DNA of 64,000 nt from Methanoculleus sp. (GTDB lineage: Archaea > Halobacteriota > Methanomicrobia > Methanomicrobiales > Methanoculleaceae). The first letter of the stretch is position 1. The number at the start of each line of letters is the position of its first letter. The notes under the pieces were generated by a model. The model made no database searches and was not told where the DNA came from. It saw only the letters and a list, made by a program, of their open reading frames with translations. The DNA is taken from the NCBI RefSeq assembly GCF_030019085.1, contig NZ_JASEFJ010000002.1, positions 1 to 64,000 of the forward strand, in the 5' to 3' direction. Below are positions 1 to 64,000 of this stretch, in pieces. The position numbers and the translations under genes are program-made.

Positions 1-354
1 CACAAGGACGGCTGGTCACGTCTCGGGTTCTTCGGCTACGACCTCCAGGACCAGTGTGGTTCCGCGAACTCGCTCTCCATCGAACCCGATCGCGGTCTGA
101 TGGGAGAACTGCGTGGGCCAAACTACCCGAACTACGCGATGAACGTCGGTCACCAGGGCGAGTACGCTGCGATCGTCGGCGGTTCACACTACGGCCGTGG
201 CGACGCGTTCTGCTACAGCCCCCTCGTCAAGATCTGTTTCGCCGACCCGGCACTGAAGTTCGACTTCGCCGAACCGCGCCGCGAGTTCGCAAAGGGTGCA
301 ATCCGCGAGTACATGCCCGCCGGCGAGCGTTCGCTCATCATCCCGGCCCGGTAA
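1..354 (+). CDS. mcrA: Methyl-coenzyme M reductase alpha subunit, C-terminal fragment
   Basis: The reading frame is open from base 1 and gives the last 117 residues of McrA, the nickel-F430 subunit that releases methane from methyl-CoM and CoB. The conserved tail motifs are visible: [20 protein letters not shown], then GDAF, and the terminal [10 protein letters not shown], which is almost invariant in the family. The rest of mcrA and presumably mcrBDCG lie upstream of the window. A T-run just after the stop looks like its terminator, and the mtr operon follows in the same direction, the usual mcr-mtr arrangement. The residues that carry the known active-site modifications lie before this fragment. 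Confidence 0.97.
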
Positions 355-361
355 ATCTAAA

Positions 362-376
362 CCAACTTTTTTTTCT
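362..376 (+). terminator. T-rich terminator after mcrA
   Basis: A run of eight T residues begins 9 bases after the mcrA stop. Archaeal transcription commonly ends at oligo-T tracts without a strong hairpin, so this probably ends the mcr transcript. The 170 bases that follow are AT-rich and would hold the mtr promoter. Confidence 0.6.
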
Positions 377-531
377 TTAGTGCAAATACTATAGAGTAAA
401 TAGAACGTTCTGGGCGAATTTTTACGTTTCGTCGCGATATCTGCGAAACTTTTCGAAACCTTTAATTAAATCATAAACAACTGTTAAATGAACCAAAAAG
501 GTTTTAACTCATACTTCGGTGCGTGTGCACT

Positions 532-539
532 GGAGGAGG
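532..539 (+). promoter_or_regulatory. Strong ribosome binding site of mtrE
   Basis: GGAGGAGG lies 7 bases before the mtrE ATG and closely matches the anti-Shine-Dalgarno sequence. It opens the mtr operon and fixes its first start codon. Confidence 0.75.
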
Positions 540-546
540 ATGCTGA

Positions 547-1446
547 ATGGAAGAGATCATATTTGGCATCGGCATTACCGCATTGGCAGGTGCTCTTGCA
601 GCCGTAGCCGGCGCTGCGGAAGACACTGAATCTGATATCGGGTCGCAGGGCGACCCTAACTCACAGGTTCAGCTGGCTCCGCAGATGGGATACGTTCACC
701 GCATATTCAACAAGGCGATTGCCGGTGAACCTCCCGCGTACGGCCTCTGGGTTGCTCTGGGTGCAGGCCTTGCCTGGGCATTCATGGCGATGCAGATAAA
801 CCCGATACTTGCAATCGTGCTCGGAAGCGCTCTCGCGGTCTTCGTGCAGGGTGTATATGCGACAACCGCATATCTGGGGCGTACTGCAAGTCTCTCCAAG
901 TTCGAACAGCCGGTCTATATCGATATCCTGAAATCGATGACGACCGTGACCATGGCGCACGCATTCGTAGCGATCTTTGCTACTGTCACGGTGTGTCACC
1001 TGATGAACGGTGCGCTCGGTCACCCCTTCCCGCTTCCGTTGCTGGGCCTTGTGTGGGGTATCGCGCTCGGTGCGGCCGGATCTGCAACGGGTAACCCGTT
1101 CTACGGAAAAGAGCGGCAGTACCAGAATCAGGCGTTTGGGGCTGGTGTTCCGATTGCCGCGTCCGGCAACATCGTTCGCTATGCTGAGGCCGGTCAGCGG
1201 AATTCGATCGACAACGGTTTCTTCAGCGCCAAACTGGGTGGCCCTGCGTCAGGTATCTGTTTTGGGCTGATCGTCTTCTTTGAACTCTGGCGTACCGTGG
1301 TCTTTGAACCGGTCGCCGCCGGATGGGGAGCGATCATAGTCGGTGTTGTTGTGATTCTGATCTTTGCCATAATTGACCGCTACATTGAGGTCTGGGCAAG
1401 GAAGACCTTTGGTCCCTACACGACTCCAGAGGAGGCATCGTCATGA
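547..1446 (+). CDS. mtrE: Tetrahydromethanopterin S-methyltransferase subunit E
   Basis: Integral membrane subunit of the Mtr complex, which moves the methyl group from methyl-H4MPT to coenzyme M and pumps sodium ions. The 299-residue product is hydrophobic with about six predicted membrane segments and has the family N-terminus followed by the polar stretch DTESDIGSQGDPNSQVQLAP. It is the first gene of an operon in the canonical E-D-C-B-A-F-G-H order and overlaps mtrD by four bases (ATGA), implying coupled translation. With MtrC and MtrD it forms the membrane core thought to carry out Na+ translocation. Confidence 0.97.
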   Translation: MEEIIFGIGITALAGALAAVAGAAEDTESDIGSQGDPNSQVQLAPQMGYVHRIFNKAIAGEPPAYGLWVALGAGLAWAFMAMQINPILAIVLGSALAVFVQGVYATTAYLGRTASLSKFEQPVYIDILKSMTTVTMAHAFVAIFATVTVCHLMNGALGHPFPLPLLGLVWGIALGAAGSATGNPFYGKERQYQNQAFGAGVPIAASGNIVRYAEAGQRNSIDNGFFSAKLGGPASGICFGLIVFFELWRTVVFEPVAAGWGAIIVGVVVILIFAIIDRYIEVWARKTFGPYTTPEEASS

Positions 1447-2294
1447 CCGCACTCGGTGCGCCCAAACAGGCGGGAGGTTTCCAGCCACCCACAGCCATGG
1501 GTATCGTTCTCAGTGTTGTCCTCATAATCGTTGCACTCGCGCTTTCCTTCCTACTTGTACAGACAGCCGGGCTGGTAGCCCTTATCGGTATCATCATCGG
1601 CGGTGTCCTGATCGGGTTTGGCGTCCATTTCGTCCCGGTCGGCGGTGCGCCAGCTGCGATGGGGCAATCCCCGGGTATCGCAACCGGTGTTGCGATGCTC
1701 GCCGCCGGTGCCGGTCTGGCCGGACTCTTTGCTGGCGCTTGGGCTGCTCCACTCGGACTCGCTATCGCTGCAGCCAGCGGTGCGATCGGTGGCGGGCTCC
1801 TGATGGCGATCACGTGTACCATGGTCAACGTAATCTACGTCTTTGGCATGGGTATACCGGCAGCTTCGGGTAAGGTCGCAAAGGATCCCATCACGGGCGA
1901 CACCTTCCCTGAGTACAAGAGCCAGGGTACCGAGGGGCACGGCCTTCCGTTTATCTCCTGGGTTGGTGGCGTCATCGGCGGTGCACTCGGTGGTCTTGGT
2001 GGGACGCTCATCTACCTTGAGCTTCTCGGAATCTACCAGGCTCAGCTACCGGTAATCCTTGGTGCGACGGTCGAGCAGATCGCACCCGTTGCCGTCTCGC
2101 TAGCGGGCATCTTTGCGATCGGTATGTTCCTGGTCAACGCTGTGCTTGCGGCATACAACATCACCGGTACCATCGAGGGGCCGCACGACCCCAAGTTCAA
2201 GCGGTTCCCGAGGGCGATCATCGCAGCTGCCGCGGCATCTGCTGTTGCAGGCGTCATTGCACTCGGGCTGTTCCAGCTGCTGGGGGTATTCTAA
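1443..2294 (+). CDS. mtrD: Tetrahydromethanopterin S-methyltransferase subunit D
   Basis: Hydrophobic 283-residue membrane subunit of Mtr, with glycine- and alanine-rich helices and a conserved loop around SGKVAKDPITGDTFPEYKSQ (residues about 140-160). It is part of the sodium-translocating membrane core. The start overlaps the mtrE stop, and mtrC begins directly at the next base after its own stop, so the three genes read as one transcript. Identification rests on operon position plus overall family character. Confidence 0.95.
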   Translation: MTALGAPKQAGGFQPPTAMGIVLSVVLIIVALALSFLLVQTAGLVALIGIIIGGVLIGFGVHFVPVGGAPAAMGQSPGIATGVAMLAAGAGLAGLFAGAWAAPLGLAIAAASGAIGGGLLMAITCTMVNVIYVFGMGIPAASGKVAKDPITGDTFPEYKSQGTEGHGLPFISWVGGVIGGALGGLGGTLIYLELLGIYQAQLPVILGATVEQIAPVAVSLAGIFAIGMFLVNAVLAAYNITGTIEGPHDPKFKRFPRAIIAAAAASAVAGVIALGLFQLLGVF

Positions 2295-3146
2295 ATGACA
2301 GTAAAGGTTGAAGTTGGGGCAGGCGGCGTCCCGCACAACAAGGTCATGATCTACGGTCTTGTGGGTTCGTTCATCTTTCTCTATCTCACGTACCTCAACA
2401 CCTACCTGCAGGCTCCGTATCTTGCGTTCTTTGGCGGGCTTGCCGCAGTCGCTGCGCTAGTCTGGGGTGCCGACACGATCAAGCACCTCTGCAGTTACGG
2501 TCTGGGTACCGGTGTCCCTTCAGCGGGTATGATCGCGCTTGGCTCAGGCGTTCTCGCTGCGCTCTTCGGAGCAACGACCGGGGTGCTGACGCCCATCGTT
2601 ACTATCATCCTCGCTGCGATCATCGGGGCGATTACCGGATTGCTGGCCAATCATGTGGTCAGGATGGATATCCCGGCCATGGTGTCCTCGCTGACCGAAC
2701 TTGCGATCGTCGGTGCGATCACAGTTCTCGGTCTTGCAACGATGGCCTGTGGGACTTTTGAGTTCCTGGGTATGATCACCGGCACGTTTACGTTCCTCGG
2801 ATTCACCGTGCAGACCTACGGGATGTCTGTCATCGGTGGCGGCGTCATCGCCGTGATCTTCATGCTCGGTGCTATCGCCATCCAGCACGCGTTCAACGCC
2901 TGTCTTGGACCCGGGGAGAAGCAGGACCGGACGCTCATGCTCGCCGCGGAGTGCGGGTTCCTAAGCATGATAACCGTCGCGATAATCTCGTTTGCGTTCA
3001 TCGAGACTTACGCCGCTCTCCTTGCGTTCCTGGTCTCCGTAATCGGGTGGATTTACACCTACAAGCGATACATCGACCTCTCGAAGCGTGACGCATACGC
3101 CTGGCTTGACGCCAAGCCTATTATCGAGCCCAAGGGAGGTGCCTGA
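2295..3146 (+). CDS. mtrC: Tetrahydromethanopterin S-methyltransferase subunit C
   Basis: A 283-residue polytopic membrane protein with about seven to eight predicted helices, in the MtrC position of the operon. It has a short cytoplasmic N-terminus (VEVGAGGVPHNKVM) and a conserved acidic/basic C-terminal tail. Known role: with D and E it forms the membrane part of the Na+-translocating methyltransferase. The start abuts the mtrD stop, and a GGAGGTG ribosome site for mtrB lies inside its last codons. Confidence 0.95.
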   Translation: MTVKVEVGAGGVPHNKVMIYGLVGSFIFLYLTYLNTYLQAPYLAFFGGLAAVAALVWGADTIKHLCSYGLGTGVPSAGMIALGSGVLAALFGATTGVLTPIVTIILAAIIGAITGLLANHVVRMDIPAMVSSLTELAIVGAITVLGLATMACGTFEFLGMITGTFTFLGFTVQTYGMSVIGGGVIAVIFMLGAIAIQHAFNACLGPGEKQDRTLMLAAECGFLSMITVAIISFAFIETYAALLAFLVSVIGWIYTYKRYIDLSKRDAYAWLDAKPIIEPKGGA

Positions 3147-3148
3147 GA

Positions 3149-3433
3149 ATGGCTTACGTTCATGTGCTGCCAGAGTATGGGCTGGTCGTCGACCCGATGG
3201 TCGGTATAGTCACCACCGTTGGCGTCTCGTACACGCCAGTACTCGAGCAGGTAGCAGAACTCGAGAAGATCACCGAGGACCTTGTTGATATGCTCTCCGG
3301 AGAAGGCAGTTTCCTGTCTTCGTTCCCGAACAGGGGAGGTGTCCTCAAGATCGCCGGAGGTGTGACCGCATTCTGGTATGGCATGGCAATTGGTTTTCTG
3401 ATTGCCGGTGTCGTCGTATTAGGACTGCTGTGA
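3149..3433 (+). CDS. mtrB: Tetrahydromethanopterin S-methyltransferase subunit B
   Basis: Small subunit of 94 residues with a soluble N-terminal two-thirds and a single C-terminal membrane helix (about residues 72-93). The N-terminus MAYVHVLPEYGLVVDPMVG fits the MtrB family. It starts two bases after the mtrC stop, preceded by GGAGGTG. In solved Mtr complexes MtrB is one of the single-span subunits that pack around the membrane core. Confidence 0.94.
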   Translation: MAYVHVLPEYGLVVDPMVGIVTTVGVSYTPVLEQVAELEKITEDLVDMLSGEGSFLSSFPNRGGVLKIAGGVTAFWYGMAIGFLIAGVVVLGLL

Positions 3434-3444
3434 GGTGAAAGAAC

Positions 3445-3958
3445 ATGGTTGAGAAGAAATCACCGGCCAGTGGCTGGCCGATCGTCAAGGGCGACTTCCA
3501 TGCGGGGGATCCGCAGAGTTGCGTTGCCGTCGTCACCATGGGTTCCCATCTCGACGAGCAGGCCATCTGCGATGCCGGAGCCGCGATCGCCGGGTCATGT
3601 AAGACGGAAAACCTTGGCCTTGAGAAGGTCATCGCAAACGTCATCTCCAACCCCAACATCAGGTTCGTCCTCTGCTGCGGTACTGAGGTGAAGGGGCATC
3701 TTGCCGGGCAGAGTTTCATCGCTCTGCACCAGAACGGTGTCTCCGGTGGAAAGATCGTCGGTGCTCAGGGTGCCATTCCGTTCATCGAGAACCTCTCTGA
3801 AGAGGCGATCAAGCGTTTCCAGGAGCAGGTTGAGATCGTCAACATCATGGAGACGGAAGACCTGGGCGCTATCAAGGCCAAGATCGCGGAACTGAAGGCG
3901 AAAGATCCGGGTGCCTTCCCCGCAGAGCCCATGATCGTCGAGGTCAAAGAGGCGGGCG
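3445..3958. repeat. 514-bp direct repeat, copy 1 (MtrA soluble domain)
   Basis: These bases match 4387-4900 with four mismatches, counted by reading both copies side by side. One mismatch changes an amino acid and three are silent. Similarity stops abruptly after the GAGGCGGGCG codons, where the two different tails begin. Confidence 0.95.
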
Positions 3959-4167
3959 GTGTAGAAGAGGAAGCGACCGGCGAGGTCCAGCCGCTTTCCG
4001 GCGAACTGGCACTGATACACGCACGGATGAAGGTTATCGAGCGGATGGTCACCGACATAGGCTATCGCAACAGGTTTGCCGCCGGTGTCTATGCGGGCAA
4101 GATCGAGGGGCTCATGATCGGTCTGATCGTCTCGTTCGTGATCCTGGGGTTCATCTTGCTGGGGTGA
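3445..4167 (+). CDS. mtrA: Tetrahydromethanopterin S-methyltransferase subunit A, copy 1 (canonical tail)
   Basis: Corrinoid-carrying subunit, 240 residues, of normal length for the family. The soluble domain (about residues 1-170) contains [13 protein letters not shown]. The histidine at position 85 matches the cobalt-ligating His84 known from Methanothermobacter. After a short acidic linker, the tail ends in one membrane helix (about residues 218-239). The tail resembles MtrF, a known relationship. The first 514 bases are almost identical to the second copy at 4387. The gene sits between mtrB and mtrF as expected. Confidence 0.95.
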
Positions 4168-4172
4168 GATAA

Positions 4173-4385
4173 ATGGTAGAAGAAACTACAAAGGCAACCG
4201 GCCCCATCCGGATGACCGCAATCAACAAGATGATGGACTCTATCCGGTACAAGGCACAGATCCTTGCCAGAACGAACAAACTGGATTCAGGTATCATGGA
4301 TTCGGGGATCATAGGATTCGCGATCGGGCTTGCTCTGGTCTTGATCTTTATCCTGGTTCCTGCACTGTTGCTGGGAGGGATCTAA
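4173..4385 (+). CDS. mtrF: Tetrahydromethanopterin S-methyltransferase subunit F
   Basis: A 70-residue single-span protein. The segment [20 protein letters not shown] followed by a glycine-rich membrane helix resembles MtrF (family pattern IKYRNQLI.RD..L..GI). It could be mistaken for MtrG, but MtrG motifs are found instead at the end of the next gene. It begins five bases after mtrA copy 1, with a GGGGTGAG ribosome site overlapping the upstream stop. Unlike its neighbours, it separates the two MtrA copies. Confidence 0.85.
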
Positions 4386-4386
4386 C

Positions 4387-4900
4387 ATGGTTGAGAAGAA
4401 ATCACCGGCCAGTGGCTGGCCGATCGTCAAGGGCGACTTCCATTCGGGGGATCCGCAGAGTTGCGTTGCCGTCGTCACCATGGGTTCCCATCTCGACGAG
4501 CAGGCCATCTGCGATGCCGGAGCTGCGATCGCCGGGTCATGTAAGACGGAAAACCTTGGCCTTGAGAAGGTCATCGCAAACGTCATCTCCAACCCCAACA
4601 TCAGGTTCGTCCTCTGCTGTGGTACTGAGGTGAAGGGGCATCTTGCCGGGCAGAGTTTCATCGCTCTGCACCAGAACGGTGTCTCCGGTGGAAAGATCGT
4701 CGGTGCTCAGGGTGCCATTCCGTTCATCGAGAACCTCTCTGAAGAGGCGATCAAGCGTTTCCAGGAGCAGGTTGAGATCGTCAACATCATGGAGACGGAA
4801 GACCTGGGCGCTATCAAGGCCAAGATCGCGGAACTGAAGGCGAAAGATCCGGGTGCTTTCCCCGCAGAGCCCATGATCGTCGAGGTCAAAGAGGCGGGCG
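4387..4900. repeat. 514-bp direct repeat, copy 2 (MtrA soluble domain)
   Basis: Second copy of the MtrA domain repeat, 942 bases downstream of the first and in the same orientation. It starts exactly at the ATG, so the repeat unit matches the coding domain rather than an arbitrary DNA segment. Confidence 0.95.
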
Positions 4901-5127
4901 CTGGTGCGGCAGAAGTTGCCGTTGCAGGTGTAAACCCGCAGTTCCTTGAGATCGAGGAGAGACTCGACGCCATCGAGGAGAAGATCGAGTTCGTGGACTC
5001 GGAGATTGCCCAGCGCGTCGGAAGAAAGATCGGGCGCGACATTGGTATTCTCTACGGACTGGTCGCAGGTTTGATTGTGTTCATGATGTTGCTGGTATTA
5101 CTGCCCAAATTGGTTGAGTATCTGTAA
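4387..5127 (+). CDS. MtrA-MtrG fusion: second corrinoid domain joined to the subunit G tail
   Basis: The 246-residue product has a complete second MtrA soluble domain (residues 1-171, His85 retained) that differs from copy 1 by one residue, Ala20 to Ser. An alanine-rich linker then leads to a tail with the MtrG signature: a coiled-coil-like stretch ([20 protein letters not shown]), then [20 protein letters not shown] and one membrane helix. No separate mtrG exists between here and mtrH, so this gene fills the G slot. A GGAGG ribosome site precedes the ATG. If translated as written, each Mtr protomer could hold two cobamide-binding domains. A simple mtrA label would hide the G part. Confidence 0.88.
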
Positions 5128-5142
5128 GGAGGATTGACGAAT

Positions 5143-6180
5143 ATGTTCAAGTTCGAAAAAGAACAGGTGGTACACGACTTCAATGGTACCAAGCTTGGCG
5201 GGCAGCCTGGAGAGTATCCGACGGTGCTCGCCGCATCCATCTTCTACAACAAGCACGAGATTGTTCTGGATGATCATACCGGAAAGATCGATAAAGAGAC
5301 AGCTGAGGCACTCTGGAACCGTTGCCAGGAACTCTCGGACATTACCGGGATTCCGCACTTCATCCAGATCATTGCGGAATATGGTGAGGCGTTTGAGAGT
5401 TACATCGACTGGTTCTGCAGCATAGATGACAAGACGGCCTTCCTGATGGACTCGTCCGTCCCGGCGGCGCTTGCACACGCCTGTGAATATGTTACGCAGG
5501 CCGGTGTTGCGGACCGTGCGATCTACAACTCCATCAACGGTTCGATCCAACCCGAGAACATGGAGGCTCTTGCAAAGAGTGATGTGAACTCAGCCATTGT
5601 CCTTGCCTTCAACCCCGCCGACCCATCGGTCGCTGGTCGTGAGAAGGTTCTGGTCGAGGGCGGTGTCGCCGGCCAGGAACTCGGTATGCTCACGATCGCA
5701 GAGAAATGCGGGATTACCCGCCCGATCCTTGATACCGCAGCAACCCCGCTAGGGCTCGGTTCTGGCGGCGCATACCGTGAGATCCTTGCTTGCAAGGCGA
5801 TCCATGGCCTCCCGACTGGTGGTGCCTACCATAACATGACTGTCTCCTGGACATGGCTGAAGCGCTGGAAGGGGACGAAGAAGAACCCCTCGGAGCAGCT
5901 GGCTGGCCTGGAGGGTAAGGATGCGCTGGTCAAGCAGCTCCTGCACCACTATCTTGGTGGACTGGATGGAATGCGCCAGGCGGCCTGGTCTGCGCCCGAT
6001 ATCGGTTGCAACATGATCGCAAGCACACTCGGTGCGGACCTGATCATGTACGGCCCGATCGAGAACGTCGAGGCGATGATCACCGCGCAGGCCTACACCG
6101 ACATTGTCGTGATGGAAGCTGCGCGTGACCTCGGTATCGAGCCGCAGGCGGAAGAACATCCGTTCTTCAAGTTAATCTAA
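5143..6180 (+). CDS. mtrH: Tetrahydromethanopterin S-methyltransferase subunit H
   Basis: Soluble 345-residue methyltransferase subunit that transfers the methyl group from methyl-H4MPT onto the cobalt of MtrA. It has the family start MFKFEKEQ, the GGQPGEYPT motif and a TIM-barrel-type sequence throughout. I chose the ATG at 5143 because TAAGGAGG ends ten bases before it. An in-frame TTG at 5134 would leave no room for the ribosome site. It closes the mtr operon and is followed by a T-run. Confidence 0.97.
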   Translation: MFKFEKEQVVHDFNGTKLGGQPGEYPTVLAASIFYNKHEIVLDDHTGKIDKETAEALWNRCQELSDITGIPHFIQIIAEYGEAFESYIDWFCSIDDKTAFLMDSSVPAALAHACEYVTQAGVADRAIYNSINGSIQPENMEALAKSDVNSAIVLAFNPADPSVAGREKVLVEGGVAGQELGMLTIAEKCGITRPILDTAATPLGLGSGGAYREILACKAIHGLPTGGAYHNMTVSWTWLKRWKGTKKNPSEQLAGLEGKDALVKQLLHHYLGGLDGMRQAAWSAPDIGCNMIASTLGADLIMYGPIENVEAMITAQAYTDIVVMEAARDLGIEPQAEEHPFFKLI

Positions 6181-6186
6181 ATAAAA

Positions 6187-6198
6187 CCACCTTTTTTC
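6187..6198 (+). terminator. T-rich terminator after mtrH
   Basis: A T-rich run within ACCACCTTTTTTC, a few bases after the mtrH stop, is the probable end of the mtr transcript. The following 250 bases hold no convincing gene. A TATA-like GTTATACAT near 6418 sits about 30 bases before the next ATG. Confidence 0.55.
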
Positions 6199-6456
6199 AA
6201 ACGGTTTCTGTCCCCCACAGGAGCGAGGTTTAGCACACGCGTGAACCGCGGGCAGCCTGTGTGGATCGACCTGCCAGGTGAGGTAAGGTGGGGTGGCCCG
6301 GGCTAACGCCTGATCCCTGGCAAACCCCGGGAATACACTGGGCATCGCTTCCGATATTCTGGGTGATGAATTGCTCTGGATGTCAGCGCTGGCGGAGGGG
6401 GGGCGCAGTCACCAAATGTTATACATTACCCAAATCCATATCAAAAGAACAACACC

Positions 6457-7149
6457 ATGAAGTTGATTACAGTTGCAGGTCCGCCATCTTCAGGTAAGAC
6501 CTCTGTGATACTCAAGACAATCGAAGCCCTTGGACAGCCAGCAGGAAGTGTGGGTGTTGTAAAGTTCGACTCGCTCACCTCCTTTGACCACCAGCGCTAC
6601 GATGAAGAGCAGATTCCCAACCAGACCGCTTTTGCAGGAAAGATCTGTCCGGATCATTTTTTCGTAAGCAATGTTGAAGGTGCGGTCGAATGGGGTTTAA
6701 AGAAGGGGTTGTCGGTTCTTGTCACAGAAAGTGCAGGTCTATGCAACCGGTGCTCGCCATATGTGAACGGGATTTTATCGGTTTGCGTAATTGACAATCT
6801 CTCCGGTATCAACACGCCGAGGAAGATCGGGCCAATGCTGAAATACGCCGACATCGTCGTTGTCACCAAGGGGGATATCGTTTCTCAGGCGGAGCGGGAG
6901 GTCTTTGCCTTCAATATCCGTGAGGTCAATGCATCGGCAACCGTTCTTTTCGTCAACGGAATTACCGGTCAGGGAGCGGTTATGCTTGCCCGCCACTGGC
7001 AGGACGCCCCTGAGATCCAGACGCTTCGCGACCGCAAACTCCGGTTTACCATGCCTGCTGCCATCTGTTCATACTGTACCGGTGAGACGCGTATCGGAGA
7101 GATCTACCAGATGGGGATGGTCAGGAGAGTGGAGTTTGACGACGTATGA
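6457..7149 (+). CDS. P-loop GTPase with two CxxC motifs (HypB/CobW-like)
   Basis: A 230-residue SIMIBI-type nucleotide-binding protein. It has a Walker A GPPSSGKT near the N-terminus, a base-recognition motif TKGD (about residue 137), and two cysteine pairs, ESAGLCNRC (about residues 90-98) and ICSYC (about residues 202-206). The layout resembles the metal-insertion GTPases HypB, UreG and CobW. The real partner is unknown. It overlaps the next gene by four bases, so it belongs with the ABC ATPase and DUF364 protein. A weak TATA about 30 bases upstream suggests its own promoter and a very short leader. A metallochaperone role is inference. Confidence 0.75.
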   Translation: MKLITVAGPPSSGKTSVILKTIEALGQPAGSVGVVKFDSLTSFDHQRYDEEQIPNQTAFAGKICPDHFFVSNVEGAVEWGLKKGLSVLVTESAGLCNRCSPYVNGILSVCVIDNLSGINTPRKIGPMLKYADIVVVTKGDIVSQAEREVFAFNIREVNASATVLFVNGITGQGAVMLARHWQDAPEIQTLRDRKLRFTMPAAICSYCTGETRIGEIYQMGMVRRVEFDDV

Positions 7150-8180
7150 AGCCCATTGATTATGTTGCAGAGGTTTCTTCTGTTCCACTTGGTGAGATCC
7201 TCCGGCGCTATCCTCTTGTGGCCGATTATCTCGCCAACATCCGGTTGAACGGGGTTGACGAAACCAGAACGTTACCGGAGGTCCTTGAGGATATCGATGA
7301 GGATATGCTTGAGGAGTTCGGGCTTGACCGTGAGGAGGTCATATACCATCTCTCTGCATTTCTTGCGGCGTTCTCTCCCGTGAAGAGTTCTGTTGACGAG
7401 ATATCCTCCATCACGATCCTGGGTGGACGGGACAAGGTGGGAAGACCTGAGATGGTCGAGTTGACTGTTACGCCCGGTGAGGTGGTAAGTATCGTAGGTC
7501 CGACGGGGTCGGGGAAGAGCAGGCTGCTTGAGGATATTGAGTGTCTTGCTCAGCGTGATACGCCAACAGCAAGGCAGATTCTCATCAACGGGTCGGTTCC
7601 GGACGTCAATAAGAGATTCACCTCAGGGGGAAAACTGGTGGCCCAGCTCTCGCAGAACATGAACTTTGTTGTGGATCTAACCGTGCAGGAGTTTCTGGAG
7701 ATGCATGCAAAAAGCAGGATGATCTCAGATTCTGCACCGGTTGTGGAGAAGTGTTTTGCGGTTGCAAATGCTCTCGCAGGTGAGAAGTTCACACCCGGGA
7801 CGAAGGTCACCCAGCTCTCCGGCGGGCAGTCACGGTCGTTGATGATCGCCGATACCGCTCTTTTGAGTTCCTCCCCGATCATCCTTATCGATGAACTCGA
7901 GAACGCCGGACTCGATCGGCGGGAGGCAATCAAACTCCTTATCGGCAACGAGAAGATCGTATTCATATCAACGCATGATCCGCTGCTGGCCCTCCGTGCC
8001 AATAAGCGGATCGTCATCCGGAACGGTGGTATTGCAAAGGTTATCGAGACGACCGCCGAAGAAGAACAGACGCTTCGAAAGATTGAAGCAATCGATTCCA
8101 TACTCCTTGATATTCGAAATCAAATCCGGGGAGGAGGGTTTGTCACAAAAGATAGTGTCCCGGAATTTCAGGAGAGATGA
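7146..8180 (+). CDS. ABC-type ATPase with N-terminal DUF1858-like domain
   Basis: A 344-residue soluble protein. The first roughly 75 residues (PLGEILRRYPLVADYL and following) look like a small helical DUF1858-type domain. The rest is one ABC ATPase domain: Walker A GPTGSGKSR (about residue 119), signature LSGGQSR (about residue 227), Walker B IILIDELENAG, and the H-loop STHD. No membrane partner is encoded nearby, so it is probably not a transporter but a mechanical ATPase, in the manner of the MCR activator A2. It is coupled to the GTPase before it and to the split DUF4213/DUF364 gene after it. Confidence 0.75.
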   Translation: MKPIDYVAEVSSVPLGEILRRYPLVADYLANIRLNGVDETRTLPEVLEDIDEDMLEEFGLDREEVIYHLSAFLAAFSPVKSSVDEISSITILGGRDKVGRPEMVELTVTPGEVVSIVGPTGSGKSRLLEDIECLAQRDTPTARQILINGSVPDVNKRFTSGGKLVAQLSQNMNFVVDLTVQEFLEMHAKSRMISDSAPVVEKCFAVANALAGEKFTPGTKVTQLSGGQSRSLMIADTALLSSSPIILIDELENAGLDRREAIKLLIGNEKIVFISTHDPLLALRANKRIVIRNGGIAKVIETTAEEEQTLRKIEAIDSILLDIRNQIRGGGFVTKDSVPEFQER

Positions 8181-8182
8181 TC

Positions 8183-8320
8183 ATGTGGGAATTATATGAT
8201 GCACTGATTGAAGGGATCCCAGACGACATCATCGTTGATGGTATTGTTGTTGGCGGGGAGATGACGTACGTTGAGGCAAACGGTGGCATCGGCCTTACCT
8301 CGTACCGTGATTATGTCTAG
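8183..8320 (+). CDS. DUF4213-like N-terminal half, ended by in-frame TAG
   Basis: This 45-codon frame begins MWELYDALIEGIPDDIIVDG and contains GIGLTSYRDY, which resembles the N-terminal DUF4213 domain that normally precedes DUF364 in one protein. A good ribosome site (AGGAGAGATGAT, overlapping the previous stop) lies before the ATG. Translation stops at TAG 8318-8320. The same frame resumes nine bases later in the DUF364 half. It is therefore either the first half of a disrupted gene, a readthrough gene, or a genuine split pair. Confidence 0.65.
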   Translation: MWELYDALIEGIPDDIIVDGIVVGGEMTYVEANGGIGLTSYRDYV

Positions 8321-8329
8321 CGTGCCCCG

Positions 8330-8947
8330 ATGATTACCGAAAACAGGATTGGAAAGCCATTAAAAGAGGTGGCCGGGTGTGTGAAGTCATGGAACTTTCG
8401 GGAGGCTTCTATCGGTCATGCGGCGATCAACGCCTGGTACAATCATCCGGATACTGCCAGGGTGGCAGGGATCGAGATCGCGGAGAAGAAGCGGGTTGAG
8501 GAACGACTGAAAGACCCGTTCATAAAGTCCCAGAACGTTGTGAAGGGCAGGAAGGTCTGTGTTGTAGGTCATTTTCCGTTCCTCGAGAAGCTGATTGCCC
8601 CGGTCTGTGACCTGAGTATTGTTGAGTGGGACCCGGAGGAAGGAGACTATCCGTATTCTGCCTGTGAGTATCTGCTGCCGGAGTCTGATTATGCGTTTTT
8701 GACCTGTGCTGCCGTCGGTGACAAAAGCATGCCGCGACTCCTTGAACTCTCAGAAAATGCAAAGGGTGTGACGATCGTGGGTCCTGGAACCCCGCTATCA
8801 TCAGTATTCTTTGATTACGGTGTCACCGATCTTTCGGGTTTTGTGGTAACAGATGTTACACTTGCCAGACGGATCGTTGCAGGAGCGGAAAGCCGGCGGA
8901 TATTCGGGGCGGGGATGAAGGTGGAGTACCTCCGACCGGAGGTTTGA
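8330..8947 (+). CDS. DUF364 protein (putative metal-chelation family), C-terminal half
   Basis: The 205 residues continue the family sequence directly after the TAG codon, in the same frame: the CVKSWNFREASIGHAAINAW region, then a Rossmann-like part with KVCVVGHFPFLEKL and a C-terminal TPLSSVFFDYGVTDLSG. Pfam describes DUF364 as possibly involved in heavy-metal chelation. No ribosome site precedes the ATG at 8330, so independent initiation looks weak. With the upstream GTPase and ABC ATPase it forms a putative metal-handling unit. Confidence 0.75.
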   Translation: MITENRIGKPLKEVAGCVKSWNFREASIGHAAINAWYNHPDTARVAGIEIAEKKRVEERLKDPFIKSQNVVKGRKVCVVGHFPFLEKLIAPVCDLSIVEWDPEEGDYPYSACEYLLPESDYAFLTCAAVGDKSMPRLLELSENAKGVTIVGPGTPLSSVFFDYGVTDLSGFVVTDVTLARRIVAGAESRRIFGAGMKVEYLRPEV

Positions 8948-9181
8948 AGGGGGTTGCGGCATATCTTTCGGTCTCATTGTCTTTTTTGAGACCCCGCTTC
9001 GTCTCTCCGGGACGGTTTTTTGTGGGCAATCATCGCACACTGCTCTCACCCCTCATTTGAGCGGCATGGCGGTGGGACGATCGCCGAAGGGCATTAAATG
9101 GCGTGTGATTTGAGGGTTATTGGGTGTAACTTACGGGAAAAGGTGGAGAGTTTGTTGTTCATATCGTTGTGTTACCGCCGC

Positions 9182-10147
9182 TCAGGACAGCTCTATATGC
9201 CCGGCGATCCTGAGTTTCCCGCCCTCGAGATAGTGTAGCACCGCCGTATCACCGGGGAGGTAGACGAGGTCCTTCTCAAGCGCGAGCGTGAGCGTCGGTC
9301 TCCGCCTCTCCCCGTCGTCCTGCACCGCCTCGACCCGTGCCGGTATGAACTGCATCCAGTGGCCGAGGTGGAGCACCATCCCGGGCGTGATAGGCGCCGG
9401 CCAGTACCTGACCAGCGTTGCCCGCGCCTTGATCCTCCCCCCTACGCATATGGCCGGATCATTTGAAAGGACATACCCGCGGTCGAGGTCTTCGGACTCG
9501 ATGTTCTTGAGCGCGAGCCCCACACGGTCGCCCTCTGCGGCCCGATCAAAGTCGTCGTCATGCTTCTGGATTGAGCGCACGGCGACAGTACGTTCTCCAG
9601 GATAGACCGTCAGGATATCGTGTTTCCTGATCTCGCCCCGCACAACGCCGCCAAGGATGACAGTTCCTATGCCGCGGACGTTGAAGTGGTGATCGATGGT
9701 TACCGTTCCCCTGGCACCGGCCTCTGGAGGAACGGCTTTACGGGCGTGTGCCCGGGCGATCAACCGTTCACGAAGCGCTATAGGGTCGTCGTCGATGAAC
9801 TCATAGCCTTCGAGCACCGTCCCCCGGAGTAGCGGCGCAAGATCTGCAGGGGTGAGGTAGTTCTTGAGTATTATGCTGCCCCGCTCTACTCCTGTTTCAT
9901 CGAGCATAAGCACCCATTCCCCGAATATCGGGGTGATCTCGTTCAGAACGATGATGGCCTCATCAGCCATCGATGCAGCATAAAAGAGCGGAGCCAGTCG
10001 CTCCGGGTAGCGCGCAGGCTCGATAAAGGTTACAGTATCCTCGCCCTTCTTCAGGTTATAAAAGATGATATCAGACTCCGTGCCCTTCTTCCCGAGGTCT
10101 TTTGCATAACCGGTGGGGCCGAGCACGGCAACATTCAGGTTGCCCAT
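9182..10147 (-). CDS. EF-Tu/EF-1A-like protein lacking a P-loop
   Basis: A 321-residue protein with a degenerate GTPase-like N-terminal domain (residues 1-125) and an EF-Tu domain-2-like beta-barrel (DHHFNVRGIGTVILGGVVRG, around residue 165). A domain-3-like C-terminus follows. Where a GTPase would have GxxxxGK[ST], it has GPTGYAKDLGKKG, so GTP binding is doubtful. Homologues in methanogens are annotated as EF-Tu domain 2 proteins of unknown role. The start MGNLNVAVLG at 10147 is preferred because a frame extending to 10240 has an unconserved N-terminus. It is convergent with DUF364 and divergent from btuC. Confidence 0.72.
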   Translation of the reverse strand: MGNLNVAVLGPTGYAKDLGKKGTESDIIFYNLKKGEDTVTFIEPARYPERLAPLFYAASMADEAIIVLNEITPIFGEWVLMLDETGVERGSIILKNYLTPADLAPLLRGTVLEGYEFIDDDPIALRERLIARAHARKAVPPEAGARGTVTIDHHFNVRGIGTVILGGVVRGEIRKHDILTVYPGERTVAVRSIQKHDDDFDRAAEGDRVGLALKNIESEDLDRGYVLSNDPAICVGGRIKARATLVRYWPAPITPGMVLHLGHWMQFIPARVEAVQDDGERRRPTLTLALEKDLVYLPGDTAVLHYLEGGKLRIAGHIELS

Positions 10148-10266
10148 ATGCCAGATCTCTTGGTTTTCGCGGGGTATGAGGTTTGCTCCGTTCGCGAGGG
10201 ACGGGCATCTCCCGCACCTTAATCCAAATAATTTTAACAAAGTAAATTTAATTTTTATATCTGACT

Positions 10267-11217
10267 ATGCGGAGGACAGCACCGCTAATTATCCTGGCAC
10301 TCATCTGTGCACTTCTAATCAGCGTGGGCTGTGCAGTCACCCTCGGACCGGCTGGCATCCCCATTAAGACCCTCCTATCTTCACCAACCACCCTGATGAT
10401 CTTCTGGGACGTTCGTCTTCCCAGGGTGATCACCGCGGCGCTGGTCGGTTGTGGGCTTGCCGTGGCGGGCACGGCGATGCAGGGGCTCTTCCGGAACCCC
10501 ATGGCAGACCCCTACATCATCGGTACCTCATCTGGCGGGGCGCTCGGGGCCACGATCGCCATAGTTCTCTTTGCCGGCAACGGCCGTCCCGTGCTGGCGT
10601 TCCTGGGAGCGATGGCCGCAACCTTCACCGTCTACTTCATCGCCAGGAGCGGGGGAAAGATCCCGGTCGAGACGTTGCTCCTCTCCGGTGTCGCACTCTC
10701 AACGCTTCTTTCAGCTCTCCTCTCCTTTCTGATGTATACCGCGGGGCGGAGCCTCCACCAGATCATGTTCTGGCTGATGGGTGGGTTCTGGAACGTATCC
10801 TGGAACGACTTCTTCATCGCTCTCCCTATCCTGATGGGGTGTGGAGGGGTCTACCTCTTCGCACGGGATCTCAACGTCCTCTCCCTGAACGAGGAGGATG
10901 CGATCCATCTCGGGGTGAACGTCGAGCAGGTAAAAGGGATACTCCTTGCTCTGAGCGCGTTCGTGACGGGGATAGCCGTTGCAGTAGCGGGATCGATCGG
11001 GTTCGTAGGGCTGATAACCCCTCACCTCATGCGTCTTATCGTCGGGCCAGACCATCGCGTCCTCATTCCAGCAGCCGCACTTGCCGGGGCCATCCTCCTT
11101 GTGTGGTCAGATACCCTCACCAGGACGTTTACAAACGATATGCCGGTCGGGATCATAACAGCATGTTTCGGTGCACCGTTCTTCATATACCTCCTGAGGA
11201 GCCGGATGAAAGCATGA
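10267..11217 (+). CDS. btuC: Corrinoid/iron-chelate ABC permease (FecCD/BtuC family)
   Basis: A 316-residue membrane protein with many helices and hallmark BtuC/FecD motifs: RLPRVITAALVGCGLAVAG, then GTAMQGLFRNPMADPYIIG, and GFVGLITPHLMRL near the C-terminus. It should form the homodimeric channel for a metal-chelate import system. It overlaps the ATPase gene by four bases (ATGA). Upstream AT-rich sequence around 10227-10250 could hold a TATA box for a nearly leaderless transcript. Substrate assignment to cobamide rests on the neighbours. Confidence 0.88.
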   Translation: MRRTAPLIILALICALLISVGCAVTLGPAGIPIKTLLSSPTTLMIFWDVRLPRVITAALVGCGLAVAGTAMQGLFRNPMADPYIIGTSSGGALGATIAIVLFAGNGRPVLAFLGAMAATFTVYFIARSGGKIPVETLLLSGVALSTLLSALLSFLMYTAGRSLHQIMFWLMGGFWNVSWNDFFIALPILMGCGGVYLFARDLNVLSLNEEDAIHLGVNVEQVKGILLALSAFVTGIAVAVAGSIGFVGLITPHLMRLIVGPDHRVLIPAAALAGAILLVWSDTLTRTFTNDMPVGIITACFGAPFFIYLLRSRMKA

Positions 11218-12470
11218 AGCCTATCGAGATCATCGGGGTCGACGTATCCTACGGGGCAAAGAAGATCCTGGAGGAGATCTCGTTCCACGCGGATAAGGGC
11301 GAGATCCTGGGGATCATCGGACCTAACGGTTCGGGGAAGACGACACTGCTCAAGGCGATGACCCGGGTCGTTGCCAGGGACTGCGGGGAGATCCTTCTCG
11401 AGAGCCATGACCTGGATACCCTGGGGCACCGTGAACTTGCCCGTCGGGTTGCGGTCGTTCCACAGGATATCTCGATCGGTTTTGACTACACGGTGCGTGA
11501 TATCGTCATGATGGGGAGACACCCCCACATCGGGAGGCTTGCCTCCGAGACGGCACGGGACGTGGAGATCTGTGAGCACGCCATGCGTCTTGCAAACGTC
11601 GCGCACCTTGTCGATACATCGGTGCACGATATCAGCGGTGGGGAACGCCAGAGGGTGCTCATCGCCAGGGCGCTTGCACAGGAACCAGAGATCCTCCTCC
11701 TCGACGAGGCTACCTCAAACCTGGATGTCAGTCACCAGGTCGAGATCCTAAACATCATCAGAGGCCTTACCGGGAGGATCACGGTGATCAGCGTCTTTCA
11801 CGACCTGAACCTGGCTGCATACTACTGTGATCGACTCCTCCTCCTCAAGGAGCGGAAGGTCTACGCCATCGGGGCACCTGCGGATGTCCTTACATGTGAG
11901 AACATCCGTGAGATCTTCGGGATGGAGACGCTCGTCAGACCACACCCACTGACCGGGAGACCCTACGTCCTGCCGGTCTACATGCAAACCACTGATGTCG
12001 GGGTGAACAGGCGGGTGCATGTCATCTGCGGTGGGGGGACGGGGTCGGATATCCTTTACCTGCTCCGTGCTGCAGGGTTCACTGTCACCTGTGGTGTCCT
12101 GAACGTCCTGGATACGGATTACGGGACGTCCATGCACCTGGGCATCTCCACCGTTGCAGAACCCCCTTTTCATGGCATAACCACGGCATCCCTTGCGGCT
12201 GCCAGGAAGTGGCTTGACCGGGCTGATGCCATAGTCGTGACGGCAATGCCTATAGGGCCCGGGAACCTCGATAACCTTCGTGTGCTGCTCGATTACCCGG
12301 GAAAGCCCATCATCATCTACGCCGGGAACGGCAGCGCCCGGATGGAGGACTACACCGGGGGCGAGGCAGATGCGGTTCTGGCTGAGATTGAGACTCGGGG
12401 GGCGTTGAGGGTCGAAGGAGCGGAGGATCTCATCGCCCTCCTCTCGAAAGGGCAGTTCGGTCGTGAATAG
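11214..12470 (+). CDS. btuD: Corrinoid ABC transporter ATPase with C-terminal extension (BtuD-like)
   Basis: A 418-residue ATPase. The ABC domain (residues 1-255) has Walker A GPNGSGKTT, the Q-loop VVPQD, signature ISGGERQR, Walker B ILLLDEATSNLD and a switch histidine in SVFHD. It is followed by about 155 residues of a separate alpha/beta domain starting near VHVICGGGTGSDILYLLRAA. Such extended BtuD proteins are known in archaea, but the extension's role is not. The start at 11214 overlaps the btuC stop. It drives uptake of the ligand held by the BtuF-like proteins downstream. Confidence 0.87.
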   Translation: MKPIEIIGVDVSYGAKKILEEISFHADKGEILGIIGPNGSGKTTLLKAMTRVVARDCGEILLESHDLDTLGHRELARRVAVVPQDISIGFDYTVRDIVMMGRHPHIGRLASETARDVEICEHAMRLANVAHLVDTSVHDISGGERQRVLIARALAQEPEILLLDEATSNLDVSHQVEILNIIRGLTGRITVISVFHDLNLAAYYCDRLLLLKERKVYAIGAPADVLTCENIREIFGMETLVRPHPLTGRPYVLPVYMQTTDVGVNRRVHVICGGGTGSDILYLLRAAGFTVTCGVLNVLDTDYGTSMHLGISTVAEPPFHGITTASLAAARKWLDRADAIVVTAMPIGPGNLDNLRVLLDYPGKPIIIYAGNGSARMEDYTGGEADAVLAEIETRGALRVEGAEDLIALLSKGQFGRE

Positions 12471-12533
12471 GCCCCGGGTCCCATGTGGGAGAAGACGGGG
12501 TCGCCGGTCTGAGAAGTTATTACGCTCAATGAG

Positions 12534-13616
12534 ATGCCTATTATGGTTATGCGATCCATACGCCTGACAATCTCTGTTTCGTTACTCGTGGTGTTCTTAC
12601 TTCTTGCCGCTACAGCGGGTGCTGTGCCCGTAACTGCCGGGGCGCCACCGGTAGCGATGGCAACGGCCGATGGCGGGCGCAGCGTAACGCTGACAGACGC
12701 TCTCGGGGAGACTGTCGTCATCCAGGGAAGGCCGGAGAGGATCATATCGCTTGCACCTTCCAACACCGAGATACTTTATGCCCTCGGGCTTGAGGACCGG
12801 GTGGTCGCCGTCACCGATTACTGTGACTACCCGCCGGAAACAGCCGATAAACCTACGGTTGGTGGATTCAGCACTGTCAACATCGAAAAGGTGATCGCGA
12901 TGAATCCGGATCTCATCCTTGCCGCGCCCGCCAATACGGAGGATCTCATCGACCGCTTGCGCTCGCTCGGGCTGACCGTCGTCACCCTCGACCCCCAGAC
13001 GATCGAGGACGTCCTGGATGAGATCGAACTTCTCGGCCGGGTGACCGGTAATGAGGCGGAGGCCTCGACGCTTGTTGCGGAACTGCAGGCGCGCATCGAT
13101 GCGGTGGTTGCAGAGACGGGAAACCGCACAGAACGCCCGTCTGTTGCTCACGTAATATGGTATGACCCGATCTGGGTCAGTGGCAGGGATACGTTCCAGG
13201 ACGAGGTCATCACGCTGGCTGGCGGGACAAATGCGTTTGGTTCGCGTGAGGGCTGGAGTATCGTCAGTCTCGAGGAATTTATTACCACCGACCCCGACTA
13301 CATCCTGGTCAGTTCTGGCAGCGGTATGGGTCAGGAGGGTTACGATGCCGTCTACAACTACATCGTGAGCGAACCCCGCCTCCAGAACCTTGATGCTGTC
13401 AGGGAAGGCCGTGTCTACGTCATCGATGCTGATATAGTCAGTCGCGGGGGACCGCGGATTGTGGACGCGCTGGAAGAGGTGGCGGCCATCCTCCAGCGGG
13501 AAACCCCGGCGCCGACCGCCCGGGCGACCACTGATGCGGCAGAGTCACCGGGGTCTGGTGTGGTCACGATAGTCTTTGCTCTGTTTGTGGTATTCCTGCT
13601 CTGGAAGGAGCGGTAG
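12534..13616 (+). CDS. btuF: Surface-anchored BtuF-like corrinoid-binding protein
   Basis: A 360-residue protein: signal peptide (about residues 1-35), a type III periplasmic-binding domain (about 45-320), then a short linker and a terminal hydrophobic helix. The binding domain has the SLAPSNTEILYALGL and VAVTDYCDYPPE motifs shared with BtuF. The C-terminus, SPGSG followed by a hydrophobic stretch and KER, looks like a PGF-CTERM anchor with PGF altered to PGS. The exact ATG is uncertain because 12534, 12543 and 12549 are all in frame and none has a clear ribosome site. It is close in sequence to the binding domain at the end of the gene at 17616. Confidence 0.85.
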   Translation: MPIMVMRSIRLTISVSLLVVFLLLAATAGAVPVTAGAPPVAMATADGGRSVTLTDALGETVVIQGRPERIISLAPSNTEILYALGLEDRVVAVTDYCDYPPETADKPTVGGFSTVNIEKVIAMNPDLILAAPANTEDLIDRLRSLGLTVVTLDPQTIEDVLDEIELLGRVTGNEAEASTLVAELQARIDAVVAETGNRTERPSVAHVIWYDPIWVSGRDTFQDEVITLAGGTNAFGSREGWSIVSLEEFITTDPDYILVSSGSGMGQEGYDAVYNYIVSEPRLQNLDAVREGRVYVIDADIVSRGGPRIVDALEEVAAILQRETPAPTARATTDAAESPGSGVVTIVFALFVVFLLWKER

Positions 13617-13736
13617 GATCGAAAAAGTTTGACCCGGGCAGGGGGCCAATATTTACCGCGAGATTTCCTGAGCGAGGGTTGCTGCCACAGCCCGCAATTT
13701 CTCTTTTTATAAACTTATAATAAACCATAAAAATGC

Positions 13737-13750
13737 CTGGAGGTCTCCAG
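13737..13750. repeat. 14-bp inverted repeat upstream of the propeller/DUF4430 gene
   Basis: CTGGAGGTCTCCAG has two perfect six-base arms around GT. It lies in the 230-base gap after btuF, about 30 bases before an AT-rich TATA region. It could be an operator or the hairpin of a terminator. No regulator gene is adjacent. Confidence 0.5.
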
Positions 13751-13779
13751 AAACCAGGTTGAGACTCGGCTACATAAGC

Positions 13780-13800
13780 AATTTATATATAATTATATAA
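13780..13800 (+). promoter_or_regulatory. TATA-rich promoter of the propeller/DUF4430 gene
   Basis: ATTTATATATAATTATATAA is the most AT-rich stretch in the neighbourhood and matches an archaeal TATA element. It gives the gene at 13849 a promoter separate from btuCDF, with a leader of about 35-45 bases. Confidence 0.55.
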
Positions 13801-13848
13801 AATTAATTTTGTAAAGTTTTATTAATTTAGATAAAGTATATTTGTACT

Positions 13849-16800
13849 ATGGCATCAGAACGGGTGCTCCCCCTTGCGGGATCTATTATCCTTTTGATAC
13901 TGCTCGTTGGAGTGGCGAGCGCATCATATCCAATGTTCCACCACGATCAACAACGGACTGGCTACGTCCCCGAAGAGGGGCCGCAGACAGACGCCATCCT
14001 CTGGGTGGTGGAGACCGCTGAATGGGCTGATGGTTCGCCTGCGGTGTATAACGGAAAAGTCTTCGTCCCCACATGGCCTGATATGAACTTCGGCGAAGCC
14101 AACCTGATGGGGCTTGTCTGCTATGACGCGGTCACCGGTGTGGAGGTCTGGACGAATGAACTCGGCGGCGCCAACGTTGGTTCCGTCTCAGGGGTCGCTG
14201 TCGCTGACGGTTGTGTCTACCTCGGCGGGACCGATGGACGACTCTACTGCATCGATGAGGAGACGGGGGATACGCTCTGGGTGAGCGATCGGATTGACAC
14301 CACCGGCTATTTTGGGCTCTCATCATCACCTCTCGTCTACGATGGAAAAATCTACGCCCTCTCCGCTTCAGATGGCGTGCTGCACGCCTTCAACCCTGAT
14401 GGTACCGAAGCCTGGAGATTTGAGACCGGTAACGGTGTGATATACTTCACCTCTCCTGCCGGTTACGATGGAAAGATCTACTGCGCAGGAAACAGGAGCC
14501 AGATCTTCTGCATCGATCCTGCAACGCAGACCGCCATCTGGACATTCAATCAGGGGGGATCGGTAAAGTCTTCGCCGGTCATCGGCGGGGACGGAACAGT
14601 CTATTTCACCACCTCGTCGCGGTGCTATGCCCTCGACAGCACCACGGGCACAGAGCGCTGGAACAGTTCGGTGACCGGAACGATGTCGACCCCTGCCCTT
14701 GCCGGTAGGTATATCTATGCAGGGGCATATGATGGCCTCCACTGCCTTGACGCCTCGACCGGCGATGAGGAATGGCATTTTCCAGCAAAAGAGGTCAATG
14801 TTGCACCGATCGTTGCCGGTAACCTCGTCTATGCCGCGACAAATGAGGAGACAGGAACCCTGTATGCGGTGGACGCCGGGACCGGCGAACCGGTATGGTC
14901 GTACTCCCTCGAGGCCCCGGGCGACGGGACTTACTCCGCGTTCTACACATCATCACCCGCCGTATCGGGCGGTGTTCTCTACATCGGAGCCGAGAACAAC
15001 CACTTCTACGCCTTCGGGGAAGGAGAGATACCTGGAGATACGTTTGCCGGATGGAGCGGAACTGTCGGTCTAACAGACGGTCAGACCTTCCGGGTCACTC
15101 CGTTCAACAACGATAGTGCCATCTACATCATCAACCGGACCTCAGCCCTCGGGGCTCTGGATGCCGCCGCAGTGAAAGGCGGGTTCAATTACACAGTCCA
15201 GGAGACGGAATGGGGTCTGTTCCTCTACTCTATCGGCGGTATCGCCTACAACGAGACCTCCTGGGACTCCTGGCTCTATTCAGTCAACGGCGTAGCCGCT
15301 GAGGTCGGGGCAGCCGATTATTCTCTCAAGGATGGGGATGTCGTCACCTACTGGTATGGTCCCTGGGGTTCATCGCCAGAAACCGCCCGTGCGGTAGTCA
15401 ACATCACTGTCTCCATCCCGCTACCCCCCGCACCGGTCACCACGTTATGGGACGGAACGGTGACCCTCACAGAAGGAGAGACCTTCCAGTTCGTCCCCTC
15501 GAACAACGAAAGTGCCTCGTACACGATTAACCGCACCACTGACCTCGGGGCGCTCGCTGCCGCCGCAGTGAGCGGCGGTTTCACCTTCAACGCCTCCGAT
15601 GCCTGGTATGCCTCCTACGGGTCGTTCCTGCTTGAAGATATCGCCGGCATTTCAAACGAGGACTGGACAGAGGAGAATGCACGCACATGGTCGATCTTCA
15701 TCAACGGTGCGGCAGCTCCAGCCGGACTCGGAGCGAACTCTCTCGCGGACGGCGACAGGCTCGCCTTCTATTACTGCCCTGCGGATCCATCCACGTATGC
15801 CCCGCTCACCGACCAGGCCGACTACGCCGTCATCATCACCGTCAGCCTTCGCGACTTTGCGTGGGAGGGATCGGTCAGTTTAACAGACGGTCAGACCTTC
15901 CAGGTCACTCCGTTCAACAACGAGAGTGCCATCTACATCATCAACCGGACCTCAGCCCTTGGGGCTCTGGATGCCGCTGCAGTGAAAGGCGGGTTCAATT
16001 ACACCCTTCAGGAGACGGAATGGGGTCTGTTCCTCTACTCTATCGGCGGTATCGCCTACAACGAGACTTCCTGGGACTCCTGGCTCTATTCAGTCAACGG
16101 CGTAGCCGCTGAGGTCGGGGCAGCCGATTATTCTCTCAAGGATGGGGATGTCGTCACCTACTGGTATGGTCCCTGGGGTTCATCGCCAGAAACCGCCCGT
16201 GCGGTAGTCAACATCACTGTCTCCATCCAGAAACCGGGTGGTGGTAGTGGCGGAGATGGCGGTGGCGGCGGTGATTCGTCACCCGCCTGGGTCAGCGTCA
16301 CCCTTGCAGCGGGCACATTCAATCTCACCGCGACGAACAGTGGAAAGACCTACACGGTCGATCGGCAGACCGCGCTGGGGGCCCTCGATGCGACGGGGAT
16401 CGCATACACCATCAACGACGCTTATTACCAGGAATACGGCTCGCTCTTCATTGACTCCATCAGGGGCAGGGCGAACGAAGGGGCCGCGGGCTGGATGTAC
16501 CAGGTGAACGCTGAAAGCCCTGCCGTCGGTGCAAACGTATATACCGTCCAGAACGGCGACGAGGTTGTCTTCTTCTGGAGCGAGAGTATGACTTCAACCC
16601 CGGCAACATCGCGGGATGCCATCTTCATCAAGGTCGTGACCCCGGCGTCGTCCGGTGGTTCTGGATCTGGTTCATCAGGAAGCAGCTCCGGCAGATCTGG
16701 TTCCACATCAACCACCGCGACCACGGGAACCGGTGGATCAGGAGAGATCCTCTCGTTCTCCCTTGGGTTACCGGCAGGAGCCACTGTCAAACTCGGAGAG

Positions 16801-17619
16801 TGGGGTCAGAGTATCTCGGTTGATCTCACCGCGGGAGATAGATCCACGGAACAGGTAAACATATCAGGAAACACCATCATCATCAACCGGGAAGGTGTAA
16901 CACTGGTCATCACCGCCCGGAACATCGATGAGAAGGGTGACCTGGCCACGGGCCTGATCGAGCATGTCACGGCATCGGTCGGGCCCGTCAGGGCCAATTT
17001 CAGCACGACGGGCGTTATCGCTGCATCAGTAAACTTGAACCTCACGGGCCTCCCGGGGGACGGCCAGATCAGGATCTCACTGAATGAGACCACCGATGCA
17101 GACACAGCGCGCGCATTCCATCTTGCCTCGGCAGAGAATGGCGAAGATATCACCGCAGTTGCCTACAGCATGACCGTCACGCGGATCAACCTTGAGAACG
17201 GTAGAGATATCGCCGGAGCGGTGATCACGATGGTCATAAACCCTGCTTGGGTGGATGAACATGGTGGTCTGGATGCTATCAGGATCGTGCGGTCTGCGGA
17301 GGACGGTACCTGCACTATACTTGATACCCGGCCAGTCGGTAGCGATGCAGATGGTAACCTGATCTTCGAAGCCGTATCTCCTGACGGTCTTTCCACTTTC
17401 GGCCTTCTGGCGGTCATGGCGGTTCCGGCCGCCGGAGAAGAGGAGACCGGGGCGATCACCCCGGCAACCACTCCTGGTAGCCTTACCACGCCGGCGATGC
17501 GCACAGCGGCAACGCTGTCCCTCTTATCACCGCACCTCATTATCGGTGTGATCGGTGTGTGCGCGATCCTGCTTGTGGGGGCGGCATCCATCCTTATCAA
17601 GCGGAGGAGAACCCGATGA
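13849..17619 (+). CDS. Exported beta-propeller protein with four DUF4430 (transcobalamin beta-like) domains
   Basis: A 1256-residue surface protein. A signal peptide (1-25) is followed by a PQQ-type beta-propeller (about 30-395) with repeated blades such as LYCIDEETGDTLW and LYAVDAGTGEPVW. Four DUF4430 domains follow, at about 403-524, 533-668, 672-794 and 813-934. Domains 1 and 3 are nearly identical in DNA. Gly/Ser linkers flank domain 4. A beta-rich stalk and a C-terminal membrane helix with RRRTR close the protein. DUF4430 resembles the C-terminal cobalamin-contacting domain of transcobalamin. The last four bases overlap the next gene, so the two are coupled. Cobamide binding is inferred and not shown. 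Confidence 0.82.
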   Translation: MASERVLPLAGSIILLILLVGVASASYPMFHHDQQRTGYVPEEGPQTDAILWVVETAEWADGSPAVYNGKVFVPTWPDMNFGEANLMGLVCYDAVTGVEVWTNELGGANVGSVSGVAVADGCVYLGGTDGRLYCIDEETGDTLWVSDRIDTTGYFGLSSSPLVYDGKIYALSASDGVLHAFNPDGTEAWRFETGNGVIYFTSPAGYDGKIYCAGNRSQIFCIDPATQTAIWTFNQGGSVKSSPVIGGDGTVYFTTSSRCYALDSTTGTERWNSSVTGTMSTPALAGRYIYAGAYDGLHCLDASTGDEEWHFPAKEVNVAPIVAGNLVYAATNEETGTLYAVDAGTGEPVWSYSLEAPGDGTYSAFYTSSPAVSGGVLYIGAENNHFYAFGEGEIPGDTFAGWSGTVGLTDGQTFRVTPFNNDSAIYIINRTSALGALDAAAVKGGFNYTVQETEWGLFLYSIGGIAYNETSWDSWLYSVNGVAAEVGAADYSLKDGDVVTYWYGPWGSSPETARAVVNITVSIPLPPAPVTTLWDGTVTLTEGETFQFVPSNNESASYTINRTTDLGALAAAAVSGGFTFNASDAWYASYGSFLLEDIAGISNEDWTEENARTWSIFINGAAAPAGLGANSLADGDRLAFYYCPADPSTYAPLTDQADYAVIITVSLRDFAWEGSVSLTDGQTFQVTPFNNESAIYIINRTSALGALDAAAVKGGFNYTLQETEWGLFLYSIGGIAYNETSWDSWLYSVNGVAAEVGAADYSLKDGDVVTYWYGPWGSSPETARAVVNITVSIQKPGGGSGGDGGGGGDSSPAWVSVTLAAGTFNLTATNSGKTYTVDRQTALGALDATGIAYTINDAYYQEYGSLFIDSIRGRANEGAAGWMYQVNAESPAVGANVYTVQNGDEVVFFWSESMTSTPATSRDAIFIKVVTPASSGGSGSGSSGSSSGRSGSTSTTATTGTGGSGEILSFSLGLPAGATVKLGEWGQSISVDLTAGDRSTEQVNISGNTIIINREGVTLVITARNIDEKGDLATGLIEHVTASVGPVRANFSTTGVIAASVNLNLTGLPGDGQIRISLNETTDADTARAFHLASAENGEDITAVAYSMTVTRINLENGRDIAGAVITMVINPAWVDEHGGLDAIRIVRSAEDGTCTILDTRPVGSDADGNLIFEAVSPDGLSTFGLLAVMAVPAAGEEETGAITPATTPGSLTTPAMRTAATLSLLSPHLIIGVIGVCAILLVGAASILIKRRRTR
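15071..15418. repeat. 348-bp intragenic repeat, copy 1 (DUF4430 domain 1)
   Basis: Matches 15881-16228 with eight mismatches counted by eye, offset 810 bases, same frame. It covers almost one whole DUF4430 domain. The intervening domain 2 is much more diverged. Confidence 0.93.
15881..16228. repeat. 348-bp intragenic repeat, copy 2 (DUF4430 domain 3)
   Basis: Second copy of the DUF4430-domain repeat. The final 150 or so bases of both copies are identical, which suggests recent duplication or conversion. Confidence 0.93.
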
Positions 17620-19598
17620 AGCGGATCGGTCTCACCCTCCTCATCCTCCTCCTCTGTGTCGCCTCGTGCGGCGCTTATCCACTGAACACGGATGACCCTA
17701 GCATCCAGGTCTCGATTGATTATATCCGCGGTTGCCAGAAGAGTGACGGCGGTTTCGGGGAGATCGGGCGTGAGAGTAGTCCCGGCACGACGTCGTGGGT
17801 GATAATGGCAGCTGTCGCTGCTGGCGAAGACCCGCGGAACTGGGCGAACGGAGGAAACTCGACCATTGACTACCTCCGCTCGATGAACGACGAGATCCTG
17901 GCAAAAGGAGGAACCGTAGATATCGCCCGCACCATCCTGACTCTGGTCGCGATCGGAGAAGACCCCCGCGCTTTTTGCGGGACTGACTACGTCACGGAAC
18001 TGAAATCCCGGGTAAAACTCGATGGCCAGGCAGGAGATCACGTTTACACGACCATCTGGACGATCATAGCCCTGGCTTCGGTCGGCGAAGATACTGATTC
18101 ATCGGCTGCATGGCTGATAGCCAGACAGAACACCGATGGTGGATTTCCCTGGACGCCGGGCGCTGAGAGCGACCCGGACGATACCGGTGCCGCGCTTGAA
18201 GCCCTCGCAGCGTCTGGCGTCCCCAGTAATGCGACTGTGGTGCAAAAGGCTCTCGCCTACCTGAAAGGAATGCAGCAGGAGGACGGTGGGTTCCATTATG
18301 GTGGGACGAGTGCTACAAACGCTGCCTCCGATGCCTGGGTTATCCAGGGTATCGTCGCCTCAGGAGAGAATCCCGCCGCGTGGATGGTGGGGGAGAGGGG
18401 TGTGGTTGAGCATCTCCTTGGTTTCCAGAACCCCGACGGATCGTTTCGCTACACCGCTTACGTGACCGACAGTCCCTGCCGGATGACGGCAAGTGCGATA
18501 CCTGCACTCCTTGGAATGCCTTACCCTATAACATCTGCACAGGTTCAGCAGCCACAATCCTCCACCACGGAACCGCACGAAACGATCGCTCCCCTGGTCG
18601 CAACCCCAACCCCAACCGTTACAACCGCTTCGGTGGTGACGGATAGCAGCCAGAGATCCGTTACAGTGACCGATGACTTCGGGGAGACCGTCACCATCAG
18701 GGGAACCCCACAGAGGATCGTATCGCTTGCCCCATCAAACACCGAGATCCTGTATGCCCTCGATCTGGATGACCGGGTGGTCGGCGTCACCGATTACTGC
18801 AACTACCCGCCCGAAGCGGCCAGTAAACCGCGGGTTGGCGGCTACAGCACCGTCAACATCGAGAAGGTGATCGCAGCGGAACCAGATCTGGTTATAGCTG
18901 CGTTCGGGAATACCGAGGATGTTGTCAACCGTCTGCGGTCGCTGGGGCTAACCGTTGTCTCCCTTAACCCCCTGACGGTCGAAGACGTCCTGCACGACAT
19001 CGAACTTGTCGGTGTGGTGACCGGCCAGGAGGAAGAGGCCTCAACGCTCGTTGAGGAACTCCGGGCCCGCGTAGAGGCGGTGACCGGGAAGACGGAGACA
19101 CTGGAGGAAAAACCATCGGTCACCCATGTCGTCTGGTATGACCCGATCTGGGTCAGCGGCCAGGATACGTTTCAGGACGAGGTGATAAGGATGTCCGGGG
19201 GTGTCAACGTATTCGATCAGGTCTATGGATGGGGTATCATCAGCCTTGAAGAGTTTATCGTCACGGATCCGGATTACATCCTGGTCAGTTCCGGAGATGG
19301 TATGGGTGAGAGGGGGCGCGATATCGTCTATGATTACTTCATGAATGAACCACGGTTGCAGGAACTCACCGCAGTCAGGGAAGGCCGCGTCTACGTCATC
19401 GATGCTGATGCCGTCAGTCGTGGGGGACCGCGGATTGTGGACGCGCTGGAAGAGATGGCGGCCATCCTCCACCCGGACCTCTTTGAGGCAGGCAGCCCGA
19501 AAGAGACCACCGTGGCTCAGTCGCCGGGTTTCAACGTGATCACTCTTGCCTGTGCGTTCCTTGTTCTTCTCCTGGTCCATGAAAGAGGCAGGAAGTGA
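17616..19598 (+). CDS. Exported alpha/alpha-barrel plus BtuF-like binding protein with PGF-CTERM anchor
   Basis: A 660-residue product. A signal peptide (1-22) is followed by squalene-cyclase/prenyltransferase-type alpha-alpha repeats (about 30-305), seen in recurring QKSDGGFGE, QNTDGGFPW, QQEDGGFHYGG and QNPDGSFRY motifs. A Thr/Pro linker leads to a BtuF-like domain (about 345-625) with SLAPSNTEILYALDL and GVTDYCNYPPE. The end, SPGF plus hydrophobic helix and basic tail, is a PGF-CTERM sorting signal. Transcobalamin has the same kind of alpha-alpha barrel as its N-terminal domain. I chose ATG 17616 because it overlaps the upstream stop as ATGA and begins a clean signal peptide. Confidence 0.84.
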   Translation: MKRIGLTLLILLLCVASCGAYPLNTDDPSIQVSIDYIRGCQKSDGGFGEIGRESSPGTTSWVIMAAVAAGEDPRNWANGGNSTIDYLRSMNDEILAKGGTVDIARTILTLVAIGEDPRAFCGTDYVTELKSRVKLDGQAGDHVYTTIWTIIALASVGEDTDSSAAWLIARQNTDGGFPWTPGAESDPDDTGAALEALAASGVPSNATVVQKALAYLKGMQQEDGGFHYGGTSATNAASDAWVIQGIVASGENPAAWMVGERGVVEHLLGFQNPDGSFRYTAYVTDSPCRMTASAIPALLGMPYPITSAQVQQPQSSTTEPHETIAPLVATPTPTVTTASVVTDSSQRSVTVTDDFGETVTIRGTPQRIVSLAPSNTEILYALDLDDRVVGVTDYCNYPPEAASKPRVGGYSTVNIEKVIAAEPDLVIAAFGNTEDVVNRLRSLGLTVVSLNPLTVEDVLHDIELVGVVTGQEEEASTLVEELRARVEAVTGKTETLEEKPSVTHVVWYDPIWVSGQDTFQDEVIRMSGGVNVFDQVYGWGIISLEEFIVTDPDYILVSSGDGMGERGRDIVYDYFMNEPRLQELTAVREGRVYVIDADAVSRGGPRIVDALEEMAAILHPDLFEAGSPKETTVAQSPGFNVITLACAFLVLLLVHERGRK

Positions 19599-19599
19599 T
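19590..19599 (+). promoter_or_regulatory. Ribosome binding site fixing a GTG start
   Basis: AGGAAGTGAT differs in one base from the ideal AGGAGGTGAT and ends five bases before the GTG at 19605. It supports that GTG over the ATG at 19598, which is in another frame. Confidence 0.7.
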
Positions 19600-19604
19600 G
19601 CAGC

Positions 19605-20726
19605 GTGCGGCAGAGCCAAACCCTAACCCTACTTTTTGCTGTTGTTGCGCTCGGCAGTCTCGCCTGCCCGGTCGCCGGGCAGGAGGTGTCTGGCAGCGAG
19701 GTCTGGCGATCCGGGGTTGGAGACCCGGTTATGGCGGTTGCGCTCTCAGAGGACGGTATATGCGGTCTTGTCATCACGGAATGTAATATCTACGTCTATG
19801 ATCCGAACGCCACGGTTATCTGGCGTTACCCGGTATCCCACGGCGAGAGTGTGGCCATCTCATCTGACAGCGAACGCATCGTTGCCGCTGGGGACCATCT
19901 TCTGCTGTTTGACCGGGAAGGAACCATCATATGGCGTTATAAACCGGATTCCCGTATCCGGGACGTTGCTCTCACCGCTGACGGAAGGACCATCTGCACG
20001 GCAACCGATGTCGGCCTCCGCGTCTTCTCCCTGAACGAGGAGCGAACGGTCGCCAACGTCTCCTGGACGTTTGATGCGGGAGACCGGATCAAAAGTGTAT
20101 CGGTTGATGGCGAGGCTACGGGTATCGTTGCCGGCGGGGCCGCGGGTGATGTATACTTCCTCAGCGGGGACGGGCACCTTCTCTGGACCTACAGAGCGGG
20201 TAATAGCGGCATCAAGGTGGTCATCTCCCAAGACGGGTCGACAGTTGCCGCAGCATCCAGCCAGCAGGTGATCCTCCTGAATCGAAACGGACGGCTACTC
20301 TGGAAGTCTTCGGTGTCGGGGAGGATCGCCGATGTTGCGATCTCCAGAGACGGTTCGACTCTTATCCTGGCAGATGGAGGTGTTGCAGTCTACAACCGGA
20401 GCGGAGAGAACATATGGACATACGCAACAGAAGAGGGTATCAGGTCTGTCTCCGCTCCATCTGGGAGTATGAAAATTCTAACCGGTGCGTTTGACGGGAG
20501 TGTATCGTTATTTGATCTGCAACCAGAAACCATGTCGGGCGGGGCACCAGATAATACTTTATCTAACGCCACCACCGCTGCCGCTGAACCATCTCAAACC
20601 AGCGGTGCCCTCCCTAATGGGCAGACAACCTCGCAACATGAGGCGAGGGTACTCTCCCCGGCAACGCCGGTTGCTGTGGTCGCATGTGTTGCCGCCTTGA
20701 TGTGGTGGCGAAGAGAGGGACGGTAG
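19605..20726 (+). CDS. Exported single-domain beta-propeller protein with C-terminal membrane helix
   Basis: A 373-residue protein with a signal peptide (about 1-25). A propeller follows (about 30-305), built of repeats such as IWRYPVSHGESVAISSDSER, IWRYKPDSRIRDVALTADGR and LWKSSVSGRIADVAISRDGS. A Thr/Ser-rich stalk, one membrane helix and an RREGR tail complete it. The blades resemble WD40/PQQ-like repeats, not an enzyme. It starts seven bases after the alpha-alpha/BtuF gene and is probably co-transcribed with it. Bacterial BtuG is also a surface propeller that binds cobalamin, which makes a role in corrinoid capture attractive but unproven. Confidence 0.75.
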   Translation: MRQSQTLTLLFAVVALGSLACPVAGQEVSGSEVWRSGVGDPVMAVALSEDGICGLVITECNIYVYDPNATVIWRYPVSHGESVAISSDSERIVAAGDHLLLFDREGTIIWRYKPDSRIRDVALTADGRTICTATDVGLRVFSLNEERTVANVSWTFDAGDRIKSVSVDGEATGIVAGGAAGDVYFLSGDGHLLWTYRAGNSGIKVVISQDGSTVAAASSQQVILLNRNGRLLWKSSVSGRIADVAISRDGSTLILADGGVAVYNRSGENIWTYATEEGIRSVSAPSGSMKILTGAFDGSVSLFDLQPETMSGGAPDNTLSNATTAAAEPSQTSGALPNGQTTSQHEARVLSPATPVAVVACVAALMWWRREGR

Positions 20727-20738
20727 GCCATATTTTCT

Positions 20739-21482
20739 ATGCCCACACTGAATTCTATCGGCTGCTCAACCTGGTGCCTGATGGATCGGTCACTTGAGGA
20801 GGCGCTTGACCTGATCTCCAGCCACACGTGTCGTGCGGAGATCCTCTCTGACAGCCTTCACTCCCTCTTTATATCTGAAGAAGCCTGCCATTCATTCGAC
20901 CTCCAGTATACGGTTCACGCCCCTACAGCTGATATAAACATAGCATCCGAGAACGAGTGCCTCCGGAAGGCGGCCATCCAGGTCATCGGAGACCTCGCGG
21001 AGGTCTGCGACCGTATCGGCGCTGTGAGGCTGGTTATCCATCCCGGGCACCTATGGGATGGGGGAACACGCGGTGCCGCACAACAGGCCCTCGATCGGTC
21101 GCTCGACGACCTTGCCGTGATGCAGCAGGAGGTAAACGTACGGTTTGCTGTCGAGAACATGGGGACGTGGGAGGTCTGTTTCTTCAGGGAACCGGAGTTC
21201 CTTGGTCGTCTTGCCGATACCGGACTGGGATTTGCCCTCGATGTGGGCCATGCCCACGCAAACGGCAACCTGGAAACATTCCTGGAACTGGGGGGAGCGA
21301 TCCACGTTCACCTGCACGACAACTGCGGTAACCGGGATGACCACCTGGCATGCGGTGAGGGGAACATCGATTTTCGTCGCGTGCTGGCAGCCATCCCGGC
21401 GGGCGCCACGAAAGTTGTCGAATCGGTCTCGTTTCAACAGTTCGAGCGAAGCCTTGATTTCCTGGAGCGTATCACCCCATGA
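20739..21482 (+). CDS. Xylose isomerase-like TIM-barrel protein (AP endonuclease 2 family)
   Basis: A 247-residue TIM barrel with the family's metal-binding positions: VIHPGH, FAVENMGT (Glu), FALDVGHAHANG (Asp/His), VHLHDN and a final KVVESV (Glu). Members include sugar isomerases and endonuclease IV. The substrate here cannot be told from sequence. It lies 12 bases after the propeller gene but has no ribosome site, so transcription linkage is uncertain. It is convergent with the hypothetical gene at 21487. Confidence 0.75.
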   Translation: MPTLNSIGCSTWCLMDRSLEEALDLISSHTCRAEILSDSLHSLFISEEACHSFDLQYTVHAPTADINIASENECLRKAAIQVIGDLAEVCDRIGAVRLVIHPGHLWDGGTRGAAQQALDRSLDDLAVMQQEVNVRFAVENMGTWEVCFFREPEFLGRLADTGLGFALDVGHAHANGNLETFLELGGAIHVHLHDNCGNRDDHLACGEGNIDFRRVLAAIPAGATKVVESVSFQQFERSLDFLERITP

Positions 21483-21486
21483 ACGC

Positions 21487-21891
21487 TCACGGTTCCAGCC
21501 CGATCAGTCGTTTCACAGCAAGAAGGAACTCCCGGAACTCTTTTGAGACCGCCGGCCCACTTGAGGCCGGGTACGCGTCTGCGCCCCGCGCGACGATCTT
21601 TTGGCCGTCTAACTCCAGTCTGAGATACCAGTAGACCACATCGCAGCAGGAGTGGGGGGAGTGATACTCCGGTTCCCACTCCCTGACACCCAGGCGGTCG
21701 ACGGTCTCCCGGAACCGCGCCCACTCCTCTGGTGTAGGAGACGCCTCCATCACGACCCCCGAGTAGCCGCCGCCACTCCCCCGCTCGTAGAGTAGCCGGC
21801 CGTCCACGAGCCTGACGTAGAGGGAGGGGCCCGCACTCCCGCCAAGGTAGAACTCGAACGTCCCTGGTGGTGCAGCACCGTGCATATTCAA
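21487..21891 (-). CDS. Hypothetical protein downstream of the ECF transporter
   Basis: I do not recognise this 134-residue soluble protein. It has no signal peptide or membrane helix, a Cys-Cys pair (HSCCDVVYWYL, about residue 85) and alternating strand-like segments. It begins two bases after the ecfT stop on the same strand, so it is probably the last gene of the ecfS-ecfA-ecfT operon. Start could be 21891 or 21885. Confidence 0.6.
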   Translation of the reverse strand: MNMHGAAPPGTFEFYLGGSAGPSLYVRLVDGRLLYERGSGGGYSGVVMEASPTPEEWARFRETVDRLGVREWEPEYHSPHSCCDVVYWYLRLELDGQKIVARGADAYPASSGPAVSKEFREFLLAVKRLIGLEP

Positions 21892-21893
21892 TC

Positions 21894-22679
21894 TTATACG
21901 ATCAGCACGGCCAAATACCCGACTGCCGCAGCCCCCATGCAGCAGATCCCGGCATAATCAGCCCTGCCCGGGGAGAGTTCACGCATAGGTGTTCGTTTCC
22001 CCGAGCGGTAACCCCGCAGGTCAATGGTCAGCCCGAGAACCGTTGCTTTCCCCAGGGTATTCGAGACCAGGGGGATGATGATGGGGAAGAGTCCTCTCAC
22101 CTTCCCCGCAACCCCCTTCCCGGGGTTGTAGGCGCGGGCAAGTTGCGCCTCGTGAATCCGTTTTGCCTCGAGCTGGAGGCTCGGGATGAACCGGAGCGCG
22201 ATGAGGAACATGAGCGTGTAATCGACCGGCATCCTGAGACGGTCCAGCAGATGGACAAGGTCGCGTGGCTGGGTGGATATGACCAGGAGCTGGAATGCAA
22301 ATAGCATCGCGGCGAACCGTAGCGACATCGCAACCGCGAGGTCGATCGCTCCCACGGTGACGGGCAACGCCCCGCCTATGACCGGGACAGACGGCGGTAT
22401 AAGGTAGCAGAGGGTCTCGCCGCTCCGTATGGTAAGGACGGTGAGGATGAGAAGGCTCACCGCAAGCGAGATCAGCAGCGGAACCTGGCGGAGGAGGTCG
22501 CGGGCAAGCCCGCTTGCTATCGCTACAGCCACGACCCCCGCCGCAAGCACCGTGAGCATCATTGTATCGGCTGTCAGCACCGCAAGCGCCACAACGACGA
22601 TCGCAAAGATCAGTTTGGTGAGAGGGTGGAGCCTGTGAAAGGCGCTCTCCCGTGTGACATACTGCATAATCTCGGACAT
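21894..22679 (-). CDS. ecfT: Energy-coupling factor transporter transmembrane protein EcfT (CbiQ family)
   Basis: A 261-residue membrane protein with about six helices. It has the two alanine-arginine coupling motifs typical of EcfT cytoplasmic helices: AQLARAYNPGKG and a second region near LTIDLRGYRSGKR. Its start overlaps the end of the fused ATPase gene by 70 bases, which is long but keeps the family N-terminus. It couples ATP hydrolysis by the fused EcfA to ligand release from the S component. Confidence 0.85.
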   Translation of the reverse strand: MSEIMQYVTRESAFHRLHPLTKLIFAIVVVALAVLTADTMMLTVLAAGVVAVAIASGLARDLLRQVPLLISLAVSLLILTVLTIRSGETLCYLIPPSVPVIGGALPVTVGAIDLAVAMSLRFAAMLFAFQLLVISTQPRDLVHLLDRLRMPVDYTLMFLIALRFIPSLQLEAKRIHEAQLARAYNPGKGVAGKVRGLFPIIIPLVSNTLGKATVLGLTIDLRGYRSGKRTPMRELSPGRADYAGICCMGAAAVGYLAVLIV

Positions 22680-24121
22680 GTATCCTCCTGATAAGTTTCT
22701 CCATCCTGGACGATTTTCCCCTGTTTTAGCCTGACGATGCGGTCGGCACAGGTCGCGCCAACTCGCATATCATGTGTAACCATGACGATCGCGTGCCCTT
22801 CCTCTCGCAGGCGTTCAAGGATCTCCATGACCCTGCCGGACTCGCGGGCGTCAAGGCCGGTTGTGGGTTCGTCAAGCACGATTACGTCTGGTTTCATGGC
22901 GATGACACAGGCGATTGCCAGCCGCTGGCGTTCTCCCCGCGAGAGTGAGCGGGGGTAGACCGTTCTCCGGTGCAGGAGACCTACCTCGTGCAGGGCAGCC
23001 TCGATCCGTTCTCCGGAAGCGCCGGGGTAGATGTTCTCGAGACCAAACGCTACCTCCTCCTCCACGGTATCCGCAAAGAGCATGGTGTCGGGGTTCTGGA
23101 ATACGAGTCCCACGTGGCGCGCGAGTTCCGATATCGGGGTTGTCGCGGCGTCGAGTCCGGCGACGATGACGCTGCCATCTGTGGGGCGGAGCAGACCGTT
23201 GAAGTGTTTGATGAGCGTCGTCTTTCCGGACCCGTTCTCCCCCACCACCGCCACGATCTCGCCCGGTGATACCTCAAAGTCGATACCCGCGACGGCCTCG
23301 ATCCCATCGTAGCGGTGGACGAGTCCATGGACAGATATGATTGGGGAAGCATCGCTACAACGGGGAATCATCCTCCGGTTGCCCGTCAATGGGGTGCTGG
23401 AGGCTCTCTCATTCCGCATCACCTGCCCCGGCGTGCCGTCGGCGACGATCGTTCCATCCTCGATGATTATCATCCTGTCTGCGATGGCTGCAAGTTCGCC
23501 GATCTTCTGCTCGACGACGAGCACAGCTGTGCCCTCACGTGCAAGTCGCTGGAGGACGGTGGATACCGCAGCGGTCGCTTCTGTATCCAGTTCGGCGGTG
23601 GGTTCGTCCAGGATCAGGATCTCTGTTCCCAGGGCGAGGGTTGCAGCGATGGCAACCCGCTGCTTCTGTCCGCCGGAGAGGGTGTGAGGCGCGCGGTCCG
23701 CCAGTGCTGTGATCCCGGTCGATTCCATCACCTCCTGTAACCGCCGGCGCATCTCATCGCGCGAAAGACCCAGGTTCTCAAGCCCGGAGGCCACCTCCTC
23801 CTCGACGGTCGTGAAGATGAGCTGGGCATCGGCGTCGTCAAAGACCACCCCGAGATGTCTCCCGATCTCGCTCATGTCCCTGTAGTCACGGACGTTCCTG
23901 CCAAGGATGCTGACCTGTCCTTTGAGCGTGCCCCCGTAATCGTGGTAGAGGATCCCGGACGCCGCAAGAGCGAGGGTTGTCTTACCCGCACCTGTGGGTC
24001 CGGTGACAAATACGATCTCTCCCTTAGCGACGGTCAGGTTGATCCGCTTTAGTGCGGGAGTCTCCGACCCTGGATAGGTATAGGAGACGTCCTTGAGGGA
24101 GAGGGCGGTCTCAGGACTCAT
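22610..24121 (-). CDS. Fused double ECF transporter ATPase
   Basis: A 503-residue protein with two complete ABC domains. The first has GPTGAGKTT, LSGGQKQR and ILILDEPTAELD. The second has GENGSGKTT, LSRGERQR and VIVLDEPTTGLD. It replaces the separate EcfA1 and EcfA2 of bacteria. The start MSPETALSLK at 24121 is favoured over one at 24154, which would run far into the S component. It overlaps ecfS by 11 bases. Position between S and T genes makes the assignment firm. Substrate is unknown. Confidence 0.88.
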   Translation of the reverse strand: MSPETALSLKDVSYTYPGSETPALKRINLTVAKGEIVFVTGPTGAGKTTLALAASGILYHDYGGTLKGQVSILGRNVRDYRDMSEIGRHLGVVFDDADAQLIFTTVEEEVASGLENLGLSRDEMRRRLQEVMESTGITALADRAPHTLSGGQKQRVAIAATLALGTEILILDEPTAELDTEATAAVSTVLQRLAREGTAVLVVEQKIGELAAIADRMIIIEDGTIVADGTPGQVMRNERASSTPLTGNRRMIPRCSDASPIISVHGLVHRYDGIEAVAGIDFEVSPGEIVAVVGENGSGKTTLIKHFNGLLRPTDGSVIVAGLDAATTPISELARHVGLVFQNPDTMLFADTVEEEVAFGLENIYPGASGERIEAALHEVGLLHRRTVYPRSLSRGERQRLAIACVIAMKPDVIVLDEPTTGLDARESGRVMEILERLREEGHAIVMVTHDMRVGATCADRIVRLKQGKIVQDGETYQEDTCPRLCSMSHGRAPFTGSTLSPN

Positions 24122-24680
24122 CTGACGGCCTCGCCTCCCGGTCGGGGGTTGCATGCCGCACGCCGCTTTGCATCAGCGCACGAGATGCCGGTACCTGGAG
24201 CGCCTGCACAACGACCGCGTTGACCGCTGCCGTTATGAGGACTATCGGCACGGTGACCGCCAGGAACGCGCCAAGGGTTCCGAACCGGTCAAGGACTGTC
24301 GGGGCGACGGCAAGGATCGCGATGAATATGAAGGAGAACCCGCTCGCGAAGGTGGCGAGGAGGGTTGTGGCCGCCGGAGCAAGGGGGACCCGGTCTCTTA
24401 GCACCCGATAAATGGCGAGACAGACGACGGCACCGATGGGTTCGCTGATCAGGTTTGCTGGCGGGAAGATCGAATGGCTTAGAAGCGCACAGACGATCCC
24501 GGCCACGACCCCGATCCCGATCGCTTCCCGGAAGGTGGGCACGATCAGGATGATGGCGAGGCTGTAAAAGGCGATCACAAGGTTCGATACGATGGGTCCC
24601 GGAATCAGGAGGGAGAGGTACCTGACTATGGCCCCTATGGCAAGGAGTATGCCTACGATTGCAATATCTCTCGATTTCAT
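24111..24680 (-). CDS. ECF transporter substrate-binding (S) component, substrate unknown
   Basis: A 189-residue protein with about six membrane helices. A conserved-looking FREAIGIGVVAGIVCALL and SIFPPANLISEPIGAVVCL recall TrpP-like S components and S components of unknown specificity. It is the first gene of an operon with the fused ATPase and EcfT. A TATA-like ACATATAAGC on the minus strand near 24725-24735 could drive it. A second, stronger TATA lies about 500 bases further upstream, beyond a structured region. Confidence 0.75.
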   Translation of the reverse strand: MKSRDIAIVGILLAIGAIVRYLSLLIPGPIVSNLVIAFYSLAIILIVPTFREAIGIGVVAGIVCALLSHSIFPPANLISEPIGAVVCLAIYRVLRDRVPLAPAATTLLATFASGFSFIFIAILAVAPTVLDRFGTLGAFLAVTVPIVLITAAVNAVVVQALQVPASRALMQSGVRHATPDREARPSDES

Positions 24681-25272
24681 GGTATCAATCTCATCATAAT
24701 TTGGGTCTTCGACGGACGATCGGGCTTATATGTTGCAGTAATCAGTATGGACGCCAGCGTGGCTGTGGCATGGGCCAGAAGAACTCTCCAGCATAATCGC
24801 AGGAGGGGATGCTGTGTTCAGGAGGCGCGATGAGCATCATATTCATTGTTGTACAAAGTAATACATTCATGTATATATATTCACCTGAATCTATGCGGCT
24901 GTCCTGCTGGATGCTACCCGGTATGAACCAGATCGGGGTCATAAAATCGCCCCCGGTGAACGTTTCTCATCGCTCCCCCCTTACTTCGCGGCCGCTCAAT
25001 GAGAGGTGTGGGCAGTGCGTGGCGATTGCACCTGGTATGCTGTGCCAGGGGGTGAAAAACTGGGTCTCAGGGACCCTTCTTTGAGACCGCAAACTGGTGC
25101 CTCCTCCTGGCAATGCATCGATGGAGAGTCACCCCCTCGGGAACAGGAAGACGGGGACGTTAACTTCCCCTTCCCCTGGCCCACACAACATGGGTTCCGA
25201 TCGGTCTGTTACCACCTTTTATAAAGAGTAGAGGCATCGGTCGGGCGGAGGTGGCAATCCCGATCATCCTCC
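24681..25272. other. 592-base intergenic region with multiple hairpins
   Basis: I see no convincing gene here. Frames of up to 91 codons exist but lack ribosome sites and family features. The middle (about 25040-25140) contains nested inverted repeats, described separately. On the minus strand a TATA-like CTTTATAAAAGG at about 25219-25230 could start a transcript running through the structured part into ecfS. Confidence 0.5.
25048..25136. ncRNA. Candidate structured RNA (long-range stem enclosing a hairpin)
   Basis: GGGGGTGA at 25048-25055 pairs perfectly with TCACCCCC at 25129-25136. Inside this stem, GGTCTCA (25063-25069) pairs with TGAGACC (25082-25088). Further possible hairpins flank it (CCTGG/CCAGG at about 25031-25048, and TCTCAT/ATGAGA upstream). 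The pairings are seen directly. Expression, strand and identity are unknown. Minus-strand transcription would place it in the leader of the ECF operon, as a riboswitch would be. Confidence 0.35.
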
Positions 25273-26262
25273 TCATGGAACGGTGTAGCCGGCACTGGCA
25301 CTCGCTTCAACGAGTTGCCGGGTGGTCTCCTTCGGTTCACCCGGCCACGGGTTGAATGGTGCTCCATTAAGAGCGGCTATGATCGCCTCTACCGCCGCTG
25401 CATGCGAGACACTGTAGCCGCCCTCGAGCACGAGAGCGAGCGCCCCACCGTATACATCAAGGAGCATCCCGGTCAGCGCCCCGAAATCTTCTGGCCGGAG
25501 GAGCAGCGACGCGAGCGGGTCATCAAAAAGCGCGTCCTGCCCTGCCGAGACCACCAGAGCGTCCGGTTCGAACCTCGCGAGTGCCGGGATAAAGACCCTC
25601 CGGAACACCAGGGCGTAGTCGGCGCCGGTTGAACCTGCCACAACCGGCAGGTTGATGTTATACCCAACACCCTGACCGGCGCCCCGCTCCTCCGGCCATC
25701 CCGTCCCGGGAAAGATCCCCGCCTGGTGAACCGAGCAGTATAACACCCGGTCTGAGGTGTAAAACGCCGTCTGCGTTCCGTTCCCGTGATGCACATCCCA
25801 GTCCACAATAGCCACCCTGTTGACCTCATGGAGCGCCTTTGCCACGGCGATGGCGACGTTGTTGAAGAGGCAGAACCCCATCGCTCGATCCGGCGTGGCA
25901 TGATGCCCCGGCGGGCGGACGAGAGCAAAACAGTGCTCACCCTCGAGCGATCGTTCCACCGCCTGCCACGCGCCCCCCGTCGCGTAGAGGGCTGCATCGA
26001 ACGATCCGGCGGTTATGTAGGTGTCAGGGTCGAGGTAGAGGGCGCGGCGGGGAGGGACCTTACAACAGAGTTGCCGGATGGCCTCGATATGTCGCTCTGT
26101 GTGCACCAGGGCCAGATCGCCTGGTGTCGCTCTCACGGGTCTGATACGGTCTGTTCCGGCCGGCACCCCGGCCAGCGCCGCATCGAGGCGTGCCTGCGAC
26201 TCGGGATGGCCGGGGTCATCGTGGCCAGAGAAGACATCACCTGTCACGACCGTGCAGGGCAT
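25273..26262 (-). CDS. Histone deacetylase family (class II HDAC/AcuC-like) hydrolase
   Basis: A 329-residue arginase-deacetylase fold enzyme. It has the paired catalytic histidines and zinc ligands: RPPGHHATPDRAMGFCLFNN and VAIVDWDVHHGNGTQ, with a later SAGQDALFDDPLA. It should remove acetyl groups from protein lysines or small amines. It is a single gene, with fdhD ending 42 bases upstream of its start on the same strand. N-terminal MPCTVVTGDVFSGHDDPGHP fits the family start. Confidence 0.88.
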   Translation of the reverse strand: MPCTVVTGDVFSGHDDPGHPESQARLDAALAGVPAGTDRIRPVRATPGDLALVHTERHIEAIRQLCCKVPPRRALYLDPDTYITAGSFDAALYATGGAWQAVERSLEGEHCFALVRPPGHHATPDRAMGFCLFNNVAIAVAKALHEVNRVAIVDWDVHHGNGTQTAFYTSDRVLYCSVHQAGIFPGTGWPEERGAGQGVGYNINLPVVAGSTGADYALVFRRVFIPALARFEPDALVVSAGQDALFDDPLASLLLRPEDFGALTGMLLDVYGGALALVLEGGYSVSHAAAVEAIIAALNGAPFNPWPGEPKETTRQLVEASASAGYTVP

Positions 26263-26304
26263 TGTGGATCGATGGTGAGTTGGCGGCCCCGGATATGAAT
26301 CTTA

Positions 26305-27087
26305 TCAGCCCGGAAGACCGGGTGTTTCAGATGCACCGCGGATACGTTCCGGGCCGGTGTAGATGTTCATCTTCCTGCTCCGCACGAACCCGACGATCGT
26401 TAGCCCGCCTGCCTCTGCGGCCTCGACCGCTGCGGTGGTTGTAGCTCCCCGCGAGACGATAACAGGGATGTTTGCCACCAGGCATTTCCTGACCATCTCG
26501 GATGATATCCTGCCTGAACTGACCGCAAATGTTCGTGAAAACTCAATTTCCTCCAGAAGCCCGTGGCCGATGACCCGGTCGAGCGCGTTGTGCCTGCCTA
26601 TGTCCTCTGCGATCCGGATTGCCCGTCCTTCCTCATCAAAGAGCCCGACGAGGTGGATGCCGCCGGTGATCCGGTGAAGGTCAGAGTCCAGCGTCTCCTT
26701 TGTTGCCGCCCTGATAATCTCCGGGGTGAGGCTGATATCAGAGTGGATCGATGGGAGTCGACCTGCATCAAGGAACGAGGCGTTCCCGCCGCATCCAGAG
26801 AGGACGGTCTTATGGGATCTCAGGATTGTGAACGGATTCCTGGTGAGGACGCTTGCGGTGTTCCCATCTATCCGGATAGACTCGATATCATCGAGTCCCC
26901 GAACGATCCTCTCCGTATACAGGTAGCCCACTATAAACTCCCGCAGCATCGCGGGGCCTGTCATCGCTGTGAGGGCGTGGCGACCGTTAACGGTCACCGA
27001 GAGTGGTATCTCCTCTACGACAGGGTGCGTGGCGGGGACGAACGTACTGTCCTCCACCCTGACTATCGGCAGTTCCCGGTAAAGCAT
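26305..27087 (-). CDS. fdhD: Sulfurtransferase FdhD for formate dehydrogenase maturation
   Basis: A 260-residue FdhD with DIGRHNALDRVIG, SSGRISSEMVRK and SRGATTTAAVEAA motifs. FdhD passes sulfur from a cysteine desulfurase to the Mo/W-bis-pyranopterin cofactor. The usual CxxC loop reads SGCGGN here, so only one of the two cysteines is present. In E. coli the first cysteine is the more important one. It overlaps the cysteine desulfurase gene by one base, matching its biochemical partner. Formate dehydrogenase genes themselves are outside the window. Confidence 0.9.
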   Translation of the reverse strand: MLYRELPIVRVEDSTFVPATHPVVEEIPLSVTVNGRHALTAMTGPAMLREFIVGYLYTERIVRGLDDIESIRIDGNTASVLTRNPFTILRSHKTVLSGCGGNASFLDAGRLPSIHSDISLTPEIIRAATKETLDSDLHRITGGIHLVGLFDEEGRAIRIAEDIGRHNALDRVIGHGLLEEIEFSRTFAVSSGRISSEMVRKCLVANIPVIVSRGATTTAAVEAAEAGGLTIVGFVRSRKMNIYTGPERIRGASETPGLPG

Positions 27088-28271
27088 CAGGCCACCCTCC
27101 GTGCGATCTCCTCGACGGTTGCTATCATGGTATCGATCTCCTCTTCTGTGTTGTAGATGTGGGTGCTTGCCCGCACCGTCCCCTCGGGAAGACCGAGGTG
27201 CTCCATGAGAGGCTGAGAGCAGTGGTGCCCCGATCGAACCAGGACGGCAGCGGCCTCGTCCAGGATCTGCGCCACCTCGTGCGGGTGAAGACCATCGACC
27301 GTGAACGAGACAACTCCGATCCGCTCCCCCTCAACCTCCGCACCGAGGACCCTTACACCCTCAACCTCCGATAGCCCCTCGATCAGTCGGGCAGACAACC
27401 GTTCATCGTGCCGGTGCACCGTCTCCATCCCGATCTCTCTAAGGTATGCTGCTGCTCGTGCAAACCCGATGGTGCCGGCGACCGGCGGCGTTCCTGCCTC
27501 GTAACGCCCTTCATCGGGAGCGAGGGTGTAGTCGTCGGCGGTCACGTTCGCGATCGAACCGCCGCCGACGAGGAGAGGTTCGATGTCAGGCTCGCGCATC
27601 CATAGCGCGCCTGTCCCTGTCGGACCAAGCATCTTGTGGCCCGAGAAACAGAAATAGTCGCACCCCATCCGGGAGACGTCGACCGGGAGATGCGGGGCAG
27701 ACTGGGCGCCGTCTACAAGGAGTCTGGCACCGTGGTCATGGCAGATCGCGGCAATCTCGTCGACGGGAATGACTGTACCGAGAACGTTCGAGGCGTGGGT
27801 GATGGCAACAAGCCTGGTCCCGTCACGGACGGCAGCCTCCAGGTCGGCGATCTCGAGGCTACCCTCAGCGTCAGGTCGGACGATATCCACTTCAACGCCC
27901 CTTTTGCGTAGCCTGAGCCAGGGGAGGAGGTTTGAGTGGTGCTCGAGCAGGGTCGTCACCACCCTGTCACCCTGTTTCCAGGGGAGCCCTGCGGCGACCA
28001 TCCCTATCGCCTCGGTTGTGTTCCTGGTTATGGCAATGGCACCGCCTTCCCCCCCGATGAATGACCGGATTGAGTCACGAGCGTCCCGGTAACGGTGGGT
28101 GGCTATGGTGGTGAGGCGGTGCACCCCCCTGCCGACGTTTGCCCGGTAACGGAGGTCGTAGCCCACCATGGCCTGGATCACCGGTTTCGGGGTGAGCGAA
28201 GTGGCAGCGCTATCCAGGTAGATCAGGTCGCGTGTGAGGGGGAAGTCCGCCCTGCAGTCTTCAAGCCTCAT
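27087..28271 (-). CDS. Cysteine desulfurase, SufS/Csd type
   Basis: A 394-residue class V PLP enzyme. The PLP lysine lies in FSGHKMLGPTGTGALW (about residue 210) and the persulfide cysteine in RSGHHCSQP (about residue 350), the group II pattern. It mobilises sulfur from cysteine. It overlaps the LarE-like gene upstream by four bases and fdhD downstream by one base, so sulfur delivery to FdhD is the most likely function. It could also serve iron-sulfur assembly. Confidence 0.88.
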   Translation of the reverse strand: MRLEDCRADFPLTRDLIYLDSAATSLTPKPVIQAMVGYDLRYRANVGRGVHRLTTIATHRYRDARDSIRSFIGGEGGAIAITRNTTEAIGMVAAGLPWKQGDRVVTTLLEHHSNLLPWLRLRKRGVEVDIVRPDAEGSLEIADLEAAVRDGTRLVAITHASNVLGTVIPVDEIAAICHDHGARLLVDGAQSAPHLPVDVSRMGCDYFCFSGHKMLGPTGTGALWMREPDIEPLLVGGGSIANVTADDYTLAPDEGRYEAGTPPVAGTIGFARAAAYLREIGMETVHRHDERLSARLIEGLSEVEGVRVLGAEVEGERIGVVSFTVDGLHPHEVAQILDEAAAVLVRSGHHCSQPLMEHLGLPEGTVRASTHIYNTEEEIDTMIATVEEIARRVA

Positions 28272-29068
28272 ATTGCCTCATCCATGCTCCCGCTACGGTA
28301 TCCGGCGAGGTCAAGGGTGACGTAGACAAACCCAATCCGGCGAAACTCCGCCGTTATCTCGCGGCGAATCTCAAATAACCGTGCCATCTTATCCTCCGGG
28401 ACCTCGATCCTGGCGAGGTTGCCGTGCACCCTGACCCGCACCCCAGAAAAACCGCGCTCGCAGAGCGCGTCCTCGGCCGCCTCAACCCTGGCAAGCACCT
28501 CTACTGTTACCTCGTTCCCGTAGGGGATGCGGGTGGCAAGACAGGCTGCCGATGGTCTGTTCCAGAACGGGAGACCGCAATCGAAAGCAATCCTCCTGAT
28601 ATCCTCTTTGGTCGCACCCGCCACGGCAAGGGGGTGGCAGACCCCCTCCTCATCGCTGGCGGCGAGTCCTGGACGGTACTCACTAAGGTCTGAGAGGTTT
28701 GTCCCGTCTGCGATCGTATCGATCCCCTCTCGCCTGGCAACCACTTTGAGCAGGCGGAATGCCGCTTTCTTGCAGGTGTAACAACGGTCAGTCTGGTTTT
28801 CCCGGAAGGTTGGGTCTGCAAGGATCGGGAACGCCAAAACCTCAAGTGGAAGCCCGAGTTCCGCGGCGGTCTCTCTCGCCTCCTCAACCTCTCGTCTGGG
28901 GATGAGGGGGGAGTCCAGGAGAAGACAGCGGACGTGGTTTTGTCCCAGCGCCTGGACGGCCAGCGCGGCAAGAAGAGAACTGTCGACGCCGCCGGAGAAG
29001 GCGATCAGCAGTCGGTCGTGTTTCTTCAGGGTCTCGATGATCGTCTCTTTGCTGCAACCGGACTCCAT
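28268..29068 (-). CDS. larE: LarE-like ATP-dependent sulfur transferase (PP-loop)
   Basis: A 266-residue protein with PP-loop AFSGGVDSS near the N-terminus, a CYTCK cysteine pair (about residue 120), and AACLATRIPYG with the third conserved cysteine. The three-cysteine pattern matches LarE proteins that use an iron-sulfur cluster as sulfur source. I chose ATG 29068 because GAGGAG lies nine bases before it. Starts further upstream (29089, 29197) would overlap the regulator gene. In this operon it may feed sulfur to molybdenum/tungsten cofactor maturation rather than a nickel-pincer cofactor. Confidence 0.78.
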   Translation of the reverse strand: MESGCSKETIIETLKKHDRLLIAFSGGVDSSLLAALAVQALGQNHVRCLLLDSPLIPRREVEEARETAAELGLPLEVLAFPILADPTFRENQTDRCYTCKKAAFRLLKVVARREGIDTIADGTNLSDLSEYRPGLAASDEEGVCHPLAVAGATKEDIRRIAFDCGLPFWNRPSAACLATRIPYGNEVTVEVLARVEAAEDALCERGFSGVRVRVHGNLARIEVPEDKMARLFEIRREITAEFRRIGFVYVTLDLAGYRSGSMDEAI

Positions 29069-29081
29069 CGGCAGACTCTCC

Positions 29082-29405
29082 TCAAGCATCCGTGCCACAC
29101 GATCCCTCGAGCAGGTTCTCATCGCGGATCTGTGTGCAGATCTCACAGATGCGGCATGCAAGGTCGTCAACCCGACTGTCCTTGAGGTCCCGTGCAAGCT
29201 GGCTTACCGAGGCTCTAACCTCGCCCTCAAAGACGATCCTGTAACCCCGTTTACCGGTGCGGTACTGGGAGATTGCCGAGGGCGTCATGTCCAGGAGGCG
29301 GGCGGCTTCCAGCTGGGAAACGCCGAGAGCGATCAACTCTTCTGCGATTGCGGCACGGATTGCAGGCAGAACATTCCATACAATCAACTGACAGGGAAGT
29401 TTCAT
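29082..29405 (-). CDS. HTH transcriptional regulator with C-terminal cysteine cluster (COG2522 type)
   Basis: A 107-residue regulator. The helix-turn-helix (SQLEAARLLDMTPSAISQYR, about residues 26-45) is followed by a C-terminal LACRICEICTQIR with CxxCxxC that could hold an iron-sulfur cluster or metal. It is the first gene of the LarE-desulfurase-FdhD operon and diverges from moaD. A perfect 16-base palindrome in the shared gap is its likely binding site. The ATG at 29405 is preferred because a longer frame to 29498 would run through that palindrome. Confidence 0.78.
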   Translation of the reverse strand: MKLPCQLIVWNVLPAIRAAIAEELIALGVSQLEAARLLDMTPSAISQYRTGKRGYRIVFEGEVRASVSQLARDLKDSRVDDLACRICEICTQIRDENLLEGSCGTDA

Positions 29406-29450
29406 GACACCACAACACTTAATTGTTTCAGAGCACCACCCTACTGTGAC

Positions 29451-29466
29451 GTTAACAATTGTTAAC
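29451..29466. promoter_or_regulatory. 16-bp perfect palindrome, likely operator of the HTH regulator
   Basis: GTTAACAATTGTTAAC is perfectly self-complementary and lies between the divergent regulator (start 29405) and moaD (start 29576). Such spacing fits an operator for a dimeric HTH protein controlling both directions. Confidence 0.6.
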
Positions 29467-29575
29467 TTTGTTCTTGGAGGTGAAATACCTTTGTGCATGG
29501 TCGGGGTGAGGTATGTATCATGGTTAAGAGAAGATCGCGGCTGGACGCCTATGTCTGCGGCAACGGGGTGAAGGT

Positions 29576-29854
29576 ATGAGGGTCAGGGTGAAGGCGTTTG
29601 CCAGGTTCAGGGAGATCCTGGGGAGCGAGTTCTCTGTCGAACTCCCGGACGGGGCGCAGATGGAATCGTTTCTTGCCGTGCTCAGGGAACGTGCCGGTGA
29701 TAAGGTGGATGCGGTCTTCGATGAGACCGGGGGGCTCCGGCCGCACGTCATACTGATGCTGAACGGAAAGCGGGCAAACAAGAACGATATCGGGTCGCTT
29801 ACCCTTGAGGATGGAGACGAGGTTGCCCTCTTCCCGCCGGTTGCTGGAGGATGA
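29576..29854 (+). CDS. moaD: MoaD/ThiS-family sulfur carrier protein
   Basis: A 92-residue ubiquitin-like protein ending in VAGG, the di-glycine that is adenylated and thiocarboxylated in MoaD. The family features VKAFARFREILG and LEDGDEVALFPPVAGG are clear. It would donate sulfur for molybdopterin synthesis, matching the divergent formate-dehydrogenase maturation operon. It is coupled to the next gene by a four-base overlap. SAMP-type protein modifiers look similar and cannot be excluded. Confidence 0.85.
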   Translation: MRVRVKAFARFREILGSEFSVELPDGAQMESFLAVLRERAGDKVDAVFDETGGLRPHVILMLNGKRANKNDIGSLTLEDGDEVALFPPVAGG

Positions 29855-30678
29855 TGAACCCTTCCCCCGGCCGGGATAAGGGGTCGATAGCCATGAACGA
29901 CGACCTGAAGGCTGCTGTTATAGAGCAGTGCCGTAAGATGGAGATCCCGCTTATCGGGGTCGCGAAGACTGAGCGATGGGAGAACCCGCCGTTCCGTCCC
30001 TGGATGCCGGAAGACTTCTACCCGCAATCGATCTTTCCAGGGGCGCGCTCGGTGATTGTGATCGGCCTGCCGATCCACCTCCCCGTGATCGAGACCACAC
30101 CCTCGATCTACTACCACGAACTTTACAGAACCGTAAACACCCTGCTTGACCAGTACACCTATCGGCTTGCCTCCTTCCTCAACGACCGTGGCCACCCCTC
30201 GGTCTTCGTCCCGCGGGACGGTTACGGGAACATCGAGGTGCTACAGAAGAACCCGGTTGCATTCTTCTCACACCGTCACGCCGCCTTTCTTGCCGGACTG
30301 GGAACTTTCGGCGTGAATAACACCATCCTCACCCCCCAGTATGGCCCGCGTGTCCGGTTTGCCTCGGTCCTCACCACCGCTGAACTTCCGCCAGATCCGA
30401 TATTTCCAGAAAGTCTCTGCACTCGCTGCATGCTCTGTGTCCACTCCTGCCCGGTGGGCGCGCTCGATGAACTGGACTACCCTGAGGGCCTGACAGACAG
30501 CGCGGCCTGTGCTGCAAACAGCGCCCGACTCGCCAGCCGCCACATCTCCCCCTGCGGGATCTGCATACGGGTCTGCCCGGTGGGAGAAGACCGCCGGCAC
30601 TATAGTCGCAACGCTGCCACCGATGACCCGCGGTACCGCCGGGCCAGGGAACACGTGCAGAAGTATGGTGGGCTTTAG
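29851..30678 (+). CDS. Double 4Fe-4S cluster protein (QueG-like oxidoreductase)
   Basis: A 275-residue protein whose C-terminal half holds two cluster motifs: CTRCMLCVHSCPVGAL and, further on, CGICIRVCPVGED. The N-terminal half has HRHAAFLAGLGTFGVNN, seen in epoxyqueuosine-reductase-like and reductive-dehalogenase-like proteins. It is shorter than bacterial QueG and lacks its C-terminal HEAT repeats. The start may be 29851, overlapping moaD, or 29893 (MNDDLKAAV). Function is uncertain. Co-transcription with moaD suggests a cofactor-related redox step. Confidence 0.72.
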   Translation: MMNPSPGRDKGSIAMNDDLKAAVIEQCRKMEIPLIGVAKTERWENPPFRPWMPEDFYPQSIFPGARSVIVIGLPIHLPVIETTPSIYYHELYRTVNTLLDQYTYRLASFLNDRGHPSVFVPRDGYGNIEVLQKNPVAFFSHRHAAFLAGLGTFGVNNTILTPQYGPRVRFASVLTTAELPPDPIFPESLCTRCMLCVHSCPVGALDELDYPEGLTDSAACAANSARLASRHISPCGICIRVCPVGEDRRHYSRNAATDDPRYRRAREHVQKYGGL

Positions 30679-30750
30679 CCCCCTCCCACGAGACAGTCCC
30701 CTGTTTAGAGGTAGCAGTAAAAGAGAGGGGTGGATGATTCTTCTTCCAAC

Positions 30751-33015
30751 TCACTCGGGGACGGCGATCCCGCTTCGGGCGCGGGAACGCCCGCTTAAGC
30801 GGTACATCACCGCGAGGATCGCCGGCATCACCACGATCGCGCCCAGGAGTGAGAATGCCACCGACAGGACGGTCACGATCCCGAAGTTGCTGATGATGTT
30901 GAAGGTTGAGACGGTGAGGGCGGAGAACCCGAAGACCGTTGTCAACCCCGAGACCGTGATTGCCGTCCCGATCTTCTGGACGGCTGTCTGGACGGCCTCT
31001 AGGAACGGTGTGCCCCGGGCAAGTTCCTCCTCGCAACGCTCCATGATCAGGACGGTGTACTCCGATGCGACGCCTATCGTCATCGATCCCAGGACGGCCG
31101 TCAGAGGGGTGTAATCCAGGCCGAGCAGGTACATGATCCCTCCGTTCCATCCAACGATGAATACGATCGGGATGACCGGTGAGATGGCGTTGAATTTTCG
31201 GTATATAAGGATCAGGAAGGCAAGGATGAAGGTAAACCCGAGCACTGTCATATAAACCCGGGACTCGCTGATATCGTCCATGACGGCCGCAAACATCTCC
31301 AGGCTACCGGTGATCTTCACCGTCACGCCGGCAGGAGGGTTGCTCCATGCGACATCATCCTGCATCCTCTTGACAAGGTCACGGGCGACGCTCATCTCCA
31401 TCTCGACCGTCGAGAACTCGAGCACCGCCTCCATGTTCCCGTTGAGGTAGCGGCTCAGGCTTGACTCCGGGATCCGGGCAACGATCGCATCGACCTCCCT
31501 CTCGGTCGAGGGGAGCACACCGCCGTTGTAGTCCCGGACCAGGGTGGCGATGCTGCTCACCCCTGTGATCTTATCGTTGTTCTCCTGCTCGTATGTCCCG
31601 AACCGATCGATCCATGCAAGGGTATCCGGAGAGAGAACGTCGTCTGCGCTCACAACGACCGGGATGGTGCTAGTTGACCCCATCACCCTGGTGAGTTTTT
31701 CGAGGGAGAGGAGAGCGGGCATATCGTCGGGGACGAATGTCTTCTCATCCGCACTGACCGGGACCCTCTGGTCGAGGTAGAACCCTCCTGCCGCGACCAC
31801 TGCAAAGAGCATGATTACCTGAAGTGGGTGTTTTGCGATGTTGTAGGCCAGACGACCGAGGAAGCGGTCATACCGCTCCATAAGGGACTCCTCTGATGGC
31901 TGCGAGGATACTTCTACCTGGCTTTTCTTCCCGTTCTTTGGCGTGTAGCGGGTGAAGATCGCAAAGATCGGGACGATGACGAGCGCTGCGACGTAGCATG
32001 AGGCGATCCCGATTGTGCAGACCATCCCGAAGTCGGCCACCATGGGGACAGGGGCAAAGAACATCGCGATGAACCCGAGCGCCGTTGCCGACATGGCGAT
32101 CAGGACGGATGGCCCCATCTGGGTGACGGTGGCCCGGACGGCCTCAGGGATCGATTTCTCACGCACCTCCTCATCGAACCGTGCGTGGAACTGGACGGCA
32201 TAGTCTATGCCGATCCCGATGAGCACCGGGAAAGACCCGACAACCACCATGCTTATCGGGATACCGAATAGACCCATCAACCCAAAGGTTGAGATCAGGC
32301 CGATGGCCACGATCGCGACCGGGAGGAGACTGTATCGGACGTGAGAGAATAGGAGCATCACGGCAAAGATCATCAGGACCATGGCCACCAGGATCAGTGT
32401 ACCCGTCTCGGTCCCCATATCTTCCATCATATCCTGGGCGAACGCCGGGTTCCCGGTGACCGTGATGGTAAGACCGGGCGGAGGGTTTGAGATGGCTATT
32501 GTTGACCTGACGTTCCCGAGGACCTGTTTCTGTGTATCCAGGTCTACACCAGGTTCAAGGTTGATGACCCCGATTGTCATGAGCCTTGAGGGCATCATCT
32601 GTTCGATTGTCTCGGGAGGAACCTGTGCGATGATCGCATCGATCTCCGCTTTTGAAGACGGCAGTGCGCCGCCGTTTGCCTGTTTCAGGATGTCGACAAC
32701 GCCGGAGACGCTCTCGACATATCGCTCGCTTCGGATGTCTTCCTGGAGGTTGTCTATATACCTCAGGATCTCGGGATCTCTGACGTTATCTGTCTCGTAG
32801 AGGAGCATGATTGCGTCAGACCTGTAGGTCTCCATGTAGTGATCCAGGAGCGCTCCGCGCGGTGTGGTCTTGTCTAGATAGGTATCCTCACCCGTCTCCA
32901 TCGAGACCATTGAGAGACCCAGGAGTGCCAGGATAAATATGGCTGCAGCGACCCCTGCAACCGTCCAGGTATGGTTGTTGATGGCGTTTGCAAGCCACTC
33001 GTAAGGGTCCCTCAT
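30751..33015 (-). CDS. RND-superfamily transporter (HAE3/MMPL type)
   Basis: A 754-residue membrane protein made of two similar halves. Each half has a first helix, a large extracytoplasmic loop and a cluster of five helices (for example FPVLIGIGIDYAVQFHARFD in the first half and AVLGSMTIGVASEYTVLIME in the second). Archaeal members are suspected lipid or hydrophobic-compound exporters. Its start overlaps the end of the small gene at 33012 by four bases, so the two act together. Confidence 0.85.
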   Translation of the reverse strand: MRDPYEWLANAINNHTWTVAGVAAAIFILALLGLSMVSMETGEDTYLDKTTPRGALLDHYMETYRSDAIMLLYETDNVRDPEILRYIDNLQEDIRSERYVESVSGVVDILKQANGGALPSSKAEIDAIIAQVPPETIEQMMPSRLMTIGVINLEPGVDLDTQKQVLGNVRSTIAISNPPPGLTITVTGNPAFAQDMMEDMGTETGTLILVAMVLMIFAVMLLFSHVRYSLLPVAIVAIGLISTFGLMGLFGIPISMVVVGSFPVLIGIGIDYAVQFHARFDEEVREKSIPEAVRATVTQMGPSVLIAMSATALGFIAMFFAPVPMVADFGMVCTIGIASCYVAALVIVPIFAIFTRYTPKNGKKSQVEVSSQPSEESLMERYDRFLGRLAYNIAKHPLQVIMLFAVVAAGGFYLDQRVPVSADEKTFVPDDMPALLSLEKLTRVMGSTSTIPVVVSADDVLSPDTLAWIDRFGTYEQENNDKITGVSSIATLVRDYNGGVLPSTEREVDAIVARIPESSLSRYLNGNMEAVLEFSTVEMEMSVARDLVKRMQDDVAWSNPPAGVTVKITGSLEMFAAVMDDISESRVYMTVLGFTFILAFLILIYRKFNAISPVIPIVFIVGWNGGIMYLLGLDYTPLTAVLGSMTIGVASEYTVLIMERCEEELARGTPFLEAVQTAVQKIGTAITVSGLTTVFGFSALTVSTFNIISNFGIVTVLSVAFSLLGAIVVMPAILAVMYRLSGRSRARSGIAVPE

Positions 33016-33431
33016 CTGCGATCCCCTTCAATCTCTTCGCGGTATTCATTTATGATCGCCATCGTTACCGAATGGGCGACCTCTGTCTCGCTCATCCCGT
33101 CTGGTTCGATCCCGTATTCTGATGCGATGTGGTAGAGTTTTGACCGGTCGAAGATCCGGTAACCCCGGTCAAATTCCAGCCCCCCAGTCATTCCGCTCAG
33201 TATGGATGAGAGCATGGGGGTTGCAGGGTCTTCGTCCATGGCAAGGTGGTGGAGCAGGGCCACGGCCTGTCGATGCTCCTTCGGCGGGAGAAATCCGGCC
33301 TCAAACCAGACCTGGTCGGTCTCCTCAATATGCGGCTCGCTGCTGGATATCTCACGGTGGATGGGGTGTCTGCATGGTGGTTCCCCGGAACCACGGTTGA
33401 GCCCTGAGTTACAGGTGGTTGTGCAGTTCAC
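33012..33431 (-). CDS. Small Cys-containing protein coupled to the RND transporter
   Basis: A 139-residue protein with a GTG start supported by GAGGAG upstream. The N-terminus has three cysteines (NCTTTCNSG and PPCRHPIH). The C-terminal half (YRIFDRSKLYHIASEYGI, then a helix) recalls the N-terminal region of anaerobic carbon monoxide dehydrogenase CooS, whose pattern is YxIxDxxKLxxIAxxxGI. The CooS metal-cluster ligands are not present, so it is no enzyme. The resemblance is from memory and needs a profile search. It has no signal peptide. Confidence 0.5.
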   Translation of the reverse strand: MNCTTTCNSGLNRGSGEPPCRHPIHREISSSEPHIEETDQVWFEAGFLPPKEHRQAVALLHHLAMDEDPATPMLSSILSGMTGGLEFDRGYRIFDRSKLYHIASEYGIEPDGMSETEVAHSVTMAIINEYREEIEGDRR

Positions 33432-33892
33432 GTCTCTCCTCGCATAAATGGTTCATAAACTGGAGGTAATGTTTTTGTGGGACTGGATATGAACCTGCTG
33501 CAACCCCGAAGAGGAACGGATCCCATGTAATGGGGTTGTTTTTCAGGTTTTCTCGTGGAGGCCGGGTGATTTCCCTTTATAGTAACTGAAAAGATCACAC
33601 CTGCAATCTGCCAGAGGCGGTTAGGGCAGTGGTTTCAGGCGCGCGCAGGGCCGCCGTCCATGTCGCAGGTTGTGGCGCGGGAGTTAGACCTGCTGTATCG
33701 TTCCTGCGCTCTGTTACCGATCAGCCACCACCTCTCGGGGCACAGCCACTCTCGCGAAAGGAGGGTTTATGTCGGGCCTTATGATGGCTGCTCTGTCAAA
33801 GACGCTCTGGCCGCGAGATATCGACCCTCTCTCGTCGAGTATATAATCTCTCCCCGCAACTCATAAGTGTGTTGCAACCTAACAGAGGTGCA
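33432..33892. other. Intergenic region before the TrmB regulator
   Basis: No convincing gene is present. The left part would hold the promoter of the small-protein/RND operon and the right part that of the TrmB regulator. A short frame at 33660-33866 lacks a ribosome site. Confidence 0.5.
33840..33847 (+). promoter_or_regulatory. TATA box of the TrmB-family regulator
   Basis: TATATAAT sits so that transcription would start around 33866-33870. This coincides with an in-frame GTG at 33869, so a leaderless form starting there is possible besides the ATG at 33893. Confidence 0.55.
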
Positions 33893-34648
33893 ATGACCGC
33901 TGAGGTTGTAACGGCGCTGCGAGCACTCGGGATGAACGAATATGAGGCACGCGTCTATTCCACGCTTGTCGGGCTGCAGAAAGCGACCGCACGGGACCTC
34001 CATGAGATCAGCGGAGTCCCAAGGGGGCGGATCTACGAGATCTTAAACGACCTTGCCCGCCGGGGTTTTATCGGGGTCGAAGATGGGTCTCCCACCTCCT
34101 ACTACGTTCTCGACATCGATCTGGTCTTTGACCGGCTCAAGGATGACTACATCCGCAGCCTCGATGAGACCCGTGAGGCGCTGAAGAGCTTCTCGGTCAA
34201 ACCGCGTCTTCCTCCGGACTCTTTCTTCATCCTCCGGAGCGACTGGGCGATCGAGAACCATATCTCAGCACTGTTTCGCCGGGTTAAGAAGAGCATGGTG
34301 GTCCTCTGTTACAACCCGGAGTTCCTCTGTAGACACTATGCTGCCATCAAACCGCTTGAGAAGAAGATCGAGTTGTATGTCGTTGTACGCAAAAAGGAGG
34401 ACTATGCAGAGATCAAACTCCCGATCTACGAGGCCAGAGGGGCTGTGATCGATCTTCTCAATACGCCGCCGGTGAACGATTCATTGATCGACTTGAGGCA
34501 GGACGAGTGCACGATCCTGGTTGACGGCCGGGACTTCCTGATAATTGCCGCGGCGGGTTCCGGGCGGCACGCGGTGATTGGCTCGGATATGCCGATCATC
34601 GGCTACCTCCAGAAGACGGTCGTTGAGCGACTTGAAGAGACGGCGTGA
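33893..34648 (+). CDS. TrmB-family transcriptional regulator
   Basis: A 251-residue regulator. The N-terminal winged helix (LRALGMNEYEARVYSTLVGL and SGVPRGRIYEILNDLARRGF) is typical of TrmB, followed by a coiled linker and a PLD-like effector domain (residues about 100-250). Relatives sense sugars or other metabolites. It is transcribed towards the CotH/VTC/DUF4956 cluster, which lies on the opposite strand and converges with it. GAGGTG just before the ATG is only two bases away, so the start is not certain. Confidence 0.85.
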   Translation: MTAEVVTALRALGMNEYEARVYSTLVGLQKATARDLHEISGVPRGRIYEILNDLARRGFIGVEDGSPTSYYVLDIDLVFDRLKDDYIRSLDETREALKSFSVKPRLPPDSFFILRSDWAIENHISALFRRVKKSMVVLCYNPEFLCRHYAAIKPLEKKIELYVVVRKKEDYAEIKLPIYEARGAVIDLLNTPPVNDSLIDLRQDECTILVDGRDFLIIAAAGSGRHAVIGSDMPIIGYLQKTVVERLEETA

Positions 34649-34691
34649 GCCGGGGCCGTCAGAAAACCGCCCCCTCTCCCGGAACGTGGTG

Positions 34692-35279
34692 TCAACTGTT
34701 GTTCTTCGAGTAGGTGATCCTGACTTCAGCGGTGTCGCGCAGGAAGTTTATGCTCAATACCTCGGCATCGGAGACGTTCAGTCCGGTTCGCCTCCTTAGG
34801 TCAGCAAGCATCTCATCCTTTCTTTCGTGCTGGATCAGGTCGATCTTCTCATAGATCACGTCCATCTGGTGTTGTTCCCTGCGGAATCCCCATGCCCTGT
34901 CAAGACCCAGGATCGTCAGGATAACCAGGATGTTTGCGATCAGCATCTCGCCATATCGGGCAAAACTCCAGAGAACCGAGTTCAGCAGGGGTAACACCGC
35001 CATCACGAAGAGGTAGGTCATCTCCCGTATCGGGACGGTCTCGGTCCTGTATCGGAGGATCGAGAAGAGCGCAAAAAGCCCGAAACCCGCACCTATCGAT
35101 AACTCAACGCTGGTAAACAACCCCATGATGAAGTAGATCACCGCGTTGAAGGCAAGGAACGTGAAGACGTAGTTGTTGTTCCGGCCACGGGGGTAGTAGA
35201 TGAACCTGACGATGACAAACGCTGCAAGGAGGTTGAGGATAAACCCTGCGGCATAGAGCGCAAGGTCGCTGATCAGCAT
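34692..35279 (-). CDS. DUF4956 membrane protein
   Basis: A 195-residue protein with about four to five membrane helices in the first 130 residues and a soluble C-terminal domain (ILVILTILGLDRAWGFR, then LRRRTGLNVSDAEVLSINFL). The family is defined mainly by its gene neighbourhood with VTC-domain and CotH proteins, as here. It overlaps the VTC gene by seven bases. Function unknown. A transport or scaffold role beside the VTC domain is a guess. Confidence 0.8.
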   Translation of the reverse strand: MLISDLALYAAGFILNLLAAFVIVRFIYYPRGRNNNYVFTFLAFNAVIYFIMGLFTSVELSIGAGFGLFALFSILRYRTETVPIREMTYLFVMAVLPLLNSVLWSFARYGEMLIANILVILTILGLDRAWGFRREQHQMDVIYEKIDLIQHERKDEMLADLRRRTGLNVSDAEVLSINFLRDTAEVRITYSKNNS

Positions 35280-36133
35280 GCTGGGTTACCCCCTGTAGAG
35301 AGTCTGGAGAGGAGGCGCAGGTTCGGCTTGAAACGGTTATGTTTCAGCCGGTCATACAGCAGCGAGACGCCTGTACAGTACTTCGAGAAGGCTCTCTCCT
35401 GGAGACCCATCGAACGTATGGCGGATTGCGCCGGAGTTGTTCGTAGACCCTTTTCACGCTTGATCTCACAGATGACTATACCGGGATACGATATGTTCTG
35501 CTGCCCGTTTCCAAACGATATGCCAGTATCGAAGGTTACACGCTCGGGGAATTCTTTCGATACCAGGGTGAGTCTCTCATAGGTGGTCGTGAGGACAGGA
35601 TTGAACCGGTGATGGTCGTATGGGAAGGCCATTTCCAGGAACTCTTCCTCTTCAACTGTGAGTCCTGTCGGCGGCCAGGAAGTCTCTATCCGCCATTTCT
35701 CGGTGGAACCTTTGTTGGTCTTCTTCTTCACCTCCAGGTAGGTCTCCCCCGAGGACTCATAATGGCGTAACCGCAGTTTATAGCGGTTGGCTTTACCGTT
35801 GTGATGCTGCAGGTAGGTGGTGAAGGTGCTGTCATCATAGTAGCATGTCCTGTAGCCCCCCATCCTGGTGTTATGAACCTCCATCACCATGTATGAATCA
35901 GACATCATCCCTATCAGTTGCCTGCACTCTCCGGCCGTCATCAGGTACTTGCTCTCAACTCGGAATAGAAGCCTGGCTTTTGTCTCGACGACCCCTGCAA
36001 GGTCGATACCCTCAAAATCCTGGACGATGCAGGGAAGATCCCGCATCATTGCGGTTTCATAACCAGCATCGGGACGTAAATGGAGAGGGGAGTGGAACTC
36101 TTTTGAGGCAACCGCCGTCGATATAGTATTCAC
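35273..36133 (-). CDS. VTC-domain protein (polyphosphate polymerase-like)
   Basis: A 286-residue VTC tunnel-domain protein with family motifs RVESKYLMT, YRTCYYDDSTFTTYLQHHNG, YKLRLRHYE, EVKKKTNKGSTEKWR and a late VICEIKREKG. Basic residues lining the tunnel in the yeast polyphosphate synthase are matched by these charged strands. I chose GTG 36133 because GGGGAGG lies nine bases before it and the previous gene's stop falls just between. An ATG at 36175 has no ribosome site. It is the middle gene of the CotH-VTC-DUF4956 operon. Confidence 0.82.
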   Translation of the reverse strand: MNTISTAVASKEFHSPLHLRPDAGYETAMMRDLPCIVQDFEGIDLAGVVETKARLLFRVESKYLMTAGECRQLIGMMSDSYMVMEVHNTRMGGYRTCYYDDSTFTTYLQHHNGKANRYKLRLRHYESSGETYLEVKKKTNKGSTEKWRIETSWPPTGLTVEEEEFLEMAFPYDHHRFNPVLTTTYERLTLVSKEFPERVTFDTGISFGNGQQNISYPGIVICEIKREKGLRTTPAQSAIRSMGLQERAFSKYCTGVSLLYDRLKHNRFKPNLRLLSRLSTGGNPAC

Positions 36134-36134
36134 G

Positions 36135-37802
36135 TTATGCTGCCTCCCCGGTGGCAAGGTAGTCCATGACCGCATCGTGGCGGGCGTAGGCGTGCTCGAT
36201 CAGCGTCTCGAGGGAGGCCTCAAAGGCTTCAGGGCTGTCCAGGTTGGTGTAACCGGGCTGTTCACCTTCGGCGCCGATCACATACGGGGATATCAGCGCG
36301 TGGTAGTAACGGTATGTCTCTTCCATCTTTGTCGGTTCGAACGATGTCGTCACGACCATCTCCAGGTAATCCCGGTATTTCTCAAAATACACAGGATCGT
36401 CGGCGAGGTAGCGTATCAACGGCCAGTTATCCCCGACGCTCCCGAGATCCAGGGAGAGAGTTCTGCCCATGCCACCTCCGCCTGCCCCCTGTTCAATACC
36501 CCTTCCTGTCAGGTTCCCGGCCATGAGGACGTCTGCTGGACGCTGCCGATCGAGTTGTCTGGTGGTGTTCTCCGGGAATCCGTTCATTCGGCCGATGTTA
36601 TCGTTTGCTGCGAAATTGCCCTGCAATCCGCCGCCCATGTTGCCGTTGAGAGCAAAGTTGTTGTCCCAGGGGATCCAGACTATCCTGCCGTCGGTGGGGT
36701 CTGTGTAGAGGTAGAAATTCCTGCAGTTGCTGCCGTAGGTGTCCCAGTTCTGGATAACGGTGTTTGTTGCGAGCCAGCGGAGGAACTCATCGACGTACAG
36801 CACACTCTCGAGTTGTGCTCGCCAGGCTGCTGGGTTGGTCTTTCGGAGGTCGGAGTTCAGGATGGTGTAGAGTGCTTCGACATCGCTCCAGTTCTCGTCG
36901 CCCTTGTTGGTCTTCTTCTCAAAACTTTCGGTGTCTAAGGTGCCCTGTGCAAATGTTGCTCCCGTGCCCTCGGGTTTATAAAGGTTGCCCGAATCGTCCT
37001 CAAATTGGGTCTTTATGACCGTGTCCTCAACGCTCTCGACCATGGTGTAGAGACCAAAGTAGACCGGTCCCTCTCCGTAGTCCACGTAGATGCGGTAGAA
37101 CGCAGTATGCGGTGCCGGGACACCCGATTCCCTGAAGATGGTGGGGACGATCATATCCCTCATCAACGAGTTATCCCCATAACCGCTCTGCAGGTTGAGT
37201 TCATCAAACCCATAGAACCGCTGGTTCTTTATGGCCGGGTTCTCGTCCTCGAATTTATCGAAGTTAAGTTTGAACGAGATCTTGTATGAGCCCTCCCGCC
37301 AGGTGCTCCCTAACGACATCTGACCCTTGAAACGGATACCAACGTCGGTCCATACCTGATCTTCAAACGAGATGTTTGCAGGAACGTAGACCGGATCGAT
37401 ATCAGCGGTATTTCCCATACCCCGCGCTCCATCCGGTTGTATGCCGCCCTGGAACGCCTGTCCGGCGGGCATACCGCTGGCGGTGCTCCCGCCAAATTCA
37501 CCGTAGAGTTCAGTCATGTTGTCAAGCATCTTCTGCCAGTTCTCCGGCGAGATCGTGATCGTCATCGTGTTGACCCTGTCGGTGGGAAAAACCACCGCGT
37601 AGTCTGGTTCGGCGCTGCTGCTGTGTGAGGGGTCAGCCTGCAGATCGGCCTGATCCTGAAGGCTCGTGCTGTCCCCTCCGGTATCCATTGCAGCGCTACA
37701 ACCACTGCAGATGGTGAGGACGGCTATTACAAGAGCCAGGGACGGGGCCCCTGCCATTTTTCGTCCTCTCCTCCCGGGTTTGATCGTTGGTGAGGATTGC
37801 AT
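36135..37802 (-). CDS. CotH-family secreted lipoprotein (putative protein kinase)
   Basis: A 555-residue CotH-like protein. The N-terminus has a hydrophobic segment ending in TICSGCSAA, a likely lipobox. The CotH domain shows RFKGQMSLGSTWREGSYKIS, KNQRFYGFDELNLQSGYGD, VESVEDTVIKTQF and WIPWDNNFALNG. Bacterial CotH is an atypical spore-coat kinase. In archaea the substrate is unknown. It heads a three-gene operon with VTC and DUF4956 proteins. ATG 37802 or 37757 may be used. Confidence 0.82.
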   Translation of the reverse strand: MQSSPTIKPGRRGRKMAGAPSLALVIAVLTICSGCSAAMDTGGDSTSLQDQADLQADPSHSSSAEPDYAVVFPTDRVNTMTITISPENWQKMLDNMTELYGEFGGSTASGMPAGQAFQGGIQPDGARGMGNTADIDPVYVPANISFEDQVWTDVGIRFKGQMSLGSTWREGSYKISFKLNFDKFEDENPAIKNQRFYGFDELNLQSGYGDNSLMRDMIVPTIFRESGVPAPHTAFYRIYVDYGEGPVYFGLYTMVESVEDTVIKTQFEDDSGNLYKPEGTGATFAQGTLDTESFEKKTNKGDENWSDVEALYTILNSDLRKTNPAAWRAQLESVLYVDEFLRWLATNTVIQNWDTYGSNCRNFYLYTDPTDGRIVWIPWDNNFALNGNMGGGLQGNFAANDNIGRMNGFPENTTRQLDRQRPADVLMAGNLTGRGIEQGAGGGGMGRTLSLDLGSVGDNWPLIRYLADDPVYFEKYRDYLEMVVTTSFEPTKMEETYRYYHALISPYVIGAEGEQPGYTNLDSPEAFEASLETLIEHAYARHDAVMDYLATGEAA

Positions 37803-38243
37803 ACGTCTAATTGTTATAACATATTGTTAACAATACTTTACTAAATGTATGTGGATGTTGCCCTGTGGTAGAGGGTCTTTGCGCCTCTTCATGGAGGTGC
37901 AGTGGGCACGAGGTATCATGGGAGGCCAACCGCATCCAGGTCAGTGCAACAGCCACCCGGGTATAACCTCATCCCCCTGTTCTATCCACACCCCTACCTC
38001 ACCATCATACCATGATTGGAAGGGCTGTTACTGTTCTATCAGGTGGCGTCCCGTTACCTGATCCACCGTAACCAGGAGAGGATGCAAAATATCATGAGAA
38101 TCCGTGGCGTGGGACCGCGTCTCCAGTGGGTTAAGGAGTTTCTATGAAAGGCCGTTCTTTATGGTCGTTCCCTCCTCAAGCCTGTTGCTGCCCTCTTTCA
38201 TTGGAAAAATGGGTGCTATAACCGGGTCGGCTATAGCCCATCC
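37803..38243. other. Intergenic region between serpin and CotH genes
   Basis: It holds no convincing gene. The right edge, AT-rich and with a 12-base palindrome ATTGTTAACAAT at 37823-37834, would be the CotH promoter on the minus strand. The left part follows nothing but the serpin stop. Confidence 0.5.
37823..37834. promoter_or_regulatory. 12-bp palindrome in the CotH promoter
   Basis: ATTGTTAACAAT is perfectly self-complementary and lies 21 bases before the CotH start. It shares TTGTTAAC with the larger palindrome at 29451, which could be chance in AT-rich DNA. Confidence 0.4.
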
Positions 38244-39554
38244 TCACCGACCCTCTGGGTTCACAACCCGGCCCGCAAAGAGGATCGTGCCGTTATCCCT
38301 CTCGACGATCAGGAAGACGAACGGGTGATCCGCCCGGAAGACAGGGGTGGTGTCGCCCCCCGGCGCGCCCTTTAGGTCCACAACGACCGCTGTCGCTGCC
38401 GCGGCCTCGGCGCCCTCCTCGTTCACATCCACGAAGGCTTTATGGTAGACCTCATCGACGAAGAGCATATCAGTGCCGTCCATCCCCGAGAGGTCGGCAT
38501 CATAGGAGAAGACCGTTGGCATACCCATATCTGCGAGAATCTGGCTGAGGGTGTAGTCGGTCTCAAGCCTGAACTTCGGGAAGACAACCCTGACCCGCTG
38601 CTCGACCAGCGAATCCCGGAGTTCTTCAATCGTCTCCGCATCCAGTGCCCCCTCTAATGCCGTCAGGTTGCCGTCCTTCGGGAGTAGAACTATCATGGAT
38701 ATCCCGGTTTCGTTCCCGTGCGCGTAGGGCATCTCGAGCACCTGGAGGGTATCGGTCTCGGTGTAAGGATAGATGGCATCCTCATCGGTCCTGCGCATCA
38801 TCGGGACGCTCACAGCCCTGTCAGGTGAAACCCGGAACTCCTCCTCCACCGTCTCGTCCGGGTTAAACTCTCTCACCCAGGTTCCCTTGAAGTAGATCGC
38901 GTTTGTTATCACAAGACGTGTCATGGAGTCGATCGAACCCGGAGGGAGGAGGTCGCGGATCCTCTCTTCGGTCTCACCTTCAACGTGGCGGTTGATCGTC
39001 TCCCGCGAGCCTTCGGGATCGCTTATGAAGTCCAGGTTCGTGACGTTTGCCCCATACCAGCGTTCCGCCACCTCGATGTAGCCGGGGAGGAAGGGATAGG
39101 TCTCCTCTGCCCAGAGGGCGTTTGCAATGCGGAGGGTGTAGTTGTCGCTACCCCGGTTCAGGGCGGCGTTGAGCGCGGCAAACCCCTCCCGCCGAACGGT
39201 GTCGTCTATGGGGAGGCAGAGCACCGACCTGATCTCGTCGGCGGTTATGCCACGGGCACCCTCGTAGGTGATCGCGAGCGCAGAAGAGATGCTGTAGGGG
39301 GAGAAGAAGATGTTCCTGTCGGCGTATGCCGGGTCGCTTGAGATCTGCCGGTAGAGGTCGAGTGCAAACCTGTTGTTCCCATCCGTGACGTTGGCGACGC
39401 TTTCTGCAACCACCTCTGGACTTGCTGTCACCTGCCCGACAGGATGGGTGGAATTCACAGGTGCAGTACCTTCCGTCCCGGTGCATCCGGCAGCGATGCA
39501 ACCGAGCGCTATAATGCCCGCGAGAAGCAGCAGGCAGATGGCATTTCTGTCCAT
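38244..39554 (-). CDS. Serpin-family protease inhibitor, lipoprotein
   Basis: A 436-residue serpin with a signal peptide ending in a lipobox (CIAAGC) and a full-length serpin fold. The hinge EEGAEAAAATAVVV is of the inhibitory type (small residues at P15-P8), followed by DLKG. Counting from the hinge places lysine at P1, which would favour trypsin-like proteases. Motifs TNAIYFKGTW and DHPFVFLI are also intact. Start chosen at MDRNAICLLLL. Extracellular serpins are uncommon in archaea and suggest transfer. It is a single gene. Confidence 0.9.
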   Translation of the reverse strand: MDRNAICLLLLAGIIALGCIAAGCTGTEGTAPVNSTHPVGQVTASPEVVAESVANVTDGNNRFALDLYRQISSDPAYADRNIFFSPYSISSALAITYEGARGITADEIRSVLCLPIDDTVRREGFAALNAALNRGSDNYTLRIANALWAEETYPFLPGYIEVAERWYGANVTNLDFISDPEGSRETINRHVEGETEERIRDLLPPGSIDSMTRLVITNAIYFKGTWVREFNPDETVEEEFRVSPDRAVSVPMMRRTDEDAIYPYTETDTLQVLEMPYAHGNETGISMIVLLPKDGNLTALEGALDAETIEELRDSLVEQRVRVVFPKFRLETDYTLSQILADMGMPTVFSYDADLSGMDGTDMLFVDEVYHKAFVDVNEEGAEAAAATAVVVDLKGAPGGDTTPVFRADHPFVFLIVERDNGTILFAGRVVNPEGR

Positions 39555-39792
39555 GGTCTGCGATATGGCATCGGCTGTAGTTATACCTGGCGTTAACGAC
39601 GAAGATATTCGAAGTTTTGTAGGGGGGGCAGGCGATTTTGCGGTGGTCATGCCCAGTCAGGTATTCGGCCGTGTGTAATCTTTAGGGCTTCGATCTCAGG
39701 GATAGCGTCCCTGCTGCACCCGACTCTCTGTCGGGTAGAAGTACCTCCAAACGATCTCGCCGGGTGTCCCCAACCACGCCATCCGGATGATC

Positions 39793-40731
39793 CTACTGTA
39801 ACTCCTCTATCGTCCATCCAAGGTAATCCCGGATCACCGTGAACGCAAGTTCCGGCGGGATCGCCCCCTGTTCCGTCACAATGAGGTCGATGTAATCTGC
39901 AGGTGTAACGTCGAAAGCCGGGTTCCGGACCCTGACATACGGGAGTTCTTCCGCGATCTCCCGTGCTAGCACCTCGGCAGGATCACGCTCCTCTATCTCG
40001 ATAAGCTCACCCAGGATCGTCCTCGGCGCAAACTTGTAGGTCTCGGCGGCAACGATAAAGTTTGTCCTTGCCTCATGTGCCGCAAGCGCGATCTGGGCGG
40101 TGCCGATCTTGTTGACCACCGCCCCGTTCACCGCGATCGCATCGGCACCGACGAAGACCATGTCAACCTCGTTGATGAAGTAGCGGACTGCCGAGTCGAC
40201 AATGTAGTTTGTAGGGATCCCGGCCTCGTTCAGGGTCTTTATCGTTATGAGACCCTGGTCCCGCGGTCTGACCTCCGTCGCGTAAACCTCTATCTCCTTA
40301 CCCTGACCGTGTGCTTTCAGGATGCAACCGAGCGCTGCCTCGGAGTTGCAGTGGGTAAGGAGGACGTCACCATCGGAGATATGGCGTGCTCCGATATCTG
40401 CTATCCGCTCAACCGCATGCTCGGAGCGCTGTATAAACTCCGCCGCCCGTGAAAGGACAGCCTCTCTTGCGGCGTCCACCGACTCAAACTCATCCAGCGC
40501 CCTTACCACACTCTTTACAGCGTTCGGGAGCGATACGGCGGTCGGTCTCGTCTCGATCAGGATCCTGGCCGCATTCTGCATCTCCTGCCTGAACCTCCCA
40601 GGATCGGATACGTCAAGGTTTCTCGCGTAATCGGCCAGTGCTTCCACTGCTGCACGGGCGATCCTGCCTGCGCCCCGGATCTCCATATTCTTTATGCTTG
40701 CTGCCGTCTCACTCAGTAACATAGTCCTCAC
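39793..40731 (-). CDS. Ribose 1,5-bisphosphate isomerase
   Basis: A 312-residue member of the eIF2B-alpha-like family with features of archaeal R15P isomerase: THCNSEAALGCILKAH, ATEVRPRDQG, DSAVRYFINEVD and VGADAIAVNGAVVNKIGT. It converts ribose 1,5-bisphosphate to ribulose 1,5-bisphosphate in the AMP-to-RuBisCO pathway described in archaea. Related methylthioribose-1-phosphate isomerases look similar, but the motifs favour R15P isomerase. Start 40731 or 40722. It diverges from the MCR-activation operon. Confidence 0.85.
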   Translation of the reverse strand: MRTMLLSETAASIKNMEIRGAGRIARAAVEALADYARNLDVSDPGRFRQEMQNAARILIETRPTAVSLPNAVKSVVRALDEFESVDAAREAVLSRAAEFIQRSEHAVERIADIGARHISDGDVLLTHCNSEAALGCILKAHGQGKEIEVYATEVRPRDQGLITIKTLNEAGIPTNYIVDSAVRYFINEVDMVFVGADAIAVNGAVVNKIGTAQIALAAHEARTNFIVAAETYKFAPRTILGELIEIEERDPAEVLAREIAEELPYVRVRNPAFDVTPADYIDLIVTEQGAIPPELAFTVIRDYLGWTIEELQ

Positions 40732-40777
40732 TCAAGAGATGACCCGGGATTACATAGATTTATTGACGTGAGATTAG

Positions 40778-41629
40778 ATGTTGGTAGCCGTTGTTTTTGA
40801 TAGTGCAGGCACACTTCTGCGGACATACCGTGTAGCGCGCGATATTCTCCGCGGCGAGATGCTGACCGAGGTCGAGACCACTACACTGACGTTTGGAGGC
40901 GAGGCTCGTGTCCTGGTCGTACTACATCTCCATTCACGTGATGTCATGGAAGCGCCGGGAGACCAGATCCTCTCAGAGTTCCTCTCAGAGCACTCGATCG
41001 GCTTTGGTGTCGCCTGTTCCATGAGGGTTATTCCCGTTGAGGAGGTCGCCGAAATTCTTTACAGCGACAAACGTGCTCTTGTAAGCGACCTGCAGGCGTG
41101 CATCCGCGAGGTCTGGTCAAGTTGTAAGCAGGAGTCTATCGTTACCATGAACAGCGGCGTGATCCTCAACATGGATCTCCCTGGCATAGAGTTCACGGTG
41201 ACAACCGGCGGAAGACCGTTTGAAGGCGCGAGAGAGGCTATAAGTGAACTGCACAGGATGGGCGTACCGGCATACATCGCGTCGGGCGACAGACTGGAGA
41301 AACTGGAACGTATGGGGGATTATCTTGGAATCCCCAGGGAACGGATCTACGGTGTTGCCACTCCATCGATGAAGGCGAGGATCGTGGAAGAACTGAAATC
41401 TCAATATGAGATAGTTGTGATGGTAGGAGATGCCATAAACGATTTGAACGCCTTCCAGAAAGCAGACCTCGCCATACTCACGGAGCAGCAGTCTGACCGG
41501 AAACCAGATATCCTTTACGCATACGTGGATCGGGTGATCCGCAACGTCAGTGAGGTGCCCGGTATCGTGGCGGAACTCCTCTCCGGCACCCCGGCAACCG
41601 GGAGCAAAGTGCAACAATATAAACCCTAA
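40778..41629 (+). CDS. HAD-superfamily protein at the head of the MCR-activation operon
   Basis: A 283-residue HAD protein. Motif I reads FDSAGTL, in which the general acid/base aspartate (DxD) is alanine, as also seen in phosphonoacetaldehyde hydrolases. Motif II is IASGD, motif III the lysine in PSMKARIV, and motif IV is VGDAINDLNAF. The N-terminal 130 residues are extra and unrecognised. Annotated relatives are called soluble P-type-ATPase-like. It is transcribed with component A2 40 bases downstream. Enzymatic role unknown. Confidence 0.75.
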   Translation: MLVAVVFDSAGTLLRTYRVARDILRGEMLTEVETTTLTFGGEARVLVVLHLHSRDVMEAPGDQILSEFLSEHSIGFGVACSMRVIPVEEVAEILYSDKRALVSDLQACIREVWSSCKQESIVTMNSGVILNMDLPGIEFTVTTGGRPFEGAREAISELHRMGVPAYIASGDRLEKLERMGDYLGIPRERIYGVATPSMKARIVEELKSQYEIVVMVGDAINDLNAFQKADLAILTEQQSDRKPDILYAYVDRVIRNVSEVPGIVAELLSGTPATGSKVQQYKP

Positions 41630-41669
41630 TATGATACCACAGAAAGATCAGTTTAACGAGGACCTCGAG

Positions 41670-43283
41670 ATGACCCCACTAGTTACCATAAAAGACCTCT
41701 GCATGGAGTTCAATGGAACGACCGTGCTCAAAAATATCAATTTTGAGGTGGCAGAGGGAGAAACCGTCGGCATTATAGGGCGAAGCGGTGCTGGTAAGAC
41801 GGTTCTTATGCACCTTATGCGGGGTGTCGACCAGCCGCCCACAGGAGGTGCGGTAATCTACCACATCGCAGCCTGCGATAGGTGTGAGTATGTCGGTACC
41901 GCTGGTGAGCGAGGGAAACCGTGCCCTGCCTGTGGCGGCGGACTCAAACCGGTGGATGTCGACTTCTGGCTGGAAGAGAACGCACAGATGAAACGCCGGA
42001 TCATGCGAAGGACCGCCATAATGTTCCAGCGTACGTTCGCGCTCTATGGTGACGACAGGGTGATAGAAAACGTTCTGCGGGCGCTTGACGATATAGGTTA
42101 CCCGAGCGAGAAGGCGATCAGCAGGGCAGCTGACCTCATCGACCAGGTCAGACTCTCACACCGGATGATGCATATCGCGAGGGACCTCTCTGGCGGCGAA
42201 AAACAACGGGTTGTGCTTGCCCGGCAACTTGCAAAAAATCCCTTCCTCCTTTTTGCTGACGAACCGACCGGGACTCTCGACCCTGAGACCGCCACGCTCG
42301 TCCACCGGATGCTCATTGAGAGCGCGCAGGCCAACGATATGAGTATGGTTGTCACGTCGCACTTCTCACACGTCATCGAGGAGGTCGCTGACAGAGCGAT
42401 CCTTCTTGAGAACGGGGAGATCGTGGAGATCGGAGATCCCCAGAGTGTGATAAAGAGGTTTATGGAGAACTACAGCGACGTTGAGAAGCACGGCGTGGCT
42501 GAAGTTGGCGAGAAGATCCTGGTAGCCCGTGACATAGTCAAGCGTTACCTTTCCATCGACCGTGGCGTTGTTCGGGCTGTCAATGGCGTCTCCTTTGATG
42601 TCTATGAGAAGGAGATCTTCGGGATAATCGGTAAGAGCGGTGCCGGCAAGACGACCCTCTCCCGGATCATAGCCGGGATCCTTGAACCCACAAGCGGGGA
42701 GATGAACATCCGAATCGGCGACGAATGGATCGATATGACGAAACCCGGTATCGAGAACCGTGGCCGGGCAAAGGCCTATATTGGGCTCCTCCACCAGGAA
42801 TACGATTTATATCCGCACAGAACGGTTCTGGACAACCTCACTGACGCCATTGGTCTGGAATTCCCCAAGGAACTGGCGATGAGAAAGGCGATCATCACGC
42901 TGGGGATGGCCGGGTTTACACCCGAAAAGAGCAGAGAGATCCTGGATCGTTATCCCGGGCAGCTCTCGGAGGGGGAGAAGCATCGTGTGGCTCTCGCTCA
43001 GGTGCTCATCCGCGAACCCAGGCTTGTCGTCCTTGACGAGCCGACCGGTACGATGGATCCTATCACAAAGCTCGATGTGAAGCACTCAATCCTCCACGCC
43101 CGCGAAGAGATGGATGAGACGTTTATCGTGGTCTCCCATGATATGGATTTTGTGCAGGGGGTCTGTGATCGTGTGGCTCTCATGAGAGGAGGTAAGATCA
43201 TCCAGATGGGTCCGACCGAAGAGGTGCTCGCTCACCTCACCGACGATGAGCGAAATGTGATGGGAGGGTCCGGAGCCACCTGA
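41670..43283 (+). CDS. atwA: Methyl-coenzyme M reductase activation component A2
   Basis: A 537-residue protein with two ABC ATPase domains: GRSGAGKTV, LSGGEKQR and LLFADEPTGTLD in the first, and GKSGAGKTT, LSEGEKHR and LVVLDEPTGTMD in the second. The first domain contains a zinc-ribbon-like insert, CDRCEYVG and CPACGG (about residues 65-90), typical of A2. A2 supplies ATP-driven energy for reduction of MCR's nickel to Ni(I). I chose ATG 41670, with GAGGA upstream, over ATG 41631. The marker genes that follow encode its partners. Confidence 0.93.
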   Translation: MTPLVTIKDLCMEFNGTTVLKNINFEVAEGETVGIIGRSGAGKTVLMHLMRGVDQPPTGGAVIYHIAACDRCEYVGTAGERGKPCPACGGGLKPVDVDFWLEENAQMKRRIMRRTAIMFQRTFALYGDDRVIENVLRALDDIGYPSEKAISRAADLIDQVRLSHRMMHIARDLSGGEKQRVVLARQLAKNPFLLFADEPTGTLDPETATLVHRMLIESAQANDMSMVVTSHFSHVIEEVADRAILLENGEIVEIGDPQSVIKRFMENYSDVEKHGVAEVGEKILVARDIVKRYLSIDRGVVRAVNGVSFDVYEKEIFGIIGKSGAGKTTLSRIIAGILEPTSGEMNIRIGDEWIDMTKPGIENRGRAKAYIGLLHQEYDLYPHRTVLDNLTDAIGLEFPKELAMRKAIITLGMAGFTPEKSREILDRYPGQLSEGEKHRVALAQVLIREPRLVVLDEPTGTMDPITKLDVKHSILHAREEMDETFIVVSHDMDFVQGVCDRVALMRGGKIIQMGPTEEVLAHLTDDERNVMGGSGAT

Positions 43284-43293
43284 GGTGCGTCTG

Positions 43294-44820
43294 ATGGAGA
43301 TCCAGCTGGACGGCAAACGCGTTGAGGTTCCGGAGGGATCGTCTCTCGGTGATCTTCTCCCGGGGTGGGACTGGCATTGCAGCGTCGCCGTCATACGTCC
43401 GAGGGTGGAGGAGGATGTGGCAGAGTCAGCGGAGATCAGATTAACCACCACAGCGGGAGATCTGGTGGTCGAGATGTCGGATCCCGCGGTAGCCAGCCGT
43501 CTCCTTCAGCCAGAGATCGCGGGGCGGCTACACCTGCACTGGCAGGATCGCTATGCCGCTGCTTTCGGCCCGTTCAAGTCCGATATCCACCCGGCACGAG
43601 AACCCTGGCATTACGAGCGTGGAGACGTGATACTGGGATGCGGCGGCTATGCTCCCTCCAGGTCATATCTGATCTTTGCGCGCATCAGGCATGTTGCCGA
43701 CCACGGTGCCTCGAGAGGGGGCGGTGTTATCGGCCGGGTTGTCACAGGCCGTGGTGTGATCGATCGGTTCGGGGAGGGGGATCAGATAACCGGGGTCGAA
43801 CGCGTGCTCCAGCGCGCCGACCGCTCGCACGCCGTTATAACCCACGATGCAACCTTCCCGCTTGAGGATGGGATGCGGATCATCTCCTATCTGGAGGTGG
43901 CTGTGCAGGGTTTCAGCAAGGAGCAGATAGATACCACAACCGCCAGGAGTGTTGAGCATTTCCTTCTTTCCGTGCAGGATGGTAGATTCAAGGTTAATCG
44001 TTCTAGCAGTACCTATATCACCGATACGCGTCTCGTCCCGACAGTTGTCCCGATGGAACTCCAGCGTTCAAGGCTTGAGGGAACGGTCACGCTCAGGACG
44101 TCGGGAAAATCTTCGGGGGCGGTCTACATCTATACGCAGGGCGTATCTCCAAGTCCGGTACATACCGTTGTGGGTAGAGTAGTCCATGGCATCGACCTCG
44201 CCCGGTTTGCTGGTGAAGGTGACATTCTGGCAATCAGGGCAGAGCCCGAACGGTTCGATCTCATCGGTCTTGCGGTGGACGAGGCAAAAGAGGTCGCCTC
44301 CAGTCGGGGGATCTCCCTGACCGCCAATGTAGCCGGGGGTGATCGCATCGTGGTCGGCCAGAGTCCGGAGACGACACTCGAGGTTCTTGCTGCTGGTGAG
44401 GTCAGGGTCGATACCGAGCCACCCGAGCGGGTTATCGCCATCAGCCTTGATGATGAGGCCGCACCAAGGTCGGTCAGGATATTTCGTGAGGCGACCGGGC
44501 TCAAACACCATGCTATCGGAAAGATGCCACTTATCTTCATCTTTGAGGATGTCTACCTCTTCAAACCAAAGATAGAGAAGAGTGTCGGGATCATACCTGA
44601 GAACACCCCCACAGGTGAGGTGCCGGCATTCATACTCGCGATGACGAACGACTCTCGCAGGGGGGTGGGCATGGTCGGCGTCCGCACAACATCCAACTCC
44701 GAATTTGGTCCGACCTCTGAGCCTCTCACGGGAACTAACATCATCGGTAAAGTGCTCGATACGGAGAAACTGGCGGGACTGCGTGAAGGCTCGACGGTAT
44801 ATGTAAGGGAGGTTAAATGA
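43294..44820 (+). CDS. Methanogenesis marker protein 3
   Basis: A 508-residue protein restricted to methanogens and assigned as methanogenesis marker 3, an established component of the MCR activation complex. Visible parts are an N-terminal ubiquitin-like segment (MEIQLDGKRVEVPEGSSL), a double-psi-type middle with GDVILGCGGYAPSRSYLIFA, and a repeated cyclophilin-like half. GAGGTG at 43282-43287 is six bases before ATG 43294. The GTG at 43285 overlaps that site, so I prefer the ATG. It overlaps the next gene by four bases. Confidence 0.9.
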   Translation: MEIQLDGKRVEVPEGSSLGDLLPGWDWHCSVAVIRPRVEEDVAESAEIRLTTTAGDLVVEMSDPAVASRLLQPEIAGRLHLHWQDRYAAAFGPFKSDIHPAREPWHYERGDVILGCGGYAPSRSYLIFARIRHVADHGASRGGGVIGRVVTGRGVIDRFGEGDQITGVERVLQRADRSHAVITHDATFPLEDGMRIISYLEVAVQGFSKEQIDTTTARSVEHFLLSVQDGRFKVNRSSSTYITDTRLVPTVVPMELQRSRLEGTVTLRTSGKSSGAVYIYTQGVSPSPVHTVVGRVVHGIDLARFAGEGDILAIRAEPERFDLIGLAVDEAKEVASSRGISLTANVAGGDRIVVGQSPETTLEVLAAGEVRVDTEPPERVIAISLDDEAAPRSVRIFREATGLKHHAIGKMPLIFIFEDVYLFKPKIEKSVGIIPENTPTGEVPAFILAMTNDSRRGVGMVGVRTTSNSEFGPTSEPLTGTNIIGKVLDTEKLAGLREGSTVYVREVK

Positions 44821-45281
44821 TGGCCGAATACACCCCGGGGTATGCTGGGACGGTGACCAAATACGTCTTCATCGAGTCACCCAGCATGACGCCTGGTGAA
44901 CTCGCGCTTCGGGCGTATGAGGCTTCTGAGGGAGTTCTCATCAAAGAGACCTGTTTTGGGCTGCAGGTGACCGGTGAAGCGGATGCAGTCGATAGACTCA
45001 TCAAGGTCATCCGCAGCATCGATCCAGACCACATATTCGTCAAAGACAGGGGGTTCCCGCCGGGGGATTCGAGACGTTGCCGGGCGAACCTTGGCGGGGC
45101 GAGACCTGGCTATCTCGGGCATGAGCGGGAGTTTCGACTTCTGCGCTACATCAGCCGTGGGCTTGAGGAACTCGAACGAGGGGAGGGCGAGGAGCCCGAA
45201 CCGGTGCCTCCCGGTCACGAAAAAAGACCAAAACTCGATATAAAACGATTACAAGACCTGATAAACTTAGAGGAGCCCTGA
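44817..45281 (+). CDS. Methanogenesis marker protein 6
   Basis: A 154-residue methanogen-specific protein with an N-terminal ferredoxin-like half (YVFIESPSMTPGELALRAYE) and a conserved FPPGDSRRCRANLGGARPGY stretch. The C-terminal tail is charged and variable. It sits in the ordered marker cluster 3-6-5-15-17-7 and is coupled by overlap to marker 3. It is reported to accompany the MCR activation complex. Exact function is unknown. Confidence 0.88.
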   Translation: MMAEYTPGYAGTVTKYVFIESPSMTPGELALRAYEASEGVLIKETCFGLQVTGEADAVDRLIKVIRSIDPDHIFVKDRGFPPGDSRRCRANLGGARPGYLGHEREFRLLRYISRGLEELERGEGEEPEPVPPGHEKRPKLDIKRLQDLINLEEP

Positions 45282-45286
45282 ATTCA

Positions 45287-45739
45287 ATGGCAAAGGTGTT
45301 TATCTACCCTGCAACGAGCCTTATCCTGTCCGACCTGGTGGCCAGGTTTGGCCATAAACCCCTCGGTGCAGCCCTCGGTATCCGGGAGCGGATACAGACC
45401 GCCGGGGTCGACTCCCCCCCCCTTCAGATCACACCCGAAGAACCAAAGCGCGGCCTGAAGTATGCGGCAGTCGAGGTGCCCTCAGGTGTCAGGGGGAGGA
45501 TGGCAATCTACGGCCCCCTCATCGAGGAGGCCGAGGCCGCAATCATCGTCAACGATGCCGATCTCGCGTTCGGGTGCATGGGCTGCGCCAGAACCAACGA
45601 GTTGATCCTCTTTACCCTGCGCCAGAGTGGTATCCCGATCCTGGAACTGGACTATCCCGGGGACGAGGAAGAGGGCGTCCGGTTTGTAGCGGCTGTCAGG
45701 AAGTTCCTTGATGGTCTACCAGAGGAGGTTGAAGCGTGA
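45287..45739 (+). CDS. Methanogenesis marker protein 5
   Basis: A 150-residue methanogen-specific protein with [15 protein letters not shown] at the N-terminus and a central [11 protein letters not shown], where the CxxC may bind metal. It begins five bases after marker 6 and overlaps marker 15 by four bases. Family assignment comes from sequence character and from operon order. Its molecular role is not known. Confidence 0.87.
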
Positions 45740-46974
45740 GCCGGAAGGTGCGGATTGCGCAGTTATCCTGCGGGTCGGAGTACAGTGGTGTCCAGAACGA
45801 GATCTACCGGGCCGCCGAGGCGGTGGATGCGGAGGTCTTCTTCCCTGACATAGCGTTAGCTGACGTTGAGCGGGCTGTGGATGCATTCGGCCTGGACGTC
45901 CGGAGCGCTGATCTGAAACTTATGATTGGTCGTGGCATGGCCCTGGTGGAGGGGAAGGTTGATGCCGACGCGGTCTTCATCGGCACATGTTTCCGGTGCG
46001 CTGAGGCGGCGATCGTCCGAAACGAACTCAGGCGCTACATCCATGAGAACTCCAGGCTGCCGGTTGTGAGTTACTCCTTCACTGAGCGGACTACCGCAGG
46101 GACGCTCCTCACGCGGATGGAGGCGCTGACCACCATCGCCCGGCGGAGGGCGCTCCTTGCCCGCGAAGCGCAGACCGGAATCACGATGGGCATCGATTCT
46201 GGATCTAGCACCACAAAGGCCGCCGTGATGAAGGACAACGAGATCATTGGTACCGGCTGGCTCCCAACGACCGAGGTCATCAAGAGTGCCGAGGGAGTCG
46301 TCGCCCAGGCGCTCGAGATGGCCGGTCTTGTCCGTGAAGATATCCAGGCGATCGGAACCACCGGTTACGGGCGTTTCCTGGTCGGCAGGCACTTCGGGGC
46401 CGACCTGGTCCAGGAGGAGTTGACAGTGAACTCGAAAGGCGCAGTCTACCTTGCTGACCATCAGCGGGGCGCTTCAACCGTCATCGATATCGGCGGGATG
46501 GACAACAAGGCTATCAGCGTGATAGACGGTATCCCCGGGACGTTTACTATGGGCGGGATCTGCGCCGGGGCAAGCGGCCGGTTCCTTGAGATGACTGCAA
46601 AACGTCTTGGCGTCGATATCACCGAACTCGGCCCCCTGGCCATGAAAGGTCTGTCAAAGAACGTCCCGATGAACAGTTACTGTATCGTATTCGGGACACA
46701 GAGCCTGGTGAACGCGCTCGCCGCAGGGAGCTCCCGTGAGGATGTGGCGGCCGCGGCCTGTCACAGCGTGGCGGAACAGGTGTTCGAGCAGCAGTTGCAG
46801 GAGATCGATATCAAGGAACCGGTTATCATGGTCGGCGGCACATCCCTGATCGAGGGTCTGGTTCACGCTATGGGCGATCTCCTGCAGGTAAAGGTCGTTG
46901 TTCCGCCACACTCACAGTATATCGGTGCGGTTGGCTCTGCCCTGCTTGCTTCAGGGTTCATTGAAGGGGAGTAG
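45736..46974 (+). CDS. Methanogenesis marker protein 15 (BadF/BcrA-type ATPase)
   Basis: A 412-residue protein. The C-terminal 260 residues form an ASKHA ATPase like 2-hydroxyglutaryl-CoA dehydratase activators: [30 protein letters not shown], and [14 protein letters not shown] with the cysteine that holds the shared iron-sulfur cluster in activators. The N-terminus has additional cysteines ([14 protein letters not shown]). Such ATPases drive low-potential electron transfer, which fits a role in MCR activation, but this is inferred. GTG start overlapping marker 5. Confidence 0.9.
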
Positions 46975-47559
46975 ATGCCTCCGCTGAACTACTTCGTTGT
47001 AGAGTCGCCGGACGATGTCGGGAGGAGGGCCTACGAGCGTGTCGCAGGCGATGTCCTCCAGGATCTGGATCTCATCAAGGTGATCGATCGATTGCATATC
47101 TACGTCGACCCGAAGATCCCTATCTTCGTTGCTGCGGGCGTCCTGCGCCACATGCCACGCGCAATCTATCTTGGCGACTTTGCAAACGTCAAACGTGGCG
47201 ATACCGAGATAGTCCTCGATATTGGCGATGAGACCTATCTTGCGCCGCTGCTCAGGGTGCTCTGGGAGATTTATGGCAAGGAGAACGTTGAACAGCCTGA
47301 TCGTTTCACCATAGTCCTCCCGGCTGGTATGGCGGGGGAAGAAGACCTCGAGCAGGTTGTGGTTGCTGATCCAAGCGAGACGCTGCATAAAGATGTCATC
47401 TACGCGATGCAGTACATGGCTCCGGAAGGTTTCAAGGTCCGTCGCCAGTATATCCGGGAAGGGAAGTTTTACTATGTTGCAAGTGAGGATACGCTTCCCG
47501 ATGATGTCGTGGAGAGGTGGGTCATGCCGCTCTTTGAGAAGATGGGGGTTACTCTGTGA
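46975..47559 (+). CDS. Methanogenesis marker protein 17
   Basis: A 194-residue methanogen-specific protein, start immediately after the marker 15 stop. It has conserved SPDDVGRRAYERVAGDVLQD and GDTEIVLDIGDETYLAPLLR segments and no metal-binding motif. Marker 17 co-purifies with marker 7, marker 3, McrC and A2 in the MCR activation complex. It overlaps marker 7 by four bases. Confidence 0.88.
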   Translation: MPPLNYFVVESPDDVGRRAYERVAGDVLQDLDLIKVIDRLHIYVDPKIPIFVAAGVLRHMPRAIYLGDFANVKRGDTEIVLDIGDETYLAPLLRVLWEIYGKENVEQPDRFTIVLPAGMAGEEDLEQVVVADPSETLHKDVIYAMQYMAPEGFKVRRQYIREGKFYYVASEDTLPDDVVERWVMPLFEKMGVTL

Positions 47560-48497
47560 CAACGCTGGTTCCTGTGACCTACAAGGGGGGCGTCTATCGG
47601 CACGACGAGATCATGGATCTGATCGATGACCTCGGTGGCTACGTGGTGCAGAAACACGTCATGGCCCAGGACGTCGTGCTCCAGTCGTTTGTGCCCCGTG
47701 ATGACATCGAACTGATACGTGCGGTTGCCAAACCTCTCGCCGGGCAGGTGACCGAGGCTCCCCTTGTCGGGACTGAGATCGCTGTTGTCAGTCCGAGCCT
47801 TGAGATCCACCACCTACCTCATACCTCCTGCGATATCGCCGAGTATCTGAGGCGTTCAGGAGCAAAGACCAATATGGTTGGACTTGCCAGAGGATTCGGG
47901 AAGCGGATTGCAAACCTCAACGACGAGGAACGCGACGTCATCAACGAGCACGATCTCGCTGTATACATGCTCGGCAACTTTGAGGAGTGCATACAACATA
48001 AGTTCCCTGTGCTCCGCCGTGGGATCCACGTTCCAATCGTGGTGACCGGTGCTCCAGACCGCGAGACTTTGATGCGGATCATCGATCCGCCGGTTGAAGG
48101 GTATGTCGGAGGCATCGGCAGGATCATGCACCGGTTCAAGCGCCCGGAGGAACTCGCGAAACTTGATGAGCTGGTGGACGAGGTCTCGCGCGTACTGGAC
48201 GCACGCCGTGATGTTCTTGCAAAGGATCCTCTCTCAGTCTTTCCACCACGTCTGATGACGATCATCGAGGAGGAGCTCCCGGAGGTCACGCTACTGACGC
48301 ACCCGACGCCGGTGACAGTACAGATGGAGGGACTGAGGGTGAAACTCCCCTACGAATACTATGCTCCGGAGATCAGGTCGCTTGAGGTCACCGAGGGCGT
48401 CACGGTCGGGGATATCGCCGAGGTTACACCGTCGCGGATGCGCAACTACATATTGATCAGGGTGAAACCTTTCTCGGAAACCAGGATATTGGTGTAG
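47556..48497 (+). CDS. Methanogenesis marker protein 7
   Basis: A 313-residue methanogen-specific protein and a core member of the MCR activation complex. Conserved parts include PVTYKGGVYRHDEIMDLIDD, HTSCDIAEYLRRSGAKTNM and GNFEECIQHKFPVLRRGIHV, with cysteines that could ligate a metal cluster. It begins in overlap with marker 17 and ends in TAG. The recently described activation complex contains complex iron-sulfur clusters, so these cysteines are of interest. Confidence 0.9.
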   Translation: MTTLVPVTYKGGVYRHDEIMDLIDDLGGYVVQKHVMAQDVVLQSFVPRDDIELIRAVAKPLAGQVTEAPLVGTEIAVVSPSLEIHHLPHTSCDIAEYLRRSGAKTNMVGLARGFGKRIANLNDEERDVINEHDLAVYMLGNFEECIQHKFPVLRRGIHVPIVVTGAPDRETLMRIIDPPVEGYVGGIGRIMHRFKRPEELAKLDELVDEVSRVLDARRDVLAKDPLSVFPPRLMTIIEEELPEVTLLTHPTPVTVQMEGLRVKLPYEYYAPEIRSLEVTEGVTVGDIAEVTPSRMRNYILIRVKPFSETRILV

Positions 48498-48502
48498 TTG
48501 CG

Positions 48503-48952
48503 ATGGACTTTGAGAAGATACTCGCAAGGATTATGGAACGTGGGCAAAACGCCTTCGCGGAAGATCTCCTCCTGGAGATCGAGAGAGAATATGGCAAGGT
48601 TCCCCTTATCTTTGAGAAGATGGCTGAACGGCCAGAGATCCTCATCTCGCACCTCCTTTACAAGGGGGCTGTCACGGAGACCAGCCAGCTCGAGCCGAAG
48701 GTGATCGAACTTATCAGCCTTGCGGTGGGGGCAGCGCTCAAGTGCAGCCACTGTGTTGAGTATCATATGCAGACAGCGATGGCAAAAGGCGCGACGCGGG
48801 CCGAGGTTCTGGAGGTGATCCTGATCGCGGGTATGCTTGCAAACTCTGCCGTTCTGGCGGATGCGTACCGGGTGGTGGACAGCTCATCTGCCTCCTGCCC
48901 CACGTGCGATATCAACGGTACAGGGCTGAATAAGACCTTTTCGGATAAGTAA
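48503..48952 (+). CDS. Carboxymuconolactone decarboxylase/AhpD-like protein with extra CxxC
   Basis: A 149-residue CMD-family protein with the redox motif LKCSHCVEYH (about residues 79-88), the E-x(n)-CxxCxxxH pattern of AhpD-type peroxidase partners. The C-terminus has a second pair, SCPTCD, outside the usual domain, plus an N-terminal extension of about 45 residues. It starts five bases after marker 7 and is probably the last gene of the MCR-activation operon, where a thiol-redox role would be plausible. Confidence 0.8.
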   Translation: MDFEKILARIMERGQNAFAEDLLLEIEREYGKVPLIFEKMAERPEILISHLLYKGAVTETSQLEPKVIELISLAVGAALKCSHCVEYHMQTAMAKGATRAEVLEVILIAGMLANSAVLADAYRVVDSSSASCPTCDINGTGLNKTFSDK

Positions 48953-48976
48953 TAGTTAGTTACCGGTATCCCTGGT

Positions 48977-50809
48977 ATGTGTGGTATTGCCGGGCAGTTT
49001 GTCCTTGACGGGGGAGAGGCAGATGCAGCCCTCATCGCTGCGATGGCAGAGAGACTTGCCCATCGGGGGCCGGATGGGGAGGGAAGCTTCTGCTCGGGGC
49101 CGGTCGGCCTCGCCCACCGCCGTCTTGCCATCATCGACCTCTCTGATGAGGGGAGGCAACCGATGGCAAACGAGGACGGCTCGATATGGGTCGTCTTCAA
49201 CGGCGAGATCTACAACTACCGCGAACTCCGGGGCGAACTCCAGGCTGCAGGACACTCTTTCTTCTCAGCAACCGACACGGAGGTGATCCTCCATGCCTAC
49301 GAGGAGTGGGGGAGAGACTGCCTGCAGCGGTTCAACGGCATGTGGGCTTTTGCTATCTGGGACGGACGTCGGCGTGAACTCTTCTGCGCCCGCGACCGTC
49401 TGGGCATCAAGCCTTTTTACTATACAGTGGTCGGGGTTTCGTTCCTCTTTGCCTCGGAGATCAAGGCGCTCCGTGCACACCCCGATGCCGGGAAACGACC
49501 GAACGACCGGATGCTTCTGACATTTCTGGCCTGGGGTGTTGCCGACCATACTCCAGAGACGATGTACGATGGCATCTTCCAGCTCCCTCCGGCACACAGG
49601 CTTCTGGTCACAGAGAAAGGTGTTGGAGATCCGGAGCGCTACTGGGATTTTGAGATGAACCCGACCCCGCGTGGTGTTGGGGTCGACGACGAGGCCGCTG
49701 CACGAGAACTCCGGAATCTCCTGACCGATGCAGTCAGACTCAGGTTGAGGAGCGACGTTCCTGTCGGGACGTGCCTATCTGGCGGGATCGATTCATCGAC
49801 TGTAACCGCCATCATCAACCATCTACTGCGTGCAGAGAGCCCGGAGAGCGTTGGTGATCGGCAGAAGACGTTCTCGGTCTGCTTTGAGGACGAGAGGTTT
49901 GATGAGAGCAGCTACATCGATACGGTGGTTGCTGCGACCGGGGTCGAGAACCGCCGGACGACGCCCGGCACGGACGGTCTCTGGGAGGATATCGAGCGGT
50001 TACTCTACATGCAGGATGAGCCGTTTGCATCTCTCTCGATCTACGCTCAGTACTGCGTGATGCGGCTTGCACAGGATGAGGTGAAGGTGGTTCTCGACGG
50101 GCAGGGCGCAGATGAGCAACTTGGAGGATACATTGCTTATCTGGTGCCCTATATCCGCACCCTTCTCGGCCATGGTGAGATCCTGGCTGCACTCAGGGAG
50201 ATTATCGGGAGTTTGAGGTTGCACAGTTCGTTCTTCTGGTGGGCGTTCCGTCAGGTTCTTGTCCGGTCAGAGCGGCGTGACCTTCTCCTGGGGTCTCCGC
50301 CGGAAGTTCTCCGCTACGCAGGAACCCTCGATGAGGTGTTGAAACGGGAGATCACGGTCTCCAACCTCCCACTACTGCTGCACTGGGAAGACAGGAACTC
50401 GATGGCTTTCTCGATCGAGGCCCGTGTTCCGTTCCTGGATTACCGGGTGGTGGAGTACCTCGCGTCGCTCCCGCTCGACCAGAAGATTCGCCACGGTATC
50501 ACAAAGTACGTTCTTCGAAGTGCGATCAGGGGCCTCGTCGCTGACGCTGTTCGCTGCAGGACCGACAAGATGGGTTTCGTCACCCCCGAGGAGGTGTGGA
50601 TGAGGGGTGAGCTCGCACCCCGCGTCCTTGAACTCTTCTCCTCGCCGGAGTTCCTCCGGAGGCCCTACTGGGATGCAGAGCGTGTGCTCAGGAACTACCG
50701 GGAGTTCCTCGCGGGAAAGAGCGCTTATTCCACCGAGTTCTGGCGGATAGCCTGTGCAGAACTGTGGCTCCGGGGGTTTGAACAAGCGCAGCTCGATGTA
50801 GCGACCTGA
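48977..50809 (+). CDS. asnB: Asparagine synthetase (glutamine-hydrolysing)
   Basis: A 610-residue class II amidotransferase. MCGIAGQ at the N-terminus provides the Cys2 nucleophile. RLAIIDLS, FNGEIYNY and FNGMWAFAIWD mark the glutaminase half (about 1-200). LSGGIDSSTV (about residue 260) is the ATP-binding PP-loop of the synthetase half. It converts aspartate to asparagine, or modifies another carboxylate. It follows the marker operon by 24 bases but looks functionally separate. Confidence 0.9.
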   Translation: MCGIAGQFVLDGGEADAALIAAMAERLAHRGPDGEGSFCSGPVGLAHRRLAIIDLSDEGRQPMANEDGSIWVVFNGEIYNYRELRGELQAAGHSFFSATDTEVILHAYEEWGRDCLQRFNGMWAFAIWDGRRRELFCARDRLGIKPFYYTVVGVSFLFASEIKALRAHPDAGKRPNDRMLLTFLAWGVADHTPETMYDGIFQLPPAHRLLVTEKGVGDPERYWDFEMNPTPRGVGVDDEAAARELRNLLTDAVRLRLRSDVPVGTCLSGGIDSSTVTAIINHLLRAESPESVGDRQKTFSVCFEDERFDESSYIDTVVAATGVENRRTTPGTDGLWEDIERLLYMQDEPFASLSIYAQYCVMRLAQDEVKVVLDGQGADEQLGGYIAYLVPYIRTLLGHGEILAALREIIGSLRLHSSFFWWAFRQVLVRSERRDLLLGSPPEVLRYAGTLDEVLKREITVSNLPLLLHWEDRNSMAFSIEARVPFLDYRVVEYLASLPLDQKIRHGITKYVLRSAIRGLVADAVRCRTDKMGFVTPEEVWMRGELAPRVLELFSSPEFLRRPYWDAERVLRNYREFLAGKSAYSTEFWRIACAELWLRGFEQAQLDVAT

Positions 50810-50967
50810 GACGTTACAGACCGTGCACCTGGATGATCCCTATAGTGAAGAACGGATCATCGTATAACCGATAACGGGAAAAAGGGATGTTTCTGCCGCC
50901 ATATCCAATCGGGTTGTGGTTGGTTGACCGAAACCCCTTTATTGTCGTTCCCGATGAATATGGGTGT

Positions 50968-51393
50968 ATGGTAGATAACCACCGTCTCCCACCGCTGGTT
51001 CTTGTCGTTCTCAGCCTAACCCTCACCTGCGCCTGTCTGGGAAACACGCCGGGCCATGGTGACCCGAATCCGGGGCTGATCTCTCCTGCTCTGGCCGCCA
51101 CCATGATCGAAGAGATGAGAGACGACCCGGGATTTGTCATAATCGATGTCAGGACAGTGGACGAGTTTGCCGCCGGGCACATCCCCGGCGCAATCAACAT
51201 AGACTCGGCAACCCTTGCTGAACAGATCGATAACCTCGATCCGAACGGAACCTACCTTATATACTGCCGGCGAGGAGGGCGGAGCGCAGGCGTTCACAGC
51301 CTGATGCGCGAGGCCGGGTTCAGTGAAGTCTACGAGATAGAGGGTGGGATCAGCGCCTGGCAGGCAGAAGGACTGCCCGTGGCAGTGGGCTGA
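50968..51393 (+). CDS. Rhodanese-domain lipoprotein
   Basis: A 141-residue protein with a signal peptide ending in a likely lipobox (LTLTCACLG), then one rhodanese domain: IIDVRTVDEFAAGHIPGAIN, and the active loop YCRRGGRS with the catalytic cysteine. It would bind persulfide sulfur outside the cytoplasm. ATG 50968 starts a proper signal peptide. A frame extending to 50887 places hydrophilic residues first. A TATA-like CCTTTATT about 25 bases upstream suggests a nearly leaderless transcript. Confidence 0.82.
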   Translation: MVDNHRLPPLVLVVLSLTLTCACLGNTPGHGDPNPGLISPALAATMIEEMRDDPGFVIIDVRTVDEFAAGHIPGAINIDSATLAEQIDNLDPNGTYLIYCRRGGRSAGVHSLMREAGFSEVYEIEGGISAWQAEGLPVAVG

Positions 51394-51469
51394 ATGGGCA
51401 AGACCCGGAACCACTGCCACGTCTGTCTCTGCGTGAAAACAGAGAGGGGGGAAAAAGGGACAATTTGCC

Positions 51470-53095
<1,626 letters not shown>

Positions 53096-53368
53096 TTACT
53101 CAATCTTTGCCAGGATGTCCTTAAACGGGACGAAGACGTAGGTCTCAGAGTCAATCTCAAACGTGTCCGAACTGTAACCACCGTAGAGAACGTGATCGCC
53201 TGGCTTTAGTGGGAGGTTTGTTCCGTCATCGCGTTTGCCCACCGCAATGACAGCCCCCTCTTTTCTGGTCTCGCGTGCTGATTCGGGGATGTAAATACCA
53301 CTCTTTGTAACCTCTTCTTTCTTGATTGGCTTGATAAGCACCCGTTCTCCGATTGGGATAATTTCCAT
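53096..53368 (-). CDS. groES: Co-chaperonin GroES
   Basis: A 90-residue Hsp10 with the family N-terminus IPIGERVLIKPIKKEEVTKS, mobile-loop residues IYIP, and C-terminal YVFVPFKDILAKIE. It caps the GroEL ring. It is the first gene of the groES-groEL operon, and a palindrome pair and AT-rich box precede it. The HTH gene at 53507 is divergent from it and may be its regulator. Confidence 0.95.
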   Translation of the reverse strand: MEIIPIGERVLIKPIKKEEVTKSGIYIPESARETRKEGAVIAVGKRDDGTNLPLKPGDHVLYGGYSSDTFEIDSETYVFVPFKDILAKIE

Positions 53369-53387
53369 ACCTCTATCACCTCTAGAG

Positions 53388-53399
53388 GATGTTTACATC
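53388..53399. promoter_or_regulatory. Inverted repeat GATGT-TT-ACATC before groES
   Basis: Two five-base arms with a two-base spacer, 20 bases upstream of the groES ATG. It lies next to a second inverted repeat, so the pair could be operator sites for a heat-shock regulator. Confidence 0.5.
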
Positions 53400-53404
53400 A
53401 ATAT

Positions 53405-53420
53405 TTTACACCCCTGTAAA
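53405..53420. promoter_or_regulatory. Inverted repeat TTTACA-N4-TGTAAA between groES and the HTH gene
   Basis: Perfect six-base arms around CCCC, and AT extension continues the symmetry on both sides. On the minus strand it lies just downstream of a TTTAAATAT box that would be the groES TATA element, where a bound repressor would block initiation. Confidence 0.6.
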
Positions 53421-53506
53421 TATTTAAACCTTATCAAAATTATCGAAATCATATTAATATTATGGATATGTTTATACGATCCGGGCACGATAGAGATGAG
53501 TGAAAG

Positions 53507-53920
53507 ATGGCCCCAATTGCAAAGCAGATAACGTTCAGGCAGATCGAGAGACCGAGGGGGAGAGGGGCGGAAGAAAACCTGGAATGGCTCTTCAACAGCC
53601 TCGGCATAGGTGAGGGGAGAGATGTTGATCAGGTTGCCAGGCGGATCCTGGCCGCACTCCTTTATTATCAGAGTGCCGGAGAGGGTGCATCGGTGGAGAA
53701 GATCTCCCGTGACCTGAACATCTCCAGTTCGCGTGTTAACCACCACATAAGAAACCTTGTAAACGCCGGTGTCGTCTACCGCCACAAGAAACGGATCTAT
53801 CTACGCGGGCATTCCCTCCAGTCGCTGGTGCAGGAGTTACGTAAAGACGCTCTCCGTGTTATTGAAGACATCGAGGCCGCGGCTGCTGAGATTGACAGGT
53901 CGTTTGGCCTTGATAAATGA
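53507..53920 (+). CDS. Winged-helix DNA-binding protein divergent from groESL
   Basis: A 137-residue protein. A helical N-terminus is followed by a winged helix (VEKISRDLNISSSRVNHHIRN, LVNAGVVYRHKKRIYLRG, about residues 65-105) and a C-terminal helix (ELRKDALRVIEDIEAAAAEI) suited to dimerisation. It resembles ArsR/MarR-like regulators without metal ligands. Divergence from groES and the palindromes between them suggest it controls the chaperonin operon. That is inference. Confidence 0.75.
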   Translation: MAPIAKQITFRQIERPRGRGAEENLEWLFNSLGIGEGRDVDQVARRILAALLYYQSAGEGASVEKISRDLNISSSRVNHHIRNLVNAGVVYRHKKRIYLRGHSLQSLVQELRKDALRVIEDIEAAAAEIDRSFGLDK

Positions 53921-54277
53921 CTGCTGAGGCCTGAGGCGAGAGCCGCACCCCACCAAATCTTTCCTGGATAGATATTGCCATCGAATTCCCTATTTCCAGT
54001 CTCAATGATGGTGATGCGAAACGTCCCTATCTCCTGGTTTATCCGATGGAAGGAAAGATCGTTTGAGTAGATCTGTATTGCCAGTGGATACCGTTTTATT
54101 CAGATATCTCAGCGGATCTTTAAGGCAGGGGGTGCGCCGTAGGCAGTGCCTGAGACGGGACGCAATTGCCCTGTCCACTGCTGGACACGGACTACACTAA
54201 AAAACCACATGATGCCCGTCAGGGCTACAGGCATACCGGATGAAAATCGGGGGTCATTTTCATACGAAAGATCTACC
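53921..54277. other. Intergenic region after the HTH gene
   Basis: No gene was recognised. ATGAAAA (54240-54246) pairs with TTTTCAT (54257-54263) around a ten-base loop, directly after the stop of the minus-strand small gene, and could be its terminator. Confidence 0.5.
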
Positions 54278-54454
54278 TCAGGCCCTCTTCTTCAGGCTCT
54301 CGATCCTTCGGTCTATCATATCGATCATGACCTGCATCCGCGTCTTCTGGGCTTCCAGCATAGCGATCTCCTCCTCGACCGTGAGCGACTGCATCCATCC
54401 GCATGGTCCCTGGCAGGAGCATCCGTGACCGTGTTGATGAACCGGATTACACAT
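54278..54454 (-). CDS. Small Cys/His-rich protein with a coiled-coil tail
   Basis: A 58-codon gene too short to be picked up by length filters but well supported: GGAGGTGA lies six bases before its ATG. The N-terminus, MCNPVHQHGHGCSCQGPCGW, has four cysteines and three histidines. The rest (LTVEEEIAMLEAQKTRMQVM and IDRRIESLKKRA) is a helix with heptad-like spacing. The layout recalls DUF5320-type small archaeal and bacterial proteins. A metal-binding or thiol role is likely but unknown. A hairpin follows the stop. Confidence 0.75.
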   Translation of the reverse strand: MCNPVHQHGHGCSCQGPCGWMQSLTVEEEIAMLEAQKTRMQVMIDMIDRRIESLKKRA

Positions 54455-54993
54455 TCTGATTCACCTCCGCTCAATTGCTTACACAAACATTATAATTTAT
54501 GTGGTATAATACTACCTGGTCTATATTAATAACGAGTATGAAAAAGTGTGGCGATGGAATAGGTTTCGATCCCTTCGAGGGTAGCATCACCACTATTGGC
54601 CCGGAAATGGGCGGTCCTGTTCATAAGCCTCCTTGGCAGTCACGAACGGTTGCGTTTCAACAATATCATGGAGATCCGGGGCCCGGGTCTTTCGCTGGCA
54701 CCCCGAACGAACTGCAGAAATAGGGACCTGTTCGGTGGGAGGCGTCTGCCAGGACCCCCTGCATGCGGAGGCCTAACTGACAGCGGACTGGCGCCACCTC
54801 TCTGAGGCGATCATCCCGGCGGTCCGCCTGGGCAGATGTGAGAGGTAAAAAGTCCGGAAAGACCCTGGTGCGGCCTGTGGCTACAGCAACGGCTACCCAC
54901 CGGAGATGGTAAGATAGTGTACCTGGTCATGTCCCTCAGGTTGCCAGGCCAGGGGAGATGATGAATCCGTTTTTTGCGAATCTGCAAAGAAAA
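54455..54993. other. 539-base region with TATA boxes and nested inverted repeats
   Basis: TATA-like sequences at about 54490-54510 could serve the small gene on the minus strand and a transcript to the right. The 62-codon frame at 54538-54723 has no ribosome site or recognisable family. GCGGAC (54783-54788) pairs with GTCCGC (54822-54827), enclosing a CCTC/GAGG hairpin. High GC argues that part of this region may be a structured RNA, which I cannot identify. Confidence 0.4.
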
Positions 54994-55731
54994 TTAGCCG
55001 ATATAGGTCAGGTCTTCCCGACCTCTGGCCTCTTCGGTTTCCTGGATCTTTGCTATGATCCGCTCCATTTCTTCGGCACGCTGCTGCAGCAGGGTGTGGT
55101 CAACCTCGATCCCGATGAGGCGGGAGAGCACTGTGAGAAGGTTGTCGGCGCTCCTTGGATCGACAATATAGCCGCTCGTCTCGCCCATCAGGCAGACACC
55201 CTCTATGCCCCGTGCAAGGCCAAGGCCGAGCAGAAGGCCTGAAGCTCCAACGATCATCCCGCCGCCCTCAAACGATCCCCCGGCGCTCTCGACCTCTGGC
55301 AGGAGGCTCTCCGTATTTACTGCGGCAAGCACCCTCGGGCTCTCGACCAGGTGGCCGACACCGTAGCCCCCGAGTGTGTATATCCGCCGCACCCCAAGGT
55401 CCTGTGCGATGTCCAGATAACATTCGGTCAGGATATAATGGCCTTCGGCCGAGGTGCTCTGAAAATCACCCACAAGGAATAGGATTGCCTGGCCGTTCTT
55501 CTCGCAGCGGTAGATCTCGTTGTTGACAAGAGATGTGACGCCACGCTCATCGACCACCACCTGGGGCGGAAAATAGATCGAAGTGATCTCCCCGATCTTC
55601 TCGGCCTCAAGTTCATGAATCAGATGCTCGGCAACAAGTTTTCCAACATGTCCTATACCGGGCAGCCCCTCGATCAGGACAGAGGCCTCGATCTCCTCAT
55701 CTCTCGTAAAGGTTACTGTGACGTCTTCCAT
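54994..55731 (-). CDS. PAC2-family protein (proteasome assembly chaperone-like)
   Basis: A 245-residue PAC2 protein with EASVLIEGLPGIGHVGKLVA near the N-terminus and YTLGGYGVGHL in the middle. The C-terminal helix (LIGIEVDHTLLQQRAEEMER) resembles the family end. It is the last gene of the translation block aIF2-alpha, Nop10, PAC2, an order widespread in archaea. Its start overlaps the nop10 end by 19 bases. Role in archaeal proteasome assembly is presumed only from eukaryotic homologues. Confidence 0.85.
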   Translation of the reverse strand: MEDVTVTFTRDEEIEASVLIEGLPGIGHVGKLVAEHLIHELEAEKIGEITSIYFPPQVVVDERGVTSLVNNEIYRCEKNGQAILFLVGDFQSTSAEGHYILTECYLDIAQDLGVRRIYTLGGYGVGHLVESPRVLAAVNTESLLPEVESAGGSFEGGGMIVGASGLLLGLGLARGIEGVCLMGETSGYIVDPRSADNLLTVLSRLIGIEVDHTLLQQRAEEMERIIAKIQETEEARGREDLTYIG

Positions 55732-55880
55732 CTGCGCAGCATCCTTCTGTAATACCCGTACCTATCCTGTGGTGAAAAACGTGCCGGATGAGCCGGCCCG
55801 CATCGCCTACCGCAGACCGGGCAGACGGTTGAGAGGGTATATCTCCCCTCGTGTGGGCAGCGGCGAATGCGACTGTTCAT
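55713..55880 (-). CDS. nop10: H/ACA ribonucleoprotein subunit Nop10
   Basis: A 55-residue protein with MNSRIRRCP at the start and HPARFSPQDRYGYYRRMLRR at the end, both diagnostic of Nop10. The zinc ribbon is unusual: the first CPxC pair reads CPHE, leaving Cys8, Cys20, Cys23 and an extra Cys27. It belongs to the pseudouridylation complex with Cbf5, L7Ae and Gar1. It lies between aIF2-alpha and PAC2 as in many archaea. Too short for most length filters. Confidence 0.88.
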   Translation of the reverse strand: MNSRIRRCPHEGRYTLSTVCPVCGRRCGPAHPARFSPQDRYGYYRRMLRRWKTSQ

Positions 55881-55891
55881 ATGATGAAAAC

Positions 55892-56671
55892 CTACCCGGT
55901 CTTCTGTTTCCGGACAAACTTGCCGGTGCCGCCTGCTCTTTCAACCACGCCGATTGCAGCGTTCGCCGCCCTCTCGATCGCCTTCTCGGCCTCCTTATAG
56001 TCCGGTGCAGTCACCTTTATCCGGTACGTCGGGGCACCGACGTAGACCAGGTCGATATCAACGTTATCTATCTTCGGTTGCGCACTTCGGAGAGCCCGGC
56101 GGATCACGTTGACACCGTCAGGCCGCGGTGTTGTCAGTACGAGGTAGCCGCTGATCGTCACGCGCGGGATTTTCACGTTCTCGTTTGCGACGTTGATGAG
56201 TGCTTTTTTCACAGGTTCATCCAGGTTCAACCTCTCTGCAGCCTCACCGCTGGTAGCGACGATCTCTTCAAATGCAGGGTATAACTGGCCGTATTCATGG
56301 TATATGGCCTCTTCGATGACAACCCTGTCCACCCCGGCAGCCTCCGCGGCAAACCCGATCCATTTTGCGGCTTTCTGTTCGTTCTTCCACTCGTGAATCT
56401 TCTCGCGCCGCTGGTGCTCGTTCACGTCTTTTAACGAGAGATCGATGTGACCGCGTTCTGGGTCCACGTTCAGGACCTTACAGACGACCTTCTGTCCTTC
56501 ACGTACGTAGTCCCGGATGTACTTAATCCAGCCCCGCGCAATCTCGGAGATCGGTATGAGCCCTCTACGGCCTTTGTACTCATCGAGGGTCACGAACGCC
56601 GCAAAGTCCTTGACGTCAGAGACGGTGCAGACAACAAGTTCTCCTTCCTCGGGCCACTCTCTCTCGTGCAT
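55892..56671 (-). CDS. eif2a: Translation initiation factor 2 subunit alpha
   Basis: A 259-residue aIF2-alpha with an N-terminal S1 domain (ELVVCTVSDVKDFAAFVTLD and KVVCKVLNVDPERGHIDLSL), a helical middle and a C-terminal alpha-beta domain that contacts the gamma subunit. It delivers initiator tRNA in a complex with beta and gamma. The start MHEREWPEEGELV at 56671 begins seven bases after the S27e stop. A longer frame to 56698 would overlap S27e. Confidence 0.93.
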   Translation of the reverse strand: MHEREWPEEGELVVCTVSDVKDFAAFVTLDEYKGRRGLIPISEIARGWIKYIRDYVREGQKVVCKVLNVDPERGHIDLSLKDVNEHQRREKIHEWKNEQKAAKWIGFAAEAAGVDRVVIEEAIYHEYGQLYPAFEEIVATSGEAAERLNLDEPVKKALINVANENVKIPRVTISGYLVLTTPRPDGVNVIRRALRSAQPKIDNVDIDLVYVGAPTYRIKVTAPDYKEAEKAIERAANAAIGVVERAGGTGKFVRKQKTG

Positions 56672-56678
56672 GGAACAC

Positions 56679-56867
56679 TCACTCAACGACTGCAACAACC
56701 TCAGCCTTTATATCGGCTTTTCCGCCACGGGGCTCTGCAAGAACCCGCCCGCAGACGTTGCACTCAACAACGGTGCTTGCCCGCTCAAAGACGAGTTGCT
56801 CGTTCTCGCAGTCGGGGCACTTTACCCTCAGGAACGTGCTCCTGTTCTCTCTGCTTACCCTGACCAT
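56679..56867 (-). CDS. rps27e: Ribosomal protein S27e
   Basis: A 62-residue zinc-ribbon ribosomal protein: [20 protein letters not shown] followed by [16 protein letters not shown]. The start [13 protein letters not shown] at 56867 is seven bases after the L44e stop. Archaeal L44e-S27e-aIF2-alpha order is typical. Confidence 0.94.
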
Positions 56868-56874
56868 GTCATTC

Positions 56875-57153
56875 TCACTCCGTAAGCTCAAATTTGCCGA
56901 TCCTGACCCCTGGGCGGAGATGGGACTTTCCACAGACCGTGCACCGGTACTTGACATTGGTCCTCTTTGTCGGTTTGTCGCCGCCAGGAACCTTGCTGAA
57001 CTTCCCCATGTTGCCAACCGTGCTCCTGCGTGCCTTCTGGCGGTCGATCCAGTTGAAGTGACGCACTTTGCCCCTCTTCACCTTCACAACCTCGTGAACC
57101 TGATGGCTCCTGCAGAACGGACAATACGTCTTGAATTTGGACGGCATTTTCAT
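56875..57153 (-). CDS. rpl44e: Ribosomal protein L44e
   Basis: A 92-residue large-subunit protein with [14 protein letters not shown] and [10 protein letters not shown] zinc-ligand pairs and the family segment [20 protein letters not shown]. It is located near the E-site in archaeal ribosomes. Start may be 57153 (MKMPSKF) or 57147 (MPSKF). It leads the ribosomal part of the operon, 37 bases after the GINS gene. Confidence 0.95.
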
Positions 57154-57190
57154 GATATTAACCTCTATTCAATAGATTCGGGTACCTATA

Positions 57191-57859
57191 TTACTTGTTA
57201 AGCCTGATATTTAAGCCTATGTTGTGCTCGCAGAGGAGTTCAGCATTCTTTTCGGGGATTGTGACGATATCCCCATCTTTCAGCACGTAGGTTCTTCCGT
57301 CCAGTCCCATGAACGACTCCACATCCGAGCGCACATGTACAAGGGCGTATGATGTCAGCCCGGAGTGTTGGGGGACCGGTGGTGGCGATACCGCTGAGGG
57401 TTCTATCTCCTCATAGCCAGCCTCATCGGTCACCTCGACGGCGGCCGCCCCATCACCGGTAAAGAGGTTTACCTCCCCCTGGACGAGCGTTTCCCTGCAC
57501 TCTTCAATGGCCTCAACGATCCGTTTGAACATCACCCGCTCCTCTGGGAGCATCTTCCGGGTCTCCTCCTTATCGGCATACTCTCCCTCGATCTGCTGGA
57601 ACGCGAGGTCCAGGATCTGCCTGGTCCGGATAGAGAAGATCTCCTGGACTGTGTCGTTGACGCTACCGATAGCCTCGATGATCAGACTCCCTTCCCGGTT
57701 CTCCAGAGGGTTCTCAAGGCTGTAGTAGTCCTCCTTGAGTTTCTCTATGTAGGCTCTGGCATTCTCGTAGAGACCGGGCTCGATATGTGAGAGCCTTCCA
57801 GAGTGCTGCATATCCAGCAGCATCTGTCGGAGTTTCTGCAGTATATCGGCGACCATCAT
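57191..57859 (-). CDS. GINS-complex subunit (Gins15/51 type)
   Basis: A 222-residue protein with a helical N-terminal domain (ADILQKLRQMLLDMQHSGRL and IEKLKEDYYSLENPLENREG) and a small C-terminal beta domain, the order of Gins51. It is part of the CMG-like replicative helicase. The gene overlaps the primase small subunit gene by four bases (ATGA), the common archaeal primase-GINS pair. GGAGGTG precedes two adjacent ATGs (57859 and 57856), so either may be used. Confidence 0.85.
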   Translation of the reverse strand: MMVADILQKLRQMLLDMQHSGRLSHIEPGLYENARAYIEKLKEDYYSLENPLENREGSLIIEAIGSVNDTVQEIFSIRTRQILDLAFQQIEGEYADKEETRKMLPEERVMFKRIVEAIEECRETLVQGEVNLFTGDGAAAVEVTDEAGYEEIEPSAVSPPPVPQHSGLTSYALVHVRSDVESFMGLDGRTYVLKDGDIVTIPEKNAELLCEHNIGLNIRLNK

Positions 57860-58971
57860 GCACCTCCAGCTATCTCTGCCATGTTCCTGCAGCATAGAAA
57901 GATCGCAAGCGCTTCCGGGACCGTTTGGATCCCCGCCTTAAGCGTGTAGGTGTTCCCGAGCATTGATGTGACGAAGTTTGCTCTCACGTCCACGCGGACA
58001 TCCCTCTCGCCAAAGACCACCGCGTCCACCAGGGGATCGAAATCCTCCAGGTCGTGGAGATCGAGGGGGACAACCCTCATCCCGCTGCCCCCGTGCAGCG
58101 ATCCCGGTGTCCGGATAAGCCGTTTGATATCGGTCGTGACCGGTTCATCCGCGTGCGCACCGGCATCACGGAGCCTTTTCTCAAACTCGGGAGAGGCTGT
58201 AATTGCCCGAACAACCCTGTTCTGGAGGAGTACCTCTGGCGGGGCCCTGGAGAGAGCCTCAGCGTCTGCCAGAAACTGCGCTGCCGTCCGTTTGCCGATA
58301 CCCTCAAAACCTGTCAAGCGGGCCGTAGTCTCCGCCGGGTCGAGGGTTGCAAGTTGTGAGAGGTAGCCTCGAAGCGTCTCCGTGTATCGCCGTCGCCATC
58401 CCCTCTGTTCGCCGCCGGCAGAGAGCATCATCTCTGGATCGAGTCCTATCCCGCATACGTAATCCACGATCTCGCGCCTTTCCTGGCTTCCCCAGCCTGA
58501 AACAGCGATATCGGTGAGGTGTATGTGGTAGCCCCGTCCCCCTGAGAATACGATCCGCATACGGTTGCGCGAGAACCCGAGTTCTTCGGTCAGCATCTCG
58601 ATCAGTTTCAGTGTCTCCTCCTTGACCCGCGCAAGCATCATCGCATAGGGGCCATGTACTATCTGGTCGGCATCGAGATCGAAGATAAGATCGGCGCCGG
58701 CCCAATGTTTTTCGCTCATCTTCGGCGCCGACGGTGTCTGGTAGTAGGCCGTCGAGTAATATACGTGGGCAGGGACCAGGTTTTTCACGTAGGCGTTGAG
58801 TTCTTCGCGGTCTGCAAATGCCATATGCCGTCGCATCCTGAGTTCCGGTGTGACGTCGAAGAAGACAAAGCCCCATTCCCGCTGCTCAAGGGAGGATGGG
58901 ATGATAAGGCTAAACCTGCGGTAATAGTCGGCAAACCTCTGTTTCACGAACTCGAGCGTCGCAGGTTTCAT
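57856..58971 (-). CDS. priS: DNA primase small (catalytic) subunit PriS
   Basis: A 371-residue archaeo-eukaryotic primase. The catalytic LIFDLDAD (DxD, about residues 94-101), the SGGRGYHIH motif and the later RRLIRTPGSLHGGSGM stretch are intact. It makes RNA/DNA primers with PriL. It is coupled to GINS at its 3' end and to the elp3 stop at its 5' end by a four-base overlap. Confidence 0.94.
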   Translation of the reverse strand: MKPATLEFVKQRFADYYRRFSLIIPSSLEQREWGFVFFDVTPELRMRRHMAFADREELNAYVKNLVPAHVYYSTAYYQTPSAPKMSEKHWAGADLIFDLDADQIVHGPYAMMLARVKEETLKLIEMLTEELGFSRNRMRIVFSGGRGYHIHLTDIAVSGWGSQERREIVDYVCGIGLDPEMMLSAGGEQRGWRRRYTETLRGYLSQLATLDPAETTARLTGFEGIGKRTAAQFLADAEALSRAPPEVLLQNRVVRAITASPEFEKRLRDAGAHADEPVTTDIKRLIRTPGSLHGGSGMRVVPLDLHDLEDFDPLVDAVVFGERDVRVDVRANFVTSMLGNTYTLKAGIQTVPEALAIFLCCRNMAEIAGGA

Positions 58972-60542
58972 GAGAACGTCTTGATCATGTATGGCCCCAC
59001 TCGTTCATATCCCTGTTTCCTGTAGTAGGGCCGCACACCCACACCACTCATCACGGCGATACGGCTGTAACCATGGTCGCGTGCCTCTTCTTCCGCTCTT
59101 GAGAGGAGTTGCGCACCGTAACTGCGGTGCTGCCACTCCGCCGCAGAGGCGCGGGCGCTGATCGGGACCAGACTCCCGTAAACGTGGAGTTCGCGCAGGA
59201 GTGCCGCGTCGGTGAGTTCCTCGCGGAACGTCTGCTGCGGAAATCGGAGCCTTGCAAACCCGATCAGGGCGTCTTTTGAGCCTGCCTGTATGAACCGCTC
59301 CTCCCCCTTGCATGCACGATAGACCAGAGTCGAGATAGCCACCTCTTCCGGCGCTGGTGACCGCCCCGCCTCACGGCATCGGATGCACCGGCATTGACCT
59401 CCCTGCTCGCGGAGCCGCGCCCCGGCAAGCTGCCGGAAGTTGCTGTGCCTGGAACCTGCGGTGATCAACCTTGCCGGTATATCCCGCTGGACACGCTGGA
59501 GTCGGACGTACTCCGGGAGGAGAGACTTTGCATAGGCGACGAGGTCGATCAGTTCATCCTCTGTGTAGGACTGATATTCGCCGCGTTCCCAGAGTCTCTC
59601 GATCTCCGTGCCTGGCGTCACCAGCGTTGGGTATATCTTCAGGAAATCTGGTCTGAACCGCTCATCTGCGAAGAGGTCCTCAAACATCCGGCGGTCATCG
59701 GCCGTGCTCGCCCCCGGCAGGTTCGGCATAACGTGGAACCCCACCTTCAACCCGGCGTCGCGCAGGAGACCGTTCGCCGCGACTGTATCGGCGATGGTAT
59801 GCCCGCGGCGGTTATAGTCCAGGATACGGTCGTCCAGGTGCTGGACGCCTAGTTCCACCTTGGTCACGCCCATCGCAAGCATCCGGTTAATATGCTCTTC
59901 ACGGCACCAGTCCGGTCGCGTCTCAAAGGTTACCGCGACACACCTGACCCTTGAGGACTCGTTTGAGGCGGCGATTGCATTGAGATCGGGTCTTGTTGGT
60001 GCCGCGCCCAGCCGCGGATAATCGTTCATCGCCTGAACGGCCGCGCCAACGAACCACTCCTGGTAATCGATCGGTCTGGCGGTGATCGTCCCGCCCATCA
60101 CGATCAACTCCGCCTTTTCGATGTGGTGGCCGAGCGCCTCAAACTGGGCAAGACGTGCCTGCACCTGGGCGTAGGGGTCGAACCCGTGCTCCCTTGCCCT
60201 GAGTGCAGCTGGCTCTTCACCTGTATAACTCTGTGGCGACCCGAACGGGTGCTCAGGCCCGCCGGGGCAGGGGAGGCACCTGCCGTGAGGGCATGGGTGT
60301 GGGGATGTCATAACAGCAACAGGAGCAACGCCGGAGAGCGTTCGTGTTGGTTTCACCTGGAGGAGCGGCCTGAGCCGATCGCGCTCGTCCGGTGAAGCGG
60401 CGGCAAGGATCGCGGAGTTTCGGGGCATATCGATCCCGTACTCCCGGCAGAACTCCAGTTTGATCTTCTGGACGTCGAGAGGGGAGTTCCCGGTAGAAAG
60501 GATACGGGAGATGATCTCCCGGTATGTATCGGTATCGCTCAT
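58968..60542 (-). CDS. elp3: Elp3-type tRNA uridine(34) radical SAM acetyltransferase
   Basis: A 524-residue Elp3 homologue. The radical SAM part has the cysteine motif PCPHGRCLPCPGGPEHPFGS (about residues 85-105), and the C-terminus is a GNAT acetyltransferase (LLSRAEEEARDHGYSRIAVM). It installs carboxymethyl groups on wobble uridine of tRNA. Archaeal Elp3 acts without the Elp1-2 partners. It begins the minus-strand replication and translation block. Confidence 0.92.
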   Translation of the reverse strand: MSDTDTYREIISRILSTGNSPLDVQKIKLEFCREYGIDMPRNSAILAAASPDERDRLRPLLQVKPTRTLSGVAPVAVMTSPHPCPHGRCLPCPGGPEHPFGSPQSYTGEEPAALRAREHGFDPYAQVQARLAQFEALGHHIEKAELIVMGGTITARPIDYQEWFVGAAVQAMNDYPRLGAAPTRPDLNAIAASNESSRVRCVAVTFETRPDWCREEHINRMLAMGVTKVELGVQHLDDRILDYNRRGHTIADTVAANGLLRDAGLKVGFHVMPNLPGASTADDRRMFEDLFADERFRPDFLKIYPTLVTPGTEIERLWERGEYQSYTEDELIDLVAYAKSLLPEYVRLQRVQRDIPARLITAGSRHSNFRQLAGARLREQGGQCRCIRCREAGRSPAPEEVAISTLVYRACKGEERFIQAGSKDALIGFARLRFPQQTFREELTDAALLRELHVYGSLVPISARASAAEWQHRSYGAQLLSRAEEEARDHGYSRIAVMSGVGVRPYYRKQGYERVGPYMIKTFS

Positions 60543-60545
60543 CGT

Positions 60546-60830
60546 TTAGTGTTGTTCGGTTGCAATACGTTCGGACTGTGGCTGAAAATCGGTTTGGTAC
60601 TGGATGTAAGGGTTGTGGTTGGCCCTGATGTGCTGGACGATCTCGTTTCCGAGAGTCAAAATGGCTTTTTTGTGTGTTACCTTGTTTTTGTGGATATGTA
60701 CCGGGGATATGTGGAGAGCGTTATACTGGTCGGTCTGGATCTCTTCCCCGGTGACGGTCTCATAGTACTTCTTGATGTGAACTAGTAGCATATGCAGGTG
60801 GAGCAGCTCTTCCTTTTGCACGATTATCAC
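60546..60830 (-). CDS. UPF0058 family protein
   Basis: A 94-residue archaeal protein of unknown function with the family signature YNALHISPVHIHKNKVTHKKAILTLGNEI (split here as HISPVHIHKNK and ILTLGNEIVQ). The first half is an amphipathic helix (KEELLHLHMLLVHIKKYYE). It ends three bases upstream of elp3 and may be co-transcribed with it. Confidence 0.8.
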   Translation of the reverse strand: MIIVQKEELLHLHMLLVHIKKYYETVTGEEIQTDQYNALHISPVHIHKNKVTHKKAILTLGNEIVQHIRANHNPYIQYQTDFQPQSERIATEQH

Positions 60831-60889
60831 CTTTCCTCGAAGAATACTACTGCCCGTGGGTAGATATATTTTGTTGGTGATCTTTTTAT

Positions 60890-61762
60890 ATGCTCAGGAC
60901 ACGTGGGGTTGGAGCCTTTATCGGGCTTGCAATCGGGGACGCCATGGGCGCGCCCCTGGAAGGGCTCCCTGCGCCGCCGATAGCCGTAACAGAGATGGAA
61001 TCTGGCGGGATTCATGACGTCCTGCCAGGGCAGTACACCGACGACACCCTCCAGGCAGTGGCCCTGGCGCAGACCCTTCTTGCATGTGGAGGTTTCGACC
61101 CCGATGACTTTGCCTGGCGACTGGTTCGGGTGTATCATATCCATCCGGAGTTCTTCGGGCCAACGTCGCGTGCCGTCCTCGACCTGATCGAGAGGGGTGT
61201 TGCACCCCGGATCGCCGCAAGGCTGGTCCACGAGGAGCTAGGAGGTAGCCGGAGTAACGGTTGCGTTATGCGCGGTATCCCAATCGGCATATTTTATCCA
61301 CCGGGTGAAGTGCGTGAGGTGAGTCTTGCTGCCTCCCGTGTGACCCACTTCGATCCCGTGGCCGGCGAGGCCTCGGCGTTTGTCAACAGGATGGTCAGTG
61401 GGATGTGCCGGGGCGAGGAGGCTGCAACCGCCTTCGGCCGGGCGCTCAGAGCCTGCCGTGACCATGAACTTCAGGGGATACTCGAGGATTATCGGGCATA
61501 CCCGCCGGTGCCATCGCTTGATGCTGTAGTCTGCACCCACTGCGCTGTCAGGGTTTTCATGGATGCCCGGTCGCTTAAAGATGCGGTGATCGCGGCGGTC
61601 AACCTTGGGGGCGATGCAGATACGGTGGGTGCGATCACAGGCGGGCTTGCCGGGGCGAGGTTCGGGTTTGAGGCCATCCCGCCATCGTGGCTTGCCAGAC
61701 TCCGTGACCGCGACGAACTTCTCTCTCTCGCCTGGCGACTTGTGGGGGCAAGCAGACAGTAG
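60890..61762 (+). CDS. ADP-ribosylglycohydrolase family protein
   Basis: A 290-residue DraG/ARH-type hydrolase. Motifs for the dinuclear magnesium site are present: GLAIGDAMGAPLEG, YTDDT (about residues 47-51) and NLGGDADTVGAITGGLAGA near the C-terminus. It removes ADP-ribose from modified substrates. The ATG at 60890 leads straight into the family N-terminus. It is a single gene, convergent with UPF0179. Confidence 0.88.
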   Translation: MLRTRGVGAFIGLAIGDAMGAPLEGLPAPPIAVTEMESGGIHDVLPGQYTDDTLQAVALAQTLLACGGFDPDDFAWRLVRVYHIHPEFFGPTSRAVLDLIERGVAPRIAARLVHEELGGSRSNGCVMRGIPIGIFYPPGEVREVSLAASRVTHFDPVAGEASAFVNRMVSGMCRGEEAATAFGRALRACRDHELQGILEDYRAYPPVPSLDAVVCTHCAVRVFMDARSLKDAVIAAVNLGGDADTVGAITGGLAGARFGFEAIPPSWLARLRDRDELLSLAWRLVGASRQ

Positions 61763-61844
61763 GAACTCCAGCGATGAGCCTCTGCAGCCCCTCGGAGCGC
61801 AAAAATTCTGGTTAGAGAAAAATTGGGCCTGACGCAGCAGTCTC

Positions 61845-62297
61845 TCAAGCTGGCCGCAGCTCCACGAGTTTGAGCGTCCAGCCCCGCTCGCATACATCAG
61901 GAGCGTTGCCAAGAACCTCATCGACGATGTACTTCCCTCCGTCGATGACACCATCAGGGTGGCAGAGGCGGTAGCCCCGACATCCGGTTCGCTGGCAGGT
62001 AAACTCGTAACTGACCTTCGAGTTCACGATCGCCATATCAGCGCCGATCAGCGCGACAACCGGCCCTTCCAAGACGTCGACAGCGATCACCCCCTCGTGG
62101 TGGACAGGACAGTTATGCCTGGTGTTCGGACGGACAGCAGCGATCCGGTACTTCTTTTGTGGCTGAAGGTTGTGGCAGATCTTGCGCACCTTGCAGCCCT
62201 CACACTCGGAAGATAAAATGCCTTCGTAGACAAAGTCGAGTCCCGGTTTTGCGAGTGTTACCCCGATCAGGGTTACCTTTGCCTTCTCCTCTGTCAT
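61845..62297 (-). CDS. UPF0179 family protein
   Basis: A 150-residue archaeal protein with several cysteine clusters: SSECEGCKVRKICHNL, NTRHNCPVHHEGVI, CQRTGCRGYRLCHPDG. The family is conserved in methanogens and other Euryarchaeota and is functionally uncharacterised. The cysteine spacing suggests zinc or iron-sulfur binding. It follows egsA by seven bases on the same strand. Confidence 0.82.
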   Translation of the reverse strand: MTEEKAKVTLIGVTLAKPGLDFVYEGILSSECEGCKVRKICHNLQPQKKYRIAAVRPNTRHNCPVHHEGVIAVDVLEGPVVALIGADMAIVNSKVSYEFTCQRTGCRGYRLCHPDGVIDGGKYIVDEVLGNAPDVCERGWTLKLVELRPA

Positions 62298-62304
62298 CCC
62301 ACTC

Positions 62305-63387
62305 TCACTCCTGATAGAGCATCTTCACCAGGTCCCGCGCAGCCTCGCGCGTCAACCCCATATCCAGTATCGTAAACCGTTCCGGCCGGATCGTTCGTGC
62401 CGCAAGGAGAGCCTCGACGGCAGTCTCATCGTCGACCCCGATCTCCGCAGGGGTTGTCGGAGCGCCGATCTTTCGCAGCGAGTCGCGAATCCCTCTCCAG
62501 TCCCCACCGTGGAGGTACATTGTGATGATCGCACCAATACCACATTTCTCGCCATGGAGTCCTTTTCCCGGTGCGAGACGCTCCAGAGCGTGTGAGAACT
62601 TGTGCTCTCCGCCGCTTGCCGGTCTGGACGAACCTGCGATGCTCATGGCGACGCCGGAGGATACCAGGGCTTTCGTCACGATCCAGGCGCTCTCCTCGGT
62701 GTTCGGCTTGATGAGGTCTGCGTTCTTAAAGAGGATCTCGGCGGTCATCCTGGAGAGTGTCAGGGCATACTCTGATATGGTCTCGCCCCGGAGGCGGTGG
62801 GAGAGTTCCCAGTCGAGGATCGCGGTATAGTTTGCTATGATATCCGCACACCCCGATGCGAGCAACCGGTGTGGTGCCGATGCGATGACGGCGGTGTCGG
62901 CCACCACAGCGATGGGAGGTTCAGCGGCGAGCGAGACGTTACCCTCCGCGGTAGGAACCGATGCCCTTGACGAGGCTATCCCGTCATGCGACGCAGCGGT
63001 CGGGACGCTGATAAAGTGGCGGTCGGTGTTGTAGGATGCGATCTTTGCGGTGTCGATGATCCTTCCTCCACCGACACCGATTACGAATGCGACCTCTGCC
63101 GCCGCAGCCTCGGCCTTTCTTATCGTCTCGAGAGGTTCACCATCTATAGCGGTGAACGTCCTGACGTCATATGAAGCTGAAAGAAGAGACTCAACCCGCC
63201 TTCCGGCAACATCCCGCGTCCGGCCCCCCGATACGATGAGCACAGAGTCGCCGAGGGCAAGGTCTTCGCATACGGCCGGGATCTGCTCGATGACGCCATG
63301 ACCGATGATGACATCACGCGGGAGCTGCATCCATTTGGACTTGTCGAAGACCTTTGTTCTGAGTAGGTTTATGCGGTCTGCGCTCAT
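62305..63387 (-). CDS. egsA: Glycerol-1-phosphate dehydrogenase (archaeal lipid backbone)
   Basis: A 360-residue iron/zinc alcohol-dehydrogenase-like enzyme that reduces dihydroxyacetone phosphate to sn-glycerol 1-phosphate, the chirality-setting step of archaeal lipids. Motifs: GVGGGRIIDTAKIASY for nucleotide binding, PTAASHDGIASSRASV, and metal histidines in GEHKFSHALERL and GLHGEKCGIGAI. Start MSADRINLLRTKVFDKSKWM fits the family. Confidence 0.93.
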   Translation of the reverse strand: MSADRINLLRTKVFDKSKWMQLPRDVIIGHGVIEQIPAVCEDLALGDSVLIVSGGRTRDVAGRRVESLLSASYDVRTFTAIDGEPLETIRKAEAAAAEVAFVIGVGGGRIIDTAKIASYNTDRHFISVPTAASHDGIASSRASVPTAEGNVSLAAEPPIAVVADTAVIASAPHRLLASGCADIIANYTAILDWELSHRLRGETISEYALTLSRMTAEILFKNADLIKPNTEESAWIVTKALVSSGVAMSIAGSSRPASGGEHKFSHALERLAPGKGLHGEKCGIGAIITMYLHGGDWRGIRDSLRKIGAPTTPAEIGVDDETAVEALLAARTIRPERFTILDMGLTREAARDLVKMLYQE

Positions 63388-63398
63388 TTAGATCAACA

Positions 63399-64000
63399 AT
63401 GATTAGGGAGTTCCTCTACAAATATTACATTGATCCAATCCGTTATGGTGAAGCGTATACACTTGTCGATACGCTGACCTACGCCCTGATACTCGTTTTA
63501 GCGGTCTATCTTCTCTATCGGGGGCTCCGCCGCTACGGGATTGCTGTTGATGAAGAACTGGTGCTTGCGACCCTGCCCTACGTTGTCTTTGGGGGTCTCC
63601 TGAGGGTTGTTGAGGATACCGGGATGATCACTTCCGATCTCCGGTTTCTCCTGATCACGCCATTGATCTTCTTTGTAGTCGCTCTGATCGCAGGTATTTC
63701 TCTCTTTGGAGGGAAGATCGCGGAGAATGCCGGTCTTACCAGACGTTACAGCCGCGTCTATGCTGGTGTCGGGATCGTCGGGTGCCTCCTATCAGGCGCA
63801 ACGCTTCTCTGGTTTGGTCTCACCGAGACCACGATCGCGCTCGGCGTCCTCGCCGCCATCCTGGCCGTTGCAGCGGTCACCTCGGTTGCCCTCTGGGCGT
63901 TCCTGGCATACGTGCTGAAGTGGAGTTATGTCTCAAACATCCTCTACAAACTCCTGATCTTCGGGCATATGCTGGATGCGAGCGCAACAAGTTACGGGAT
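63399..64000 (+). CDS. DUF63 family membrane protein (partial, runs off the window)
   Basis: The frame from ATG 63399 stays open to the window end, giving 200 residues with about six membrane helices. It starts MIREFLYKYYIDPIRYGEAY and contains LPYVVFGGLLRVVEDTGMI, both characteristic of DUF63. The function of this archaeal family is unknown. The gene diverges from egsA with only 11 bases between start codons, so the promoters overlap or lie inside coding sequence. Confidence 0.85.
   Translation, partial: MIREFLYKYYIDPIRYGEAYTLVDTLTYALILVLAVYLLYRGLRRYGIAVDEELVLATLPYVVFGGLLRVVEDTGMITSDLRFLLITPLIFFVVALIAGISLFGGKIAENAGLTRRYSRVYAGVGIVGCLLSGATLLWFGLTETTIALGVLAAILAVAAVTSVALWAFLAYVLKWSYVSNILYKLLIFGHMLDASATSYG

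Follow-up and report, generated by a model that had tools for sequence, protein, structure and literature searches.

What do three exported proteins encoded directly beside a BtuCDF-type importer do for a methanogen? The question is raised by a gene cluster in the 64-kb stretch of Methanoculleus sp. DNA analysed here (the window), for which the first-pass annotation had proposed surface capture of corrinoids by transcobalamin-like parts that feed BtuCD. We conclude that the cluster very probably represents a cell-surface salvage system for cobamides (vitamin B12-type corrinoids). The identity of the DUF4430 domains, the linkage to BtuCDF and the riboswitches found in relatives all favour the original proposal, but the matches of the toroid and of the propellers turned out to be unspecific.

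Gene layout, importer and CbiR-like gene

The six genes spanning positions 10267-20726 are long co-directional ORFs, located where the first-pass annotation had placed them, in the order btuC, btuD, btuF, P4 (propeller plus four DUF4430 domains), P5 (toroid-BtuF) and P6 (propeller). All six ORFs and their Pfam domains, that is, the three importer genes and the three exported proteins, could be verified. Overlaps of 4 bases join btuC to btuD and P4 to P5. The span holds for these six genes, but a seventh, CbiR-like gene (20739-21482, + strand) had been overlooked; it starts 12 bases 3′ of the six-gene set, and the unit thus outruns position 20726. This gene set is not a chance arrangement, because the same set recurs across Methanomicrobiales.

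The importer comprises a BtuC-like permease (10267-11217, + strand; FecCD, 9.2e-92), for which the top NCBIfam model is the vitamin B12 permease BtuC (351 bits, cut-off 461), a BtuD-like ATPase with a C-terminal extension (11214-12470, + strand; ABC_tran, 1.4e-32), for which it is a corrinoid ABC transporter ATPase (344 bits, cut-off 537), and a stand-alone BtuF-like substrate-binding protein (12534-13616, + strand; Peripla_BP_2, 4.9e-42). The latter has predicted transmembrane (TM) helices at residues 13-31 and 338-356, the C-terminal one being a putative membrane anchor, and its top models are BtuF and a PGF-CTERM-anchored substrate-binding protein (126 bits versus an NCBIfam cut-off of 234). 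That is, BtuC, BtuD and BtuF all score under the NCBIfam equivalog cut-offs, with corrinoid families still best-scoring or near-best, and the joint encoding of a FecCD permease, an ABC ATPase and a Peripla_BP_2 protein marks the importer as BtuCDF-type. Only 8 of the 31 related loci have a stand-alone btuF. N-terminal signal-like and C-terminal helices are found in BtuF, P4, P5 and P6; these proteins had been said to end in membrane helices or PGF-CTERM signals, and the C-terminal helix is there in all four, but PGF-CTERM (PF18204) was absent from the four tails in a Pfam search at E ≤ 10.

The seventh gene, linked to the cluster in 19 of the 31 related loci, encodes a predicted cytoplasmic AP-endonuclease-2 TIM barrel of the kind seen in cobamide-remodelling enzymes. 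It is named CbiR-like here because the cut-off of the CbiR family NF041277 is unreached (59.8 bits, cut-off 105), as it is in every genome of Methanomicrobiales. Nine residues (H60, H101, E139, D168, H171, H191, D200, H202 and E228) are invariant in 14 CbiR-like sequences, and form the metal-type His/Asp/Glu set of the superfamily.

The three exported proteins

P4 (13849-17619, + strand) is predicted to be exported and consists, as first annotated, of a PQQ propeller (approximately residues 20-400; PQQ_2, 3e-39) and four DUF4430 domains (8e-42), followed by a C-terminal domain and a TM tail. The DUF4430 domains, all on the + strand, lie at 15052-15426, 15439-15888, 15859-16248 and 16339-16653 (the last with 53.9 bits for PF14478), and each passes the PF14478 gathering score (>23.8 bits). 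Domain 1 is 94% identical to domain 3, and the domain 4 subtype is a separate gene in several genera, giving split gene pairs. When a DUF4430 profile was compared with the PDB, the transcobalamin family came first (haptocorrin 4kki, E=8.5e-6; 5no0, 0.01; then 2bb5 and intrinsic factor); domain 4 by itself gave a profile with only chance PDB matches, whereas the wider DUF4430 profile worked. Furthermore, all 16 significant PDB matches obtained by Foldseek with the AF2 model of domain 1 (pLDDT 95.7) are transcobalamin, intrinsic factor or haptocorrin. In that model, helix 32-43 is followed by strands 47-52 and 55-61, a beta-hairpin insert, and a hairpin after the helix in a beta-grasp fold is the defining mark of the transcobalamin clade (PMC1796856). 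Profile search and predicted structure therefore agree on the resemblance to the C-terminal beta domain of transcobalamin that had been suspected, and on both counts the DUF4430 domains of P4 are assigned as the B12-contacting beta-grasp module (beta domain) of transcobalamin.

P5 (17616-19598, + strand) is likewise a predicted exported protein with a TM tail, and Pfam matches bear out the reported joining of an alpha-alpha barrel (17661-18620; SQHop_cyclase_C/Prenyltrans) to a BtuF-like domain (18651-19475; Peripla_BP_2, 2e-38). The model of the barrel (pLDDT 93.4) has 12 core helices in a toroid arrangement (six-hairpin fold). Its equation with the transcobalamin N-terminal domain appears to hold for the general fold but not beyond, as the toroid is closest in sequence and fold to terpene cyclases and prenyltransferases, with squalene-hopene cyclases and MstE on top. 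Transcobalamin is not among the best 50 structure matches listed for the toroid model, and the transcobalamin Pfam model PF01122 matched neither the host genome nor the toroids. The toroid thus appears to share with the transcobalamin alpha domain a general alpha6/alpha6 architecture with no detectable sequence match. Moreover, the window encodes toroid and DUF4430 in two separate proteins, and the alpha-first single chain of transcobalamin was not found there.

P6 (19605-20726, + strand), which recurs in 24 of the 31 related loci, is a predicted exported PQQ/WD40-type propeller with a TM tail (Pfam). It had been compared to BtuG; the fold class is upheld, but no BtuG-specific match was seen, BtuG (PDB 3DSM) lying outside the best 60 of 550 propeller matches. 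The propellers of both P4 and P6 are of the generic PQQ/WD40 type, and most likely act as scaffolds or extra binders.

Conservation in archaea and bacteria

Of the 31 toroid loci in Methanomicrobiales, 29 have btuC and btuD next to the toroid gene, as against none of the nine DUF4430 loci that have no toroid, so that the expected co-occurrence with the importer is seen for the toroid loci. In 21 of the 29 btuCD-linked loci the toroid-BtuF fusion is the sole BtuF and therefore must serve the importer. The mtr operon, which encodes a corrinoid enzyme, is a conserved neighbour; the proximity of Mtr, already pointed out for the window, extends to two families in which mtrA/mtrH adjoin the cluster. 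CbiD is encoded by the host (G000:C22:180780), by most cluster-bearing genomes and by 168 of the 199 Methanomicrobiales genomes, and the host probably makes its own corrinoids. Corrin auxotrophy was accordingly rejected as the reason for the system, and no clear anticorrelation between the cluster and corrinoid synthesis was seen. An ECF S candidate at 24111-24680 of the window is dissimilar to the S component of the bacterial operons described below. An Rfam search of the 64-kb window returned no riboswitch and no other match.

The Archaeoglobi have DUF4430, and not BtuF, as the fusion partner of the toroid; the fusion gene lies beside btuF/btuC, and its single chain has a domain order reversed relative to transcobalamin. 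Bacterial toroid homologues (approximately 36-47% identical) are fused to S-layer anchors and lie within ECF-transporter operons. A cobalamin riboswitch (RF00174) is located upstream in 20 of the 20 bacterial loci that include the operon start, a count that excludes 13 further loci whose operon start is lost at a contig edge. In three loci (L113, L115 and L128) the riboswitch is followed first by a gene for a PQQ propeller.

Proposed function and known relatives

Cobamide uptake is well supported, because DUF4430 corresponds to the transcobalamin beta domain, btuCD are linked, the Archaeoglobi carry the fusion, bacterial relatives have cobalamin riboswitches and mtr is a neighbour; the order of hand-over and the role of the propellers are what we infer. 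On the other side stand the CbiD of the host, the scores of the Btu and CbiR-like proteins under their cut-offs, the unspecific matches of the toroid and the negative riboswitch search of the window. Membrane-anchored P4 would collect corrinoid on its DUF4430 domains, which together with the P5 toroid would probably close on it, like the two domains of transcobalamin sandwiching B12. The ligand would then pass to a BtuF, either the domain in P5 or the stand-alone protein, which would dock on BtuCD for ATP-driven import. Finally, the CbiR-like enzyme may strip foreign lower ligands, such that the cell rebuilds its own cobamide, e.g. for Mtr. Tentatively, and with less confidence than uptake itself, P4 and P5 could be regarded as a split transcobalamin, two tethered chains closing on one corrinoid that the fused BtuF receives directly and delivers to BtuCD; on that view, the proteins of Archaeoglobi and Firmicutes that unite DUF4430 and toroid in a single chain would be rearranged forms of the stock behind the animal carriers.

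That transcobalamin-like parts have been reused for a different ligand (another tetrapyrrole, haem, a Fe-siderophore or an unknown metabolite) is unlikely, though it deserves some weight. For archaea, Burroughs et al. (2007) did not settle on a ligand, as those with such domains often make B12 themselves (PMC1796856). The retention of CbiD, the missed Btu equivalog cut-offs and the siderophore and haem carriers that also belong to the Peripla_BP_2/FecCD families point the same way. Salvage alongside synthesis is common, however, and the top BtuC, BtuD and BtuF models are mostly corrinoid ones, the CbiR-like and mtr genes are neighbours, and the related toroids stand in cobalamin-riboswitch operons in every complete bacterial case.

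It is very improbable that the toroid is a terpene-cyclase-type enzyme modifying the ligand or a lipid and not a binding module. Its leading matches are such enzymes, and within its D-x-D-D-T motif D171, D173 and T175 are invariant and D174 nearly so in 51 relatives, but the toroid is exported, is fused to BtuF, DUF4430 or bacterial S-layer anchors, fits prenyl substrates poorly and sits in transport operons under cobalamin riboswitches. The least probable reading makes these structural surface-layer proteins that lie beside a B12 importer but have no part in uptake. In its favour, surface proteins often have PQQ propellers, repeats and anchors, and toroid-less DUF4430 proteins lie away from btuCD; against it stand the btuCD linkage across many genera, the direct fusions of the toroid with BtuF and with DUF4430, and the riboswitch control in bacteria.

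Cobamide salvage would give the archaeal B12-carrier modules, whose ligand has been open since 2007, a concrete and testable job. The cluster links archaeal DUF4430 members to a BtuCDF importer, to Mtr and, via homologues, to cobalamin riboswitches, and it provides a protein set for testing surface cobamide capture by methanogens. It bears on how B12 passes from surface binder to importer in cells without an outer membrane and on the origin of transcobalamin, and DUF4430-toroid proteins of methanogens, Archaeoglobi and many Gram-positive bacteria gain an annotation. A literature search, with subscription journals mostly outside its reach, found no description of a transcobalamin-like archaeal BtuCDF system; a paper on corrinoid starvation in Dehalobacter holds no toroid or DUF4430 data.

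The importer resembles BtuCDF of E. coli and of the Halobacterium type in its FecCD permease, ABC ATPase and Peripla_BP_2 binding protein, but misses the equivalog cut-offs and has a second BtuF, fused to the toroid, that is the sole BtuF in most relatives. Like the Bacteroides surface lipoprotein BtuG, reported from Bacteroidetes only (PMC6143338), P4 and P6 have surface propellers adjoining B12 transport genes, but of generic type. With the phosphodiesterase CbiR (PMC7733943) the seventh gene product shares the AP-endonuclease-2 TIM barrel, conserved metal-type residues and adjoining cobamide genes, whereas it falls well short of the family cut-off and is also near the uncharacterised MJ1311. 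Closer is the SLBB transcobalamin-like clade (DUF4430, PF14478), for which B12 scavenging was predicted in Firmicutes: its members, in CbiO/CbiQ operons, are exported beta-grasp proteins with the hairpin insert, accompanied by alpha/alpha toroids, propellers and transporters (PMC1796856). Here, by contrast, BtuCDF takes the place of the ECF transporter, the toroid has BtuF as its fusion partner, the DUF4430 repeats follow a propeller on a separate chain and a CbiR-like gene joins the set. The beta domain of the animal B12 carriers has been proposed to derive from bacterial scavenging systems (PMC1796856). Transcobalamin, intrinsic factor and haptocorrin share with the cluster their C-terminal beta domain, which both profile and fold equate with DUF4430, and apparently the general alpha6/alpha6 architecture of the toroid; the cluster differs in that two separate proteins carry the toroid and the beta domain, the toroid lacks a sequence match to the alpha domain, and the parts are anchored in the membrane and linked to an ABC importer.

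The gene cluster and its exported proteins

The near-complete Methanomicrobiales genome to which the window belongs carries seven co-directional genes at 10267-21482 (+): btuC (10267-11217), btuD (11214-12470), btuF (12534-13616), P4 (13849-17619; a PQQ propeller, four DUF4430 domains and a C-terminal domain, in that order), P5 (17616-19598; an alpha/alpha toroid fused to a BtuF domain), P6 (19605-20726; a propeller) and a CbiR-like gene (20739-21482). The first-pass annotation had described the genes beside BtuC, BtuD and BtuF, including the fusion of a barrel to a BtuF-like domain, as they were found here, but had left out the CbiR-like gene. Four bases are shared by btuC and btuD, and likewise by P4 and P5; the P5/P6 and P6/cbiR gaps measure 6 and 12 bases, and a 232-base AT-rich gap lies 5′ of P4, suggesting that the cluster is split into two transcription units. 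A hydrophobic N-terminus and a single C-terminal helix are common to BtuF, P4, P5 and P6. That is, the membrane helices initially described at the ends of the exported proteins were recovered, but the alternative given, PGF-CTERM signals, was not, as none of the four tails matched the formal model. DUF4430 domains 1 (15052-15426) and 3 (15859-16248) of P4 share 94% identity, pointing to a recent duplication within the gene.

Relation of DUF4430 and the toroid to transcobalamin

The initial likening of DUF4430 to the C-terminal beta domain of transcobalamin held. A profile of domains 1-3 and their relatives matched only two PDB sequences, transcobalamin-1 (E=0.0023) and transcobalamin-2, and a wider DUF4430 profile matched haptocorrin (4kki, 8.5e-6), then Ruminococcus gnavus 3u7z and transcobalamin-2 (0.01), with whole transcobalamin and intrinsic factor among the weaker matches. 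In the AlphaFold2 model of domain 1 (pLDDT 95.7) a strand pair follows the helix, the defining trait of the transcobalamin clade (PMC1796856). With Foldseek, all 16 matches at E<=0.001 were transcobalamin, intrinsic factor or haptocorrin, 3u7z coming next; TM-scores were moderate (0.49-0.64), as expected at 14-26% identity. Judged by profile and predicted structure, DUF4430 and the beta domain of transcobalamin are one and the same. At L067 and L068, proteins with three to six DUF4430 copies in tandem have no btu or toroid genes nearby, which reads as the domain serving other purposes in the same genomes.

The barrel had likewise been equated with the transcobalamin N-terminal fold, and here only the general fold class stood. 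The P5 toroid model (pLDDT 93.4) has 12 core helices forming six hairpins, but by both sequence and fold it is closest to squalene-hopene cyclases, MstE and protein prenyltransferases; transcobalamin was absent among the best 50 fold matches listed, and its model PF01122 did not match the toroids. The toroid is therefore predicted to share the fold class of the transcobalamin alpha domain without demonstrated special kinship. Among 51 relatives, residues D171, D173 and T175 are invariant and D174 nearly so.

Conserved association in archaea and bacteria

DUF4430 was found in 65 and the toroid in 51 of 199 sampled Methanomicrobiales genomes, and 40 neighbourhoods were read, 31 with the toroid and nine with DUF4430 but no toroid. 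All 31 toroid loci contain DUF4430, 30 a PQQ propeller, 24 a second propeller and 19 a CbiR-like gene; the toroid-BtuF fusion is present in 30, the exception being Methanogenium cariaci, where it is broken by frame shifts. Co-occurrence with the importer, put forward earlier as a check, was borne out: btuC and btuD accompany 29 of the 31 toroids (for one of the other two, the contig ends close by), and none of the nine toroid-free neighbourhoods contains btuC, btuD, btuF or cbiR. The latter serve as a natural control, indicating that the system is marked by toroid plus DUF4430, not by DUF4430 alone. Since the fusion is the sole BtuF in 21 of the 29 loci carrying btuCD, its anatomy implies that it must be the binding protein of the importer. 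In M. cariaci JCM 10550 (L066/L110), btuD, P4, P5 and P6 are split into many short frames, through either pseudogenisation or sequencing errors. A 'Bacteroidaceae' MAG contig (L153), with the cluster arranged as in Methanocorpusculum L142, is probably a misbinned archaeal contig.

A toroid search across GTDB genomes, with domain annotation of the matches, revealed that the toroid of Archaeoglobaceae has DUF4430 rather than BtuF as its fusion partner, with separate btuF and btuC adjoining, and that in Methanophagales every part is a separate gene. Fusions thus link toroid, DUF4430 and BtuF in pairs.

Toroids ~36-47% identical occur in 33 bacterial loci, mostly of Clostridia/Syntrophomonadaceae/Peptococcaceae and Actinomycetota. 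The operons begin with either a PQQ propeller or a toroid/DUF4430 protein anchored to the S-layer; a DUF4430 lipoprotein, ECF T, ECF A, a toroid (in many cases also anchored to the S-layer) and an ECF S component follow. Rfam identified the cobalamin riboswitch RF00174 in 20 of the 33, always upstream and on the operon strand, and <=~220 bases from the first gene in 17; among the 20, it lies at 0.9 kb in L118, at the predicted start in L146 and ~2 kb upstream in L125 and L152. The 13 loci lacking it are all cut by a contig edge before the operon start. A propeller is the first gene beneath the riboswitch in L113, L115 and L128, so that propellers are linked to the function as well. Riboswitch operons such as L117, L118, L125 and L145 encode a complete ECF transporter together with a DUF4430 lipoprotein and surface proteins bearing toroid and DUF4430 domains, a candidate class of ECF cobamide transporters; no curated B12 name is assigned to their S component, the best NCBIfam matches being folate/riboflavin S models below cut-off.

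Neighbouring genes and a possible salvage route

MtrA carries a cobamide, and the mtr genes first noticed in the window (mtrE, mtrD, two mtrA, mtrH) are not chance neighbours, since mtrA/mtrH recur in another family, where Methanofollis-type loci have them within ~1-2 kb of btu/cbiR genes, and other Methanoculleus also have them near the cluster. The tandem mtrA genes (3445-4167 and 4387-5127, the second also matching mtrG at its C-terminus) are paired in Methanofollis-type loci as well. Between mtrH and the btu cluster (6457-8947) lie genes for a HypB-like GTPase, a soluble ABC-ATPase-like protein and a third protein without an NCBIfam match, possibly serving metal or corrinoid-protein maturation. 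Downstream, 21894-24680 (-) encodes an ECF transporter with a CbiQ-like T, a fused A-A′ and a 189-aa multi-helix S candidate matching no family; among the loci read, this type adjoins the cluster in Methanoculleus-type loci and L054. The CbiR-like protein, which also lies close to MJ1311, reaches 59.8 bits where the family cut-off is 105, a score that none of the order's genomes attains; it retains the full His/Asp/Glu set, and a CbiR-type enzyme is plausible, if not proven. CbiR homologues were reported in 275 bacterial taxa and one archaeal taxon (Mok et al. 2020, PMC7733943).

Building on the observed domain identities, DUF4430 fold, linkage and bacterial riboswitch association, we propose that the DUF4430 domains of P4 would collect corrinoid and would act together with the toroid, that the BtuF domain of P5 would deliver the corrinoid to BtuCD, and that CbiR-like remodelling would come after. 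As the host retains CbiD, the system would be salvage beside synthesis and no substitute for it. Burroughs et al. 2007 (PMC1796856) had set out the domain, the fusions joining it to toroids and propellers, and a predicted role in scavenging B12 for Gram-positive bacteria, leaving the archaeal ligand open and suggesting a 'distinct metabolite'; salvage beside synthesis removes the need for such a metabolite, although one may still be involved. Our literature search turned up neither a description of this form of the system in archaea, coupled to BtuCDF, nor biochemical tests of prokaryotic members of the class. The archaeal BtuCDF-coupled form is thus an addition to a class already predicted in 2007.
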